NCBI GenBank assembly: GCA_951799405.1
Contig: OX637352.1
Location: forward strand, 14,022,820-14,086,819
Reading direction: 5' to 3'
Source: Agapetus fuscipes
Lineage: Eukaryota > Arthropoda > Insecta > Trichoptera > Glossosomatidae
DNA: 64,000 nt
The notes beneath the pieces are model-generated. The model was not told where the DNA came from. It did not search any database and saw nothing but the letters and a program-made list of their open reading frames with translations. Position numbers and translations under genes: made by a program. Position 1 is the first letter of the stretch; the number at the start of each line of letters is the position of its first letter. This document shows, piece by piece, positions 1-64,000 of the stretch.

Positions 1-81
1 ACTAAGTATTCAAAAGGAAATAGTTTTACATACCTGGTAAATATGATGTAGGAACAACATGCCGAAACATTTTAAAAGACG

Positions 82-660
82 TAAGTACATTACTAATCGT
101 CAAATAAACACGTATCTGATTCCTTTAACTTCCGTATTGAAACAATGAGGTACATAACAAAGGCGACTGGACATTATAAAACGCAAAATAACAAAAATGT
201 AAGAAATTCACAAAGCGAGCTCGTATACAAATAATGGCGGCCGGCCACCCGCCACACGCGGTCGCGTGGGGGTAGGGATACCAGATGAAAAATTTAAAAT
301 TCCTGACAAAAAGCCTAATTTCCATAGAAAGTCCTGACATTTTGTTGCAAACGTAATTAAACACTGCGTACTTACTTAATAAGTACAAAGCTAAAGCATA
401 AACAAATATTTCAAACTAACTTGTGTTTCAAATATTTTTCTATGCTTTGACTATTAAAAAATTGAAAAGTCCTGATACTTCCGAAATCCGGTCGCAATCC
501 CGACAAGAGCCTAAAAATCCTGACGTATGGCAGCCCTACGTGGGGGGTCTCTCGTGACGTCATTTCAAAGTTGTTTGAGAAACAGCCACAGAGAGAGTAA
601 AATTCAGAAATAATGTTGCCAAAACCAAAATATGCCCAAAGATTTCTAGGCATGCGCGTC
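82..660 (-). repeat. Interspersed repeat carrying a THAP-type first exon (copy 1)
   Basis: This stretch is repeated at 41885-42210. Both copies have, read on the minus strand, a block around GGCAACATTATT, then a short leader, then an ATG opening a THAP-like peptide. Copy 1 is about 200 bases longer in the middle (about 400-600). The shared block plus leader looks like a promoter and 5' exon moved as a unit. I see no terminal inverted repeats. Confidence 0.5.
103..174 (-). pseudogene. THAP-domain N-terminus fragment
   Basis: From the ATG at 174-172 the frame reads MSSRLCYVPHCFNTEVKG and stops after 23 codons. The start MSxR-C-x(2-4)-C matches the first zinc-binding half of THAP domains (C2CH fingers used by P-element transposases and many host DNA-binding proteins). 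The second half (C-x2-H) is not in frame downstream; a splice site may follow, or the copy is dead. The parallel copy at 41932-41982 reads MSSRRCCVPHCFNTELK. The family call rests only on this short N-terminus. Confidence 0.4.
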
Positions 661-1017
661 ACAATCTGTCAACTCGTGTCTGATCAGTGCTGCCGCTGGG
701 AAAAAAGTCGCGAGATTTAAAAAAAGCAAAATAGCAAAATCGATAAAACGGCAACACTGCTAATCGTATTTTTGACAGCCCGTCACGCAAGTTTGTATCA
801 AACAAAAAGCAAACTTGTTTATTCATATTTGAAACATGATGCAAAATGCAAGCTTGCAGAAATATTGCAATAAACTTATTTTGTCATATTTGACATGACA
901 ATGTAAAATCAAGTACAAATCAAACTTGCAGCAAACTGACCTGCTATCTGGGCGTTGCGCGTGTAATTTTTTTAGCACAGATTGGGGAAGGTTAACACTA
1001 CGTGGTATCTCTTTAAA
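661..1017. other. No recognisable gene
   Basis: There are short open frames only, with no domain I recognise and no clear inverted repeats. It lies between the THAP-exon repeat and the P-like end fragment. Confidence 0.5.
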
Positions 1018-1077
1018 ACCGGAAATACAAAGAAATATTAGGAACTCAGCTCTCTATAAACCTATACCTACTCTGTG
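1018..1077 (+). repeat. Right-end fragment of the P-like element seen at 29218-30966
   Basis: The block with ACCGGAAATACAAA..., AGGAACTCAG and CTATAAACCTATAC, ending in CTCTGTG, matches the right end of the insertion at 29218-30966 (its last ~65 bases). Both copies stop at CTCTGTG, which supports that as a true terminus. Upstream (about 985-1017) similarity continues weakly past the point where the other copy carries a MITE. Confidence 0.5.
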
Positions 1078-1106
1078 CTTCATACAAATGCATCATTAGT
1101 TTGTCA

Positions 1107-1280
1107 TGGGGCTTCCACACGCTTGCCAACCCATTACAAGCCAAGCGCACAGTGTGTTGTCTAGAACATGCTAGCTGGACAAAATTTTGTCTAATGGACT
1201 AATTTTGTCCAGCTAGCATGTTCTAGACGACACACTGTGCGCTTGGCTTGTAATGGGTTGGCAAGCGTGTGGAAGCCCCA
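1107..1280. mobile_element. 174-bp inverted-repeat MITE (TGGGGCTTCCACACGCTTG family), copy 1
   Basis: This is an almost perfect 174-bp palindrome with ends TGGGGCTTCCACACGCTTG, flanked by TCA at 1104-1106 and 1281-1283. A 174-bp sister at 33626-33799 and a 465-bp relative at 30400-30864 have the same ends and TTA duplications. A 3-bp target duplication with these short ends fits non-autonomous PIF/Harbinger elements. Nothing coding is inside. Confidence 0.85.
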
Positions 1281-1452
1281 TCAGAGCGTGGGCTCCACAG
1301 ACGACTAAAATGAAGAATAGCACCAAAAGTATTTGTTTGGTCTTTTCCCTAGAAACCCGGCAAGGTGACGACACAATTTTGTCTATGCCAATTTTCATGC
1401 GCACCTCAATGATGTAGACCTATTGTATGCATCCTCAATGCATACAATAGAC

Positions 1453-1865
1453 TTACACATCCAGAAGAAGTCTCCATGGTCCCCTTACTCCCAGGGCTTC
1501 AGCACAGGTCTCCACATTGTCTGCCCACCCCAACACTTGGGACGTCCGAGTGATGTGACACCAGAGGGGGTGCCATCCAACACATCTGATTATCCTGGAG
1601 TCCTCTGCACGTGCTACATGTCCGGCCCACTGAAGTCTTCTTGATTTCATTAGTGACACAATGTTTGACTCTTGAAATATGGGCCTCAGCTTTGCGTTGA
1701 CACAGATGTGCCATCTATCACCCTCATGTACAGGTCCGAGAATGCAACTAAGCATTCTGTTCCCACAGACTTAGAGATTTCTCTAGTTTCTGAGTTAGAC
1801 TCCAGGCTTCACATTCATGGAACGTAACTGGGGGAACAATGGTAGTCTTCATCTTGAATTTTGTG
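1453..1865 (-). pseudogene. Non-LTR retrotransposon 3' fragment
   Basis: Minus-strand translation gives pieces of the LINE reverse transcriptase C-terminus: a segment like VPPVTFHECEAWSLT (about 1790-1850; compare the family pattern PvL.YGcEaW.lt) and then SRRLQWAGHVARAEDSRI (about 1590-1650; family pattern LrWaGHvaRm). The two pieces are in different frames, so the copy is broken. No RT catalytic box remains. The clade cannot be resolved. Confidence 0.65.
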
Positions 1866-2631
1866 TAGTGGTAGACATTTTGAACGCAGTAGCTTTTTGA
1901 GGTGGAAAAAAGCATTTCAAGTAATAAAAAAAATATAGAAATATAAATGAAAAAAACACAGTTTAATTCTGCTGATTTTCAATTTTTTTATTTGTTTATA
2001 CAACAAATCAATTATCTATTTGTAATATTATTTTAACAAGGATGCAAAAAAGTTGACATTCTTCTTAGAACCAAAGCGAACAATTTAGTAAACATATTAT
2101 ACAAGCAGTACCAGTGTATTTCACTACGCCAAGGGTCGGCAACCTATTGTAAATGGGCTAAATATTTTATGTGGGATTTAGTGCGGGCCGCACTTGGGCA
2201 GTGGCGGATCTAAGCCCTTGTGAGTCATGCATCGTAAACATTAATAATTGACGTACGAACTACAAATGAAAATTACCCTCAAATTCACTATTAATTCTAC
2301 CCCCAAAATAAATTTCATACTGTACAATCTCTGCCAATTCAATTTGGGAATCCTGCAATCCAGGGAACGCCACTCAATAGACACCGGCCTACAGAGGGAA
2401 ATCTACCCACAAATTCTACTCCCCCTTTTGGATAAGTTTTATTTTTATTTTATCAAAATATACGGCACAGAGTGCCTTTTACATAATTAAAAACATTATT
2501 TAAAAGTAAAACATACAAGTAAAGAAGCGAAAAAAAAGTTAGACCACCTTTCGAGTCTAAGATCCACCTTCACGCATGGATCACATGTCGAAACCGAATA
2601 TATTTGTGTACAAATATTTTAGTTTGAAACA
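1866..2631. other. No recognisable gene
   Basis: AT-rich sequence with only short open frames (longest 80 codons) and no motif I can name. Confidence 0.5.
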
Positions 2632-2712
2632 GGGGTGACATTGGCAAAAGTGAACCGATTTTTACAGCACGGGTGGTCAGCCTCATATCAACCTATAAGT
2701 CAAGGAATACAA
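2632..2712 (-). repeat. Unclassified interspersed repeat (family X), partial copy
   Basis: This carries the family X signature (ACATTGGCAAA.GTGAACC, GGGTGGTCAGCCTCAT, AACCTATAAGTCAAGGA) on the strand I call minus. It faces the next copy head to head across a 110-bp AT-rich spacer. See the finding for the family as a whole. Confidence 0.75.
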
Positions 2713-2825
2713 ACAATTAATTACATTTCAGTATATAAAACAATTAAACAGTAAAAATTAACATACAAAACACATTCTATAAAAAAGTGAAAAATATTTT
2801 TTGAAGCCTCAGCCTTATTTGCCTC

Positions 2826-2966
2826 AGCCTATTCCTTGACTTATAGGTTGGTATGAAAATGGTTCATTTTGCCAATGTCACCCCTGTTTCAGGGAAGGTC
2901 GGCAAGAGTTGCAGGGCTTATGTTCATTTGAGATTGGGTTTTTTATATTTTAGGTACACATGCAGC
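2826..2966 (+). repeat. Family X repeat, left part of a copy split by a 9.4-kb insertion
   Basis: It starts at CCTTGACTTATAGG and runs to CACATGCAGC at 2966. The remainder of the same copy (CATGCAGCATGTGTGAGCG...) resumes at 12384 and continues to about 12480. Joining the two halves after removing one CATGCAGC gives an uninterrupted family X copy, so everything between is a later insertion. Confidence 0.8.
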
Positions 2967-3149
2967 CAGGCCCGGATTAACCCCTCTGGGGGCCCTGGTG
3001 CGGAAAAAAATGTCGGGGCCCCCTATAACCCCCCCCCCCCTCCCCTCCCTTCTTATCACAAAATCCCCTCCCCTCGCGCTTATTTTTTTTCAGAACGCAA
3101 AATATACAATTTACGAACATGCTAATTAAGTGGTTGAATCCCTTGATTG

Positions 3150-3333
3150 TATTCTTGACTTTAGGTTGGTATGGGGCTGACCACCCAAACTGTAAAAAGT
3201 TGGTTCACTTTGCCAATGTCACCATTGTTTCAGGGAAGGTCGGCAAGAGTTGCAGGGCTTATGTTCATTTGAGATTGGGTTTTATATTGTAGGTCCACAT
3301 GCGGCATGTGTAAGCGCAAACTTATACGTCTCT
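3150..3333 (+). repeat. Family X repeat, left part of a copy split by a 3.77-kb insertion
   Basis: This is a typical family X copy (GGTTGGTATGGGGCTGACCACCC, TTCAGGGAAGGTCGGCAAG) running to TTATACGTCTCT at 3322-3333. The copy resumes after a second TTATACGTCTCT at 7104-7115 and continues to about 7200. Confidence 0.8.
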
Positions 3334-3854
3334 GATGATGATGATGATGATGTCTCCATCCTTCCGGGCTTGTAGACCATATTCAATAATTGTAGGCTGC
3401 TTTATTCTTTTTTCTTTTTGTAAGGCTGCTACGTTTCGTCAGTGACGTACGACTGACTTCTTCAGGGCTTGTACTTCGACTGATCGCTTTGATTAGAGCA
3501 TGCGGTATTTATGTGTCATCTGTGGAGTGGGCGGCCCAAGTAACCATTTAGGTTTTAAAAAGGTTACAAAATGGTCCCACAACCTTTGTATGGAAATCGG
3601 CACGTAAGTCTTAGTAGTCTCAATAACGTTATATTTTCCTTATACAAACCTCGTGAGTGCTAAAAGGGCCCCAGTTTTAGAACCTTGCGAAGAGCTACAC
3701 CAAAACCTATAGCTCAAATACAGAACCGCTCTACGAGCTACGGCAGAACCCAAATATAACTTCGGCAACCTTAATTTTACCTCAATATAACCTAGCAAGA
3801 CAGCGTTTACGTTCTAAATTAGTCTTGGATGTAACTCGTATACAACTTACAACT

Positions 3855-3946
3855 CGGGTTCTCTCGCTCTCGCTCGGGTGAGCGAGAGCGAGAGGACCCG
3901 AGAAACATCTCGCTCTCGCTCGGGTGAGCGAGAACGAGATGTTTCT
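3855..3946. repeat. Two back-to-back GAGCGAGAGCGAGAG hairpins
   Basis: 3855-3900 and 3901-3946 are each 46-bp near-perfect palindromes built from CTCTCGCTCTCGCTCGGG and its complement. The two stems share the same core but have different outer bases (CGGGT vs AGAAACAT). GAGAG runs are also GAGA-factor-type sites, but binding cannot be inferred from sequence alone. Confidence 0.7.
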
Positions 3947-4984
3947 GTGGAAGATTTTTTACACAGCCGTGAATTGAAATACATATTATAATGGCGCGTG
4001 CGCGCCATATATTCCGTCTTACCAAGTTTCAAAATGGATAGATAATTAGTATGAGTTGTTTTCAAACAAAATAATAAATGGCTTTATGAAAGCATGGGAA
4101 ATGTAAAACATACTGCGAAAAGCACTTTATCGTGATACTTTAGGATAATAGTTCTGTATACGAGACGGGCCTTTCGTAACTTAAAAAAATTAATATTTTA
4201 ATATTAATTATTTTTTTCAATTAAGTGTTTGGTGGTAAGTTGCATTATAAATAAAACTTATATTCATACAAAAAGGCATGTATTTTAAATCGCATAGGAT
4301 ACCATATTTAATTTTGCATAATTAAATAAAAATATTTCTGTTGATTAAGATAGTTAGTTTTTTTTCATTGAAAAAATATGGCTGCCGTAAAGAAATTACC
4401 AGTAAGCTTTAAAATTTACCTTTTCAGAACCATAACAACTAAAAACTCTTAATGTTTGCCAAAAAAAGAGCTAAAAGTTATCTCGCGGAGCTACTAACAA
4501 CCACAAGGCTATTTTCGCAGCTTTAAGCTTATTGCGAGGAGCTCTTAAAGATTTGTCAGTCGCGACAATAACTGCGAAGAAACATTAGTTACCTAAGTTT
4601 TGTTGCTGACAGGACGTGTTGTTCATCGAAAGAGTGCTAAAAAAACAGCTACAGGGTCCTCTGAAAGTAAGTTCATTTTTTCAATCCCTTGAAAGTCAAA
4701 CACTTTGGATTACGTTTTACGTCAAGTTTGTCTTTCTAACTCGCAGGTATTTTATTTTAAAGTTGTAAAAAATATACATTATTGTATTGTATAAAATTTC
4801 CTTTAAAATAGTGTTTGTGTTTACTGTTGTTATTTTATTTTTTCTTTATTTTCCGTACTTACTCAAAAACTATTGACATTATACAAAAAATGTTAAGTAC
4901 GGAACCTAAACAATGTATAGTTCTGTAATTAAAGAGCAAAAACAAAATTCCAAAATACAGCACACACGAAAAAAAAGCCAAAAA

Positions 4985-5115
4985 TGTAAGAAAAACGAGT
5001 TTTTTAAAATATTTTTTTGTGATGGCAATTCTTCAGTTATATATTTTGTTCAAGCTTTAAAATTAAGATGCTTGATTTTTTTCATTACTGTTACTATTTA
5101 GCTAAGACCAAGTAT
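4985..5115 (+). repeat. Short dispersed segment also present at 44930-45075
   Basis: Both places share TTATATATTTTGTTCAAGCTTT, TGCTTGATTTTTTT and CTAAGAC in the same order with small indels. No coding potential and no inverted ends. The unit is unclassified. Confidence 0.5.
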
Positions 5116-5127
5116 AATATATATAAA

Positions 5128-5414
5128 GGGGCCGTCCATAAATTACGTCATCGATTTTGGCCGATTTTCGACCCCCCCCCCTTACAATCATCCTATAGTC
5201 ATTATCTAATGACCCCCCCCCCCCTCTTGCTGTAATAATGGATGAGCTTAATAATTAATAATGTTATATAACTTACATAATATTTTGTATATTTTGTAGA
5301 AATTGGTATTTATAAGAACAACGTCACTTTTGGTACTCGTACATCATTTGCCATCATCTGCAGACCAGACTCCCCCCCCCCTTAATGCGAATGACGTAAT
5401 ATATGGACAGCCCC
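5128..5414. mobile_element. MITE with GGGGC(C/T)GTCCATA ends
   Basis: 287 bp with terminal inverted repeats GGGGCCGTCCATAAATTACG (left) and GGGGCTGTCCATATATTACG (right, read inverted). The inner parts carry poly-C runs. The flanks are TA-rich on both sides, so the target duplication cannot be read unambiguously. Elements with these ends are common in insect genomes; the superfamily is not settled from this copy. Confidence 0.75.
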
Positions 5415-5440
5415 ATATATATAATATATATAAGACTAAG

Positions 5441-5705
5441 TATAACAAAACCAAGTGTAAATATTATATGCTGAATCTTCTCGGGGGTAGTCGGCTACTT
5501 CCGGTAGCAGCTTTTACCACATACCAGGCTACCGAGAACGCCCGAACGACTCCGGAGCGGCTCCAGACGGAGTGGACCGACAACGCCGGACGGTCCTGCA
5601 AGAAATCTACGGCGGAGATTGCCGAAGACCCCCGACCGCTACCGGAAGTAGCCGACTACCCCCGAGAAGATTCAGCACATAATATTTACACTTAGTTTTA
5701 TTATA
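5441..5705. mobile_element. GC-rich hairpin element
   Basis: Long inverted ends (GTGTAAATATTATATGCTGA and onward through the CTCGGGGGTAGTCGGCTACT block) repeat inverted at the right with few mismatches. The centre (about 5510-5640) is GC-rich against an AT-rich background. An open frame of 130 codons crosses it but looks like a by-product of the composition. No transposase. Confidence 0.7.
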
Positions 5706-5954
5706 ACGTTATAACTCTAAAGGTCCGAAGATGGCTTCCCTTGCGAGGCCGAAAATTCACCTATTTAATAATAAAAATCAAACGATGTTTCCAAAAAACA
5801 AAAAAAAAAATCATATTCCACGTCGTGACAAAAATTATCTAAATATATACATTTATGTTAAGATAAAAAAATTCACGACATGGAATATGATTTATTTCTT
5901 TATTTTTACGATGTTTCCAAAAAACAAATAAATAAATCATATTTATATATCTAA

Positions 5955-6209
5955 AAATCTAAATCTTAATCTTAGCTGCAAAGATATGTATCATTTGAGA
6001 TTCATATTAAATGTATTCCCACAAGCAAACACGCATAATTTCGCGCTTACACATGCCGCATGTGGACCTATAATAAAAAAAAAATCTCAAATGAACATAA
6101 TCCCTGCAACTCTTGCTGACCTTCCCTGAAACAGGGGGGAAATTGGCAAAGTGAACCATTTTTTACAGTATGGGTGGTCAGCCGCATACCAACCTATCAG
6201 TCAAGGAAA
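5955..6209 (-). repeat. Family X repeat, near full-length copy
   Basis: Starts at CTTAGCTGCAAAGATATG and ends at CCTATCAGTCAAGGA. It shows all the family blocks in order, including CCCACAAGCAAACACGC, CCTGCAACTCTTGC and TTGGCAAAGTGAACC. Confidence 0.8.
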
Positions 6210-7339
6210 ATAAATAATTAATAATAATAGAAATATATAATTAATAATAATACAATAAATGAATAATAATAGTAATATTTAAGATGCTTTGTAGTCTTTA
6301 CCATTCACCGAACTACCTACCATACAAAATAATAAAAACTTACCGGTGTATTGATAATTCGTAAAAAAAAATTACGGACTTTACGTTTAAAATTTCCATT
6401 GAATTTCTTTGATATCACCCTGTGTCGGTTCATCTTACTAGGCAACGTATTGCTTTGAAATTCCGTAGACAACTAACAGCTGTTGAGAATGCCTTTTAAA
6501 GCATTATAATATTATACTTGTAGCTCCTGAAGACAACCTATTGGTTTAGGTTCTTACCACGAAGTCCTAATTTGTTTGCCTAGACAAGTCTTATACAACC
6601 TAAAGCAATTTCAACATTCTTTTACTTTATGGTTCTAACAATATTAAAAAAATAACCTTTAGCTCTCACTTTAGCAAATGCCAACCTCTCTAGAACGTAA
6701 TCAGGAGTCTTAGACAACCTTAAGATCATCGGACTATAAGCTCTTGAAACTTAAGTCACAATAACGTTAATTTAACCTCTTGTCAGCAACTTCTACGTTG
6801 AAATAATAACCAGTTGGTTTGTGGACGTATAAGTTATCCTCAAGCCATTTATATGACCAAATAGCAAAGCATTAACCTTTTTATGAGCCTTATAAGACCT
6901 AAAGACAATTTTCACAACTTAGGACGACTAAAGTGGTTACTTGGGGGGGCTTGTAAATTTTGTCGGGAAAGGCAGAGTTTGAAACAAAAAGAAAAAATAA
7001 TAAAGCAGCCTACAATTATTGAACATGGTCTACAAGCCCGGAAGGATGGAGACATCATCATCATCATCATCTGAAGCCAGCCATGAAAGCCTAAAAACAC
7101 TTATTATACGTCTCTGCTTGCGAGAATGTATTTAATATGAATCTCAATTGATTTTCATCTTTGATTTAGATTTAGATCAGAATCAAAAACGGCACTAATT
7201 AGGTAAAAAAAATGCAAGTACAATGCTACATCTTAGCAATTTTCACTCCGAATTTGCAGAGGTCTTTTGAGGTGTGATTCACACATAATAGATAAAGCTT
7301 ATTTGACACATAAGTTTGTGTGAAACTGACCTCTATAAT

Positions 7340-7575
7340 CTATAGTCATAGTTGCAAAGATATATTACGAGTGCTATAACTAATTTATTAAGTTAAACCT
7401 CGTACATTCTAGATTCATAATAAGTACATTAATTCGCGCATACATGTTCCGCATGTAGACTTACAGCATAAAAACTCAATCTCGAAGGAACATAAAGCCT
7501 GCAACTCTTGCCGACCTTCCCTGAAACAGGAGAGACATTGGCAAAGGGAACCGTTTATTACAATATGGGTGGTCT
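7340..7575 (-). repeat. Family X repeat, diverged copy
   Basis: TTGCAAAGATATAT, GCCTGCAACTCTTGCCGACC and ATTGGCAAAGGGAACC are all present in order, but the first third is diverged and the right end stops at GGGTGGTC. Confidence 0.7.
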
Positions 7576-8896
7576 ATACACCAAATTTAAGGTGTCAGTT
7601 CAAAAACAAAAATCTGATATTTTCATTTAATTAATGTTTATAAAAGCTGCACTTATATTTTGCAGCATCAGTATCTTACCATATGGTCAGCGAAAGGATT
7701 GCATGTGGCGAGTGGAACCTATTTAATTTTACAGGTCTTACTTATTTTACTTATTTTAGTTGGGTTTGAAATAAAAATTGAAACGGAAAATGATTTCTGA
7801 TACTCTTCGTGGGAATTGATTGAGCATTCCACAAATTGAGCTATGGATACATTTTACGCGACAATATAAAAAAACACGACTTGATAATCAAGTACTTGCG
7901 TACCTTTTTACGATAAAGGAGCTACTAGTTAAAGTTTTTACGTTTTGCTTTTTACAAATAAGGTTTTAGAACAATAATATAAATTAACCGAAGTATATCT
8001 TCAAGGTAATCGAAAAAAGAAGCTGCGGATAAAGAAAGAAGTCTTAGAAAATCGCAATTAGGTTAGCATTCCAGGGTGGGCCCTGTCCCGTTTTAACATA
8101 ATCAAAATTTAAGGTTTTTCGAATCTCGAACAGACAAACGTTGCAACGCATAAAACAAAAAAAATCTCTAGTCCAGTATTTGTACACACTTAAAAATATG
8201 ATACAAATGTCAAATGTGTTTGGGGGCTCTTTACAATAGCATATACAGTTGTCGTTGAATCTTTTCACACGATGTCACATTTCTTTTTAAACGTCGATCA
8301 AGCCAAGAACACACTAACTGTTTACACTCTGTCTCTCTTTCACACACGCGATACATGGGCTAAGGCTCTGAGCTCTTCGCACAGCGATATCCAATAGTGC
8401 AATATGGGATAACATTTTGTAGACGTCATGTCGACGGGTAATAAATACATCGTAGCGGAAAAATGAAAACAATTTTCAAGACCTATGTTTTTTAGGTTTT
8501 CACTTTTTTCTTTATAAACTGTTTTTATGGCTATGTCCAGAGTGCATCAATATAAATAAATTTTATTTATATCGATGTCAGAGTGAAAATTACGACTAAA
8601 AAGAGGGAGAATTCTGACTCGAACTTCTAAAAAGTACTTCTGGCAAATAAAATATTGCAATTCATATTAGTTTTTCATAATAATAGGCACAAATTTGGTC
8701 ATTTTCTTTGTGCAAAAAAATGTTTACATATGCCAATGATTCACATTCGGGGATAAAACGGCCACAGTTGCACATAATAATTTACATAAATAAAAACAAC
8801 ATGTAGAAAAAAAAACAGTGTTTTTTTTAAATCTTTATTAGCTTTTTAGTTACAAATACAACAACAACCTACAAATTATTAATATTCAGTTACAGA
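7576..8896. other. No recognisable gene
   Basis: AT-rich, with stop codons in all frames and only short open frames (longest about 75 codons, no domain). It lies in the right half of the 9.4-kb insertion. Confidence 0.5.
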
Positions 8897-9560
8897 ATGA
8901 ATCCAATACATTTTTCAAAACTGGCATGTGAGATAAAGATTTGTTTACAACATCTTGGTTTGTTTACACTGCGCGGAAAGCAAGTGGTCGGTGCAATAGG
9001 AAGAATAGCAAAGAACAAGCGATTGACGATGGATCTGAGAATGGCGGTACACAATGGCATATTGTTACCGACTTTGATGTATGGAAGTGAAGTATGGACA
9101 GTGAACGATAGCGAAATGAGTAAAGTATGTACGGTGGAAATGAAGCATTTGAGAAGCATGACAGGAAAAACTCTGAGGGATAGAGTTAGGAATGAATGGG
9201 TAAAAAAATAATGTAATTTGAAAGAGGATGTGAAAGTTAAGGTACAAAAGAATGTGATGAGATGGTTTGGGCATGTGGAAAGAATGAATGATGATAGACT
9301 GACAAAGTATGTATACAAAGAAAGTGTGAAAGGAAAAAGAGGGAAGGGACGACCGAGAAAAGTATGGAGTGATCAGATTGGGGAGATTGTGAAAGAATGG
9401 GATATACAAAGTGACCATAAAAGAAGAAAATGCATGAAAAAGGTGATGGATATGAATGAATTGAAAGAGGTATGTAAGGATAGGAAAAAATGGAGGCAGC
9501 TCTGCAGAGGCTCTGGCCACCCCTAGCGGAATGGCGACAGAGTTACAGTTACAGCTGTAA
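8897..9560 (+). pseudogene. Non-LTR retrotransposon 3' end (reverse transcriptase tail)
   Basis: 8897-9211 reads a piece with LLPTLMYGSEVWTVNDSEM (family pattern PvlmYGsEvWtl). 9218-9526 continues in another frame with VMRWFGHVERM and KGRPRKVWSDQI and ends in WRQLCRGSGHP. A stop and frame change at about 9212 break the copy, and everything upstream (endonuclease, RT catalytic boxes) is missing. The tail GAGTTACAGTTACAG suggests a short-repeat 3' end. The last ~100 bases recur inverted at 42523-42625. Confidence 0.75.
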
Positions 9561-10919
9561 CCTAACCTTATACTACAACATGCTGATACCAAACTATCAT
9601 TTATGTCAATTTTTTTTTTTTGTAATTACACATACAGCATGTGTATGCACACACATACATAATTTTGATTGTAAGTATGTCTCTAATATGAATCTTAACT
9701 GTTAATAAAACTTCGTTGTAGACTATTTATAAATAGATGCAAAGATAAGAATAAGTGGAAGAGACTATAAAGATTCTGGCCATGCCTACTGAAAATATGG
9801 CGTTATTAGATATAACTATAAACGTTAATAATTATTGACAAGTATCTGTTTATGGTTCAATTCCTAATCAATCTCAATTTTAGGTTTTTGGGACAATTGG
9901 GATGCGGGACTTCCTTTTTGTTTCCTAAATATGTTTTCGATATGAAATGTCATGTAAAAGTAAAAGCATATACTGGAGACCTATGTCTAGCAGTGAATTA
10001 TCAGAGATTTACAAAAAATATTTAAAACATATTGCATTTGATAATACGATACTACGTTATATGTATTGACATTACGCACTTTCAAAGTTACTTCACTCAC
10101 TGTGATAAGCGGGAGATCTCAGACAGAGAATGTAAAAGTACGAAATATCGCTTTTATACAAAGTTAAAGTTGATTTACCTTTTTAATTTATATATATTTT
10201 GTACATAAACACCTTTTAAAACATAGCTGAGGTTTTTTTTTACTCTTGCATATCGGCATTTTGATTTTAAGTCATATTTTTTTTCCGCAGAAACGACAAG
10301 CGTGCTCTCCCGTCAACGATCCATCTCACACTGAATTATTTTCCGCTTGTATTTGGGCAAATTTAAGTCATCTTTTAAAAATCTTAATAAAATACAGAAA
10401 ATGATTGTAATTATTAATATATACAGAAACCAACAGATTATTATGTGAACTTTGATTATAACAGTAAGAAAAAACAGAAAACAAAACAGAAAAGCTAGTT
10501 TTTGAGCACTAAAAATTTATATTTCCGGCACATTTTTGGGGTTCCTAAAAGTGTTGATTTTACTTTCAATTTACAAAAAACAAAAAAAATCGTCAATTAG
10601 CATTGTTAACAACAATATTTTCTACAATATTGTAGAACATTTAAAATACAAAAAATTGACGTATGTACTAGTTAATGAGAGTTCAAAAATGCCTTTTTTG
10701 TAGAAATGCGTAATCGACTTCCCGTATTTAATTTTTAGTATTTTAATTTTAATATAAAATAATTAAAGTTAATACTTGCCATTTTCTATTTCTAAGCATC
10801 AAAATTCATTATTGTCGTTAATAATATACATAAATAAACCTCGAAAACACTAAAAAACGGCGAATTTCAGCAACTGTTCGAAAATATTGGGACAGCGTCG
10901 TTAACAATTTATACGTTGT
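9561..10919. other. No gene; tiny RTE tail fragment near 9973-10001
   Basis: Mostly AT-rich sequence without motifs. CTGGAGACCTATGTCTAGCAG at about 9973 resembles the end of the RTE-type LINE frame at 58525-58550 (GGCCTATGTCCAGCAGTGGAT) and is probably a minimal 5'-truncated copy. Confidence 0.4.
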
Positions 10920-11135
10920 ATTTGATAAATTAAGATTTACATAAAATTCATGCCCATCAGCAGACACGCGTAAGTTCGCTTTTACACATGCTGCATATGC
11001 ACACACAAAATAAAAACCAAAACCTTCAATGAATATAGCCCCGGAAACTTTTGCCGACCTTCCCCGAAACAAGAATGACATTGCCAAAGTGAACCACTTC
11101 TCACATTTTTGTTGGTCAGCCTCATAACATCAAAG
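10920..11135 (-). repeat. Family X repeat, diverged copy
   Basis: Blocks TGCCCATCAGCAGACACGCG, CTTTTGCCGACCTTCC and GACATTGCCAAAGTGAACC are present in family order. The right end is diverged (GTTGGTCAGCCTCATAACA). Confidence 0.7.
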
Positions 11136-11282
11136 AACGTAAAAGTATTTTCATTTTGTTAAAAAATATACTGAAATGGAATAACTTTTTTCATTTCAAA
11201 TTAATTGAAATATCACTGGCGTACTTATGTTAAGCAGAATGTAAATCTATTAACTTGTACCTATTTATCTATAATGTAAGTC

Positions 11283-11520
11283 TGGTCGATATCTCAGTTG
11301 TTAGAGTGCTTGCATTCCATGCCGTGAGCTCGGTTTTCGAGTCCCACCAAGGGTGTCAGATATGATTTCTCGTGTCGGTGTTTATTTCAAACCCAAAAAT
11401 AAAATACCGGCAAGGCTTACTCAGCCTTCGCAATAAACGAGTACCAGCTCCCTTGGAAGCTGGGAAACCCCCACTTTAACGGGAGTGGTTGGCGTAAAGC
11501 CAGCCCCCTTAACTGTAAAT
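11283..11520 (+). mobile_element. tRNA-derived SINE
   Basis: The head GGTCGATATCTCAGTTGTTAG is a pol III A-box-like sequence, and GGTTTTCGAGTCCCACC about 40 bases on is a B-box-like sequence, spaced as in a tRNA. The cloverleaf is too degraded for a functional tRNA, and the head is followed by an unrelated ~170-bp body (CAGGCAAGG-type and AAGCTGGGAAACCC blocks), the normal SINE layout. Confidence 0.6.
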
Positions 11521-11572
11521 ATAAATAGGTTCCACTTGCCACTTGCGGAACCCTCCAGGAATATTGCTATTG

Positions 11573-11775
11573 ATATAGCAAAGATATATTCACATGCCTA
11601 CAAACAAACACGTGCAAGTTTACGCTTACAATTGCTGAATAAGTACTTACGAATTAAAATCCAAGCCTCAAACAAACATACACCGTGCAACTTTTGCCGA
11701 CCATTCCTGACACAGAGGTGACATTGGCAAAGTGAACCTTTTTACAGTATGGTAACCAACCTATATGTTAAGGAA
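11573..11775 (-). repeat. Family X repeat copy
   Basis: Family blocks CTACAAACAAACACGTG, GTGCAACTTTTGCCGACC, GTGACATTGGCAAAGTGAACC and CCAACCTATATGTTAAGGA occur in order; GGGTGGTCAGCC is mostly deleted. Confidence 0.75.
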
Positions 11776-12383
11776 ATGCGTGTGCATGTTAGTGTGAATT
11801 AATAAATTTTTGAAAGGAAGATCTAGTTAGATTAAAATAATATCGAAGCTCTTTAAAGAATAGCAAAAATTATTTTCAACACTATATTTTTTTCAACCAA
11901 ATATTTTGTTTTGATATTTGCATTGTTTATACTTTCTTATCTTAGTAGAGAAAGATTTATAATCCTGTCCTCGGAACTGTTGCAGACATGGCAGGAACAA
12001 AAGCGCTATAATCCCTAAGGCTCTATTGTTTGACATGGACGGGTACGACTGCACATCTTCGGTACCTTTGCTTGCTTTGTTTTTTTTTTTAGTTTGAGGA
12101 GAAACTTTTATTACTTGATTACTGTTTGGAATGCTCGGGGCCCTATTCAGTTCTTCTGGGGCCCTTGAATAGTTGTTGTGAGAAGCTTGTATTTCCTAAG
12201 TATTGAAGACTTTGTCCGTATGAAACGTAGCGTTATAAAGTGGAAGTAAAAAAAGTGGCATTTCTTTACATTTTCTGTGCTTTATTTTTTAGAATAATGA
12301 TAAGAATACAACTTTTGGGGGCCCTTTGGCAGCGGGGGCCCTGGTTCGGTCGCACCGCTCGAACCGCCCTAGATCCGGGCCTG

Positions 12384-12480
12384 CATGCAGCATGTGTGAG
12401 CGCAAAATTATGCATGTCTGCTTGTGGAAATTCATTTAATATGAATCTCAAATGATACAACTCTTTGCAGCTTAGATTTA
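12384..12480 (+). repeat. Family X repeat, right part of the copy interrupted at 2966
   Basis: CATGCAGCATGTGTGAGCGCA continues the family sequence exactly where the part at 2826-2966 stops, through TTTAATATGAATCTCAAATG and CTTTGCAGCTTAGATTTAG. Confidence 0.8.
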
Positions 12481-12499
12481 GAGCCTTAAACACCAGCAT

Positions 12500-13069
12500 T
12501 ACAGATCAACTGCCATTTTTTTCAGTCCTTGCATGCTTCTTTCATTTCATCCATAATCAAAACCTTTTCATACAAGCTCTCCTTTTATTATGACTCTGGA
12601 TATCCTATTCATTGATTGATTGCTTGATTGAATTAATTTAAAATCCCTGATCACAGGCAAATGGTTTATCCTCAGAGTGTGTTAATATGTGAGTTTTTGA
12701 ACGGCTTTAACATCATTAACTCTTTATTGGAAAGTGATTGTAGTTTTCTGTGATAACGAAACAACGATTTCAAAAATCTCACTTCTATGAAAGACTGAAA
12801 ATTGAACAGTTTTGTGAAATGGGGTGATATTGAATTTAATCAATTTTTACAAGACGGGTGGTTAGCCTTTATTTTCTTCAATACCTCGCTAAAACTATGG
12901 CTACACAACCACCGACCAAAACAAAAGACTGGTTTGTTAGGGACTGTAAAGGAGCAAAAGGAAACAAGGAGTTGAAATGTGGCTTCTGAGAAAAGCATTA
13001 AGGAATACTGCACACAGTGCACATGAGAACTGCAGGAGACATAGACTTGTTTTGTGAGTAAAAACTAAT
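12500..13069. other. No recognisable gene (3' side of zinc-finger gene A)
   Basis: It lies downstream of the minus-strand zinc-finger gene. The last ~40 bases (ATAGACTTGTTTTGTGAGTAA onward) are shared with the 3' flank of copy B at 46519-46553, so the duplicated unit extends at least to here. Confidence 0.45.
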
Positions 13070-13077
13070 ATTCATGG

Positions 13078-13224
13078 ATTAAAATAAAAATTGCTTTGTT
13101 TTAATTCACATGAGTTTATTTTTGTACACGACCAGTTTCGGGAGAAGCAGTACCTCCCATCTTCAACTGGTCGTGTACAAAAATAAACTCATGTGAATTA
13201 AAACAAAGCAATTTTTATTTTAAT
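13078..13224. mobile_element. Near-perfect palindrome inserted in the 3' flank of zinc-finger gene A
   Basis: 59-bp arms (13078-13136 and 13166-13224; ATTAAAATAAAAATTGCTTT...) flank a 29-bp loop. AACTAATATTCA occurs just before and again at about 13270, and the paralogous flank of copy B (46540-46560) has a single AACTAATATTCA with no palindrome. That supports an insertion with target duplication. The loop contains GAAGATGGGAGG...CTCCCGAAAC (see the motif finding). Confidence 0.7.
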
Positions 13225-13282
13225 CTATTAAAATGAACTTTCACGAAGTTACTGCTGAAAATCTAGATAACTAATATTCAGA

Positions 13283-13425
13283 TTACGTCGGTGCTATGGC
13301 CGAGGGGGCCAAGTGGGCTGATCTTTCTAGCGCATTTGGAATAGATTAGATCAAATGCAACGTTGGTTCGATCCCCGCCTGGGTCATTTGATCATAACTT
13401 TGACCCTGGTTCAGCAGATGTAATT
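13283..13425 (+). mobile_element. tRNA-derived SINE head (class II tRNA-like)
   Basis: GGTGCTATGGCCGAGGGGGCC resembles the 5' end of a Ser/Leu tRNA, and GTTGGTTCGATCCCCGCC resembles a B-box/T-arm about 65 bases on, as expected for a long variable arm. The body has ACTTTGACCCTGGTTCAGC. It is absent from the paralogous position near 46560, so it is an insertion specific to copy A. Confidence 0.6.
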
Positions 13426-13636
13426 GGGTAATTATTAATTAATAATTAATTGAAATAAACAATAATGAATTATTAATTGATAATATTAATACTTGTTTCG
13501 AGCCAGGCAGAAAAGGTTGGTAAATTACATTCCTAGTCACAAATCTATTTAAAAAATAAAATAAAATAAAAATGAGACGCCATGCCTTGACAATTATTTT
13601 GTAATCTTTATAACAAAAGGCAATGGTGTTCATGCC

Positions 13637-13804
13637 TTACCATGGCATGTGTGTTTTTTCATGTCTTTCAAGATGACTTACCCGAATAGTTGTATACTCA
13701 CACTGATAACAAGCAAATGGTTTATTTTCAGAGTGTGTTTGTTTATGTGTTTTCAAATTACCTATCATTGCAGCTCTATAATCACATTGATCACAAGCAA
13801 ATGG
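13637..13804 (-). pseudogene. 3' continuation of zinc-finger gene A beyond the premature stop
   Basis: In the same frame as the 739-codon ORF, 55 further codons encode two more fingers (CDQCDYRAAMIGNLKTHKQTH, then CYQCEYTTIRVSHLERHEKTH) and end in MPW and a TAA at 13637-13639. The last unit differs from the array and matches the distal end of copy B (around 46620-46690), which marks it as the original C-terminus. So the array lost its last two fingers to one nonsense base, unless the stop is polymorphic or read through. Confidence 0.75.
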
Positions 13805-16024
13805 TTAATGTCCAGAGTGGGTTCGTTTATGTGTTTTCAAAGTATCCAAGCGTACAGCCCTATAATCACATTGATCGCAAGAAAATGTTTTATGGCCAGA
13901 GTGAGTTAGTTTATGTGTTTTCAAATTACCTATCATCGTAGCTCTGTAATCACATTGATCACAAGCAAATGGTTTATGTCCAGAGTGGGTTCGTTTATGT
14001 GTTTTCAAAGTACCCATATGTGCTGTCCTATAATCACATTGATCACAAGCAAACGGTTTATGGCCAGAGTGTGTTCGTTTATGTGATTTCAAATTACCTT
14101 TCATTGCAGCTCTGTAATCACATTGATCACAAGCAAATGGTTTATGTCCAGAGTGTGTTCGTTTATGTGTTTTTAAAGTACCCAAGTGTACAGTCCTATA
14201 ATCACATTGATCACAAGCAAATGGTTTATGTCCAGAGTGTGTTCGTTTATGTGATTTCAAAGTACCTATCATTGCAGCTCTGTAATCACATTGATCACAA
14301 GCAAATGGTTTATGTCCAGAGTGTGTTAGTTTATGTGTATTCAAATTACCTAACTGTGAAGCTTTATAATCACACTGATCACATGCAAATGGTTTTTGTC
14401 TAGAGTGTGTTAGTTTATGTGTTTTCAAACTACGTAAGTGTACTGTCTTAAAATCACATTGATCACAAGCAAATGGTTTATGTCCAGAGTGGGTTCGTTT
14501 ATGTGTTTGCAAAGTATCCAAGCGTACAGTCCTATAATCACATTGATCACAAGCAAATGGTTTATGTCCAGAGTGTGTTTGTTTATGTAATTTCAGAGTA
14601 CCTGGGTATGAAGATTTATAATCACACTGATCACATGAAAATGCTTTATGTCCAGAGTGTGTTAGTTTATGTGTTTTCAAATTACGTACCTGTGTAGTCT
14701 TATAATTGCATTGATCACAAGCAAATGATTTATGTCCAGAGTGTGTTAGTTTATGTGATTTCAAAGTACTTGGCCGTACAGTTTTATAATCACATTGATC
14801 ACATGCAAATGGTTTATGTCCAGAGTGTGTTAGTTTATGTGTTTTCAAAGTACCTAACTGTGAAGCTTTATAATCACATTGATCACATGCAAATGGTTTA
14901 TCGCCACAGTGTGTTAGTTTATGTTTTTTCAAACTACCTAAGTGTCCAGTCTTATAATCACATTGATCACAAGCAAAAGGTTTATGGCCACAGCATGATA
15001 GTTTATGTGTTTTCAAAGTACCTAACTGTGAAGCTTTATAATCACATTGGTCACATGCAAATGGTTTATCGCCACAGTGTGTTAGTTTATGTGTTTTAAA
15101 ACTATCTAAGTGTCCAGTCTGAAAATCACATTGATCGCAACCAAATGGTTTAAGGCCACAGTGTGTTAGTTTATGTGTTTTAAAACTATCTAAGTGTTCA
15201 GTCTTAAAATCAAATTGATCACAAGCCAATGGTTCATGGTCAGAGAGTGTTAGTTTATGTAATTTCGAAGTCCCTGACTGTGAAGCTTTATAATTACACT
15301 GATCACAAGTAAATGATTTATATCCAGAGTGATTTAATCCATGGATTTTCAAACTATCTGCTTGTGCAGCTTCACACTGATCACAAGAAAATTGCTTCTG
15401 TCCAGTGTCTTTCAGTTCGTGTCTTTGAATACTAGATTTCCACACTGATTTGAAGCTACAATAATTGCAAAAACATTGTTTGTTTTTTTCAATGGCCAAC
15501 GTTTTGAGTTTGTTTTTTTTCTCATCGCCTTGTTCACCTCTTATATGAGTGTTAGTTTCCTGTTGATCTGCTGAGGTGGATGGCTCGCTCTCTAAGGTTG
15601 TGTGTCCGTGATGTTGGCTCTCGCTTGTTCCCAGGAAACATCCATAGTCTGCTGTGTTCTCCAGCTCGCAGCAACTGAACATCTGATGGATCCTTAAGTG
15701 TTTATTTAGATTGGTCTTGTAGCTGCAGGCATGGCACACATGCTCCAACCTGGCAAGATCATCTGAAAACCATCGATTGATTGATGAAATGTCGATTCTG
15801 TCCAACAATTCGCAGGATTCCTTAAAGAAGCCATGAGGCGGAGTGGCCGAGTCCTCATTCTTCACATTATCCACCACAGAGTCCTCGGCAAGCCATTCCT
15901 TCTTAATATCCAGTCTCTCTTGCTTCACATCGCTCTCTTCGATGTCTATTTGTTCATCTGAGTGCGCTAGATGTGCATCCATAACCCCCGGGACCAGCTC
16001 CTCAAGTTTCACAACCGCGTCCAT
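13805..16024 (-). CDS. C2H2 zinc-finger protein, copy A (739 codons, premature stop)
   Basis: Probable nuclear DNA-binding protein. It starts at MDAVVKLEELVPGVMDAHLA with an acidic N-terminal region (about residues 1-110; KQERLDIKKEW) and degenerate fingers up to about residue 250. It then has 18 tandem 28-residue units of the form CDQCDY-x-LxTHKxTHSGHKPFA. About 15 keep all four C2H2 ligands. One lacks the second Cys (CDQF), one the second His (HKLTL), and one has C for the last His (HKLSC). The linker is SGHKPFA rather than TGEKP. No ZAD or BTB domain is visible, and the frame is a single exon. The final TAA at 13805-13807 falls where neighbouring units have AAA (Lys of HKP), and the frame continues past it for 55 codons. 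Confidence 0.85.
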   Translation of the reverse strand: MDAVVKLEELVPGVMDAHLAHSDEQIDIEESDVKQERLDIKKEWLAEDSVVDNVKNEDSATPPHGFFKESCELLDRIDISSINRWFSDDLARLEHVCHACSYKTNLNKHLRIHQMFSCCELENTADYGCFLGTSESQHHGHTTLESEPSTSADQQETNTHIRGEQGDEKKNKLKTLAIEKNKQCFCNYCSFKSVWKSSIQRHELKDTGQKQFSCDQCEAAQADSLKIHGLNHSGYKSFTCDQCNYKASQSGTSKLHKLTLSDHEPLACDQFDFKTEHLDSFKTHKLTHCGLKPFGCDQCDFQTGHLDSFKTHKLTHCGDKPFACDQCDYKASQLGTLKTHKLSCCGHKPFACDQCDYKTGHLGSLKKHKLTHCGDKPFACDQCDYKASQLGTLKTHKLTHSGHKPFACDQCDYKTVRPSTLKSHKLTHSGHKSFACDQCNYKTTQVRNLKTHKLTHSGHKAFSCDQCDYKSSYPGTLKLHKQTHSGHKPFACDQCDYRTVRLDTLQTHKRTHSGHKPFACDQCDFKTVHLRSLKTHKLTHSRQKPFACDQCDYKASQLGNLNTHKLTHSGHKPFACDQCDYRAAMIGTLKSHKRTHSGHKPFACDQCDYRTVHLGTLKTHKRTHSGHKPFACDQCDYRAAMKGNLKSHKRTHSGHKPFACDQCDYRTAHMGTLKTHKRTHSGHKPFACDQCDYRATMIGNLKTHKLTHSGHKTFSCDQCDYRAVRLDTLKTHKRTHSGH

Positions 16025-16149
16025 TTTGATTACTTTTACAAAACATTAAACCCAACTTTCAACAATTAATAGGTCTGGGACTCAACACGGAGCTGACAAA
16101 AGAGATTACAATTTCTTTAAAAACACCGGTGTGAAGACAGCCTGATCGG
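16025..16149 (-). promoter_or_regulatory. 5' flank of zinc-finger gene A
   Basis: The sequence from the ATG to about 16125 is nearly the same as the 5' flank of copy B (55093-55190). The two diverge at AAAAACAC, where copy A enters CGGTGTGAAGACAG (foldback-type end sequence). No TATA box or initiator can be assigned with confidence. Confidence 0.35.
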
Positions 16150-16364
16150 ACGCCTGTGACGCCAGCCTGACAGCTGGGGATGAGAACTCACAAACCGGGT
16201 TTCCCAAGATGTATGGAATATTTTTTTAATGAAAAAAAAATATTTTTAACTGAAATAAAAGTAATATACAATGAAACGGACATTCATTCAAAAAAAATTG
16301 AGCACGAAATTAAATTAATAACAAAAAAACATGAGCGCCGAAAATATAGATGATAACTACATCT

Positions 16365-16605
16365 ATAATCTAAGTTGCAAGGATATATTCATTCAAAGGT
16401 CTCAGATGTATGCCCACAAACAAACACGTGTAGTTCGCGCTTACAAATGCTGATTGTGTACTTACAAATAAAATCCAAACCTCAAATGAACATAAGCCCT
16501 GCAACTCTTGCCGACATTCCCTGAAACAGGGGTGACATTGGCAAAGTGAACCATTTTTTACAGTATGGGTGGTCAGCCTCATACCAACCTATAAGTCAAG
16601 GAATA
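16365..16605 (-). repeat. Family X repeat inside satellite element 1
   Basis: Near full-length copy (TAAGTTGCAAGGATATATTC to CTATAAGTCAAGGA). The same copy sits at the same place in the truncated sister element (55455-55695), so it was inside the element before the two copies separated. Confidence 0.8.
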
Positions 16606-16639
16606 CATACTACTACAAATACCTTAGTTTTTCCTTCGG

Positions 16640-18350
16640 GACAATTTTAAGATTTTTTATTTCGTAGCTTGGCAATTTTCACTAAATTTTTTTTTTTTTT
16701 TGATTAATTATGTCTTTAATTAACATAATTTGAAATAAAAATAAACTTCTATCCGTCCGTCTTTATAAAAAAGATACATCGAAAAATAATCGGATATTTG
16801 TTTTAAAGTTCCAACTTCAAGATTTTTTATTTCGTAGCTTGGGAATTTCCACCTAAATTTTATTAAATTAATTGATTATTTATGTCTTTTATTAACATAA
16901 TTTGAAATAAAAAAGAAATTTGTATGCGTCCGTGTTTGAAAAAAATTACATCGAAAAAAAATCGGAATTTTCTTATAAAGTACCAAATTCAAGATTTTTT
17001 ATTTCGTAGGTTGGGAATTTCCACCTAAATTTTATTGGCATAATTGATTATTTATGTTTTTAATTAACATAATTTGAAATAAAAAAGAAACTTGTATGCG
17101 TCCGTGTTTGAAAAAAATTACATAAAAAAATAATCGGAATTGTCTTATTAAGTACCAAATTCAAGATTTTTTATTTCGTAGCTTGGGAATTTCCACCTCA
17201 ATTTTTTTGGCTTATTTGATTACTTATGTCTTTAATTAACATAATTTGAAATAAAAAATAAACTTGTATGCGTCCGTGTTTGAAAAAAATTACATCGAAA
17301 AAAAATCGGATATTTGTTTTAAAGTTCCAACTTCGAGATTTTTTATTTCGTAGCTTGGGAATTTCCACTTAAATTTTATTGGCTTAATTGATTGATTATG
17401 TCCTTAGTTAACATAACTTCAAAGAAAAAAGAAACTTGTATGCGTCCGTGTTTTAAAAAAATTACATCAAAAAATAATCGGAATTTTCTTATAAAGTACC
17501 AAATTCAAGATTTTTTATTTCGTAGCTTGAGAATTTCCACTTAAATTTTATTTGCTTAATTGATTATTTATGTCTTAAATTAACATAATTTGAAATAAAA
17601 AATAAACTTGTATGCGTCCGTGTTTGAAAAAAATTACATCGAAAAAAAATCGGATATTTGTTTTAAAGTTCCAACTTCGAGATTTTTTATTTCGTAGCTT
17701 GGGAATTTCCACTTAAATTTTATTGGCTTAATTGATTATTTATGTCTTTAGTTAACATAATTTGAAATAAAAAATAAACTTGTATGCGTCCGTGTTTGAA
17801 AAAAATTACATCAAAAAATAATCGGAATTTTCTTAAAAAGTACCAAATTCAAGATTTTTTATTTCGTAGCTTGGGAATTTCCACTTAAATTTTATTGGCT
17901 TAATTGATTAATTATGTCTTTAATTAACATAATTAAAAATAAAAAATAAACTTGTATGCGTCCGTGTTTAAAAAAAAATCCATCAAAAAATGTTCAATAC
18001 TGTTATAAATATGTAAATTTAAAAGAAAAAATATTCATAGTTCGGAACTTTTTACAAGTTTGTTTTTAGGTGTGATGATGTATAATATTATATTTTTACA
18101 TAAACTGAAATAAAAAATTGCACCCTACTACTTAATTTTCGAAAACCATTCCATCTAAAGAAACTCGGTCAAATTGTTGAAAATTTGCAAATTTCAAAAT
18201 TTTTTTTTTCGCATCTTAGAAATTTCCACTTGAATTTTTTTAGCTCTATTGATTTATTATACCTTCAATTTATATAAATTAAAATAAAAAATGAACTTCT
18301 ATGCGTCCATATCTATGAGAAATTCCATTTTACTAAAAGGGCTGTAAGTG
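16640..18350. repeat. 172-bp tandem repeat array
   Basis: The landmark GATTTTTTATTTCGTAG recurs at 16651, 16821, 16993, 17165, 17337, 17509, 17681 and 17853, a period of 170-172 bp. About eight clean units are followed by one or two degenerate ones to about 18350. Adjacent units alternate slightly (ACTTCGAGATT vs AATTCAAGATT), hinting at a dimer. The unit is related to the 171-bp repeat of element 2. Confidence 0.9.
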
Positions 18351-18819
18351 GGAGGATCAGAATTTTTCTCTTAAGTTAATGGTTATTTTTAATAGTTTTT
18401 AGTATTGTCTTTCAAATTGCATATTTAAAATTTAATTTTTTTATTGCTTTATTACATTATAATTAAGTTATAACCTTTTTTTTTTATATGGGGAAATTTA
18501 AATTTTGGGCTGCCACCTGTCAGGCTGGCGTCACAGGCGTCCTGATCGGTGTGAAGACAGCCTGACGTGAGCCTACCGGTGTGAAGACAGCCTGACAGGT
18601 GCTAGCCTGACAGCTGGGGAAATCTGGGGATGAAAACGAAAAAACCCGTTTCCCTAAATGTATGGATTACTTTTTTTTTAGAGAAAAAATTATATTTTAA
18701 CAATTTATAGGTATAAAAACATTTAAAGACCAAATGCGTTCACAAATAAACTTAATAAATCTTTCGCAAACAAAAATATACACGAAAAGGCGTATCCTTC
18801 ACATATTCATGAAGCTTTG

Positions 18820-21800
18820 TAAATGCCTTTATGTCAACTGTTTGTGAAAAACGAAATCATAGACCGTATTTTTTTACGACTGATTATGTTGACTAGGGAT
18901 GTACTCAAGCATAATCAGCAATAAAATTTAGGAGATTCTACCCATAGAGAAAAAAAATGTCGAAATTTTCATAGTTATATGAAAAATCATACTTTTGCGA
19001 TGGAAGATTGTGAAAAAACTAAATCATAGACTGTATTTTTTTACGACTGATTATGTTGACTAGGGATGTACTCAAGCATAATCAGCAATAAAATTTGGGA
19101 GATTCTACCCAAGCCATAGAGAAAAAAATTGTCGAAATTTTCATAGTCATATGAAAAATCATATTTTTTGCGATGGAAGATTGTGAAAAAACGAAAGCAT
19201 AGACTGTATTTTTTTACGATTGATTATGTTAACTAGAGATGTATTCAAGCATAATAAGCAGTAAAATTGAGGAGATTCTACCCAAGCCAAAGAGAAAAAA
19301 AATGTCGAAATTTTCATAGTCATATGAAAAATCATATTTTCTGCGATGGAAGATTGTGAAAAAACGAAAACATAGACTGTACTTTTTTACGATTGATTAT
19401 GTTAACTAGGGATGTATTCAAGCATAAAAAGCAATAAAATTTGGAAGATTCTACCCAAGCCATGGAAAAAAAATTGTCGAAATTTTCATAGTCATATCAA
19501 AAATCATATTTTTGCGATGGAAGATTGTGAAAAAACTAAATCATAGACTGTATTTTTTTACGACTGATTATGTTGACTAGGGATGTATTCAAGCATAATC
19601 AGCAATAAAATTTGGGAGATTCTACCCAAGCCATAGAGAAAAAAAATGTCGAAATTTTCATAGTTATGTGAAAATCATATTTTTGCGATGGAAGATTGTG
19701 AAAAAACTAAATCATAGACTGTACTTTTTTACGATTGATTATGTTAACAAGAGATGTATTCAAGCATAATAAGCAATAAAATTTGGGAGATTCTACCCAA
19801 GCCATAGAGAAAAAAATTGTCGAAATTTTCATAGTCATATGAAAAATCATATTTTTGCGATGGAAGATTGTGAAAAAACGAAAACATAGACTGTACTTTT
19901 TTACGATTGATTATGTTAACAAGAGATGTATTCAAGCATAATAAGCAATAAAATTTGGGAGATTCTACCCAAGCCATAGAGAAAAAAATTGTCGAAATTT
20001 TCATAGTCATATGAAAAATCATATTTTCTGCGATGGAAGATTGTGAAAAAACGAAATCATAGACTGTATTTTTTTACGATTGATTATGTTAACTAGGGAT
20101 GTATGTAAGCATAAAAAGCAATAAAATTTGGGAGATTCTACCCAAGCCATAGAGAAAAAAATTGTCGAACCTTTCATAGTCATATGAAAAATCATATTTT
20201 CTGCGATGGAAGATTGTGAAAAAACGAAAACATAGACTGTACTTTTTTACGATTGATTATGTTAATTAAGGATGTATTCAAGCATAATAAGCAATAAAAT
20301 TTTGGAGATTCTACCCAAGCCATAGAGAAAAAAATTGTCGAAATTTTCATAGTCATATGAAAAATCATATTTTCTGCGATGGAAGATTGTGAAAAAACGA
20401 AAACATAGACTGTACTTTTTTACGATTGATTATGTTAACTAGGGATGTATTCAAGCATAAAAAGCAATAAAATTTGGGAGATTCTACCCAAGCCATAGAA
20501 AAAAAATTGTCGAAATTTTCATAGTCATATCAAAAATCATATTTTTGCGATGGAAGATTGTGAAAAAACGAAAACATAGACTGTACTTTTTTACGATTGA
20601 TTATGTTAACAAGAGATGTATTCAAGCATAATAAGCAATAAAATTTGGGAGATTCTACCCAAGCCATAGAGAAAAAAAATGTCGAAATTTTCATAGTTAT
20701 ATGAAAAATCATATTTTTGCGATGGTAGATTGTGAAAAAACTAAATCATAGACTGTATTTTTTTACGACTGATTATGTTGACTAGGGATGTATTTAAGCA
20801 TAATCAGCAATAAAATTTGGGAGATTCTACCCAAGCCATAGAGAAAAAAAATGTCGAAATTTTCATAGTTATATGAAAATCATATTTTTGCGATGGAAGA
20901 TTGTGAAAAAACGAAAACATAGACTGTACTTTTTTACGATTGATTATGTTAACAAGAGATGTATTCAAGCATAATAAGCAATAAAATTTGGGAGATTCTA
21001 CCCAAGCCATAGAGAAAAAAAATGTCGAAATTTTCATAGTTATATGAAAAATCATATTTTTGCGATGGTAGATTGTGAAAAAACTAAATCATAGACTGTA
21101 TTTTTTTACGACTGATTATGTTGACTAGGGATGTATTTAAGCATAATCAGCAATAAAATTTGGGAGATTCTACCCAAGCCATAGAGAAAAAAAATGTCGA
21201 AATTTTCATAGTTATATGAAAATCATATTTTTGCGATGGAAGATTGTGAAAAAACGAAAACATAGACTGTACTTTTTTACGATTGATTATGTTAACAAGA
21301 GATGTATTCAAGCATAATAAGCAATAAAATTTGGGAGATTCTACCCAAGCCATAGAGAAAAAAAATGTCGAAATTTTCATAGTTATATGAAAAATCATAT
21401 TTTTGCGATGGTAGATTGTGAAAAAACTAAATCATAGACTGTATTTTTTTACGACTGATTATGTTGACTAGGGATGTATTTAAGCATAATCAGCAATAAA
21501 ATTTGGGAGATTCTACCCAAGCCATAGAGAAAAAAAATGTCGAAATTTTCATAGTTATATGAAAATCATATTTTTGCGATGGAAGATTGTGAAAAAACGA
21601 AAACATAGACTGTACTTTTTTAGGATTGATTATGTTAACAAGAGATGTATTCAAGCATAATAAGCAATAAAATTTGGGAGATTCTACCCAAGCCATAGAA
21701 AAAAAATTGTCGAAATTTTCATAGTCATATCAAAAATCATATTTTTGCGATGGAAGATTGTGAAAAAACGAAAACATAGACTGTCCTTTTTTACGATTGA

Positions 21801-23250
21801 TTATGTTAACAAGAGATGTATTCAAGCATAATAAGCAATAAAATTTGGGAGATTCTACCCAAGCCATAGAGAAAAAAAATGTCGAAATTTTCATAGTTAT
21901 ATGAAAAATCATATTTTTGCGATGGTAGATTGTGAAAAAACTAAATCATAGACTGTATTTTTTTACGACTGATTATGTTGACTAGGGATGTATTTAAGCA
22001 TAATCAGCAATAAAATTTGGGAGATTCTACCCAAGCCATAGAGAAAAAAAATGTCGAAATTTTCATAGTTATATGAAAATCATATTTTTGCGATGGAAGA
22101 TTGTGAAAAAACGAAAACATAGACTGTACTTTTTTACGATTGATTATGTTAACAAGAGATGTATTCAAGCATAATAATCAATAAAATTTGGGAGATTCTA
22201 CCCAAGCCATAGAGAAAAAAATTGTCGAAATTTTCATAGTCATATCAAAAATCATATTTTTGCGATGGAAGATTGTGAAAAAACGAAATCATAGACTGTA
22301 TTTTTTTACGATTGATTATGTTAACTAGGGATGTACTCAAGCATAATAAGTAATAAAATTTGGGAGATTCTACCCAAGCCATAGAGAAAAAAAATGTGGA
22401 AATTTTCAGAGTCATATGAAAAATCATATTTTTGCGATGGAAGATTGTGAAAAAACGAAAACATAGACTGTACTTTTTTACGATTGATTATGTTAACAAG
22501 AGATGTATTCAAGCATAATAAGCAATAAAATTTGGGAGATTCTACCCAAGCCATAGAGAAAAAAATTGTCGAAATTTTCATAGTCATATGAAAAATCATA
22601 TTTTTTGCGATGGAAGATTGTGAAAAAACGAAAACATAGACTGTACTTTTTTACGATTGATTATGTTAACAAGAGATGTATTCAAGCATAATAAGCAATA
22701 AAATTTGGGAGATTCTACCCAAGCCATAGAGAAAAAAATTGTCGAAATTTTCATAGTCATATGAAAAATCATATTTTTTGCGATGGAAGATTGTGAAAAA
22801 ACGAAAGCATAGACTGTATTTTTTTACGATTGATTATGTTAACTAGAGATGTATTCAAGCATAATAAGCAGTAAAATTTAGGAGATTCTACCCAAGCCAA
22901 AGAGAAAAAAAATGTCGAAATTTTCATAGTCATATGAAAAATCATATTTTCTGCGTTGGAAGATTGTGAAAAAACGAAAACATAGACTGTACTTTTTTAC
23001 GATTGATTATGTTAACTAGGGATGTATTCAAGCATAAAAAGCAATAAAATTTGGGAGATTCTACCCAAGCCATAGAAAAAAAATTGTCGAAATTTTCATA
23101 GTCATATGAAAAATCATATTTTCTGCGATGGAAGATTGTGAAAAAACGAAAACATAGACTGTACTTTTTTACGATTGATTATGTTAACTAGGGATGTATT
23201 CAAGCATAATAAGCAACAAAATTTGGGAGATTCTACCCAAGCCGAAGAGA
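18820..23250. repeat. 171-bp satellite array, left arm (about 26 units)
   Basis: The landmark GGGAGATTCTACCC recurs every 169-172 bp. Other fixed blocks are TTTTTTACGA(C/T)TGATTATG, CAAGCATAAT(A/C)AGCAATAAAAT and TTGCGATGGAAGATTGTG. Because 171 is a multiple of three, open frames run through several units on the minus strand; their repeated 60-90-residue translations have no domain and are not genes. The left-most units are more diverged. Confidence 0.92.
20640..22140. repeat. 343-bp higher-order (dimeric) repeat block
   Basis: Within the left arm two unit types alternate: one with GTTGACTAGGGATGTATTTAAG and AAACTAAATCATAG, the other with GTTAACAAGAGATGTATTCAAG and AAACGAAAACATAG. The pair repeats at 343 bp (171+172) about four times, with near-identical copies starting at 20804, 21147 and 21490. 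This indicates recent amplification of a dimer. Confidence 0.85.
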
Positions 23251-23300
23251 AAAAATTATGGGGATGCTTTCGAAATTGAAAGCCGTATGAATCCAGTTGG
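23245..23300. repeat. Inner inverted segment of the foldback-like element (left)
   Basis: ATTATGGGGATGCTTTC... through CCAGTTGGAAT matches, inverted, 26256-26310 (ATTATGGGAATGCTTTC... CCAGTTGGAAT). It shows that the two arms extend past the satellite arrays to the loop edge. Confidence 0.75.
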
Positions 23301-23548
23301 AATCTAACTTATCATAAATATTTTATTTTATTTTATTTTATTTAATCAAAAAAACCATTACCATTTATTTAAAAAGAACAGTCTGTGAGCTGTGAGTTCG
23401 CGTTCTGTAAGAACAAGATCATCGTCATCATCATACTCCCCGCTGAAGAAGCCCATCGTAGGAATGGTCGAAACGTCCGAAAGCTTCAGCTTCCACAGAC
23501 CACGGTTACCGATCCCGGAAAATATCACTCTATCAAAAATAGACCGTT

Positions 23549-26240
23549 TTTTTTTTTTTTTTTTTATTTCATAAACAATTTTTACAAGAAATATAAATCT
23601 TAAAAATTAAACATTTTTGTCCCGATAAACCAAAAAATTTCAGTTTGTCATCGGGTGCAACAATCAAATTAAAAAATATAAGTCTTAGTATTTAGTGCTA
23701 GTATGAAATAAAAAGTAAATTAAAGTTAAAATTAGGAGACAAGAGTAGAGTAAAAACACAAATATAGTTAAGGTAATTAATATAAAAAAGTTCTTTCTCC
23801 CAGCCAAATCTTCAAAGATATTATAATTTTATTAATGTTTGTAGATTCCTTTTTAAAGTCCTTTGGCAACAAATTAAATATTTTTGGCACAAGGTAATCC
23901 AACGTTCTTTGTCCATATTTGTTATTAATTCTTGGCACAACTAGTCCTTCATTAGATGTAAATCTTGTTTGGTACACATGCTCTAGTTTATTTTTATATT
24001 TATCATTAAACAATTGTTGACATATAATTATGTTCCATAGTATACCCTTAATAGGCAAGACATTTAATGATTGGAATAAAAATGGTATATTCTGCCTTTG
24101 GTTATACACATTTATGGGAGCAATTAATTTTAAGAGAGCATTTTGAACATTTTGTACATTTTTAATATTGGTGGCGCAAGAATGTCCCCATGCAGTGAGG
24201 CCGTATCTTATAATGGACTCGGCAAGCGATAAATATACCAATCTTAATGTAGGGAGCGGCAATATAAACTTTAACTTATATAATTGTCCAACAACAGATC
24301 TCAGTCGTTTGCACGTTTTTGAAGTATGTGTGTCCCACTTGAAGAAACAGTCAATTGTTACTCCTAGATAAGTATAATCGCTTACAATGTCAATATTTTC
24401 ACATAAACAAGTTCTACAATTATTGGTGACATGAAGGCATTCATAATTATGGGCTTTTATGGTTGGCACAGTACTAATTCTAGCATGAGGGGATCTAATA
24501 TGCATAATTTTAGTTTTTTTTGAATTAATTAAAAGACCTGCATCATGACACCAATTCTGCAGTTTATCAAAATCATTTTGTAACATTGTGTTACATTCAT
24601 CTAAATTCTCACTAGATATGACAAGTGCAGTATCATCCGCATATACATAATATTTTACATTTGAGAAAATATATTTAATAAAAGATACATAAATTATATA
24701 TAATATAGGGCCTAAAACAGATCCTTGCGGGACCCCAGCACTGATGTTCTTAATATCACTTTTAGATCCATCAATATTAACAGTCATGGTTCTGTTAGAG
24801 AGGTAATTTTCAAAGAGATGTAAAACTGGGCCTCTAATCCCTATGACATCTAAGTATCTAAGCAATTTTAAGTGATCAATTGTATCAAAAGCCTTGGAGA
24901 AGTCAATGAATAATACTAATACATGTTTTTTATTGTTTAATTCGTTATTAATATGATTGGAAAAACTTTGAAGTAGAATTTCTGTACTCCTACCCTTCTG
25001 AAATCCATATTGATTGGTATCCAGAATTTCAAATTTGTTAAGATATTGAGTCAACTTTGAGAAAATGTATTTTTCAAGTATTTTTTCAAGAGCAGGTAAT
25101 ATACTAATTGGCCTATAGTTTCCCATTACAGAGTGATCACCACCCTTGTAGATTGGTCTGATTAGGCTACATTTTAATTTCAGAGGAATTATTCCCTGGT
25201 TTATAATTGAGTTAATTAAATGTGTAACAAGAGGTCCCAATATTTCCACGTGTTTTTTTAAGTCAGTCATTCGGATAAGGTCAACTCCTGGTGTTTTAGA
25301 GTTTTTTGCAAGATTTATTATTTTTACAACTTCAGATAGTTTAGCTTTAGGTAAATAAAAGCTATGTGGAAGCATATCAGGCTCTGGACCAGCAATTTTT
25401 ATACTACAAACGTGCATTAACTGGGATACATTATCAGAGAAATACTTAGCAAATTCATTGGAAACACTTTCAATGCAATTATATTTGTTGTTTACAAAAT
25501 ATTTTTTTATAACTTCATCACAATTTGTTTTAGATTTTCTGCCTAAGATTTTGTTACATTCATCCCAGGTTTTTTTTATGTCCTTGAAACAATTCTTAAA
25601 TTTATCATTATAAAAAGTTAACTTTAATTTCAAAATTTTTTTGTTCAAGTAATTACGTATCGTTTTATACTCCTTTTCATAAAACTTATTACTAGGTGTA
25701 CTCTTCCATCTCCTAAATAAGATGTCTCTTTGTTTTATTTCCTGTAGAATCTCCCTATTTATCCAGTCTTTCGTAGCGTTAGGTCTATTTTTATTTTTAT
25801 GGCACCATGGAATTAGGCTTTCTTTATACAAATTATCAAAAGCATTACAAATTTTATAGTATAATAATTCGCAATCATTTTCTTCAAGAAGAGTATTCCA
25901 GTCAGTTTTAATAATATTACTATCTAACCGTTTTTGCGACATAATGAACATTGGTTTATTTTTGGCAACATTATCAGATTTATTATTCCGTCTATACTGA
26001 AAACTAATTGCTGTCGCATAATGGTCAGCTATAAGATATTCACATACACAAGCACGTATATTTACAGAGCAGAAACCACGCCCAACACTTACAGGATCAT
26101 TTGTTATATACCTCAAATAAATATGGTCAATACAAGATTTTGTAACAATATCATTGACTATTGCTTCTCTAGTTACATCAGAAATACATTTTACCATTCT
26201 TTATTATATATGGTAATGTTTTTTTTTTTATTAATTAAAA
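23549..26240 (-). pseudogene. 5'-truncated non-LTR retrotransposon (CR1/Jockey-like), RT frame open
   Basis: The open frame 23777-26197 (806 codons, minus) starts inside the apurinic endonuclease: CIDHIYLR (about residue 22) and the ADHYATAI motif (58-65) remain, and the rest of the endonuclease and ORF1 are missing. The reverse transcriptase follows with GNYRPISILP (359-368), FIDFSKAFDTIDH (430-442), GVPQGSVLGP (488-497) and YADD (519-522), then the thumb and a C-terminal segment. A run of T on the plus strand at about 23549-23567 is its poly(A) tail. The RT is uninterrupted, so the copy is young, but it cannot move alone. It occupies the loop of element 2. Confidence 0.88.
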
Positions 26241-26494
26241 TATAAAAAAAGTTAAATTCCAACTGGATTCACACAGCTTTCAAACTGGAAAGCATTCCCA
26301 TAATGAAATTAGATAATATTTTTAATATTTTGGATAGTTGGTGCATTAACACTGTAAAAATTTATCTTTTCTTTAGTTATTCAAACTCTGTTATATTTTC
26401 ACTGTTTCATTTTTTTAAGTTTTAGACACACACGTTTTCGATTACGCAGTAATCATCATCAGGTGGTAAAAATTATCGTTGTATATTTTTGAAC

Positions 26495-28690
26495 ATTTTC
26501 TTCTCTATGGCTTGGGTAGAATCTCCTAAATTTTATTGCTTGTTATGCTTGAATACATCCTTAATTAACATAATCAATCGTAAAAAAGTACAGTCTATGC
26601 TTTCGTTTTTTCACAATCTTCCATCGCAAAAAATATGATTTTTCATATGACTATGAAAATTTCGACAATTTTTTTCTCTATGGCTTGGGTAGAATCTCCC
26701 AAATTTTATTGCTTATTATGCTTGAATACATCTATTGTTAACATAATCAATCGTAAAAAAGTACAGTCTATGTTTTCGTTTTTTCACAATCTTCCATCGC
26801 AGAAAATATGATTTTTCATATGACTATGAAAGGTTCGACAATTTTTTTCTCTATGGTTTGGGTAGAATCTCCCAAATTTTATTGATTATTATGCTTGAAT
26901 ACATCCTTAGTCAACATAATCAGTCGTAAAAAAATACAGTCTATGATTTAGTTTTTTCACAATCTTCCATCGCAAAAATATGATTTTTTATATAACTATG
27001 AAAATTTCGTCATTTTTTTTCTCTATGGCTTGGGTAGAATCTCCCAAATTTTATTGCTTATTATGCTTGAGTACATCCCTAGTTAACATAATCAATCGTA
27101 AAAAAATACAGTCTATGATTTCGTTTTTTCACAATCTTCCATCGCAAAAATATGATTTTTGATATGACTATGAAAATTTCGACAATTTTTTTCTCTATGG
27201 CTTGGGTAGAATCTCCCAAATTTTATTGCTTTTTATGCTTACATACATCCCTAGTTAACATAATCAATCGTAAAAAAATACAGTCTATGATTTCGTTTTT
27301 TCACAATCTTCCATCGCAGAAAATATGATTTTTCATATGACTATGAAAATTTCGACAATTTTTTTCTCTATGGCTTGGGTAGAATCTCCCAAATTTTATT
27401 GCTTATTATGCTTGAATACATCTCTTGTTAACATAATCAATCGTAAAAAAGTACAGTCTATGTTTTCGTTTTTTCACAATCTTCCATCGCAAAAATATGA
27501 TTTTTCATATGACTATGAAAATTTCGACAATTTTTTTCTCTATGGCTTGGGTAGAATCTCCCAAATTTTATTGCTGATTATGTTTGAATACATCCCTAGT
27601 CAACATAATCAGTCGTAAAAAAATACAGTCTATGATTTAGTTTTTTCACAATCTTCCATCGCAAAAATATGATTTTTCATATAACTATGAAAATTTCGTC
27701 ATTTTTTTTCTCTATGGCTTGGGTAGAATCTCCCAAATTTTATTGCTGATTATGTTTGAATACATCCCTAGTCAACATAATCAGTCGTAAAAAAATACAG
27801 TCTATGATTTCGTTTTTTCACAATCTTCCATCGCAAAAAATATGATTTTTGATATGACTATGAAAATTTCGACAATTTTTTTCTCTATGGCTTGGGTAGA
27901 ATCTCCCAAATTTTATTGCTTATTATGCTTGAATACATCCCTAGTTAACATAATCAATCGTAAAAAAATACAGTCTATGATTTCGTTTTTTCACAATCTT
28001 CCATCGCAAAAAATATGATTTTTGATATGACTATGAAAATTTCGACATTTTTTTTCTCTATGGCTTGGGTAGAATCTCCCAAATTTTATTACTGATTATG
28101 CTTGAATACATCCCTAGTCAACATAATCAATCGTAAAAAAATACAGTCTATGATTTAGTTTTTTCACAATCTTCCATCGCAAAAATATGATTTTTCATAT
28201 AACTATGAAAATTTCGACATTTTTTTTCTCTATGGCTTGGGTAGAATCTCCCAAATTTTATTGCTGATTATGCTTGAGTACATTCCTAGTCAACATAATC
28301 AGTCGTAAAAAAATACAGTCTATGATTTAGTTTTTTCACAATCTTCCATCGCAAAAATATGATTTTTCATATAACTATGAAAATTTCGACATTTTTTTTC
28401 TCTATGGCTTGGGTAGAATCTCCCAAATTTTATTGCTCAATATGCTTGATTACATCTCTAGTTAACATAATCAATCGTAAAAAAATACAGTCTATGATTT
28501 CGTTTTTTCACAATCTTCCATCGCAAAAAATATGATTTTTCATATGACTATGAAAATTTCAGTATTTTTTTTCTCTATGGCTTGGGTAGAATCTCCCAAA
28601 TTTTATTGCTGATTATGCTTGATTATGTTACTAGTTAACATAGTCAGTAGTAAAATTGTAGTGTCTATGTTTTAGTTTTTTCAATAATTT
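26495..28690. repeat. 171-bp satellite array, right arm (about 13 units, inverted)
   Basis: Same satellite as 18820-23250 but on the opposite strand (GGGTAGAATCTCCC, CATAATCAATCGTAAAAAA). It has half as many units as the left arm, so the arms are unequal. The outermost unit near 28600-28690 is diverged. Confidence 0.92.
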
Positions 28691-28929
28691 GCATTTTACT
28701 AAAAGTGCTCTAGTTATTGATTGCCGAGATTTTTATTACATTTTATTTAATTTTGTAATAGATTATTGTATAATTATTCATTTGGTATAGTTTTATAAGT
28801 ACTTTTTATAGTTTTATTGCTTTTTAATTAAGTTTAAATTATTTATTTTTTAATATGGGGAATTTTTGTTCAACCGTCAGGCCATCCCAACTGTCAGGCT
28901 GGCACCTGTCAGGCTGTCTTCACACCGGT

Positions 28930-29001
28930 CGTGAGCCTGACACCTGCCAGCCTGACAGTTAGGGAAAATTGAATTTCCCCACATAATAAAAATAATAGGG
29001 T
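28930..29001. repeat. Remnant end of a third foldback-type element
   Basis: After the CGTGAGCCT duplication the sequence reads GACACCTGCCAGCCTGACAG, then TTAGGGAAAATTGAATTTCCCC, the same subterminal style as elements 1 and 2. With the ACCGGTGTGAAGACAGCCTG at 16124-16143 it suggests that elements 1 and 2 landed in an older relative. Confidence 0.5.
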
Positions 29002-29747
29002 AATAGGGTATTTGCAATAGTGAGGAATATGATAAAAAGTATATTATTTTGATGGATTTCGAAAAATCAAATAATAATATTTTGATTTGAAGCCGAAAAT
29101 ATTTTTTTTCGATTTTATATTTAAAAAAGAAAATACAGAAATTTGGACAAGTTTTTAAACGGATATGAGATATGCTTCTTCTATTTCCGGTGCTGTGACG
29201 TCATATGTTGACGTCACCAAACCCGGAAATCTCGGTCCTACGGCTCGTTGTAATGAGCTTCTCTCGTTTTGGAAGAGGCGCTGATGTCGGTTGTTTAAGA
29301 TACTAAAAGGATCATGTGCTTTAATAAATATATTTGTTCAAGTTTTGGGTCAATGAAGGCAGATATTAGGAAATATAAAATACAGGAATCTGTAAAATTT
29401 ATAACTCCACTGGTTAATGAAATTTTGTATAAATCGCCGTGTCTAATTCATGGTCAAATTATAAAGTGAAATATTATTACTACGCTCGCTCTGCATGTAG
29501 CAAAAACTTGCCATTTCCGTTCAGTTTGCCCCACCCCACTCCTTCACCCCCCGCGGCCACCATCAACCCACGCGGAGTAAAAATGTTTGTCGTCGATCTA
29601 AAAAACGTGAAATATTCATTAAAAAGGACAATATATTAAATCGCTGCAAGTTTTCCTCGTAGAGAAGGTAATATTACACTTATTATTATATGGTGAAGTT
29701 CATTTCAAACATCGGATACGATATTTTATCATATTGTTTTTTTGCAG

Positions 29748-29929
29748 GTGGGATGCATGTTTTTCTCGACCAGAAAATTTCAAGCCGCAGGAAAAAGCGA
29801 TCCAGGAAGTGTCTCAACCTGAACCAATGTACGTGTATTGCAATAAACATGTATTGCCGCTTCCACTTCGAAGAAAACTTTATTAGAAATCCGTCGGAAA
29901 GATTATATGGACCGCTACTCATAACATGA
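29748..29929 (+). pseudogene. THAP-domain C-terminal half remnant
   Basis: After a splice-acceptor-like TTTTTTTGCAG (ends 29747) the frame includes RKCLNLNQC and then YCRFHFEENFIRNPSERL. C-x2-H-F followed by a hydrophobic stretch is how THAP domains close their zinc site. The matching first half (C-x2-4-C) is seen at 103-174 and 41932-41982 but not here. Probably a decayed exon. No catalytic residues of a P transposase are seen. Confidence 0.4.
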
Positions 29930-29964
29930 CGTGTTATTTTATTCATTCGCTGAACGCTGCTTAT

Positions 29965-30035
29965 GTTCTACGCTGGGAACCGAACTCAAGACCTTCGGAT
30001 ATTGAGTGGTGGCGTCAACCACTAGACTGTACACC
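29965..30035 (-). mobile_element. tRNA-like SINE fragment
   Basis: Read on the minus strand, ACAGTCTAGTGGTTGACG and then CTTGAGTTCGGTTCCCAGC resemble A and B boxes at tRNA spacing. No intact cloverleaf and no anticodon I can assign with confidence. Confidence 0.45.
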
Positions 30036-30399
30036 GGTGAAATATGTGAAGAAATGTTTTGTGATTTTGTGTTGTGATTTTGGAGAAAAGTGTCAAAATA
30101 AATATTTGTTACTACAATAATTGCTAACCAAGGTCCTTACATAGGTAAGTAGTTTATGTTATATTTCTGATACATTAGATTTCAAAAACATATAATTTTC
30201 TGTATGTTATCTTGTATCTTATCTGCTAATAAATGAAACACGTAAATATTCACTTTTTTTATTTTTTGTACGAAATGGGAGTAGGTATGGAATAATAATA
30301 TGAGATAATATTATAGGAGCATGGCATAGCGCGTATGTATGAGTGCACTAACACACTCTCACGTACACGCACACGTCGTGGTTCGCGCTCGTTACATTA

Positions 30400-30864
30400 T
30401 GGGGCTTCCACACGCTTGCCTCAAACGCCTTGAGTCAAGGGCTTGCAAGCTCTTGGAAAACCAAACAGGGTCATCCACACGCTTGTGCGTGCGTCTGTGT
30501 GTGTTAGAATAAGCAAGCATGGCGGACGTCCAGCTTTTAGCTATAACATTTGGATAAACTTATTTTTATTTAAAAAAAAAACAAAACAAAAAGAGAGAAA
30601 CTAAAAAGAAACGAATAATTCGGCAAAGACGATGGTGGATGATCAAAATTCATAGAAACCGTACCGCACCAGAATGCGCGCGCACAAGTATGTGTGTGCC
30701 TGGCATGCGCATGCGTGAATTCCCTTTGACTTGCGTCAAAAAACCGACTCTGGTCGGATCGGCGACAAGCTGAGCCAAGGCGGCTTAAGCCACGCCCCCA
30801 GCTGAGCCAAACGGCCGTCCACACGCTCGACTTGGCTCGACTTGGCAAGCGTGTGGATGCCCCA
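30400..30864. mobile_element. 465-bp MITE with TGGGGCTTCCACACGCTTG ends
   Basis: Left end TGGGGCTTCCACACGCTTG, right end the inverse of TGGGGCATCCACACGCTTG. TTA is duplicated at 30397-30399 and 30865-30867. It is longer than its 174-bp relatives (1107-1280, 33626-33799). ATGGCGGACGTCCAGC at about 30519 opens a short frame that soon stops. It may be a less-deleted derivative of the parent element. Confidence 0.8.
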
Positions 30865-31389
30865 TTACGTGACGCTAGTATCTCTAGCCTGATATAATTA
30901 TTATTATTAAACCGGAAATACAAATATATATTAGGAACTCAGTTCTCTATAAACCTATACTCTGTGGACGTCACTTTCTTTTATTGACATTCCATACTCT
31001 GCTGACATGTGTTGTTGACAACAGAAACAAATGAAAATAACAGAAACAAATGAAATGTTTTTAAAGAAACACACAAACTTCTTGAAAAAACAACAGCCTC
31101 AACGGTGTAAACATTAAAAAGCGATGTTTGAATGACATGAATGTGAGGGCTGTCAGTTGATACGGCGATGTTTACAAGACCGTGACGTCACGCGAGAAAA
31201 TTTCATCTAGTAGCGTTTTGGCGCGAAAATTCAAAAGTCGATTTTAAAATGCTTATAACTTTGCTAAAAATACAACTAAAATAAAAATTCAAGAAGTTTT
31301 GGGCTAATAAAGCATAAACAAATTTAAATCACAAAAAAAATAAAAATGTGAAAATACCCTATTGCAGTGGTAGGGAAAACGGTTGAAAA

Positions 31390-31891
31390 CAGTGTTGCCA
31401 CCTTAGCCCTTTTGGGGCTAGATCTAGCACTTTTTACTGTAGGTGAACTCGTTGTTTAATGATTTAGCCCGAAAAGGGCTATCTAGCCCTTTTCATTTAC
31501 TTAAAAATATTGTACGAAAATCTGAAATTTGCGCCATGCTAACATCGCGATAACATCGAACTTTCGCAATTTTTGTCATAATATATATATATATATATTT
31601 TTTTTTGGTAGATATACCATTTGTTCGATTATGGCAACTAAATGATTCTAAACGCAAAATTTGTTAATTTTAGTTTGTAAAATAACTAATATTTTTATTT
31701 TTGAACCTAATTTTGAAAAAAATTATTGTGATTCAAACTAAAAAATAAATACATAAGTAATTGAAATCATTAGTCCAGGTGTTTTTTTAGCCTTTTTTTA
31801 CACCGACTCTTTTTGTGCTCCTTTTAGCCCGATCTAGCCCTTTTTAGCTTCTTCAATTGCCCCCATTACTAAAACTAAGGTGGCAACACTG
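31390..31891. mobile_element. hAT-type MITE (502 bp)
   Basis: The ends read CAGTGTTGCCACCTTAG inward. GTTGAAAA is duplicated at 31382-31389 and 31892-31899. CAG ends and an 8-bp duplication are diagnostic of hAT. The body repeats AGCCC/GGGCTA blocks and has no frame. A solo end of the same family lies at 42215-42250. Confidence 0.85.
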
Positions 31892-31915
31892 GTTGAAAAT
31901 AATATGGTTGTGTAG

Positions 31916-33322
<1,407 letters not shown>

Positions 33323-33498
33323 GTGTAGAGTACATTTCAAGGATCACAACTATAATTTTTTAAGTTGTAAAAATAAAGATATTATTGATAATTTTGAGAA
33401 ATAAAATGCGGAGAATTTGAATCCCGCCAAAAAAGCAATGTAAACGGCTGGGGACGTGTGTTGTCATTTTGACGACAAACGTCGCTGTCAAACTGACT

Positions 33499-34861
33499 GA
33501 AGTGCAATTCTCGATGTTCGGTTGCACTAAAGATATTAGTTGCCGGTGGAGATTAATAGCCCTTGCGAAAGAGTTCCTTTGCCGTTTTGCGATTCTCGTT
33601 CCCACCGACCTTCCGACTATCCTTATGGGGCTTCCACACGCTTGCCAACCCATCTCAAGTCAAGCGCACAGTGAGTCGTCTAGAACATGCTAGCTGGACA
33701 AAATTTTGTCTAATGGACTCATTTTGTCCAGCTAGCATGTTCTAGACGACACACTGTGCGCTTGACTTGAGATGGGTTGGCAAGCGTGTGGAAGCCCCAT
33801 TACAAGGGACAGCAATGGTTTTTTTAAGTTTTTTCTCGATTGGCCAGACTGACGGATGATCGAAGTGATAACCGTCCGACAGGTGCCAGCTCAAAGGGTA
33901 AATTTCCCCATATATTTAAAAAAAATACTAAAACTTCATCAAAAAGTAGTAAAACAATAATAAGGGCAAATAAGTACGTAACAACTGAATGAAAATACAT
34001 AAAACTACATTACAATGTAATGAAAAACTCAGTTCTCAACAATACAATGTTTGTACGTACGTCATGCAGATAATTATTATGCTTTTGACAACAATAAATT
34101 TGCACTAAGAAATTGCGTTATTTTTTCACAGTTTCATCTTCATTTGTGATAAATTGTAAACATAATTATTTACAAGTGATTTTCAATCATTATAACGCTC
34201 AATTTACAAAGATTTAAGCATAGATTTAATTGTCAAATGTCAGTTGACAGCAGACGTGAAGTTAGCCTGATTTGCCAGCCTGCTATGCGAGAGCTGTGAA
34301 CTATGAGAATTGCCCCCAAAGTCCAAGGAAAAATAATTTCACATAAAATGTTATTTATAATCATTTCCTAATTTTAAAATATTTGAAATAAACAAATCAC
34401 CTTAAATTTTTTAATTAAAATAAATTGGGCTAGTTTTAACAAGTTGAAGGAGTAAAAGTACAATATAAACAATAGTTTTCACCAAACATTGTATTGTTGA
34501 GAACTGAGTTTTTTATTACATTTTAATGTAGTTTTATGTATTTTCATTCCGTTGTTTCGTACTTATTTGCACTTATTATTGTTTTACTACTTTTTGATGA
34601 AGTTTTAGTATTTTTTTTTAAATATATGGGGAAATTTACCCTTTGGGCTGGCACCTGTCGGACGATTATCACATCGATCATCCGTCAGTCTGGCCAATCG
34701 AGAAAAAACATACAAAACCCATTGCTGTCCCTTGTAAGGATAGTCGGAAGGTCGGTAGGAACGAGAATCGCAAAACGGCAAAGGAACTCTTTCGCAAGGG
34801 CTATTAATCTCCACCGGCAACTAATATCTTTAGTGCAACCGAACATCGAGAATTGCACTTC
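33499..34861. repeat. Long palindrome with 378-bp arms, foldback-type
   Basis: The left arm (33499-34053) equals, inverted, the right arm (34484-34861) once a 174-bp MITE and 3-bp duplication are removed from the left; both are then 378 bp with a handful of mismatches. The spacer is 430 bp. The arms contain CCGACAGGTGCCAGC...AAATTTCCCC, the subterminal motif shared with satellite elements 1 and 2. No outer target duplication could be read. Confidence 0.85.
33626..33799. mobile_element. 174-bp MITE (TGGGGCTTCCACACGCTTG family), copy in a palindrome arm
   Basis: Same length and ends as the copy at 1107-1280, with TTA duplicated at 33623-33625 and 33800-33802. The opposite palindrome arm reads CCTTACAAGG at the matching place (34732-34741, inverted), a clean empty site. 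Confidence 0.92.
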
Positions 34862-35185
34862 GCTTACTCTGTGCCAACCTGATATGCGAGAGCTGTGAAC
34901 TATGAGAATTGCCCCCAAAATCCAAGGAAAAATAATTTAATATAAAATGTTATTTATAATTATTTCCTAATTTTAGCATATTTGAAATAAGCAAATCACC
35001 TTTAATTTTTTAATTAAAATAAATTGGGCTAGTTTTAACAAGTTGAAGGAGTAAAAATACAATATAAAAAATAGTTTTCACCAAACATTGTATTGTTGAG
35101 AACTGAGTTTTTCATTATATTGTAATGTAGTTTTATGTATTTTCATTCAGTTGTTACGTACTTATTTGCCCTTATTATTGTACTT
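34278..35185 (+). repeat. Direct duplication of the palindrome's spacer flank
   Basis: 34278-34510 recurs at 34876-35110 (GCGAGAGCTGTGAACTATGA, AATTGCCCCCAAA, ATTGGGCTAGTTTTAACAAG), offset about 597 bp. Similarity continues to about 35185 (GTTTTATGTATTTTCATTC). It marks a partial tandem duplication of the foldback element. Confidence 0.75.
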
Positions 35186-35710
35186 AGCGACGCGCATATT
35201 ATGCCGTTCAGAATGCCAATTTTCGTAAGATCGTAATTCCTATTCTACGTCATAATTTCCTATAATAATGTCACGTGGGTCACAAATAAACATAAGGAAT
35301 GAGTTTGCGAATACATTTATTTAGGTCATTAAAGAAAATAAGTCATATATTTGTAACAATCTACTGACATTTTCTGTCCTTCGCTGTACGGCGGGGTAAA
35401 TCGGCCGCGCTATATTTTGACAGTTCCGGGAGATTCCTCACCTTTATAAGAAATAGCCTTCAGCCAAATTTTCAAACGAGAATCACAATTCACCTTTCAT
35501 TCGGCAACGAATCGGTATCAGTCGCCTTCGGCCTCGCCTTAGAGATCCCGAATAGCCCACAGTAGAGGGCGGTCTTAGAACAAAAAAAATGTAACCAAGT
35601 AGTATTATTTATATATGAAACGATGGGTAGCGCCAGTAACTACCCTACGTATCTAGACAATACTAAATAATCATCATAATATCATTCTATATTATTACTG
35701 TTCTACTCAG
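35186..35710. other. No recognisable gene
   Basis: No frame over 80 codons and no inverted repeat seen. It ends in the CAG target site of the Harbinger element. Confidence 0.45.
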
Positions 35711-36377
35711 TACCCCTAGTACGGGTTGCACATTTAGCTAAACTTGAGTAAAGCAAAACGTGATCGAATGTATTTAAGTTCAATTTCAGCGCGAGTACGT
35801 GCAGCCGGTCTTGTGCGTTTACTAGAAGTTTCATTTGCGTATGCTGTGCGTATGCTTTCGTAAACACAGAATTGAAAAGTGCGGCCGTTTACAAAAAAAA
35901 ATTCCTAGACAGAAACACGCAACGTCTTAAAAAATATCTAAATTATATTTTCAACATAAAGTAATGCAAAACAATTATATAAATGAATAATAATGCTTAA
36001 ATTGTGTATTTTTATACGAAAATTTGACTTATTTTACATGATAATTATTAATATTCAAGAGTGGTATTTATTTTTCTCTACTGGCACCACGATACCTGAC
36101 GTCGCGCACGCGCACAGCGCTCAACTGTCACGAATTCTCGCGCCTTGTGGATTTGACGTTTTGTGTTATCGTTGCCGTGCGTTTGTTTTTATTTTCAAAA
36201 CGGTAAGTGGGTATTTTTTGTAAGATCTTGCTTATGTACAATTAATATTACATTAGTCTCCTACGTGAATTTCACTATGTGTATTGGTGAAAAGACATTG
36301 CAAATGCTGTAACTTTTTGTCGCAGATATTTCACGTCAAATTCTTTACCTAACATTCCTCTGCGTATAGATGATTTG

Positions 36378-36453
36378 ATATAGGTGACATTGGCAAAGTG
36401 AACCATTATTTTATAGTATGGGTGGTCAGCCTTATTATCTATAAGTCAAGAGA
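36378..36453 (-). repeat. Family X repeat, short copy
   Basis: GGTGACATTGGCAAAGTGAACC and GGGTGGTCAGCC are intact, ending CTATAAGTCAAG; only the terminal third of the family is present. Confidence 0.75.
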
Positions 36454-37054
36454 TGATGAGAATATTTTTATATTCCGGCTGAAGTAAAATTCACTTTTTA
36501 TTTGATTTTTGTTTGCTGTCTTTTTACTCTTGTTACTATTCTTGCATTTTTTAATATTACTAATTTTTAAAACTGAAAACCTATAATTGGCCTTGTACTT
36601 TGTTAAATGCAATTCTTTCTATGTAATTAATATGTGCTGTTGTTTTTTGTATAATAAAAAAAGTAATAATGTTTTTTTTATAGATCCTAAACAAACATGA
36701 GAACGACAGAGAGCCAGTTCCTCATCATGGTGGGATTCATGGAACAGTAAGTACATTAAACTATCTTTCTCTCACAGAATACTTGCTTCCTTGTTAAATT
36801 TGTATATTATATTTGCGTTACATCCTTTATTGGACCACTGTAGATATGCGGACTTTTTTAACGTTTGATTCTCTATATACACCCGCAATTTGTCACGAAC
36901 CCTAACCTCTCCAAATTTAAGTATTGGGCTCACCAAAAATAGGTTTTAATTTTAAGACCTCATATTTTTTAGGGAAATGTGATTAAATCTGTATCTTTGT
37001 AACTTAGATTACATTAAATTCCATCTGGCTATTTTTGTATCAATTAATATTTAA

Positions 37055-37370
37055 TACCTTGACCGGTCTGTAGTCCAGTGGAAACACTTCGGACTTGTAA
37101 ATGGAAGGTTGTGGATTTGGATCCCGGCGGAGCACAAAAAATATACCATTTATATTTCCAAATATGCACTTCGCTGAGTTCGCTGAGTACCAAAGACTGG
37201 TCACTAAAAGGTCCATCCAGCCTTACAGCAACTGGGTCTTGCTTTAGTATTGGCGCTTTGTAGCGACGACCAAGCTTGTACACCTCTGCGGCACTACAAC
37301 AAGTGTCATAGACCCCTAGAGTCTCTAGAATTTAGGGAGTCTCCCGCACAGGATTTCTTAAAAAAAAAAA
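37055..37370 (+). mobile_element. tRNA-derived SINE
   Basis: GGTCTGTAGTCCAGTGGAAAC (A-box-like) and GTGGATTTGGATCCCGGC (B-box-like) stand about 40 bases apart. The body has TATATTTCCAAATATGC and AGTACCAAAGACTGG. It interrupts the Harbinger accessory gene. Open frames across it are incidental. Confidence 0.6.
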
Positions 37371-37384
37371 CCTAAGAGCTCGTT

Positions 37385-37535
37385 CCCACTTGTCGGGTGT
37401 CGGATCCATATACATATTAATCGGAGGTTCCAGTGGCAGAACATTATGTATGAAGCTATTCACACTTATCGGAGACCGATTTTGTCAGAAATGTTCTGCC
37501 ACTGGAGCCTCTGATTAATATACGGATCCGACACC
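37385..37535. mobile_element. Hairpin element (about 150 bp)
   Basis: GTGTCGGATCCATATACATA and TCCAGTGGCAGAACATT recur inverted on the right (AATGTTCTGCCACTGGA, TATACGGATCCGACAC), leaving a loop of about 40 bases. Short palindromic MITE. Confidence 0.65.
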
Positions 37536-38366
37536 TGGTCATTGACCGAAACAAGCATTTTTTTCCCACTCACATATCCAGTGTGCACAATTAAAAATAA
37601 AATAAAACTTTTTTTTCAGAAGTTCTTCTTGGTGGCCCGTCTTCTCATGAATCTGTGCCTCAAGTAACGCCAAGACGGCGTGGACTGGCGAGCAGCACCA
37701 CTTTCTAGAAGCTGCAGAAACATAGACCGTTTTGCGGAGGCGATAGTGTGGAAGGAACACCTGGAAGGCGAAACTTGAGCGGCAGGAGGAGAATGCTCGG
37801 CAGCAGGTGGAGATTACTCGGCGTCATGAAGAGGGGACTGGAGATATAGCAAAGGCCGTAGAGAGATTTACAGATAGATTTATTGAATAAAATTTCTCAA
37901 CACACTTCCTACTTCTTCAGGCAAAGTGTATTCTGCCGTCTGTTAGAGAGTTTTCAACATTGAAATAGTTCTTAGTTCTAAGAAATATAACCAAAAGTTA
38001 ACTGGATTTATTTACACTGTCTAATTATATCCCTGAAAATATTGAATAACATTGTTTCAATCCTGTTTAGTCGCTTCCATAAAACCAAAAAGTAATAAAG
38101 CTCAATTTTCGCTAGTCTCCGTTTCTTTTTTTTTTTTTACTCTTTAATTTTGTAGAAAATAACATAAATTCAGTTCTTTCAATGTTTTTTTACAAGTTAT
38201 ACAATAATTTAACTATTTTTACAAAACCAATAACCCTTTATACTTTTCCGGCATTCAGGCACACTAAAATTTTGTTTTTTCATGATTTCATTTTGTATAA
38301 AAATAACTTAACTCAGTGTAATTTCCATATTTGTCATAACAACTGTTGAAACCTGTTTTAAAACTG

Positions 38367-38583
38367 TAGCCTGTATAATCTAAGTTGCAAAGATATATTT
38401 ACATTCAAAACTCATAGCCATGCCCACACCGACACGTGTAAGTTCGCTCTTACAAATGCTGAATGTATTTACAAATAAAAATCCAAACCTCAAATAAACG
38501 TACACCCTGCAACTCTTGCTGGCCTTCCCTGAAACAGGGGTGACATTGGCAAAGTGAACCATTTTTTACAGTATGGATGGACA
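38367..38583 (-). repeat. Family X repeat copy
   Basis: From CTAAGTTGCAAAGATATAT to TACAGTATGGATGGAC, with CCCTGCAACTCTTGCTGGCC and GTGACATTGGCAAAGTGAACC. Confidence 0.8.
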
Positions 38584-38986
38584 AAATATTAACCTAAGAT
38601 TATGGATATTAGACAAACCGTTTAAAGAGAGCTTGCATTATTGTTGATTGAAACGTTGCATTATTGTTGATGATATTGCGGAAACACCCTCTCTGCACGA
38701 CTACTGAAGATACTGTTCATAATATCATATGAAATGTTCAATCTATAGTCGTCATGCGGAGAGGGTGTCTACTGAAAGCGTTGGCTACGTGGCTAACGAA
38801 ACGTCGAGAATAATGTGAGTTATCTTATCGCGGTTCGTCTAATATCCGAAGAAAATAAAAAAATTAACTGTGTAGTTATTGTAATTGGAAAAAAATGGTC
38901 AAAAGTTGTTAAAATATATAGGTACACAGTATAGATGTAAAAAAAAAATTAAGAATTATCTTAGCATATTTAATCTGGTAACCAAA

Positions 38987-40215
38987 TTATCTCTGTATGC
39001 TCTTCCTCTCCCTTCTGCTCCCGTCCATTTCTTCTGCATTCACTGCAGGTCCATCCTCGTTGAATTCAATATCTGAAATTATTCAGTTAAATTGTATTTA
39101 TGTATATAAGATTTTACCATCATATCATGTAAATGTTTTACTTTGATTAAATAAATTTATTTTAAATATGTGTCTATATTATTTATTTTGTCTTTCAGTC
39201 AATTCAGCACTTCCAAGTTAAAATTTTAACATACTATTGTAAATAATAGAATTACCTGTATCATCTTCAAATATGATTGCATGCATGTGTTAAGCACACT
39301 TCTCAGATGAAGGAATAATGGCTCGCTCCACCAAATTTTGGGTTCACACTCAGGATGCGGTAATCGCTGTCGGACACCTCAAATCATATTCATGTAAATT
39401 AATAATGGATTTCATCTTAATATATTAACAGACTTATTCTTCATTATAATTTTACCATTTGTACGTTCCGGGAGTGGTATTGCTTCCTGCAAAAATACAA
39501 ATGCTCAGTCTTTTTTTCTTTTCTCTGGCTTATGGATTTTAAAAAGGCTGCCATCTCTACAGCCAACAATGCCAGGAATGGCATACCTAATGAAAAATCT
39601 GAAAAGATGTAGGTATGTATTATTTAATGGTACAAAACAGTTAAAATTTTACATAACGCAAAAAATACTATAAATTAATATACTTTTGGGTGACTTCCTG
39701 TAAAGCAGCTGAAGTTTGCGGGATTTTAATCCATTTCTTTATCACCTTGGGGTGGATAAGCGCCTGCGTTACTTTTTGGACGAAGTTGCTCCAGGACTTC
39801 TGGCTTAAATGCTTAGCCACCCACTGGCCACTGGCCGCTGGTAGAATCCACAGGCATTAAAAAACAATGCGCACATCACCTATAAGCAATGGACGATTAT
39901 TCACTGTAATAACATTTTTGAGGTTAGGTACCTACTAACTACCTATATTATATTTTACACTTCAAGAAATGTGTAAATTACCTTTGTTTCCAAAGAAATG
40001 CGTTGCGTCATCTTAAATTCGGTACGTCAGACAACGCTGTGGCAGGTTTCCACTCTGCGAAGATTAGCCCGGTCGTTGTTCAAACTTGCATGCACTTCGT
40101 CCTCTTCTGCGGCGAGGAGGCCCCAAGGCTCCATAATTGGAGGCGGCATCTTGCCATAGACTGGAATTAAGTTGTTCCATCGTAATATTCTAAAAGAAAT
40201 GTACATTATTTTCAC
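38987..40215 (-). pseudogene. PIF/Harbinger transposase (HARBI1-like), decayed
   Basis: Recognisable pieces run in order on the minus strand. 40027-40215: N-terminal region (PWGLLAAEEDEVHASLNNDR). About 39690-39850: helix-turn-helix-like VASGQWVAKHLSQKSWSNFV...IKIPQTS. About 39515-39600: YAIPGIVGCRDGSLFKIHKP, containing the first catalytic Asp (family pattern PgviGciDGthi.I..P). About 39460-39500: KQYHSRNVQM. About 39303-39378: VSDSDYRILSVNPKFGGASH, the segment with the second Asp. 38987-39072: C-terminal IEFNEDGPAVNAEEMDGSRR after an acceptor-like TTTCAG. The third acidic region is missing and frames shift between pieces, so it is inactive. Confidence 0.75.
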
Positions 40216-40929
40216 GTTTCACTGTCAAAACTACATGCGTTGGAATTTCGTAAAGTAATTATTTTTTGGTAAGAAACACTAAATAAGTGAAAAAAATATT
40301 GCGAATTTATTTCAATAACATACCTTATTCAATTGAAATGTTTTTAAGACGTTAGATCGTACTTATTTTCCATTTTCTTCGTCTGTCAAACTCTCTCACT
40401 TTTCAAAATGCTATCGACAAAAGGTGACGGATGAATACGACGTTGCCATGGAGACAGCCTTCCAAACAACGGAAATGTGCGCCCGTACTCTTGTCAGACA
40501 GCATTTTGTATGAAAACGCAATAAGTTGTCTCGCAAGCAATACAATTTTAAGTTTCGGTAAAGTATTTTAAAACTCATATGAGTTTACGTAAGCACATAC
40601 TCGCAAAAAAAGTTTCGAAACTTTTTCGCCGGAGGTGCTTTTCATGTTTACATACATTTTTCTCGAATACTCATAACTCATAGAATACTTACGAAAACCC
40701 GTACTAGGGGTACAGTTGGCGAAGTAAATAAAAACAATTGAAGATGGTAAAACATATTTTATTTTAAAAAAAACTTCAAATAGCACAACTTAATTACATT
40801 ACAACAATTGATTATAAATTACATTGATGTTATAAATACATTTTCTTCTTTTTTAATGTGTTATACTTATTTTTCTATCATAATATATACATTGTGACTT
40901 GCTCAATTCAAATTTAATAATTATGTCCA

Positions 40930-41010
40930 TAATTTGATGTTGAAAAGATATATCACATTTAAGATTTAACTAAATGTATTCCCACAAGAAGACACATTTC
41001 ACACTTATAA
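40930..41010 (-). repeat. Family X repeat, 5' fragment
   Basis: Only the TTTAAGATTTAACTAAATGTATTCCCACAAGAAGACAC portion is recognisable (compare 5990-6040); the rest is missing. Confidence 0.45.
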
Positions 41011-41104
41011 AGTAAAACTTTTCTAAAAAAACAGTTCTTCATTTCATACAAAAAGTACAGTCCTTCATTTCATACAAAAATCTCATAATCCCACTTTTCA
41101 TGAG

Positions 41105-41806
41105 TATAGTATAGGTGGGCAAATACTAACTCGTGTGACCTCATTTAGGGATCTGGGAGTTGTCTTTGATCCCGGACTGAATTTCTCAGACCATATGACG
41201 CAGTTGACGACCGAATGCTATCGGCTTCTGGGCTTTGTTATTAGACTCTGTAAACAGTTTACAGAGCCCAGGGCGATGGCGGATGTCTTCAGCTGCGTCG
41301 TTCGATCTAAATTAGAGTACGCTGTTGAGGTGTGGACACCTCATCAGCGGAAGTACATTAATATGTTAGAACAGCTCCAGAAGAAGTTCCTGAGGTACCT
41401 CCTCATGAGAACGCAGGGAAACTACCCTCAGTTCATGCACCATGAGGACCTGCTTCGGGAAACTGGCTTCAGGAGCTTAGAAACTAGGCGCAACGGGACC
41501 CTGATGGTGCTCACTTATAAAGTCATCAATGGTTTAATAGACAGTCCCACCCTGTTGGAGGGTTTCAGGTTGTTTGTACCAAATTACTATAATCGGGGGC
41601 GAGGTCATGATCTTTTTCATGTACCAATGAGCCGCACCGATGTCTTGGCACAGCATCCTTTAACTCGGAGTGTCAAACTCATTAATGAGGCAAAAATAGA
41701 TATATTTCAATATAATGTAGACACCTTCAAAAGTATGGTAAAAGAGTTCCTCCCAGCGTGTTGATGGCTGTGAGGGTGCACTGTAATTAGGGCAACCTGT
41801 TGTGCA

Positions 41807-41857
<51 letters not shown>
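41105..41857 (+). pseudogene. 5'-truncated non-LTR retrotransposon with poly(A) tail
   Basis: An open frame of about 209 codons (41135-41764) covers the reverse transcriptase C-terminus: SFRDLGVVFDPGLNFSDHM, then FSCVVRSKLEYAVEVWTPHQ and KINMLEQLQKKFLRYL-type sequence, as in jockey-like LINEs. It ends at a stop and a pure A run (41811-41857). AAAAGTACAGT at 41051-41061 recurs at 41854-41864 and is a candidate target duplication. No RT core or endonuclease. Confidence 0.8.
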
Positions 41858-41860
<3 letters not shown>

Positions 41861-41884
41861 CAGTTCACCCAAACTTTTTGTTTT

Positions 41885-42210
41885 TTCCAGTAAGTACATT
41901 ACTAATCGTGAAATAGAAACGAATCCGATTACTTTAACTCCGTATTAAAACAATGAGGTACACAACAACGGCGACTGGACATTGTAAATTGCCAAATCAC
42001 AAAATTTAAAGAATTTTCAAAAGGGAAGCGCTCCTTGCGTAGACATTGCAAAAATACAAATGGCCGCCACATGGGGACTGGCGGTATACCTCGTGACCAG
42101 ACATGTGACCCAATCGGAGCTCTGATTGGTCGGAGAAACCGTGACTGTGAATAACTACCCAAATAATGTTGCCAGGAACCAAAATATGCCCTAAGTTTCC
42201 TAGGCACTTC
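41885..42210 (-). repeat. Interspersed repeat carrying a THAP-type first exon (copy 2)
   Basis: Matches 82-660 in the blocks TAAGTACATTACTAATCGTG and AATAATGTTGCCA..AACCAAAATATGCCC. Upstream of the minus-strand ATG it contains GACCAATCAGAGC (CCAAT-box-like) and GCGGCCATTTG, so it may be a real promoter and first exon that became repetitive. It abuts a solo hAT MITE end at 42215. Confidence 0.5.
41932..41982 (-). pseudogene. THAP-domain N-terminus fragment (copy 2)
   Basis: ATG at 41982-41980 reads MSSRRCCVPHCFNTELK and stops. It is the same first zinc half-site as at 103-174, with synonymous and conservative differences between the copies, hinting that it was once selected as coding. Confidence 0.4.
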
Positions 42211-42214
42211 TGGG

Positions 42215-42250
42215 CAGTGTTGCCACCTTAGTTTTAGTAATGGGGGCAAT
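42215..42250. repeat. Solo end of the CAGTGTTGCCACCTTAG hAT MITE
   Basis: CAGTGTTGCCACCTTAG followed by TTTTAGTAATGGGGGCAA matches the right end of 31390-31891 (inverted). It runs directly into AATAGGGTATTTGCA, the end motif of the MITE at 29002/58857. Confidence 0.65.
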
Positions 42251-42522
42251 AGGGTATTTGCACTTTTTTAGTTCGTGAAACAGTAGGTAATTTTTAATAG
42301 ACAATAATTGCCATACGAGATTACAAAATGCTTAATTAGACACGTACGTGGATAACTTACAGTATATTTTTGGTACCACGACAAAATGCCCACCGATAAA
42401 ATGTCCCAAGACATAATGTCCCGTCCGTCCGTATATGTATGTATGCATGTACCAGCCGAAATTACAGATCATATTCTATTTGCATAAAAATTTAATATAA
42501 TCTGAACAAGTATTTATGTATA

Positions 42523-42625
42523 TATGTAACTGTAACTGTAATTCTGTCGCCATTCCGCTAGGGGTGGCCAGAGCCTCTGCAGAGCTGCCTCCATTTCTTC
42601 TTATTCTGCCTATCCTTACTGAAAA
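42523..42625 (-). pseudogene. LINE 3'-end fragment (same family as 8897-9560)
   Basis: Inverted match to 9470-9560: TGGAGGCAGCTCTGCAGAGG, CTCTGGCCACCCCTAGCGGA and the (GTTACA)n-like tail. Only the last codons and tail are present, a typical 5' truncation. Confidence 0.75.
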
Positions 42626-42644
42626 TTGAAATTGACGTTAAATT

Positions 42645-42788
42645 TAAAATTAAAATCAACAAAATCTCACATGAACATAAACCTTGCAACTCCTGTCACA
42701 TATCCGTAAAATCAGGGTGGCGTAAGCAAAAGCGAACCTATTTTTTCAGCATGGGGGGTCAGCCTCATACCAACCTATCAGGCAAGGA
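42645..42788 (-). repeat. Family X repeat copy
   Basis: CATGAACATAAACCTTGCAAC, GGTGGCGTAAGCAAAAGCGAACC, GGGGGGTCAGCCTCATACCA and CTATCAGGCAAGGA; more diverged than most copies. Confidence 0.7.
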
Positions 42789-43199
42789 GCATCATTAGCA
42801 AACATCAAAACATTGAAACGTATAAAAATGTTCCATCTTTCAATAACGTAGTTCACGCACTATTTGGAAATTCGAAATAAAAACAGACTTACTTTCGTAA
42901 ACATTTTATACAAGAGATAGAAAGCTACAACTTTTGTCCTAAAAAAACATATTTTCTGATATATAATTGATGTTTTCTTCAAAATAATAAAAAAAAATGC
43001 ACAGAATCTGCACTCGACTTTCTTGCATAAATTAACTCACTGTATGACGAATGTAAAGCTAGAATCATCTGCCAGTTTATGCTGTTTCAAGAAGAAAAAA
43101 AAGATTATTTGGTGAGCGCCGTTTTGTGTGAATCACACCTCAAGAGCCCTCTGCGAGGTTGGTCGTCTCTGAAAAAAACGCCAATTACACAAGAAAGAA
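42789..43199. other. No recognisable gene
   Basis: AT-rich. GTGTGAATCACACCTCAAGAG near 43128 has an inverted counterpart near 7265-7290 (GAGGTGTGATTCACAC), so part of it is another dispersed repeat. Confidence 0.45.
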
Positions 43200-43425
43200 C
43201 CTTGATTTATAGGTTGGTATAAAGCTGACCACCCATAGTGTAAAAAATAATTCACTTTGTCAATGTCAGAGTTGCAGGCTTAATGTTCATTTGAGATTTG
43301 GTTTCAATTTGTAAGTACACACTCAGCATTTGCAAGCGCGAACTTACAAGTTTCTGTTTGTGGGCATGCAATTGATCTGAGTTTTGAATGTTAATATTTC
43401 GTTGCAACTACGATTCTCGATTATT
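43200..43425 (+). repeat. Family X repeat copy
   Basis: TTGATTTATAGGTTGGTATA, GCTGACCACCCATAGTG, TTCACTTTGTCAATGTCA and GTTCATTTGAGATTTGGTTT, with an internal deletion of the CCTGTTTCAGGGAAGG block. Confidence 0.75.
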
Positions 43426-43805
43426 ATACATATGTACATAGATGGTCATTGAACGCTTTTGTATGCAAACTTGGACTTTGTATGGTGGGTAAACTTTTTT
43501 GTCATGTTTTGAAAAAGTAACGACTGATTATTATTGCTATTTAGAAAGTTTTAAGAATCGCAGCCTTTTATCTAATTTTAACCCTCTGATTACCAAACAT
43601 TTTGTCTGGAAATTTCTCACTTTGTATGTGATTCACTTTTTGGAAAATATAATGATGACATCATATAAGTTATCATTATTGTCTTAAATTTTCTAAAAAG
43701 TATTTTTTTATTAACACTCTAACTGCTGAGAACTTTTCATTATATTTTTACTTTATAGCAGTCAGAAGGAGCTATAAAGTATTGTTTTCGTCCGAAAAAA
43801 AAATT
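43426..43805. other. No recognisable gene
   Basis: AT-rich with one 62-codon open frame lacking any motif. Confidence 0.4.
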
Positions 43806-44395
43806 GAGGTTTCAACGGAAATGACTTGTCTTGCGCCAGGACGTGCAAAAAAACCTAATTTGTCGAACCTGTCCGTCCGTATGTGTGTATGTCCCAGCCG
43901 ATACTACTAATCACAGAGACACCAATTTTTAGATTTAGAGAATTGACAACCACAAATTTTGATGAGCCGATCGGCATGGGATCACCCTGAAAATTCAAGA
44001 CGGCTGCCATACAAAAAAAACATAAAATTGCACTTTTCTCAAAAACGGCTCCAAGATTATTTTTTTCAGTGTGGTCGTTGCTCAAATTTTTACTAAGAAA
44101 ATTAGGTATGGCAACACTCTTGCAAACCTGGGTCTATGGGTTGCCATCTGAAATTTTATGTTTTTTTTTGTATGGCAGCCATCTTGAATTTTCAAGTTGG
44201 TGTAATGCCGTGTAATTCATATTTAAAACATGTTCAAAAGAGTTGATGTAGCCAAAATTTGGTATCTCTAAGTCTAATACTTTGGAAAGTGACACACATA
44301 CACACGCACACACACACATACAGACGGACGTTTTTGAAAGATAGTGTTTTTTTGGCATGTCCTGCACCAGGACAACTCATTTCCGTGAAAACCTC
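43806..44395. mobile_element. 590-bp MITE with long imperfect inverted ends
   Basis: GAGGTTTCAACGGAAATGAC at the left and (inverted) GAGGTTTTCACGGAAATGAG at the right continue into matching CAGGAC.TGC, GTCCGTCTGTATGTGTG blocks. A CA microsatellite (about 44290-44322) lies near the right end. Internal GGCAGCCATCTTGAATTTTC also occurs inverted. No transposase. Superfamily not determined. Confidence 0.7.
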
Positions 44396-45389
44396 GAAAA
44401 AATTTTTTCACACCAAATCAATACTTTCTTTATGATGATGATGAGTTGATGATTTCTTTATAGCGCCGTTTCGTGAAAAAAAATGAAATTTTTAGTCTTC
44501 AGCTAGAGCAAGAAAGTAAAAAACAAAAAAAAACCTTAAAGAAAATAAAAAAATATTTTGATAATAAACTTCTCTCTTCCATCTCTTTGGTAACACTAGA
44601 GTATTAATATGAAAGGAAGGAAGTAAAGAAATAAATAAAAGTCAAATGAAAGTTCAATAGCCTACTGTGTAATATGAATTAAATAAGTACAACAAATATA
44701 ATGTGCGGTGAAGAAGTGACTGGAACACCCTTTATATGTGATTTGGCGCATAGAGTAAACAAGCACTAAAAGATTGTTGCGAGCGTCCGGTCAATCTCAA
44801 GATCGTTTTACTGTATATCCACTTTACGAAATTTCCGTTGCGCATCTTTGACGTATATCCATTTTAAAACGCCTTTTTTTAAAAAAATTTTTTTTAGAAA
44901 AACTGAAACTACTAAAAGAAAGCTAATGTAAAAAAAAAACGCGTTTTTTTAAATATTTTTTTGTGGGGGTAATTTTTAAGTTATATATTTTGTTCAAGCT
45001 TTATAATTAAGATAAAAAATTAATAAATATGCTTGATTTTTTTTTACTGTAACTATTTTGCTAAGACTATAAAGTGTAAGAAACAAAAACGGCAGATTTA
45101 GCTTTATTCTGCGTTGTTCTGAGGAGCTGCTTTTGGGACAACTTATGTCGGCAATCTTGCTGTTATTCACTTTTACATTTTACATATATTACAATGTATC
45201 TATGTATAAACATTAAAAAAATAATTAAACACCATTGTGGAAATTTTCTTTATTTTTTTTGTTTTAACTACAATAAGATAAGTATATGAAAGCAAAATGA
45301 AGTCTATCCTGTACAAATGAATATTAAATGTATTAGAAAAATTAAAATCTTTGTATGTGTTACTTGAAAATTATAATAAACAAACCTTT
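44396..45389. other. No recognisable gene; contains a repeat shared with 4985-5115
   Basis: AT-rich downstream region of the Myb/SANT gene. 44930-45075 matches 4985-5115 in order. No inverted ends seen. Confidence 0.45.
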
Positions 45390-46205
45390 CTACTCGTGGG
45401 ATTTATTATTTTTATTTTTTAGAATACCCAGTTCTAACTCCGCCTTTTCTAACATTATTTTATGATGTTTTCTTTCATATTCAAGCAATTCCTTTTCCCG
45501 CTCCACAAGAATTTCTTCTCGTCTCATCCTGATGCTGTGAAGGTATTTATCTTGTTCCATGTTTAGGATGACCCTCTTCACCCTAGCATTAACCTCACTT
45601 TTTATTGTTTTGGCACTTGTAGTAGGTGTGTCTCTGACTTCCGAGCTCCTCTTGCCTGCAGACGGTGTACAGAGGTAGTCATGCTCCACCAGAACAACTT
45701 CCGCCACAACATTTTCTATACCTGAGTGATCCAAAATTTCCACCGAATTTGAGTCGATGACTCCAGGGACCCTCAGATCTAGAAATGGGCAGATAGAGTC
45801 TACCACATTGTCGGCAGTAGCTAAAGAGCTGCCTTCAGGGCGGCCCCCACCTGTGCGCTGCATGCTGGAGGACTCCTGTCCAAGCTCCCGTTTCCTTTGC
45901 GCCTTCATATTCTCCCAGCATCTCCTGAGCTGCTGACTGGTCCTAGGCTGCACATACGGCTGAGAACTGAACTCCAGCCCCAGCTCCTCCCATGCCTGCT
46001 TTTTAAGCACCACATTTCGGCCATCTGTCCTTTTGTCTTCTATTATTGGCTTATCTTTTATCAAAGCCACCAACAGTTCCTTTTCCGCTGGAGAAAACGA
46101 AATCTTTCTGGCCCTGAAATGAATTAAAGCTCTTTATATTGTAAATTAACTGGTGTATATTTTAAAATACTAATACAAGACGATAAGTACTTACGGTGTA
46201 TTCAT
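45390..46205 (-). CDS. Myb/SANT-like DNA-binding protein (two exons, intact)
   Basis: Exon 1 is 46205-46195 (ATG AAT ACA CC), the intron is 46194-46114 (81 bp, GTAAGTAC...TTTCAG), and exon 2 is 46113-45390. Joined they give an uninterrupted 244-residue frame (MNTPARKISFSPAEKELLVA...). The N-terminal ~80 residues match Myb/SANT-like domains of the MSANTD3/zeste type (SPAEKELLVALI, DGRNVVLKKQAWEELGLEF, RTSQQLRRCWENMKAQRKRE). The middle is acidic and low-complexity. The C-terminus is a charged coiled coil (RRREEILVEREKELLEYERK). Proteins of this kind are either host transcription factors or the nuclear accessory protein of PIF/Harbinger transposons; no flanking ends or adjacent transposase were found, so I cannot say which. 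Confidence 0.75.
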
Positions 46206-46518
46206 TGCGTTGATTGAACAAAATAGTTTGACAGCTTTTTTGCGCGGCTCAACTGACATTGAAAAAAGCGGTAATGAGAAGAATGAAGTACGCCACAGAT
46301 AGGTAGGGAATCCGAACGGACCAATCACAGAGCATGTTTTATATGTCAGCCAATGGCAGAGCCGTTCAGCACTACTTAGTGGAGCGCTTGGATAATATCG
46401 GCTTTAGCGGTCTTTATGAAATAAAACCCTCCAACATGACGCTGCTTAAGGAAGTGTGGCGCTTGACTTAGGTAAGTATTGTTACTTGAGGCAGTATTGG
46501 TCATGAATACGGGGGATA
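46206..46518 (-). promoter_or_regulatory. Upstream region of the Myb/SANT gene
   Basis: It contains GGACCAATCACAGAGC and CAGCCAATGGCAGAGC (two CCAAT-type sites) 125-180 bp upstream of the ATG on the minus strand. No TATA box is obvious. It is bounded on the right by the 3' flank of zinc-finger copy B. Confidence 0.35.
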
Positions 46519-46618
46519 GACTTGTTTTGTGAATAAAAACTAATATTCAGATTTAAGTACGCCTTGCCTTGACAATTATTTTGTAATCCTTATTACAAAA
46601 CGCAATGGTGTTCATGCC

Positions 46619-48155
46619 TTACCGTGGCATGTGTGTTTTTGCATGTCTTTCAAGATGTCTCACCCGAATAGTTGTACAACCACACTTGATCACAAGCAAA
46701 TGGTTTATGTGTTTTCAAAGTATCCAAGCGTACAGACCTATAATCACATTGATCGCAAGCAAATGGTTTACGGCCAGAGTGTGTTAGTTTATGTGTTTTC
46801 AAATTACCTATCATTGTAGCTCTGTAATCACATTGATCACAAGAAAATGGTTTACGGCCAGAGTGTGTTAGTTTATGTGTTTTCAAATTACCTATCATTG
46901 TAGCTCTGTAATCACATTGATCACAAGCAAATGGTTTACGGCCAGAGTGTTAGTTTATGTGTTTTCAAATTACCTATCATTGTAGCTCTGTAATCACATT
47001 GATCACAAGCAAATGGTTTATGTCCAGAGTGGGTTCGTTTATGTGTTTTCAAAGTACCCAAGTATGCGGTCCTATAATTACATTTATCTATTATTTATTA
47101 AAGAAGTATGCAAGGATCGAAAGAAATGGCGGTTGATCTGTAATGCTAGCGGTTAAAACTAAGGCTTTTAAATTTAAAAAATATGTGTTGCAGTTTTTTT
47201 TTTAATTTTTTACTGTTTAATTGCTTAGAATTTATTTGTTTTATATATTTGATTGTATTAATTGCTTGTACTCCTTGACTGATAGGTTGGTATGCGGCTG
47301 ACCACCCATACTGTAAAAAATGGTTCACTTTGCCAATGTCACCCCTGCTTCAGGGAAGGTCGGCAAGAGTTGCAGGGCTTATGTTCATTTGAGATTGGGG
47401 TTTTTATATTGTAGGTCCACATGCAGTATGTGTAAGCGCGAAATTATGCATGTCTGCTTGTGGGAATGCATTTAATATGAATCTCAAATGATACATATCT
47501 TTGCAGCTTAGATTTAGATTTAGATAAGATCACAAGCGAACGGTTTAAGGCCAGAGTGTGTTCGTTTATGTGATTTCAAATTACCTTTCTTTGCAGCTCT
47601 GTAATCACATTGATCACAAACAAATGGTTTATGTCCAGAGTGTGATCGTTTATGTGTATTCAAAGTACCCAAGTGTACAGTCCTATAATCACATTGATCA
47701 CAAATTAATGGTTTATAGCCAGAGTGTGTTAGCTTATGTGATTTCAAATAACCTATCATTGTAGCTCTGTAATCACATTGATCACAAGCAAATGGTTTAT
47801 GTTCGGAGTGTGTTCGTTTATGTGTTTTCAAAGTATCCAAGCGTACAGTCCTATAATCACATTGATCACAAGCAAATGGTTTATGGCCACAGTGTGTTAG
47901 CTTATGTGATTTCAAATAACCTATCATTGTAGCTCTGTAATCACATTGATCACAAGCAAATGGTTTATGGCCACAGTGTGTTAGCTTATGTGATTTCAAA
48001 TAACCTATCATTGTAGCTCTGTAATCACATTGATCACAAGCAAATGGTTTATGTCCAGAGTGCGTTTGTCTATGTGATTTCAAAGAAGCTGCCTGTGTAG
48101 CTTTATAATTACATTGATCACAAGCAAATGGTTTATGGCCAGAGTGTGTTAGTTT
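46619..48155 (-). pseudogene. Zinc-finger gene copy B, distal part (finger array, broken)
   Basis: Fingers of the same CDQCDY...THSGHKP type as gene A. 47520-48155 holds a clean run of about seven units (some triplicated almost exactly, RATMIGYLKSHKLTHCG). 47090-47525 is an insertion containing a family X copy. 46619-47085 holds further units with a 2-bp loss near 46950, a partial-unit deletion near 46705 and an extra base near 46687. The distal end matches the natural C-terminus of gene A. It was continuous with 54532-55092 before the LTR element inserted. Confidence 0.85.
47270..47522 (+). repeat. Family X repeat inserted in zinc-finger copy B
   Basis: Near full-length (CCTTGACTGATAGGTTGG to GCAGCTTAGATTTAGATTTAG). 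It interrupts a finger: the frame stops at 47520 and finger sequence resumes near 47085. An extra ~180 bases to its left (47090-47270) are AT-rich and belong to the same insertion or a neighbouring one. Confidence 0.85.
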
Positions 48156-48159
48156 ATGT

Positions 48160-49074
48160 TTTGGAGGTTGTGTGTGTGGTGAGAATTGAAAGCCCGTATT
48201 TGAAAGTGTATATTTTTAATGCAGTCAGTACTGTTCAATCAAAGGTAATTCAAAATGTTGTCTTGGTTGCAATCTTCCGGTCTTCAAGCTGCGTTCAGGC
48301 GGAAGTCCTCCTTAATCCGCCTTGCTTGTGAGGCGAGCAGGATGCTTGATGCTTGAAGTGGGGGAAGGAAAGGAAATATGGAAAGTGGCAATTAGGACGT
48401 AACTTGAAACTTTTGAGGAAGTTCAGATTGGCCCTAACAAGGACCTTTTGTTGTGAGCAGGAGAAAAAACTGTAAACTTTTGAGGAAAATTAAAAGTGGC
48501 CCTAAGAAGGACCTTTTGTGTTGTGATGTGAGCAGTGTGCTGTAGGAGACGGTTGCCTCAAGTCTGTTCCTGGCGAGGTCTTGAGAATCTTCTAGGTAAA
48601 GATGTGGCGAAGCTGGAGATGTCCAGGTGAAGATATGATGAAGCTGGAGATGTCCAGGCGAAGGCACGAGGTAAGATGTCGTCTCTGCTTGGAAATTGGC
48701 GGGAACGCGAGAGATGTCTTGAGATTTTGGCGGGAGATGTAGATGTCCGCTCGGTGGTCTCGAAGTTTCTCTGGTGATGATGTAGTGGTCTGCGGAGACG
48801 TCCAGGCGACGGTGCAAAGTTGTTTTGCGTCTCTGCTTGGAAATCGGCGGGAACGCGAGACGGCTTGCAATTTTGGCGGGAGCGCGGTAAGATGTTGCTC
48901 GTTCCGTGGTCTCAGTGTGTCTGGCTGTTTGGAGCGCGGCGTACGCGTTTTATACTCCCGCTCGTTCTCGCGGGCCCACTACTAGGGGTGGGCACGCACA
49001 ATTTTCGGATTATCTTCTTTTTATCTGATTTCAGATATCTGGTTTTCTTTCATCTTCTGTACTGATGCACCACA
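48160..49074 (-). repeat. 3' LTR of the gypsy element
   Basis: Adjacent on the inner side is a purine-rich stretch (in element orientation CACTGGAGGGGGCCTC) directly before the LTR, serving as the polypurine tract. Short open frames inside the LTR occur identically in the other LTR and are not genes. Confidence 0.9.
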
Positions 49075-49582
49075 GAGGCCCCCTCCAGTGTCAATGACGT
49101 CTTGAAGTGAGCGTTATTGATGCGATGTTTTTGTGCAGAAGATGAAGGTACTGCTCGTCGTAGCAGGATAAGAGATTCTACGTTGTATCTGGTGTGTGTG
49201 CTGACAGATGTGTGAGCTTACGATCCTCCTAGGCGGATGCGGAGGCAGGATTGTGAAGTCAGCTGCAGCGGTCCTGATGAGGATCTTGAGGCGTCGTCAG
49301 GTTGTCTCCAGATTTATGGAGTTCCTCTGGTTTTTCCAGGCTGTTGTCCTGTGGTGAGGAATTGTACTACTTGTTGTAGCGGGGTTGGTTGTTTGTTGCT
49401 CAGCGGTTGCTGTTTGTTGTAGCATTGATTGCTGTGCCGTAGTTCGGCGTTTGCTGCTTGGGCAGCGGGATTGTTGTTTGTTGCTACGCTGTGCAGCTAT
49501 GGTGAGCGACTTCCAATCCTCCAGTGCCTCGTTGCGCTGGGTGAAATTGGGGAGTCGGCTGCAGCGGGGTGAGGAAATACTT
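49075..49582 (-). other. Noncoding segment between pol and the 3' LTR
   Basis: About 500 bases with no long frame on the element's strand. It contains GTTGTAGC/GTTGCT low-complexity runs, and the polypurine tract at its 3' end. Confidence 0.6.
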
Positions 49583-52500
49583 TTACAAGTATCTTTTGGG
49601 GATGGTCACTCGTCTTCCTGACCTTGTTTTGGTGTTTTCTGCTTCGGGTTGATTTGAAGGTCCTGGGCTGAGTGGCCTTGGTGTTGCTGTGTTTGGTACA
49701 TCTGCTTCGGGCCGTTGTGAATGTTCTGGTCCGTGTGATGTGTATGTTTCATCTGGCATGTATGCTGGCTTCAGACGATCTATTGAGATTGTTTTGGTTT
49801 TCCCACTGAAGTCGACCATGAAGTATTTATCGTTTTTCTGAACGATTTTGAAAGGTCCTTCATATGGCGCTTGTAGAGGTGTCTTGTGTGAGTCAACACG
49901 CACAAATACATGTGTGCACTCTTGTAGATGTTTGTGCACGAATGGTCGCTCCTTCTTGTGGTTTGAGGTGGGTACCGGTCTGATATTTTGTAGGGTTAGC
50001 TGTAGTTTATTTGCAAAGGTATCAGGTTCTGTTGGTGTGGAGTTCTCAAAGAAGTCACCTGGCATGCGTAGTGTTGTGCCGTAGGTGAGTTGAGCTGGTG
50101 AGTACGCAATGTCTTCCCGGATTGCGTTCCGCAGTCCTAAGAGGATCATTGGCAGGACTTCAGTCCATCTTGACGTTGTTTGGGAGCGTATGGCGGCTTT
50201 TAAGGTGCGGTGCCATCTCTCGATCAATCCATTTGACTGCGGATGATATGCGGTGGTGTGTATATGTTTGGCTCCAATGAGGCGTGTGACGTCTCTGAAA
50301 AGCTGCGACTCGAATTGGCGTCCTTGGTCAGTTACAATGTGGGACGGTACGCCAAATCTGGCGATCCAATTTGTCAACAATGCTTTTGCGACTGTCTCAG
50401 CGGTAATGTCCTTCAGTGGGACCGCCTCAGGCCATCTGGTGAATCTGTCAATCATTGTTAGGATGTATGTGTGTTCCTGTGATGACGGCAGTGGTCCTAC
50501 AAGGTCTATGTGGATATAGCTGAACCTTGAGTCCGGTGTGGGGAGACTTTGTATCGGGCTTGTTGTGTGCCGTGTGATCTTGGTTTTCTGGCACGTGATG
50601 CACGTGCGTACGTATTGTGTGACATCACGTTGCAGTCCAGGCCATACAAATCTCGTTTTCAGAGTCCTGTACGTTGCTTTTGTACCGGTGTGTGCATTTT
50701 CATGGTACATCCTGATTATCTCGTGTCTCATGTCCTTGGGTATAAAAGGTCTCGACGTTCCCGTTGAGGTGTCTGTCCAGAGAGCTAGGGCTGTACCAGG
50801 TATTTCTTGGAGTTGCAATTTCAGAGATGATTCCTTCTTGAGTTTTTCTAGCTCTTGGTCGGTTGATTGCGCTTTAGCGATATCTCCATAGTTGATTGTT
50901 GAAGGTATCGTTATGGCCTCTACTCTTGACAAGGCGTCTGCTACTACATTGTCCGGTCCAGGTATATACCTCACATCTGTTGTAAACTGTGAGATGTAGT
51001 CCAGTTGCCGTTCTTGTCTCGGTGTAGAGCAGTTCCTCTTGTTTCTGAACGCAAATGTCAATGGTTTATGATCGGTGAGGATGTGAAAAATTCTTCCTTC
51101 TATTAACTGCCGAAAATACTTGGTGGCTTCGTATATAGCTGACAGTTCTCTGTCGTACGTGCTGTATCTTCTCTGTGCGTCGCTGAATTTTCTTGAAAAA
51201 AATGCAAGTGGCTGCCATGATCCTTCTTGAAGTTGCTGCAGGGCTGCCCCCATGGCGAACTCTGATGCGTCTACCACAAGTGATAGCTCCGCGTCAGGTT
51301 TGGGGTGTGCTAGCATAGTGGCTTGGGCTAAGTCGGCCTTGCACTTTTTAAAGGCGTTTTCCAACTCGATCGTCCATGTGATGGGTCTCTTGTCATTTTT
51401 CTTGTAGTTTGAGGTAGCTTCAAATAGAACACGTTGCGCATTAATTGCGTGTGGTAAAAATCTTCGATAGAAATTGACCATGCCAAGGAATCTTCGGAGT
51501 GCTTTCACTTCTTGTGGTATGGGGAACTCGAGGATCTGCTGCACCTTTTCAGGCAGTGGCGAAGTTCCAGCTGCGGTAACCTTGTATCCCAGAAAGCTAA
51601 CTTCTCGTTTTCCGAAGTTGCACTTTTCGGGGTTGATAACCAGTCCATACTCGCACAGCCTTTTGAAAATTGTCTTCAAATGTTCGGTGTGTTGTTCTTC
51701 GTTCTTGGACGCAATTAAAATGTCGTCAATATAGGTGAAACAGAATCCCAGGTCTCTGGTAACTTCGTGAATGAATCTCTGGAATGTTTGAGCTGCGTTA
51801 CAGAGACCAAATTGCATGGCTGTAAACTCGAACAATCCGAATGGTGTAATGATGGCAGTTTTGTTCACATCTTCAGGGTTGACCGGGATTTGATGGTACG
51901 CTCGTTCTAGGTCCAATGTACTGAATATCTTCGCATCATGCAGGCGGTGTGCGAAGTCGTGGATGTGCGGTATGGGATAGCAGTCCGGAGTGGTCTTGGC
52001 GTTTAAGGCGCGGTAGTCTCCACATGGTCTCCAACCTCCATTGGGTTTTTTCACCATATGCAGCGGGCTGGACCAATTGCTTTTGGATGGGCGGCATATC
52101 CCTAGTTTCATCATCTTGGCAAATTCTTGTTGGGCGGCTTCCAGATGTCCAGGTGCTAATCTTCGTGCTTTGGCTGTGACAGGTTGTCCCTTGGTTTCGA
52201 TGATGTGTGTCACTGTGTGTTTCGTTGCTTGTGGTGCTTCCTTTGCTTGACAGTGAATCAATGTGGGATACATGGAGATGATCTTGTGGTATGGGTCAAG
52301 ATTGTTTATCATCGATAGCTTGGCCGATGGTCCTGGTGCTCTGTGTCCTCTTGAGATTAGCTGAGTTGTGCCATCGATAAGACATTGTCTACGTAGGTCC
52401 ACTAATATGTTGTGCTGGTGGAGAAGATCAGCTCCAATAATGGGTTGTCCGACATCCGCGATGATAAAAGTCCACTCAAACTCACGGCGAAGTCCGAGAC

Positions 52501-52774
52501 TGATCTTGATGTCTTGTGTACCATAAGTACGAATCCTGGTGCCATTTGCTGCGTAGATTTCCGGAAATGCTGTCTGTTGGGTGTTGGTTGCATTGTTGGA
52601 GAAGCGGCGGGGTGGTATGGCGGAAATGTCTGAGCCCGTGTCGATCAGAAACTTTTGAGATGACAGTGAGTCCCACACATGTAATCTGCAGCTTTGTGTT
52701 GGCGTCGGCGTCGAGCAAGCTGCTATTACTGAGCGCCTTTGAAGTTTTCCGCCATTTTGCATGGCTGTTGACAT
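49583..52774 (-). CDS. pol: Gypsy Pol polyprotein (protease, RT, RNase H, integrase)
   Basis: 1063 uninterrupted codons. Protease: [11 protein letters not shown] (DTG at 45-47). Reverse transcriptase: [12 protein letters not shown] (about 286-297) and YIDD at 348-351. RNase [12 protein letters not shown] (Asp 502), TDHK at 567-570. Integrase: zinc-binding H691, H695, C725, C728 (CITC), and catalytic D757 (HIDLVG), D816 (VTDQG) and E852 (NGLIERWH). The order PR-RT-RH-IN is that of Ty3/gypsy. All catalytic residues I can check are present, so it looks functional. It overlaps gag by 49 bases in the -1 frame, implying ribosomal frameshifting; a GGAAAAC heptamer lies in the overlap but is not a textbook slippery site. 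Confidence 0.93.
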
Positions 52775-53514
52775 TTTCTGGCGTTGTTTCCGAAATTACT
52801 ATGGTAGAAGCAAAGACCGTCAGCTGTTCTTGATGAGCTTGATGAGAAACGGTTCCCGGAGCGTCCGCGACTGTGACTTCTGCCTTGCCTCTGCAGTTTT
52901 GTTTCCAGCTGTTCTATTTTCTTCGTTAGCTCCCCTACTTGCATGATGAGCTGTGTAACCAGTGGGCGTAGAGAGTCTTGGCTTGAAGCTGGTGTAGGTA
53001 ACTGCGTCATACTGTAGATAGAAGGTCCCTGACAGACTTCTATAATGCGGTCAGCTATTGCGGCTTGTTGGTCCAGTGGCTGGTCAGGCGACACAGATAA
53101 AATCGTCTGGGCTTGTTGCGGCAGGTGCTGGAACCACAGGCTGCGAAGAATTGGGCTGTCTTGAAGTTTGTATCCTGCAAGCTGCTTCATTTGGAGGAGC
53201 AGCATTGAAGGTTTCTTGTCTCCCAAGGAGAGTCCATGTAACAGCTTTGCTAGGGATTTTTCCTCAGATTCCTTGAACCGGTCGATGAGAGCGTTCTTCA
53301 GCGTGTCGTACATCTTCTCCGCCGGAGGCGCCATGATGACATCGGCGACACATTCAAGTGCGTCTTGATCCAAGCCACCGACGAGTATGAAGTATTTTGT
53401 GCTGTCCACGGTAACTCCAGCATGTTGAAATTGGGTCTCAGCTTGTGCGATCCACAGACCGACGTTCTTACGCCAGAATGGCGGCATCTTGATGCTCACT
53501 TTGGCGGCTTCCAT
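52726..53514 (-). CDS. gag: Gypsy Gag protein
   Basis: 262 codons, starting [21 protein letters not shown]. The central part (about 20-170) is the retrotransposon Gag core ([42 protein letters not shown]). A basic, Ser/Arg-rich region (about 210-230) follows, then [18 protein letters not shown], the atypical knuckle of this gypsy group in place of a canonical CCHC box. It ends inside the pol frame. Assembles particles and binds element RNA by family analogy. Confidence 0.88.
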
Positions 53515-53616
53515 TGTTCTTGCACTTTGATAAAATGTTTAAAAATGTTACTGCACTTTGATTGATTATTACGGGTCACCAAATTTTTTGTTTTAAATCA
53601 CGTCGGGCGTCACCAC
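53515..53616 (-). promoter_or_regulatory. Leader with primer binding site
   Basis: Directly inside the 5' LTR the element reads TGGTGACGCCCGACGTGAT (plus-strand 53598-53616 region). Apart from one extra G this is the complement of the 3' end of insect tRNA-Trp (…ACGTCGGGGTCA plus CCA, from knowledge of the tRNA). The leader to gag is about 100 bases. Confidence 0.6.
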
Positions 53617-54531
53617 TTTGGAGGTTGTGTGTGTGGTGAGAATTGAAAGCCCGTATTTGAAAGTGTATATTTTTAATGCAGTCAGTACTGTTCAATCAAA
53701 GGTAATTCAAAATGTTGTCTTGGTTGCAATCTTCCGGTCTTCAAGCTGCGTTCAGGCGGAAGTCCTCCTTAATCCGCCTTGCTTGTGAGGCGAGCAGGAT
53801 GCTTGATGCTTGAAGTGGGGGAAGGAAAGGAAATATGGAAAGTGGCAATTAGGACGTAACTTGAAACTTTTGAGGAAGTTCAGATTGGCCCTAACAAGGA
53901 CCTTTTGTTGTGAGCAGGAGAAAAAACTGTAAACTTTTGAGGAAAATTAAAAGTGGCCCTAAGAAGGACCTTTTGTGTTGTGATGTGAGCAGTGTGCTGT
54001 AGGAGACGGTTGCCTCAAGTCTGTTCCTGGCGAGGTCTTGAGAATCTTCTAGGTAAAGATGTGGCGAAGCTGGAGATGTCCAGGTGAAGATATGATGAAG
54101 CTGGAGATGTCCAGGCGAAGGCACGAGGTAAGATGTCGTCTCTGCTTGGAAATTGGCGGGAACGCGAGAGATGTCTTGAGATTTTGGCGGGAGATGTAGA
54201 TGTCCGCTCGGTGGTCTCGAAGTTTCTCTGGTGATGATGTAGTGGTCTGCGGAGACGTCCAGGCGACGGTGCAAAGTTGTTTTGCGTCTCTGCTTGGAAA
54301 TCGGCGGGAACGCGAGACGGCTTGCAATTTTGGCGGGAGCGCGGTAAGATGTTGCTCGTTCCGTGGTCTCAGTGTGTCTGGCTGTTTGGAGCGCGGCGTA
54401 CGCGTTTTATACTCCCGCTCGTTCTCGCGGGCCCACTACTAGGGGTGGGCACGCACAATTTTCGGATTATCTTCTTTTTATCTGATTTCAGATATCTGGT
54501 TTTCTTTCATCTTCTGTACTGATGCACCACA
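53617..54531 (-). repeat. 5' LTR of the gypsy element
   Basis: 915 bp, starting TGTGGTGCATCAG on the element's strand. The contained short frames match those of the other LTR exactly. The region near the GC-rich CGCGCTCCCGCC/GCGGGAACGCGAG blocks may hold the promoter; I cannot place a TATA box with confidence. Confidence 0.9.
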
Positions 54532-55092
54532 ATGTCTTTTCAAATTACCTATCCTTGCAGCTCTGTAATCACATTGATCACAAGCAAATGGTTTATGTCC
54601 AGAGTGTGTTCGTTTATGTGTTTTCAAATTACCTATCATTGAACCTCTGTAATCACATTGATCATAAGCAAATTGCTTGTGTCCAGTGTCTTTCAGTTCG
54701 TTTCTTTGAATACTAGATTTCCACACTGATTTGAATCTACAATCTTTGCAAAAACATTGTTTGTTTTTTTCAATGGCCAACGTTTTGAGTTTGTTTTTTT
54801 TCTCATCGCCTTGTTCACCTCTTATATGAGTGTTAGTTTCCTGTTGATCTGTTGAGGTGGATGGCTCGCTCTCTAAGGTTGTGTGTCCGTGATGTTGGCT
54901 CTCTCGCTCTCGAGCGGCCGAGTCCTCATTCTTCACATTATCCACCACAGAGTCCTCGGCAAGCCATTCCTTCTTAATATCCAGTCTCTCTTGCTTCACA
55001 TCGCTCTCTTCAATGTCTATTTGTTCATCTGAGTGCGCTAGTTGTGCATCCATAACCCCCGAGACCAGCTCAAGTTTCACAACCGCGTCCAT
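54532..55092 (-). pseudogene. Zinc-finger gene copy B, N-terminal part
   Basis: Starts MDAVVKLELVSGVMDAQLA and follows gene A closely (KQERLDIKKEWLAEDSVVD), but lacks about 75 residues: the segment from TPPHGFF to the CHACSYKT finger and beyond is replaced by ARER. Two fingers follow (one with a Tyr for the first Cys, YDQC), and the frame runs into the LTR at 54531. The middle finger array of gene A is largely absent from B. Confidence 0.85.
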
Positions 55093-55218
55093 TTTGATTA
55101 CTTTAACAAAACATTAATCTAACTATCAACAATTATTAGGTCTGGGACTCAACACGGAGCTGACAAAAGAGATTACAATTTCTTTAAAAACACGTTTTTC
55201 TTTATTCTTCTGTAACCT

Positions 55219-55820
55219 ACGCCTGTGACGCCAGCCTGACAGGTGCCAGCCTGACAGCTGGGGATGAGAACTCACAAACCGGGTTTCCCAAGATGTATGG
55301 AATATTTTTTTAATGAAAAAAAAATATTTTTAACTGAAATAAAAGTAATATACAATGAAACGGACATTAATTCAAAGAAAATTGAGCACGAAATTAAATT
55401 AATAACAAAAAAACATGAGCGCCGAAAATATAGATGATAACTACATCTATAATCTATAATCTAAGTTGCAAGGATACATTCATTCAAAGCTCTCAGATGT
55501 ATGCCCACAAACAAACACGTGTAGTTCGGGCTTTCAAATGCTGATTGTGTACTTACAAATAAAATCCAAACCTCAAATGAACATAAGCCCTCCAACTCTG
55601 GCCGATATTCCCTGAAACAGGGGTGACATTGGCAAAATGAACCATTTTTTACAGTATGGGTGGTCAGCCTTATACCAACCTATAAGTCAAGGAATACATA
55701 CTACTACAAATACCTTAGTTTTTCCTTCGGGACAACTTTAAGATTTTTTATTTCGTAGCTTGGCAATTTTCACATAATTTTTATTTTTTTTGATTAATTA
55801 TGTCTTTAATTAACATAATC
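55219..55820. mobile_element. Truncated sister of satellite element 1
   Basis: Starts ACGCCTGTGACGCCAGCCTG and follows element 1 through its family X copy (55455-55695) and the first 172-bp unit (GATTTTTTATTTCGTAG at about 55742). It then breaks at about 55820 into unrelated sequence. No right end is in the window, so it was cut by a later rearrangement or the LINE insertion. Confidence 0.8.
55455..55695 (-). repeat. Family X repeat inside the truncated satellite element
   Basis: Counterpart of 16365-16605 with about a dozen visible differences (for example CCTCCAACTCTGGCCGATATT). Confidence 0.8.
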
Positions 55821-56132
55821 TTATATATAAAAAAGGACAGGGTATTTGCGTCTGTTTTTTTCGAATTTGCAAAAATGTTTTTCTAAAAAGTGTTTCTCTT
55901 GACAAACTGAACTAACGCTATGTTCCAGAATTTTTATTGTTTGTTTGTTTGTCCGTTTGTTTGTTTGTATATTTGTACCATTATAGGACTTTGTCCTGAG
56001 GATGCCTTTTTAGGTGAAAACTGTTAGACATATTTAAAATAAATAATAAAAAAGTGAATTAAAACAGTATATTTCTTTGATTAATTATACAATGGACTTT
56101 CACTGTGTAAACCACCAAACCCTGAAAAATAT
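55821..56132. other. No gene; GTTT microsatellite and a hairpin motif
   Basis: A GTTTGTTTGTTTG run (about 55939-55970) and CCTGAGGATGCCTTTTTAGG then TGAAAAC at 55996-56021 (see motif finding). Sequence probably belongs to a separate repeat. Confidence 0.45.
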
Positions 56133-58590
56133 TAAAAATAATGATAATTGGGGATTTCAACGCTAAAATTGGTATCAAAAGTGATGAAGCTGAAAAATCG
56201 CTCGGAAACTTTGGCAGCGGCTTACGGAATAATAGAGGAGAAACTCTACTGAATTACCTCCTTGAGAACAATCTGTTCTTGATGAACACCTTCTTTCATA
56301 AAAAACAACAACGACGATGGACTTGGTTAAGTCCAGATGGAAAAACTGCAAATGAAATTGATTTTGTTATATCAGACAAGAAAGGTATTGTTCACGATGT
56401 AAGCGTACTTAACAGGTTCACAATCGGAAGCGACCATAGAATGGTCAGAGCATCAATATCCATTAATTTGGGAAATGAAAGATACAAAAAGTCTACAAAA
56501 AAGTGGCAAACCCCCTTGAAGCTTAACGATTATGATAAGACCATTGAAGACTTTTTACTTGAGCATGATAATCAAAACCAAAATATAGATGAATATAATA
56601 AGATCATCACAAAAGCCATAACAGAGTCTGTCCAGAAAAACTGCCCACCTAAAAAACGTTTAAGTAAACTAAGCCAAGATACCTTGGACCAAATGCAGAA
56701 GAGAAAAGACTTTAACCTTGATAAAAACACCAACTTACAAGACTGGAAGAAACTGAATCGTGAAGTATCTAAAAGTATTCGCAAGGACTTAAGAACATAT
56801 AACGAGATGAACATAATACAAACAATCGAAAATAATAAAAGCCTAAAAGTCCTCAAGAGAAGTTTAGCCATTGGTAAAACTGATATACTAAAACTGTATG
56901 ATAAACAGCGGAACATCACATCAGACTCTGATCAAGTACTCAGCATTGTAGAGGAATTCTATAGAGAGCTTTACACTCGTAACCCTGACAAAATACATAA
57001 CCCCAATCCCACAGAAACGGATCCAGTAACCGGTGTTGTAAATCAGGGTTCAGAAGATATTCTATAGAAATATCCATTGACGAAGTAGAATTTGCCTGTA
57101 AAAGAATGAAAAACAATAAAGCTCCAGGAGAAGACGGCATATTAATAATTAGTCATAGAAAGCATAAGAATGGGAGGTAAAACTCTTTTAGAGAAACTAA
57201 AAGTACTATTCAATATGTGTTTGACGAATGGCGTCACACCAAAGGCCTGGAATAATGTGCAAATGATACTGATACACAAAAAGGGAGATAAAGCCGATGT
57301 TGGAAATTACAGACCTATAAGCCTTCTTTCTCATCTGCATAAACTATTCATGCGGATACTCACAAACAGGTTAGAGAATAAATTAGATTTTTATCAACCA
57401 TGTGAACAGGCTGGTTTCCGATCGGGGTTTAGCACAAGGGACCACCTTATGGCCCTCAAGATATTGATAGAAAAAACAATAGAATACCATAGACCATTGG
57501 TACTAGTATTTGTTGACTTTCAAAAAGCATTTGATACAATTGATAAGGATGCCATATTAGCAGCCCTACAACAATGCAGAATAGATCACAGATACACAAA
57601 ACTTTTAAACTTTATCTATGAAAATACAACGGCCAGTGTTAAACTCCACAAGAGCACCAACAAATTTCCCATTGAAAAAGGCGTTAGACAGGGCGACACT
57701 ATTTCTCCAAAATTATTTAATGCGGTCCTGGAATATGCCTTTAAAAACCTTCATTGGGAAGAGAAAGCTATCAAAGTAGATGGAGTTTACTTGAACAATC
57801 TGAGATTTGCGGATGATATTGTTCTAATATCCGAAGATCTGGAAGACGCCCGTGAAATGTTAGAAGAGCTCGTTACGGAGACAAAAAAAGTGGGGCTCCT
57901 TATCAACGGTAAAAAAACAAAGATCATGACAAATCTCGTCCTGGGTGGTAAGATAGTCATCGACAGCCGACCAATAGAAGAGGTCCATGATTATAAATAC
58001 CTTGGTCATAATATTGCAGTTTCCAGAGACAACCAAACGACTGAACTGCAAAGGAGGATCTCTCTAGGATGGGCGGCCTATGGCAGTCTTAAGAAGTTCT
58101 TCACCAGCAACATCCCCCAATGCCTGAAACGGAAAATGTACGACCAGTGTGTCCTGCCAGTTATGACTTACGGAGCAGAGACACTAACTCTCACCAAAAT
58201 GACTATCAGGAAACTCCGTGTAGCACAACGAAAGCACAAAAGAGCTATGCTACACATAAGACTATCAGATCGAATACGAAATACCGAAATACGTAGAAGA
58301 TCGGGAGTTACTGACATAGTCAAAAGAGTGGCAAAGCAGAAGTGGTCGTGGGCAGGGCATGTAGCCAGATTGAGCGAGCAAAGATGGACAAAAAGAGTGG
58401 TAGAATGGAGACCTCGTGAAGACAAAAGAACAAGAGGAAGGCCTCTTACACGATGGTCAGATGATATCAAAAGAGTTGCTGGTGACTGGATGCAGAGAGC
58501 CCAGGACAGAGACGCCTGGAGAGATATGGGGGAGGCCTATGTCCAGCAGTGGATAAGAAGTGGCTGAATAAGTAAGTAATAAGTAAGTAC
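56133..58590 (+). pseudogene. RTE-type LINE, 5'-truncated, two frame breaks
   Basis: 56141-57064 is the apurinic endonuclease, starting at IIGDFNAKIG (the first part is missing), with WTWLSPDGKTANEIDFVIS and FTIGSDHRMVRA. A frame change at about 57064, a short piece (ACKRMKNNKAPGEDG) and another break lead to 57170-58567: NYRPISLLSHLHKL, VFVDFQKAFDTIDKD, EKGVRQGDTISPKLF, LRFADDIVLIS, then the C-terminal WAGHVARLSEQRW and GRPLTRWSDDIKRV. The 3' tail is (TAAG)n at 58567-58590, as RTE elements often have. Breaks make it inactive, but the RT is otherwise intact. Confidence 0.88.
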
Positions 58591-58856
58591 AGAAAAAATG
58601 CGCTTTTTCATTCAGTGATTGGACATTTTTACAAGAACGAGTAGAATTAGTTAATGGGTTCAAAATTTGCGAGAAAGAAGGAAGGTCTAAGATAATATTG
58701 TTTTTGCTAATCTCATCGATGTGAAATTCAATGGAAGTTTCCTCGCTCCCATAAAAACGTTCTCATTTCTTATGAAGGCTAATAAACTTGCTGGTACTAA
58801 GATTTAAATAAGACAAAAATACCAAAACGGAAAATACTATCTTACACCGTCCATGA

Positions 58857-59456
58857 CAATAGGGTATTTGCAATAGTGAGGAATATGATAAAAAGTATAT
58901 TATTATGATAGATTTCGAAAAATCAAATAATAATATGTTGATTTGAAGCCGAAAATATTTTTTTTCGATTTTATATTTAAAAAAGAAAATACAGAAATTT
59001 TGACAAGTTTTTAAACGGATATAAGATCTGCTTCTTCTATTTCCGGTGCTGTGACGTCATATGTTGACGTCACTTTCTTTTATTGACATTCCATACTCTG
59101 TTGACATGTGTTGTTGACAACAGAAACAAATGAAAACAACAGAAACCAATGAAATGTTTTTAAAGAAACACACAAACTTCTTGAAAAAACAATAGCCTCA
59201 ACGATGTAAACATGAAAAAGCGATGTTTGAATGACATGAATGTGAGGGCTGTCAGTTGATACGGCGATGTTTACAAGACCGTGACGTCACGCGAGAAAAT
59301 TTCATCTAGTAGCGTTTTGGCGCGAAAATTCAAAAGTCGATTTAAAAATGCTTATTACTTTGCTAAAAATACAACTAAAATTAAAATTCAAGAAGTTTTG
59401 GGCTAATAAAGCATAAACGAATTTAAATCACAGAAAAATGTGAAAATACCCTATTG
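58857..59456. mobile_element. AATAGGGTATTT MITE, uninterrupted copy
   Basis: About 600 bp with CAATAGGGTATTT at both ends, inverted. Its TGTTGACGTCACTTTCTTTT at about 59062 is the empty site for the insertion at 29218-30966. Contains no frame. Confidence 0.85.
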
Positions 59457-59654
59457 AATCCAAGCCATGGTGTTAAATGCAAGCGTTTTTCAAAATTAAG
59501 TGTCGACCAAACGTTATTTCTTAAACATTGTGTAGTGTTGGCAAGACTGACTTGGAATATTATTCAGATTTGAATAATTGATGTTCCACTGTCAAGAAAC
59601 AAGAGAGTTGAACAGTTGAACATCGACCTTTTGTTGTGAAGTGATATATCGATA

Positions 59655-60407
59655 ATGGAAAAGAAAGAAATGGAAAAAGACTTTAAACCACAAGCTATTT
59701 CGTCTACAAGACTCGCGGACGTGATGGAGCCATTTGTCGGCGGGGAGTTTGACCCGTGGCTTAGACGTTTGCGATTGATGATGAAGTTGTACGGGGAGAC
59801 AAATCTTTCTCGTTGCTTGGCATCTTTCTTGAGAGGTGCGGCGTTTGATCGGTTTGCTGACTTGCCAGAAGAGACACAGGGTGACGGGGAGAAGGCGGCT
59901 GAAGCACTCAGCTGTGTGTTTGGTGTCGGACGCTTCTCAGCTTGGAGTCGTTTCTTGCAAAGGCGCTGGCAGCCAGGAGAGGAAGTCGACGTCTTCGTGT
60001 CGGATTTACGGATGCTGGCTTCGCAAGCCGGAGTTAAACTGAGTGATAACATCCTCGCGCTCTCGTTGGTCGTTGGGATGCCCGAGTCCGTGTCCAGGGA
60101 GCTCCGCCTTCAATTGGAATCCGGGGATGGATTGCCACCGCTGCCAACTATTGTCGCTAAAGCGCGATTACTCATCTGCGAGTATCGCAGCCCATTTTTT
60201 TCATCGGTGGCTGTAGAAAGAAAAAAGCCCTTGAAGTGCTACAGGTGCGGAGGTCCGCACATGATAAAAGACTGTTTGAAGCGTGGGACGGACACTACCG
60301 TCACCTGCTGGGCCTGTCAGGAGTCTGGCCACGTGTTAAAGAATTGCCCAAAGAAGGGAAACGGCCGGAAGGAGGCTTGTGCGCCGGCAGCCTCCATGAA
60401 AAATTAA
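59655..60407 (+). CDS. Gag of the decayed LTR-type element
   Basis: 250 codons. N-terminal core with LADVMEPFVGGEFDPWLRRL and FLQRRWQPGEEVDVFVSDLR (about 15-120), then two zinc knuckles: CYRCGGPHMIKDC (195-207, one residue short of CX2CX4HX4C) and CWACQESGHVLKNC (218-231, canonical). The frame itself is intact. The first knuckle's shortening is unusual. Protein role by family: particle formation and RNA binding. Confidence 0.7.
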   Translation: MEKKEMEKDFKPQAISSTRLADVMEPFVGGEFDPWLRRLRLMMKLYGETNLSRCLASFLRGAAFDRFADLPEETQGDGEKAAEALSCVFGVGRFSAWSRFLQRRWQPGEEVDVFVSDLRMLASQAGVKLSDNILALSLVVGMPESVSRELRLQLESGDGLPPLPTIVAKARLLICEYRSPFFSSVAVERKKPLKCYRCGGPHMIKDCLKRGTDTTVTCWACQESGHVLKNCPKKGNGRKEACAPAASMKN

Positions 60408-60748
60408 CGGCGCTTCCTGTGGTGGAGGCGCGGCTACAGGGTAGGCGCGTCAGAGCCCTAGTGGACACGGGCTGTTCGAGGTCCATTGTCAGGGCGGATT
60501 TGTGGGCAGGAGAAAAGTCGGCGAGGCCCTGCGAGAGCGTCGTAGCAGTCGACGGCTCTCGAATTTCTTGTGCAGGACGGGCGGTCGTTGAGCTGGAGGC
60601 GCTCGGGATGACCGTGAGCTTGGATTGTTTACTCCTGGAAAAGGTGTTTTCAGGGGCTGACATAGTGTTGGGTATGGATTTTATTAGTGTGTTTGTGTGT
60701 CGAGTGGAAAAAAAATTCTCGCCAAAAATAAGTGTGGTGCAACGGTAG
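60236..60748 (+). pseudogene. Aspartic protease segment of the decayed element
   Basis: In the -1 frame relative to gag and overlapping it by 172 bases. Contains VRALVDTGCSRSIVRADLW (catalytic DTG) and DIVLGMDFI, a typical retropepsin fold. The sequence before the overlap is a shadow of gag. It overlaps the RT frame by about 50 bases. Confidence 0.65.
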
Positions 60749-61749
60749 AAGGGACAAAGAACCATCACATAGAAGATAGAGACTTTGATGTCGTGTTCGA
60801 TAGAACACATGGACGCTGGAAAGTTGCATGGAGGTGGAAGGTGGGGCCGCCAGAGCTAACCAACAGAGTCGCCGCGTATAAAAATAATTTTGATAAACCA
60901 AGTAAGGAAGCCTACGAGGACGAGGTCCAGCGATGGATTGAGGAGGGTTGGTTGAAGCCGACTTCAAATCAGGCGCAAGCAGGATTGCTGCCTCTGATGG
61001 CGATCGTCCAGGCAAATAAACATAAAGTTCGCCCTGTGCTGGACTATCGCGAACTTAATAAACATGTAGAAAGTCGGCCAGGTGTTGATGCAGCTGCATG
61101 CGATCAATCGTTGCGAGAGTGGCGGCAGATGGCAGAGCCCCTCGTGTTGGTGGACTTGAAGTCTGCTTACCTTCAGATCGAGGTGGACGAAACTTTATGG
61201 CCGTACCAGACGGTGAAGTTCCGAAATCAGACTTATCACTTGACTCGTCTCGGGTTCGGGCTTAATTGTGCGCCGAGAATAATGAGTCGGATCCTTGACT
61301 ATGTTCTTAGTTTGGACGAGGCAGTTGCTCGGGGTACTGCTAGTTATATTGACGATATTTTGGTGAGTGAATGTGTAGTCAGTGCGCAGAGGGTGACGGA
61401 ACATTTGAGGAGGTATGGCTTGGAGGCTAAGGTTCCGCAGGCGCTGGATGGCGGACGTGCCCTTGGGCTGGCAATCGCGCGGAGAAGCGATGGCCAACTG
61501 GAATATCGACGAGGGAATGAGCTCCCTTCACTTGGGGATAAGGCTCTTTCGAAGCGAGAGTTATTTTCCATTTGTGGTCAGCTTGTGGGCCATTATCCGG
61601 TGTGTAGTAGGCTGCGAGTAGCGTGCAGCTATGCTAAGCGTGTCGGTGAAGGCGAAGGTTGGGAGGATCCTGTTGGCGCAAAAGCAAACGCTTTCATTCG
61701 TAACATTGTGGCAAGAGTGCAGTTAGAGGATCCAGTGCGTGGTATTTGA
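60697..61749 (+). pseudogene. Reverse transcriptase segment of the decayed element
   Basis: Contains VRPVLDYRELNKHVESRPG, LVLVDLKSAYLQIEVDE, LGFGLNCAPRIMSRIL and SYIDDILVSE (the YIDD box), then a thumb region. It ends at TGA 61747-61749, directly before RNase H in the same frame, so the stop is probably a mutation. RPVLDYRELN and YIDD are gypsy-like. Confidence 0.75.
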
Positions 61750-62373
61750 AATGTGCCATTAACTACCTGTGGCAGAGTTTGGACAGATGCGAGCTCTCTG
61801 GCGTTGGGAGCTGTCGTCGAGATTGAAGGCGTTGTAGTAGAGGATGCAGCATGGCTTAGAAAAGGTGCCGATCTAGCCCACATCAATATCGCCGAGTTGG
61901 ACGCTGCCATTAAAGGTGTTAACCTTGCTCTCAAGTGGGGTTTAACTAAACTTGAGCTTATGATTGACTCCAAGACGGCCGAGCGGTGGTTAAGGTCAGT
62001 CCTTGTTGGAGATTGTCGAGCCAAGGTGTCAGGAACCAGTGAGATGCTGGTCAAAAGAAGACTTGGCCTTTTCAGTGACCTCACTCGGGAATGTGCACTG
62101 GAGATCACCGTTACTTTTGTGCCGTCGGAGAAGAATAAGGCTGACGTGCTGACTAGGGTGTGTCAACGGTGGCTGGCAAAGGAGTCATTGGCATGTGTGG
62201 CCAATGTGGAGAGTCTTCATGCTATGCATCATTTTGGAGTTGATCGCAGTCTTCAGTTGGCCAAGATGGTCGATTCCTCAGTGACAAGGGCTGCGGTTGA
62301 AGACTGCGTGAGAGCGATGTGCGTCTATCGATCCAGCACCTACAACGCACGAAGAAGGAGTATTGTCTGTTGA
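61750..62373 (+). pseudogene. RNase H and integrase N-terminus of the decayed element
   Basis: RVWTDASSLALGAVVEIEG (first Asp), NIAELDAAIKGVNLALKWGL (Glu), LELMIDSKTAERWL (second Asp) and PSEKNKADVLTRV (last Asp) outline RNase H. MHHFGVDRSLQLAKM and CVRAMC follow, a damaged HHCC integrase finger (the Cys pair is spaced by four instead of two). The frame ends at 62373. Confidence 0.7.
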
Positions 62374-62592
62374 GAAGACTTGGAGTAGACTGTCAGTGGA
62401 TGTGACGCATTATGGCAAAAGCCGATTCTTGACTATTGTTGATTGTGGTCCAGGACGATTCGCTGTGTGGCGGGAGATTAAAACGGAGAGCGGATGTGAA
62501 ATTTCTGGCAACCTTGACGAAGTGTTCCAAGAACGTGGTCCACCTGACGAGCTATTGATGGACAATGGCACCGCATTCCGCTCGCAACAGGT
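62363..62592 (+). pseudogene. Integrase catalytic core, truncated
   Basis: WSRLSVDVTHYGKSRFLTIV (first catalytic Asp) and DELLMDNGTAFRSQQ (second Asp) are present. The Glu region is missing because a new LTR starts right after QQV. Confidence 0.7.
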
Positions 62593-62854
62593 TGTAACGA
62601 GATGAGTTTGTTTGTTTGGTAGAATGGAACATTGTATTTAAATTTGAATGGAAAAAGGAAAACAAAAGAATGCAGAAAGAGGGAAGAAGCTTGCCTGGCG
62701 TGAGAGCCACAAGCATGTGTAATTAAGAATAATTAATATTATTGTGCTGTGGTTTATTATGTATACATTGTGAAAGGAATAAAAGTAAACGTATTAAAGT
62801 GGTTGTTACATTATTAATTGTGTCAATCAGCAGGACAGAGGAAAAACCCTCACA
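62593..62854 (+). repeat. 5' LTR of a second LTR retrotransposon
   Basis: About 262 bp from TGTAACGAGATGAG to CCCTCACA, with AATAAA at about 62776 (polyadenylation-like) and TTTATTATGTATA upstream. Three bases on is TGGCGCCCAACGT, a primer binding site. The boundaries are inferred because the 3' LTR is beyond the window. Confidence 0.6.
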
Positions 62855-62857
62855 TTT

Positions 62858-62870
62858 TGGCGCCCAACGT
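62858..62870 (+). promoter_or_regulatory. Primer binding site
   Basis: TGGCGCCCAACGT matches the complement of the 3' end of tRNA-Lys(CUU) over 13 bases (from knowledge of that tRNA). Beyond this the match fades. Confidence 0.6.
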
Positions 62871-63373
62871 AAAAGAAAAAAATCTGTAAATGAAATTCCT
62901 ATGAAGAAAATTTTTCACAAACAAAAACAAATGACAGTCGATTTCAACAAATGACATTGAAAACAATACAATATATGAAATAATTAAAATTGGACAGATT
63001 TATGGTTGTGAAAGCATCAACACGTTTAAAATGTTTTAAAAAACTCAACTAATACAATTTATAACAAGAAATTGCAAGATTTGAAAGGCGGTTTTGAAAA
63101 TATTGAAGGTGAGAGAATTCAAACTACCTACATTACGTTCAGAAGAATGGAAATTCAAAAATGGAACGCCGCAGGACAAAGCAGAATGTACATGAACCAG
63201 TTTGTTTCAAATCAGTTTAGATAAATATATATAGATGGTGTTATATTTAATATGTATGAAAAAAAAAATTTTTTTCAATGAAATGATTTTTTAATTGCAT
63301 AAATTGAAAATATACAGTAAATGACGAAATCTAAAAAAAAAAAAATAATAAAAAGGATTTAGAAAGTAACACA
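62871..63373 (+). other. Leader between primer site and gag
   Basis: About 500 AT-rich bases with no long frame. The length is typical of a retrotransposon leader. Confidence 0.5.
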
Positions 63374-64000
63374 ATGGAGTCCATAAATTTTGATCCTCTC
63401 AAATTAAAAATATCTTTTAATGGTGAAAGTGAACCAAATGAATTTATAATAAGGTTAGAAGAATTAGCCAAAGTCTACAAATTTCAATTAGATTATTTGG
63501 TAGAGTGTATGCCTATATTTTTAACAGAATTTCCGTTAACTTGGTACAGAGCAATTAACTGTGAATTTGATTGGAAAATTTTTAAAACCAAATTCTTACA
63601 ACAATTTGAAAAATATGACTTTCAAAGGAATCTTAAGTTAGAAATTTTAAATATGGTGCAAGGTCATGATAATGCATCCGTTTATATTTTAAAGGTAAAA
63701 TCCAAAAATAATTTATTAAATAAAAGAATGCATGATAAGGAACTTATGGACATAATAATTCATGGATTGTCAGAAAAATATGCAACTTTACTGACAACAT
63801 CTGAAATTAAAAATACAGAGGAATTATCTACAATATGTAGCAAGTTTGAATCATTTTTCAAATTTAATGAATGTAAGAATTTAAATGTAATGAATGACAC
63901 AGAAGAGAAAAATGTAATGCAAAAATGCAATTTTTGTAATAAATTAGGACATGATGAAATAGATTGTTGGACTAAAAATAGAAAATTAGATTACATACAG
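63374..64000 (+). CDS. Gag-like protein, partial (open at the right edge)
   Basis: ATG at 63374 opens 209 codons without a stop up to the last base: MESINFDPLKLKISFNGESE, then a helical Gag core (FIIRLEELAKVYKFQLDYLV; FPLTWYRAI; FKTKFLQQFEKYDFQRNLKL) and a canonical zinc knuckle CNFCNKLGHDEIDC (CX2CX4HX4C) about residues 187-200. Codon use is strongly A/T-ending, unlike the GC-richer decayed element it interrupts. Protease and pol should follow outside the window. No defect is visible. Confidence 0.8.
   Translation, partial: MESINFDPLKLKISFNGESEPNEFIIRLEELAKVYKFQLDYLVECMPIFLTEFPLTWYRAINCEFDWKIFKTKFLQQFEKYDFQRNLKLEILNMVQGHDNASVYILKVKSKNNLLNKRMHDKELMDIIIHGLSEKYATLLTTSEIKNTEELSTICSKFESFFKFNECKNLNVMNDTEEKNVMQKCNFCNKLGHDEIDCWTKNRKLDYIQ

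Follow-up and report, generated by a model that had tools for sequence, protein, structure and literature searches.

FB elements of Drosophila melanogaster have inverted ends made of tandem repeats and 9-bp duplications. How satellite DNA originates and spreads has long been asked, with transposons among the proposed sources. In the parts of its published account drawn on here, Tetris of Drosophila virilis is a non-autonomous foldback element with flanking, tandem-repeat and inner domains, units of ~220 bp and duplications of 8-10 bp, for which the authors suggest Mutator (Dias et al., 2014; PMC4079207). Its arrays reach 66 copies, fiber-FISH revealed long arrays between two flanking domains, one unit is duplicated between two allelic copies, and the authors considered that larger arrays may have disrupted transposition (PMC4079207). 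In the Tetris assembly 39 contigs held repeats alone, and fiber-FISH detected no array without flanking domains (PMC4079207). Also described are the F subfamily of Galileo in Drosophila mojavensis, with 7-bp duplications, a P-type transposase and two or three units per described copy (PMC3573991), and lepidopteran MITEs carrying (GTCY)n microsatellites (via the review PMC9659126).

The family considered here was met in a stretch of 64,000 nucleotides from the trichopteran Agapetus fuscipes (GCA_951799405.1, contig OX637352.1, positions 14,022,820 to 14,086,819; the window), and very probably consists of non-autonomous, foldback-type DNA transposons that move their satellite arms whole, most likely with a MULE transposase acting in trans. 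The element in the window (Table 1) agrees closely with its first-pass annotation: the ends are inverted at exactly 18575 and 28929, the perfect 9-bp target duplication is present on both borders, and the two oppositely oriented satellite arrays, given there as about 26 and 13 units, contain 25.7 and 12.7 units of 172 bp by TRF and 26 and 13, standing head-to-head, by profile search. By self-BLAST, however, the terminal inverted repeat is limited to 44 bp (42/44 identical), and over the ~200 bp inside each end the left and right sequences are unlike, so that the arrays are inverted and the flanking domains are not. The inverted unique segments noted at the edges of the loop do exist, but are really the halves of one partly palindromic core of ~585 bp, split by the LINE that had likewise been recognised. 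This LINE is a later insertion, incidental to the element; its open frame (23777-26200, 807 aa) includes a reverse transcriptase, no endonuclease match was found in that frame, and it is probably 5'-truncated. Among the 12 classified units of the right arm, the outermost two belong to variant b and the remaining ten to variant a.

Table 1. Features of the window element and of the sequence beside it (positions in the window).
Feature	Position	Strand	Remarks
Older family end, outer tip	16125..16149	+	resumes at 18541-18574 and from 28930; partly direct reading
Second, related element, ends ACGCCTGTGACGCCAGCCTGACAG	16150..18540	.	
Left target site duplication, 9 bp, CGTGAGCCT	18566..18574	.	exact
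Left terminal inverted repeat, 44 bp, A-type end	18575..18618	+	
A-end flanking domain	18619..18841	+	
Left arm, ~26 units of 172 bp	18842..23255	+	variant a in 25/25 classified units
Core (~585 bp), left half	23256..23555	.	
LINE within core	23556..26192	-	edges approximate
Core (~585 bp), right half	26193..26494	.	
Right arm, ~13 units	26495..28683	-	orientation opposite to left arm
B-end flanking domain	28684..28885	-	
Right terminal inverted repeat, 44 bp, B-type end	28886..28929	-	
Right target site duplication, 9 bp, CGTGAGCCT	28930..28938	.	exact

Beside this element stands the second, related one, which has its own 172-bp array (16642-17991) and an exact 9-bp duplication, CCTGATCGG, at 16141-16149 and 18541-18549; both were inserted in one older family end. 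A zinc-finger-like locus of the window exists in duplicate, with an element beside it.

A genome-wide search for paired ends, as the first-pass annotation had advised, returned 261 matches to a 20-bp end (121+140), compared with 2 (1+1) for a reversed-pattern control. Among the first 100 exact end places listed, neighbours within 20 kb were facing in 27 cases, facing away in one and on the same strand in two, while shuffling of strands gave a mean of 7.5 facing neighbours and a maximum of 15. From a listing limited to 100 places, 27 further facing pairs of exact ends within 20 kb were taken, and with the window element they form the sample of 28 elements, a choice that favours intact, recent copies. 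Satellite units are present in all 28, hence around every other pair of ends (27/27), and on both sides in 25 by profile search, although the left side of L015 amounts to three unit matches; in the 25 two-sided elements every + unit lies left of every - unit, giving the long inverted tandem-repeat arms around a middle domain that characterise foldback-type elements. Not every end is so accompanied: among six ends without a partner, viewed in loci of 3 kb, two lack units and three have 2-5 unit matches each, partly weak or partial. Likewise, the duplication recurs exactly in 18 of the 28 elements, at 9 bp in 11 and 8 bp in seven, sizes within the 8-10 bp expected of foldback-type elements, and fails to do so in ten; cross-pairing of borders gave 2/756, both from the adjacent pair L017/L018. 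Neither the exact duplication nor the unit-bearing end is therefore universal in the family. The insertion sites are enriched in TGACA/TGTCA, with modest controls, which suggests a target preference; the motif is also present in the family's own ends, and some elements are nested within one another's ends.

Mutator (MULE) elements make target site duplications of 8-11 bp, and P and hAT elements make duplications of 8 bp. The 8 or 9 bp found in 18/28 elements fall within the Mutator range, whereas the 7-8 bp of the P superfamily (Galileo) do not accommodate the 11 duplications of 9 bp among the 18 exact ones. No recognised transposase was found in the elements read, and MULE remnants inside the 28 elements were rejected (best E 0.16). 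Full-length relatives encoding a transposase, which the first-pass annotation had proposed to seek, did not emerge; none of the 12 MULE matches in the genome has the family's ends within ~1.5 kb. Since no transposase is linked to the ends, the label FB/Mutator is one that we infer, and the affiliation with FB suggested earlier is unsupported, the closer published match being Tetris. It is conceivable, if doubtful, that an enzyme other than a MULE, such as a transposase of Merlin or P type, moves the elements: nowhere searched does a MULE gene lie within the ends, seven of the 28 elements have duplications of the 8-bp size that P and hAT also make, and Galileo shows foldback-like ends within the P superfamily (PMC3573991). 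Against this stand the 9-bp duplications of 11/28 elements, the several MULE genes in the genome, including an open frame of 493 aa in three copies of ~98% identity, and the placement of Tetris (8-10 bp) and Tm1 (9 bp) in Mutator by their authors, as far as those accounts were drawn on (PMC4079207; PMC3169594).

Arrays transpose as whole arrays, as is seen in the sister copies P37 (C6) and P39 (C10), whose flanks are unrelated and whose duplications are TAGTTTCA and CGATAACGA. Their A ends differ by one mismatch over 1,818 bp, and the inner B arm and core by two over 1,901 gap-free columns, the latter block being confirmed in a separate comparison; megablast at 98% returned just two same-strand blocks longer than 500 bp, one of them off register (98.1%). 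Of 17 aligned A-arm units 15 are identical, as are 25 of 33 in the B arm, which suggests that some 50 units were already present before the copies separated. The B arm nevertheless has 70 units in one sister and 38 in the other; provided that the assembly is correct, the number of units thus changes subsequently. Array lengths do depend on the assembly: near-identical tandem units pose difficulties for assembly, runs of N occur at two of the 28 loci (L009 and L010), and the middle block missing from the shorter arm could be a collapse. That such length differences are assembly errors is nonetheless unlikely, since the unit order common to both arm ends and the unrelated flanks are hard to produce by misassembly, and the main conclusion would stand even if the difference of 70 against 38 were an error. 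Together with the units around all 27 other pairs and the duplications in 18/28, the array-sharing sisters bear out the earlier proposal that a transposon of the TIR type carries and spreads a satellite as its arms.

Units within one arm are ~94% identical on average (882 of 963 units), whereas the flanking domains average ~97-98% between copies (11 of 12 core-family elements, L017 omitted), which argues that unit diversity predates the spread of the elements. After orientation by end type, the two arms differ in the variants they carry in most elements of the core family and of g1b, and in some elements the variants of one arm occur in the other. Homogenisation of arms within an element was rejected, as the element's own opposite arm was closest in 0/17, 0/3 and 1/4 two-armed elements of three groups, a count made before orienting by end type. 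A specially conserved box in the unit was also rejected (20 invariant columns in the best 29-column window; shuffled mean 17.4, maximum 23), and lag comparisons of units gave no clear higher-order periodicity.

The first-pass annotation went further and saw a direct route from mobile element to satellite DNA, which is not demonstrated. Of the first 100 places listed for a core-family satellite 25-mer, a listing that spans C1-C3 and the first 21.32 Mb of C4, 99 lie within four elements and the only one outside (C1:17296376) is solitary. No escape of the satellite from the elements was thus observed, and long arrays standing free of mobile elements, which define a classical satellite, are absent from these 100 places. 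Genome-wide the 25-mer has 951 places, 464 in the 28 elements and 487 others not located. It is quite improbable that a free satellite came first and was captured, or repeatedly surrounded by insertion, by a TIR transposon. Such an origin would agree with the lack of any similarity above shuffles between the unit and either the core or the 44-bp end, and with only one of four comparisons with flanking domains beating 200 shuffles (group-2 unit against A-end domain, score 28 against a maximum of 27); with one of eight comparisons above shuffles, derivation of the unit from end, flanking domain or core was rejected. It sits poorly, however, with the 99 of 100 listed places and the 464 of 951 genome-wide places inside elements, and the fixed polarity, together with unit sequences that track element subfamilies, argues for long joint descent of unit and element. 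That segmental duplication or recombination, rather than transposition, produced the copies is extremely improbable: ten of 28 elements lack exact duplications and the window's zinc-finger-like locus is duplicated with an element alongside, but exact duplications stand directly at the ends in 18/28 and the sisters differ in both flanks and duplications.

Under the favoured reading of satellite arms moved whole by transposition, an element would comprise a short terminal inverted repeat, a ~200-bp flanking domain, an array, the core, an inverted array, a second flanking domain and a second terminal repeat. The transposase, acting in trans and most likely a member of the Mutator (MULE) superfamily, would recognise the ends and mobilise the element in its entirety, leaving duplications of 8-9 bp at TGACA/TGTCA-rich sites. 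The arrays would travel intact, unit number would change afterwards, and variants may pass between arms when the inverted repeat recombines or the template is switched within it. More tentatively, the elements might be a closed incubator of satellite DNA, in which transposition or associated repair would drive array growth, each arm keeping its own satellite lineage, the arms overwriting one another through inverted exchange and arrays tens of units long staying fully mobile; a species could then have a dispersed satellite found almost solely inside transposons. Because this one genome contains many paired copies, the transposon-to-satellite question becomes testable, and the gap of tens of units that separates barely diverged sisters lets one ask whether the change occurs at transposition.

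Among known systems, FB of Drosophila melanogaster, likened here by description and not by sequence, shares the tandem-repeat inverted ends and the 9-bp duplications. Lepidopteran MITEs similarly carry tandem repeats on non-autonomous elements, but these are four-base microsatellites as opposed to inverted arms of 172-bp units (PMC9659126). Tm1 of root-knot nematodes resembles the family in that its ends are composite and contain variable tandem repeats, its duplications measure 9 bp and most of its copies are non-autonomous; it differs in its ~14-bp units and in the Phantom-type MULE transposase within its ends (PMC3169594), none having been found here. The Galileo F subfamily has long repetitive terminal repeats with ~210-bp units, ends that change length independently and copies that exchange sequence, but its 7-bp duplications and two or three units contrast with the 8-9 bp and long arrays here (PMC3573991). 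Tetris is a close precedent, by published description rather than sequence comparison, sharing the foldback plan with flanking, tandem-repeat and inner domains, the lack of autonomy, duplications of 8-10 bp and long arrays (PMC4079207). The two differ in that Tetris has three structurally complete copies described compared with 28 paired copies here, that its unit has 37 bp in common with the flanking domain whereas no consistent similarity was found here, and that 39 repeat-only contigs are reported for it while 99 of the 100 listed places here lie inside elements (PMC4079207). Relative to those parts of the Tetris account drawn on here (PMC4079207), what is new is the repeat variants specific to one arm and their transfer to the other, the TGACA-rich target sites and the long-armed copies that transposed, as these sisters, each with its own duplication, speak against the suggestion that larger arrays may disrupt transposition.

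The inverted ends and the 9-bp duplication at both borders that the first-pass annotation had described for the window element (W) are both present, the end repeat being a 44-bp inverted sequence with 42 identical positions. Its two opposite arrays, put at about 26 and 13 units, were recovered by TRF (25.7 and 12.7 units) and by profile search (26 and 13), and the LINE reported inside the loop splits a core of about 585 bp lying between the arms of this copy. The LINE has an open frame of 807 amino acids, and its organism-named relatives, seven among 120 listed, are moths or butterflies throughout.

The element belongs to a dispersed family whose ends are often paired. Its 20-bp end has 121+140 genome matches at up to two mismatches (reversed-pattern control 1+1) and the 43-bp version 68+85 at up to three (control 0). 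Among the 100 exact matches of the 20-bp end listed, on contigs C1-C19, neighbours within 20 kb comprise 27 facing pairs, one pair facing away and two on the same strand, whereas strand shuffling gives a mean of 7.5 facing neighbours (maximum 15) and random placement 0.9 neighbours whatever their orientation (maximum four). All 27 facing pairs were read, giving 28 elements together with the window element. A further 46 exact ends listed lie outside facing pairs, at least four of them with a mismatched partner nearby. In the 3-kb loci L001-L006 around six of these ends, one has a clear array, three have 2-5 unit matches, and L005 and L006 have no satellite units.

All 28 elements carry family units (963 matches, partial ones counted), on both sides in 25 and on one side in L010, L021 and L025. 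In every one of the 25 two-sided elements, each plus-strand unit lies to the left of each minus-strand unit, with 3 to 72 matches per side (three only on the left of L015). The units form sequence groups with consensus lengths of 166-170 and between-group consensus identities of 0.61-0.84. The core is found, whole or partial, in 12 of the 28, with two short pieces in L020 and a diverged version in P31 and P33.

Arrays transpose as whole blocks, as the comparison of two sister copies shows. P37 on C6 and P39 on C10 have unrelated flanks and different duplications (TAGTTTCA and CGATAACGA). A single mismatch separates their A ends across 1,818 bp, and the inner B arm plus core aligns without gaps for 1,901 columns, two of them mismatched. 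In the A arms (20 and 18 units) 15 of 17 aligned positions are identical, in the B arms (70 and 38 units) 25 of 33. Counting runs of at least three units that different elements share at 99% or more gives 19 with the order kept and none with it reversed, every one contributed by this pair; lowering the threshold to 98% narrows the difference (54 versus 33). Counter-evidence comes from megablast at 98%, which returns only two same-strand blocks above 500 bp between the sisters, one of them off register (98.1%). No other pair is this close, and unit order at 99% is not shared among most other copies. Mean identity of the flanking domain, the roughly 200 bp between end repeat and array, is 97-98% in 11 core-family copies (L017 omitted) and 80-99% in other groups.

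The two arms mostly differ in their units. The comparison covered 882 of the 963 units, those of at least 150 bases; arms were oriented by end type (L017 by hand), and units were classed by leave-one-out consensus at 6-13 diagnostic columns. In the majority of the 12 core-family elements the A end adjoins variant a and the B end variant b. The window element departs from this pattern, its B arm reading b, b and then ten a; in L017, L018, L024 and P35 the B arm likewise has a units at its inner end, the B arm of P41 is a mosaic, b predominates in both arms of L014, and L020 is mixed. Group 2 does not separate cleanly into the two classes, and in group 3 L009 and L026 carry class b in both arms. 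We read this distribution as transfer between inverted arms, by a mechanism that we infer; general homogenisation of the arms was rejected.

The 9-bp duplication extends to part of the family: it is exact in 11 of the 28 elements, exact but 8 bp long in seven and not exact in ten (L011, L014, L015, L016, L017, L018, L019, L020, L024 and P29), L011 and L014 each mismatching at one of nine positions. When the left flank of one element is cross-paired with the right flank of another, two of 756 combinations give a duplication, both from the adjacent L017 and L018, which have a common outer duplication, CGAATCACA. Around 23 elements (W, L015, L017, L018 and L019, in or beside family ends, were omitted), TGACA/TGTCA occurs 40 times within 100 bp per side, where Markov simulation gives 12.7 on average (sd 3.3, maximum 23 in 300), and lies within 50 bp of 19 of the 23 against 4.2 at random window sites (maximum 11 in 1000). 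In eight 3-kb loci, two of them flanking L009, itself one of the 23, motif density is 1.1 per 100 bp adjoining the element against 0.35 at 300-1500 bp, and three of the eight have no motif within the first 100 bp. A promoter effect may also account for the enrichment. Family ends contain CTGACAG, and this could explain the nesting of elements in them.

The listed places of the core-family satellite lie almost all in such elements. For a 25-bp stretch of the core-family unit the genome has at least 545+406 places at up to one mismatch (control 0), counts that are lower bounds; the 28 elements contain 464 of these at least 951 places. The first 100 exact places listed cover C1-C3 and the stretch of C4 before 21.32 Mb; 99 of them fall in four elements (L014, P31, L016 and P33) and one outside the elements read. 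Units also occur in a MULE pseudogene, listed below with the neighbouring features.

A second family sometimes adjoins the first. On direct reading of the sequence, the window element and the second element both lie in an older family end. Second-family ends have 52+53 genome matches at up to one mismatch (control 0), and many of these 105 are in facing pairs as judged by eye.

Coordinates of the elements and neighbouring features (window positions unless a locus or contig is named)
Feature	Position	Observation
Window element	18575-28929	Inverted ends at 18575 and 28929
Second-family element	16150-18540	Ends ACGCCTGTGACGCCAGCCTGACAG; exact 9-bp duplication CCTGATCGG; 172-bp array, about 64-66% identical to that of the window element
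Adjoining first and second families	C10:13068756-13068783	One example of direct contact
Zinc-finger-like gene copies	55069-55834; 16001-16744	Same second-family element start near the gene's 5' end; sequence immediately outside that start differs
Palindromic block	33500-35181	Inverted arms about 95% identical around GCCAGACTGACGG motifs; flanking-domain-like sequence (about 70%); no target duplication found; possibly a distant relative without arrays
LTR-type retroelement	48434-54406	Repeated end frames identical; between zinc-finger-like fragments
Block of about 1.75 kb	29217-30963	Partly also at L005 beside a family end; missing from paralogous stretch 58858-59456; probably a separate mobile insertion
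Interspersed repeat, about 250 bp	16354-16607; 5959-6208; 38374-38583; others	Many window copies; perhaps a SINE
Satellite units in a MULE pseudogene	L051 2827-3108 with L055 1-540 (C1, about 11.954 Mb)	Some five units starting in the coding part, outside any pair of ends; DNA following them without similarity to the elements read
Exact end with mismatched partner	C1:9883877 with C1:9886011	Example among ends outside facing pairs

Among open frames of at least 110 amino acids that the 28 elements have beyond their arrays, none was recognised as the family transposase; a Pfam scan covered five frames or pieces. MULE domains match the genome at 12 places, and no family end lies within about 1.5 kb of any of them. 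A related exon has 15 matches, none inside first- or second-family ends among the ends listed, as checked by eye. In titles and abstract openings of open-licence papers, no foldback, satellite or Mutator element of this kind was found for a moth or butterfly. Membership of the Mutator superfamily is therefore a matter of inference, and it is the size of the target duplication, together with published relatives such as Tetris and Tm1, that suggests this placement.
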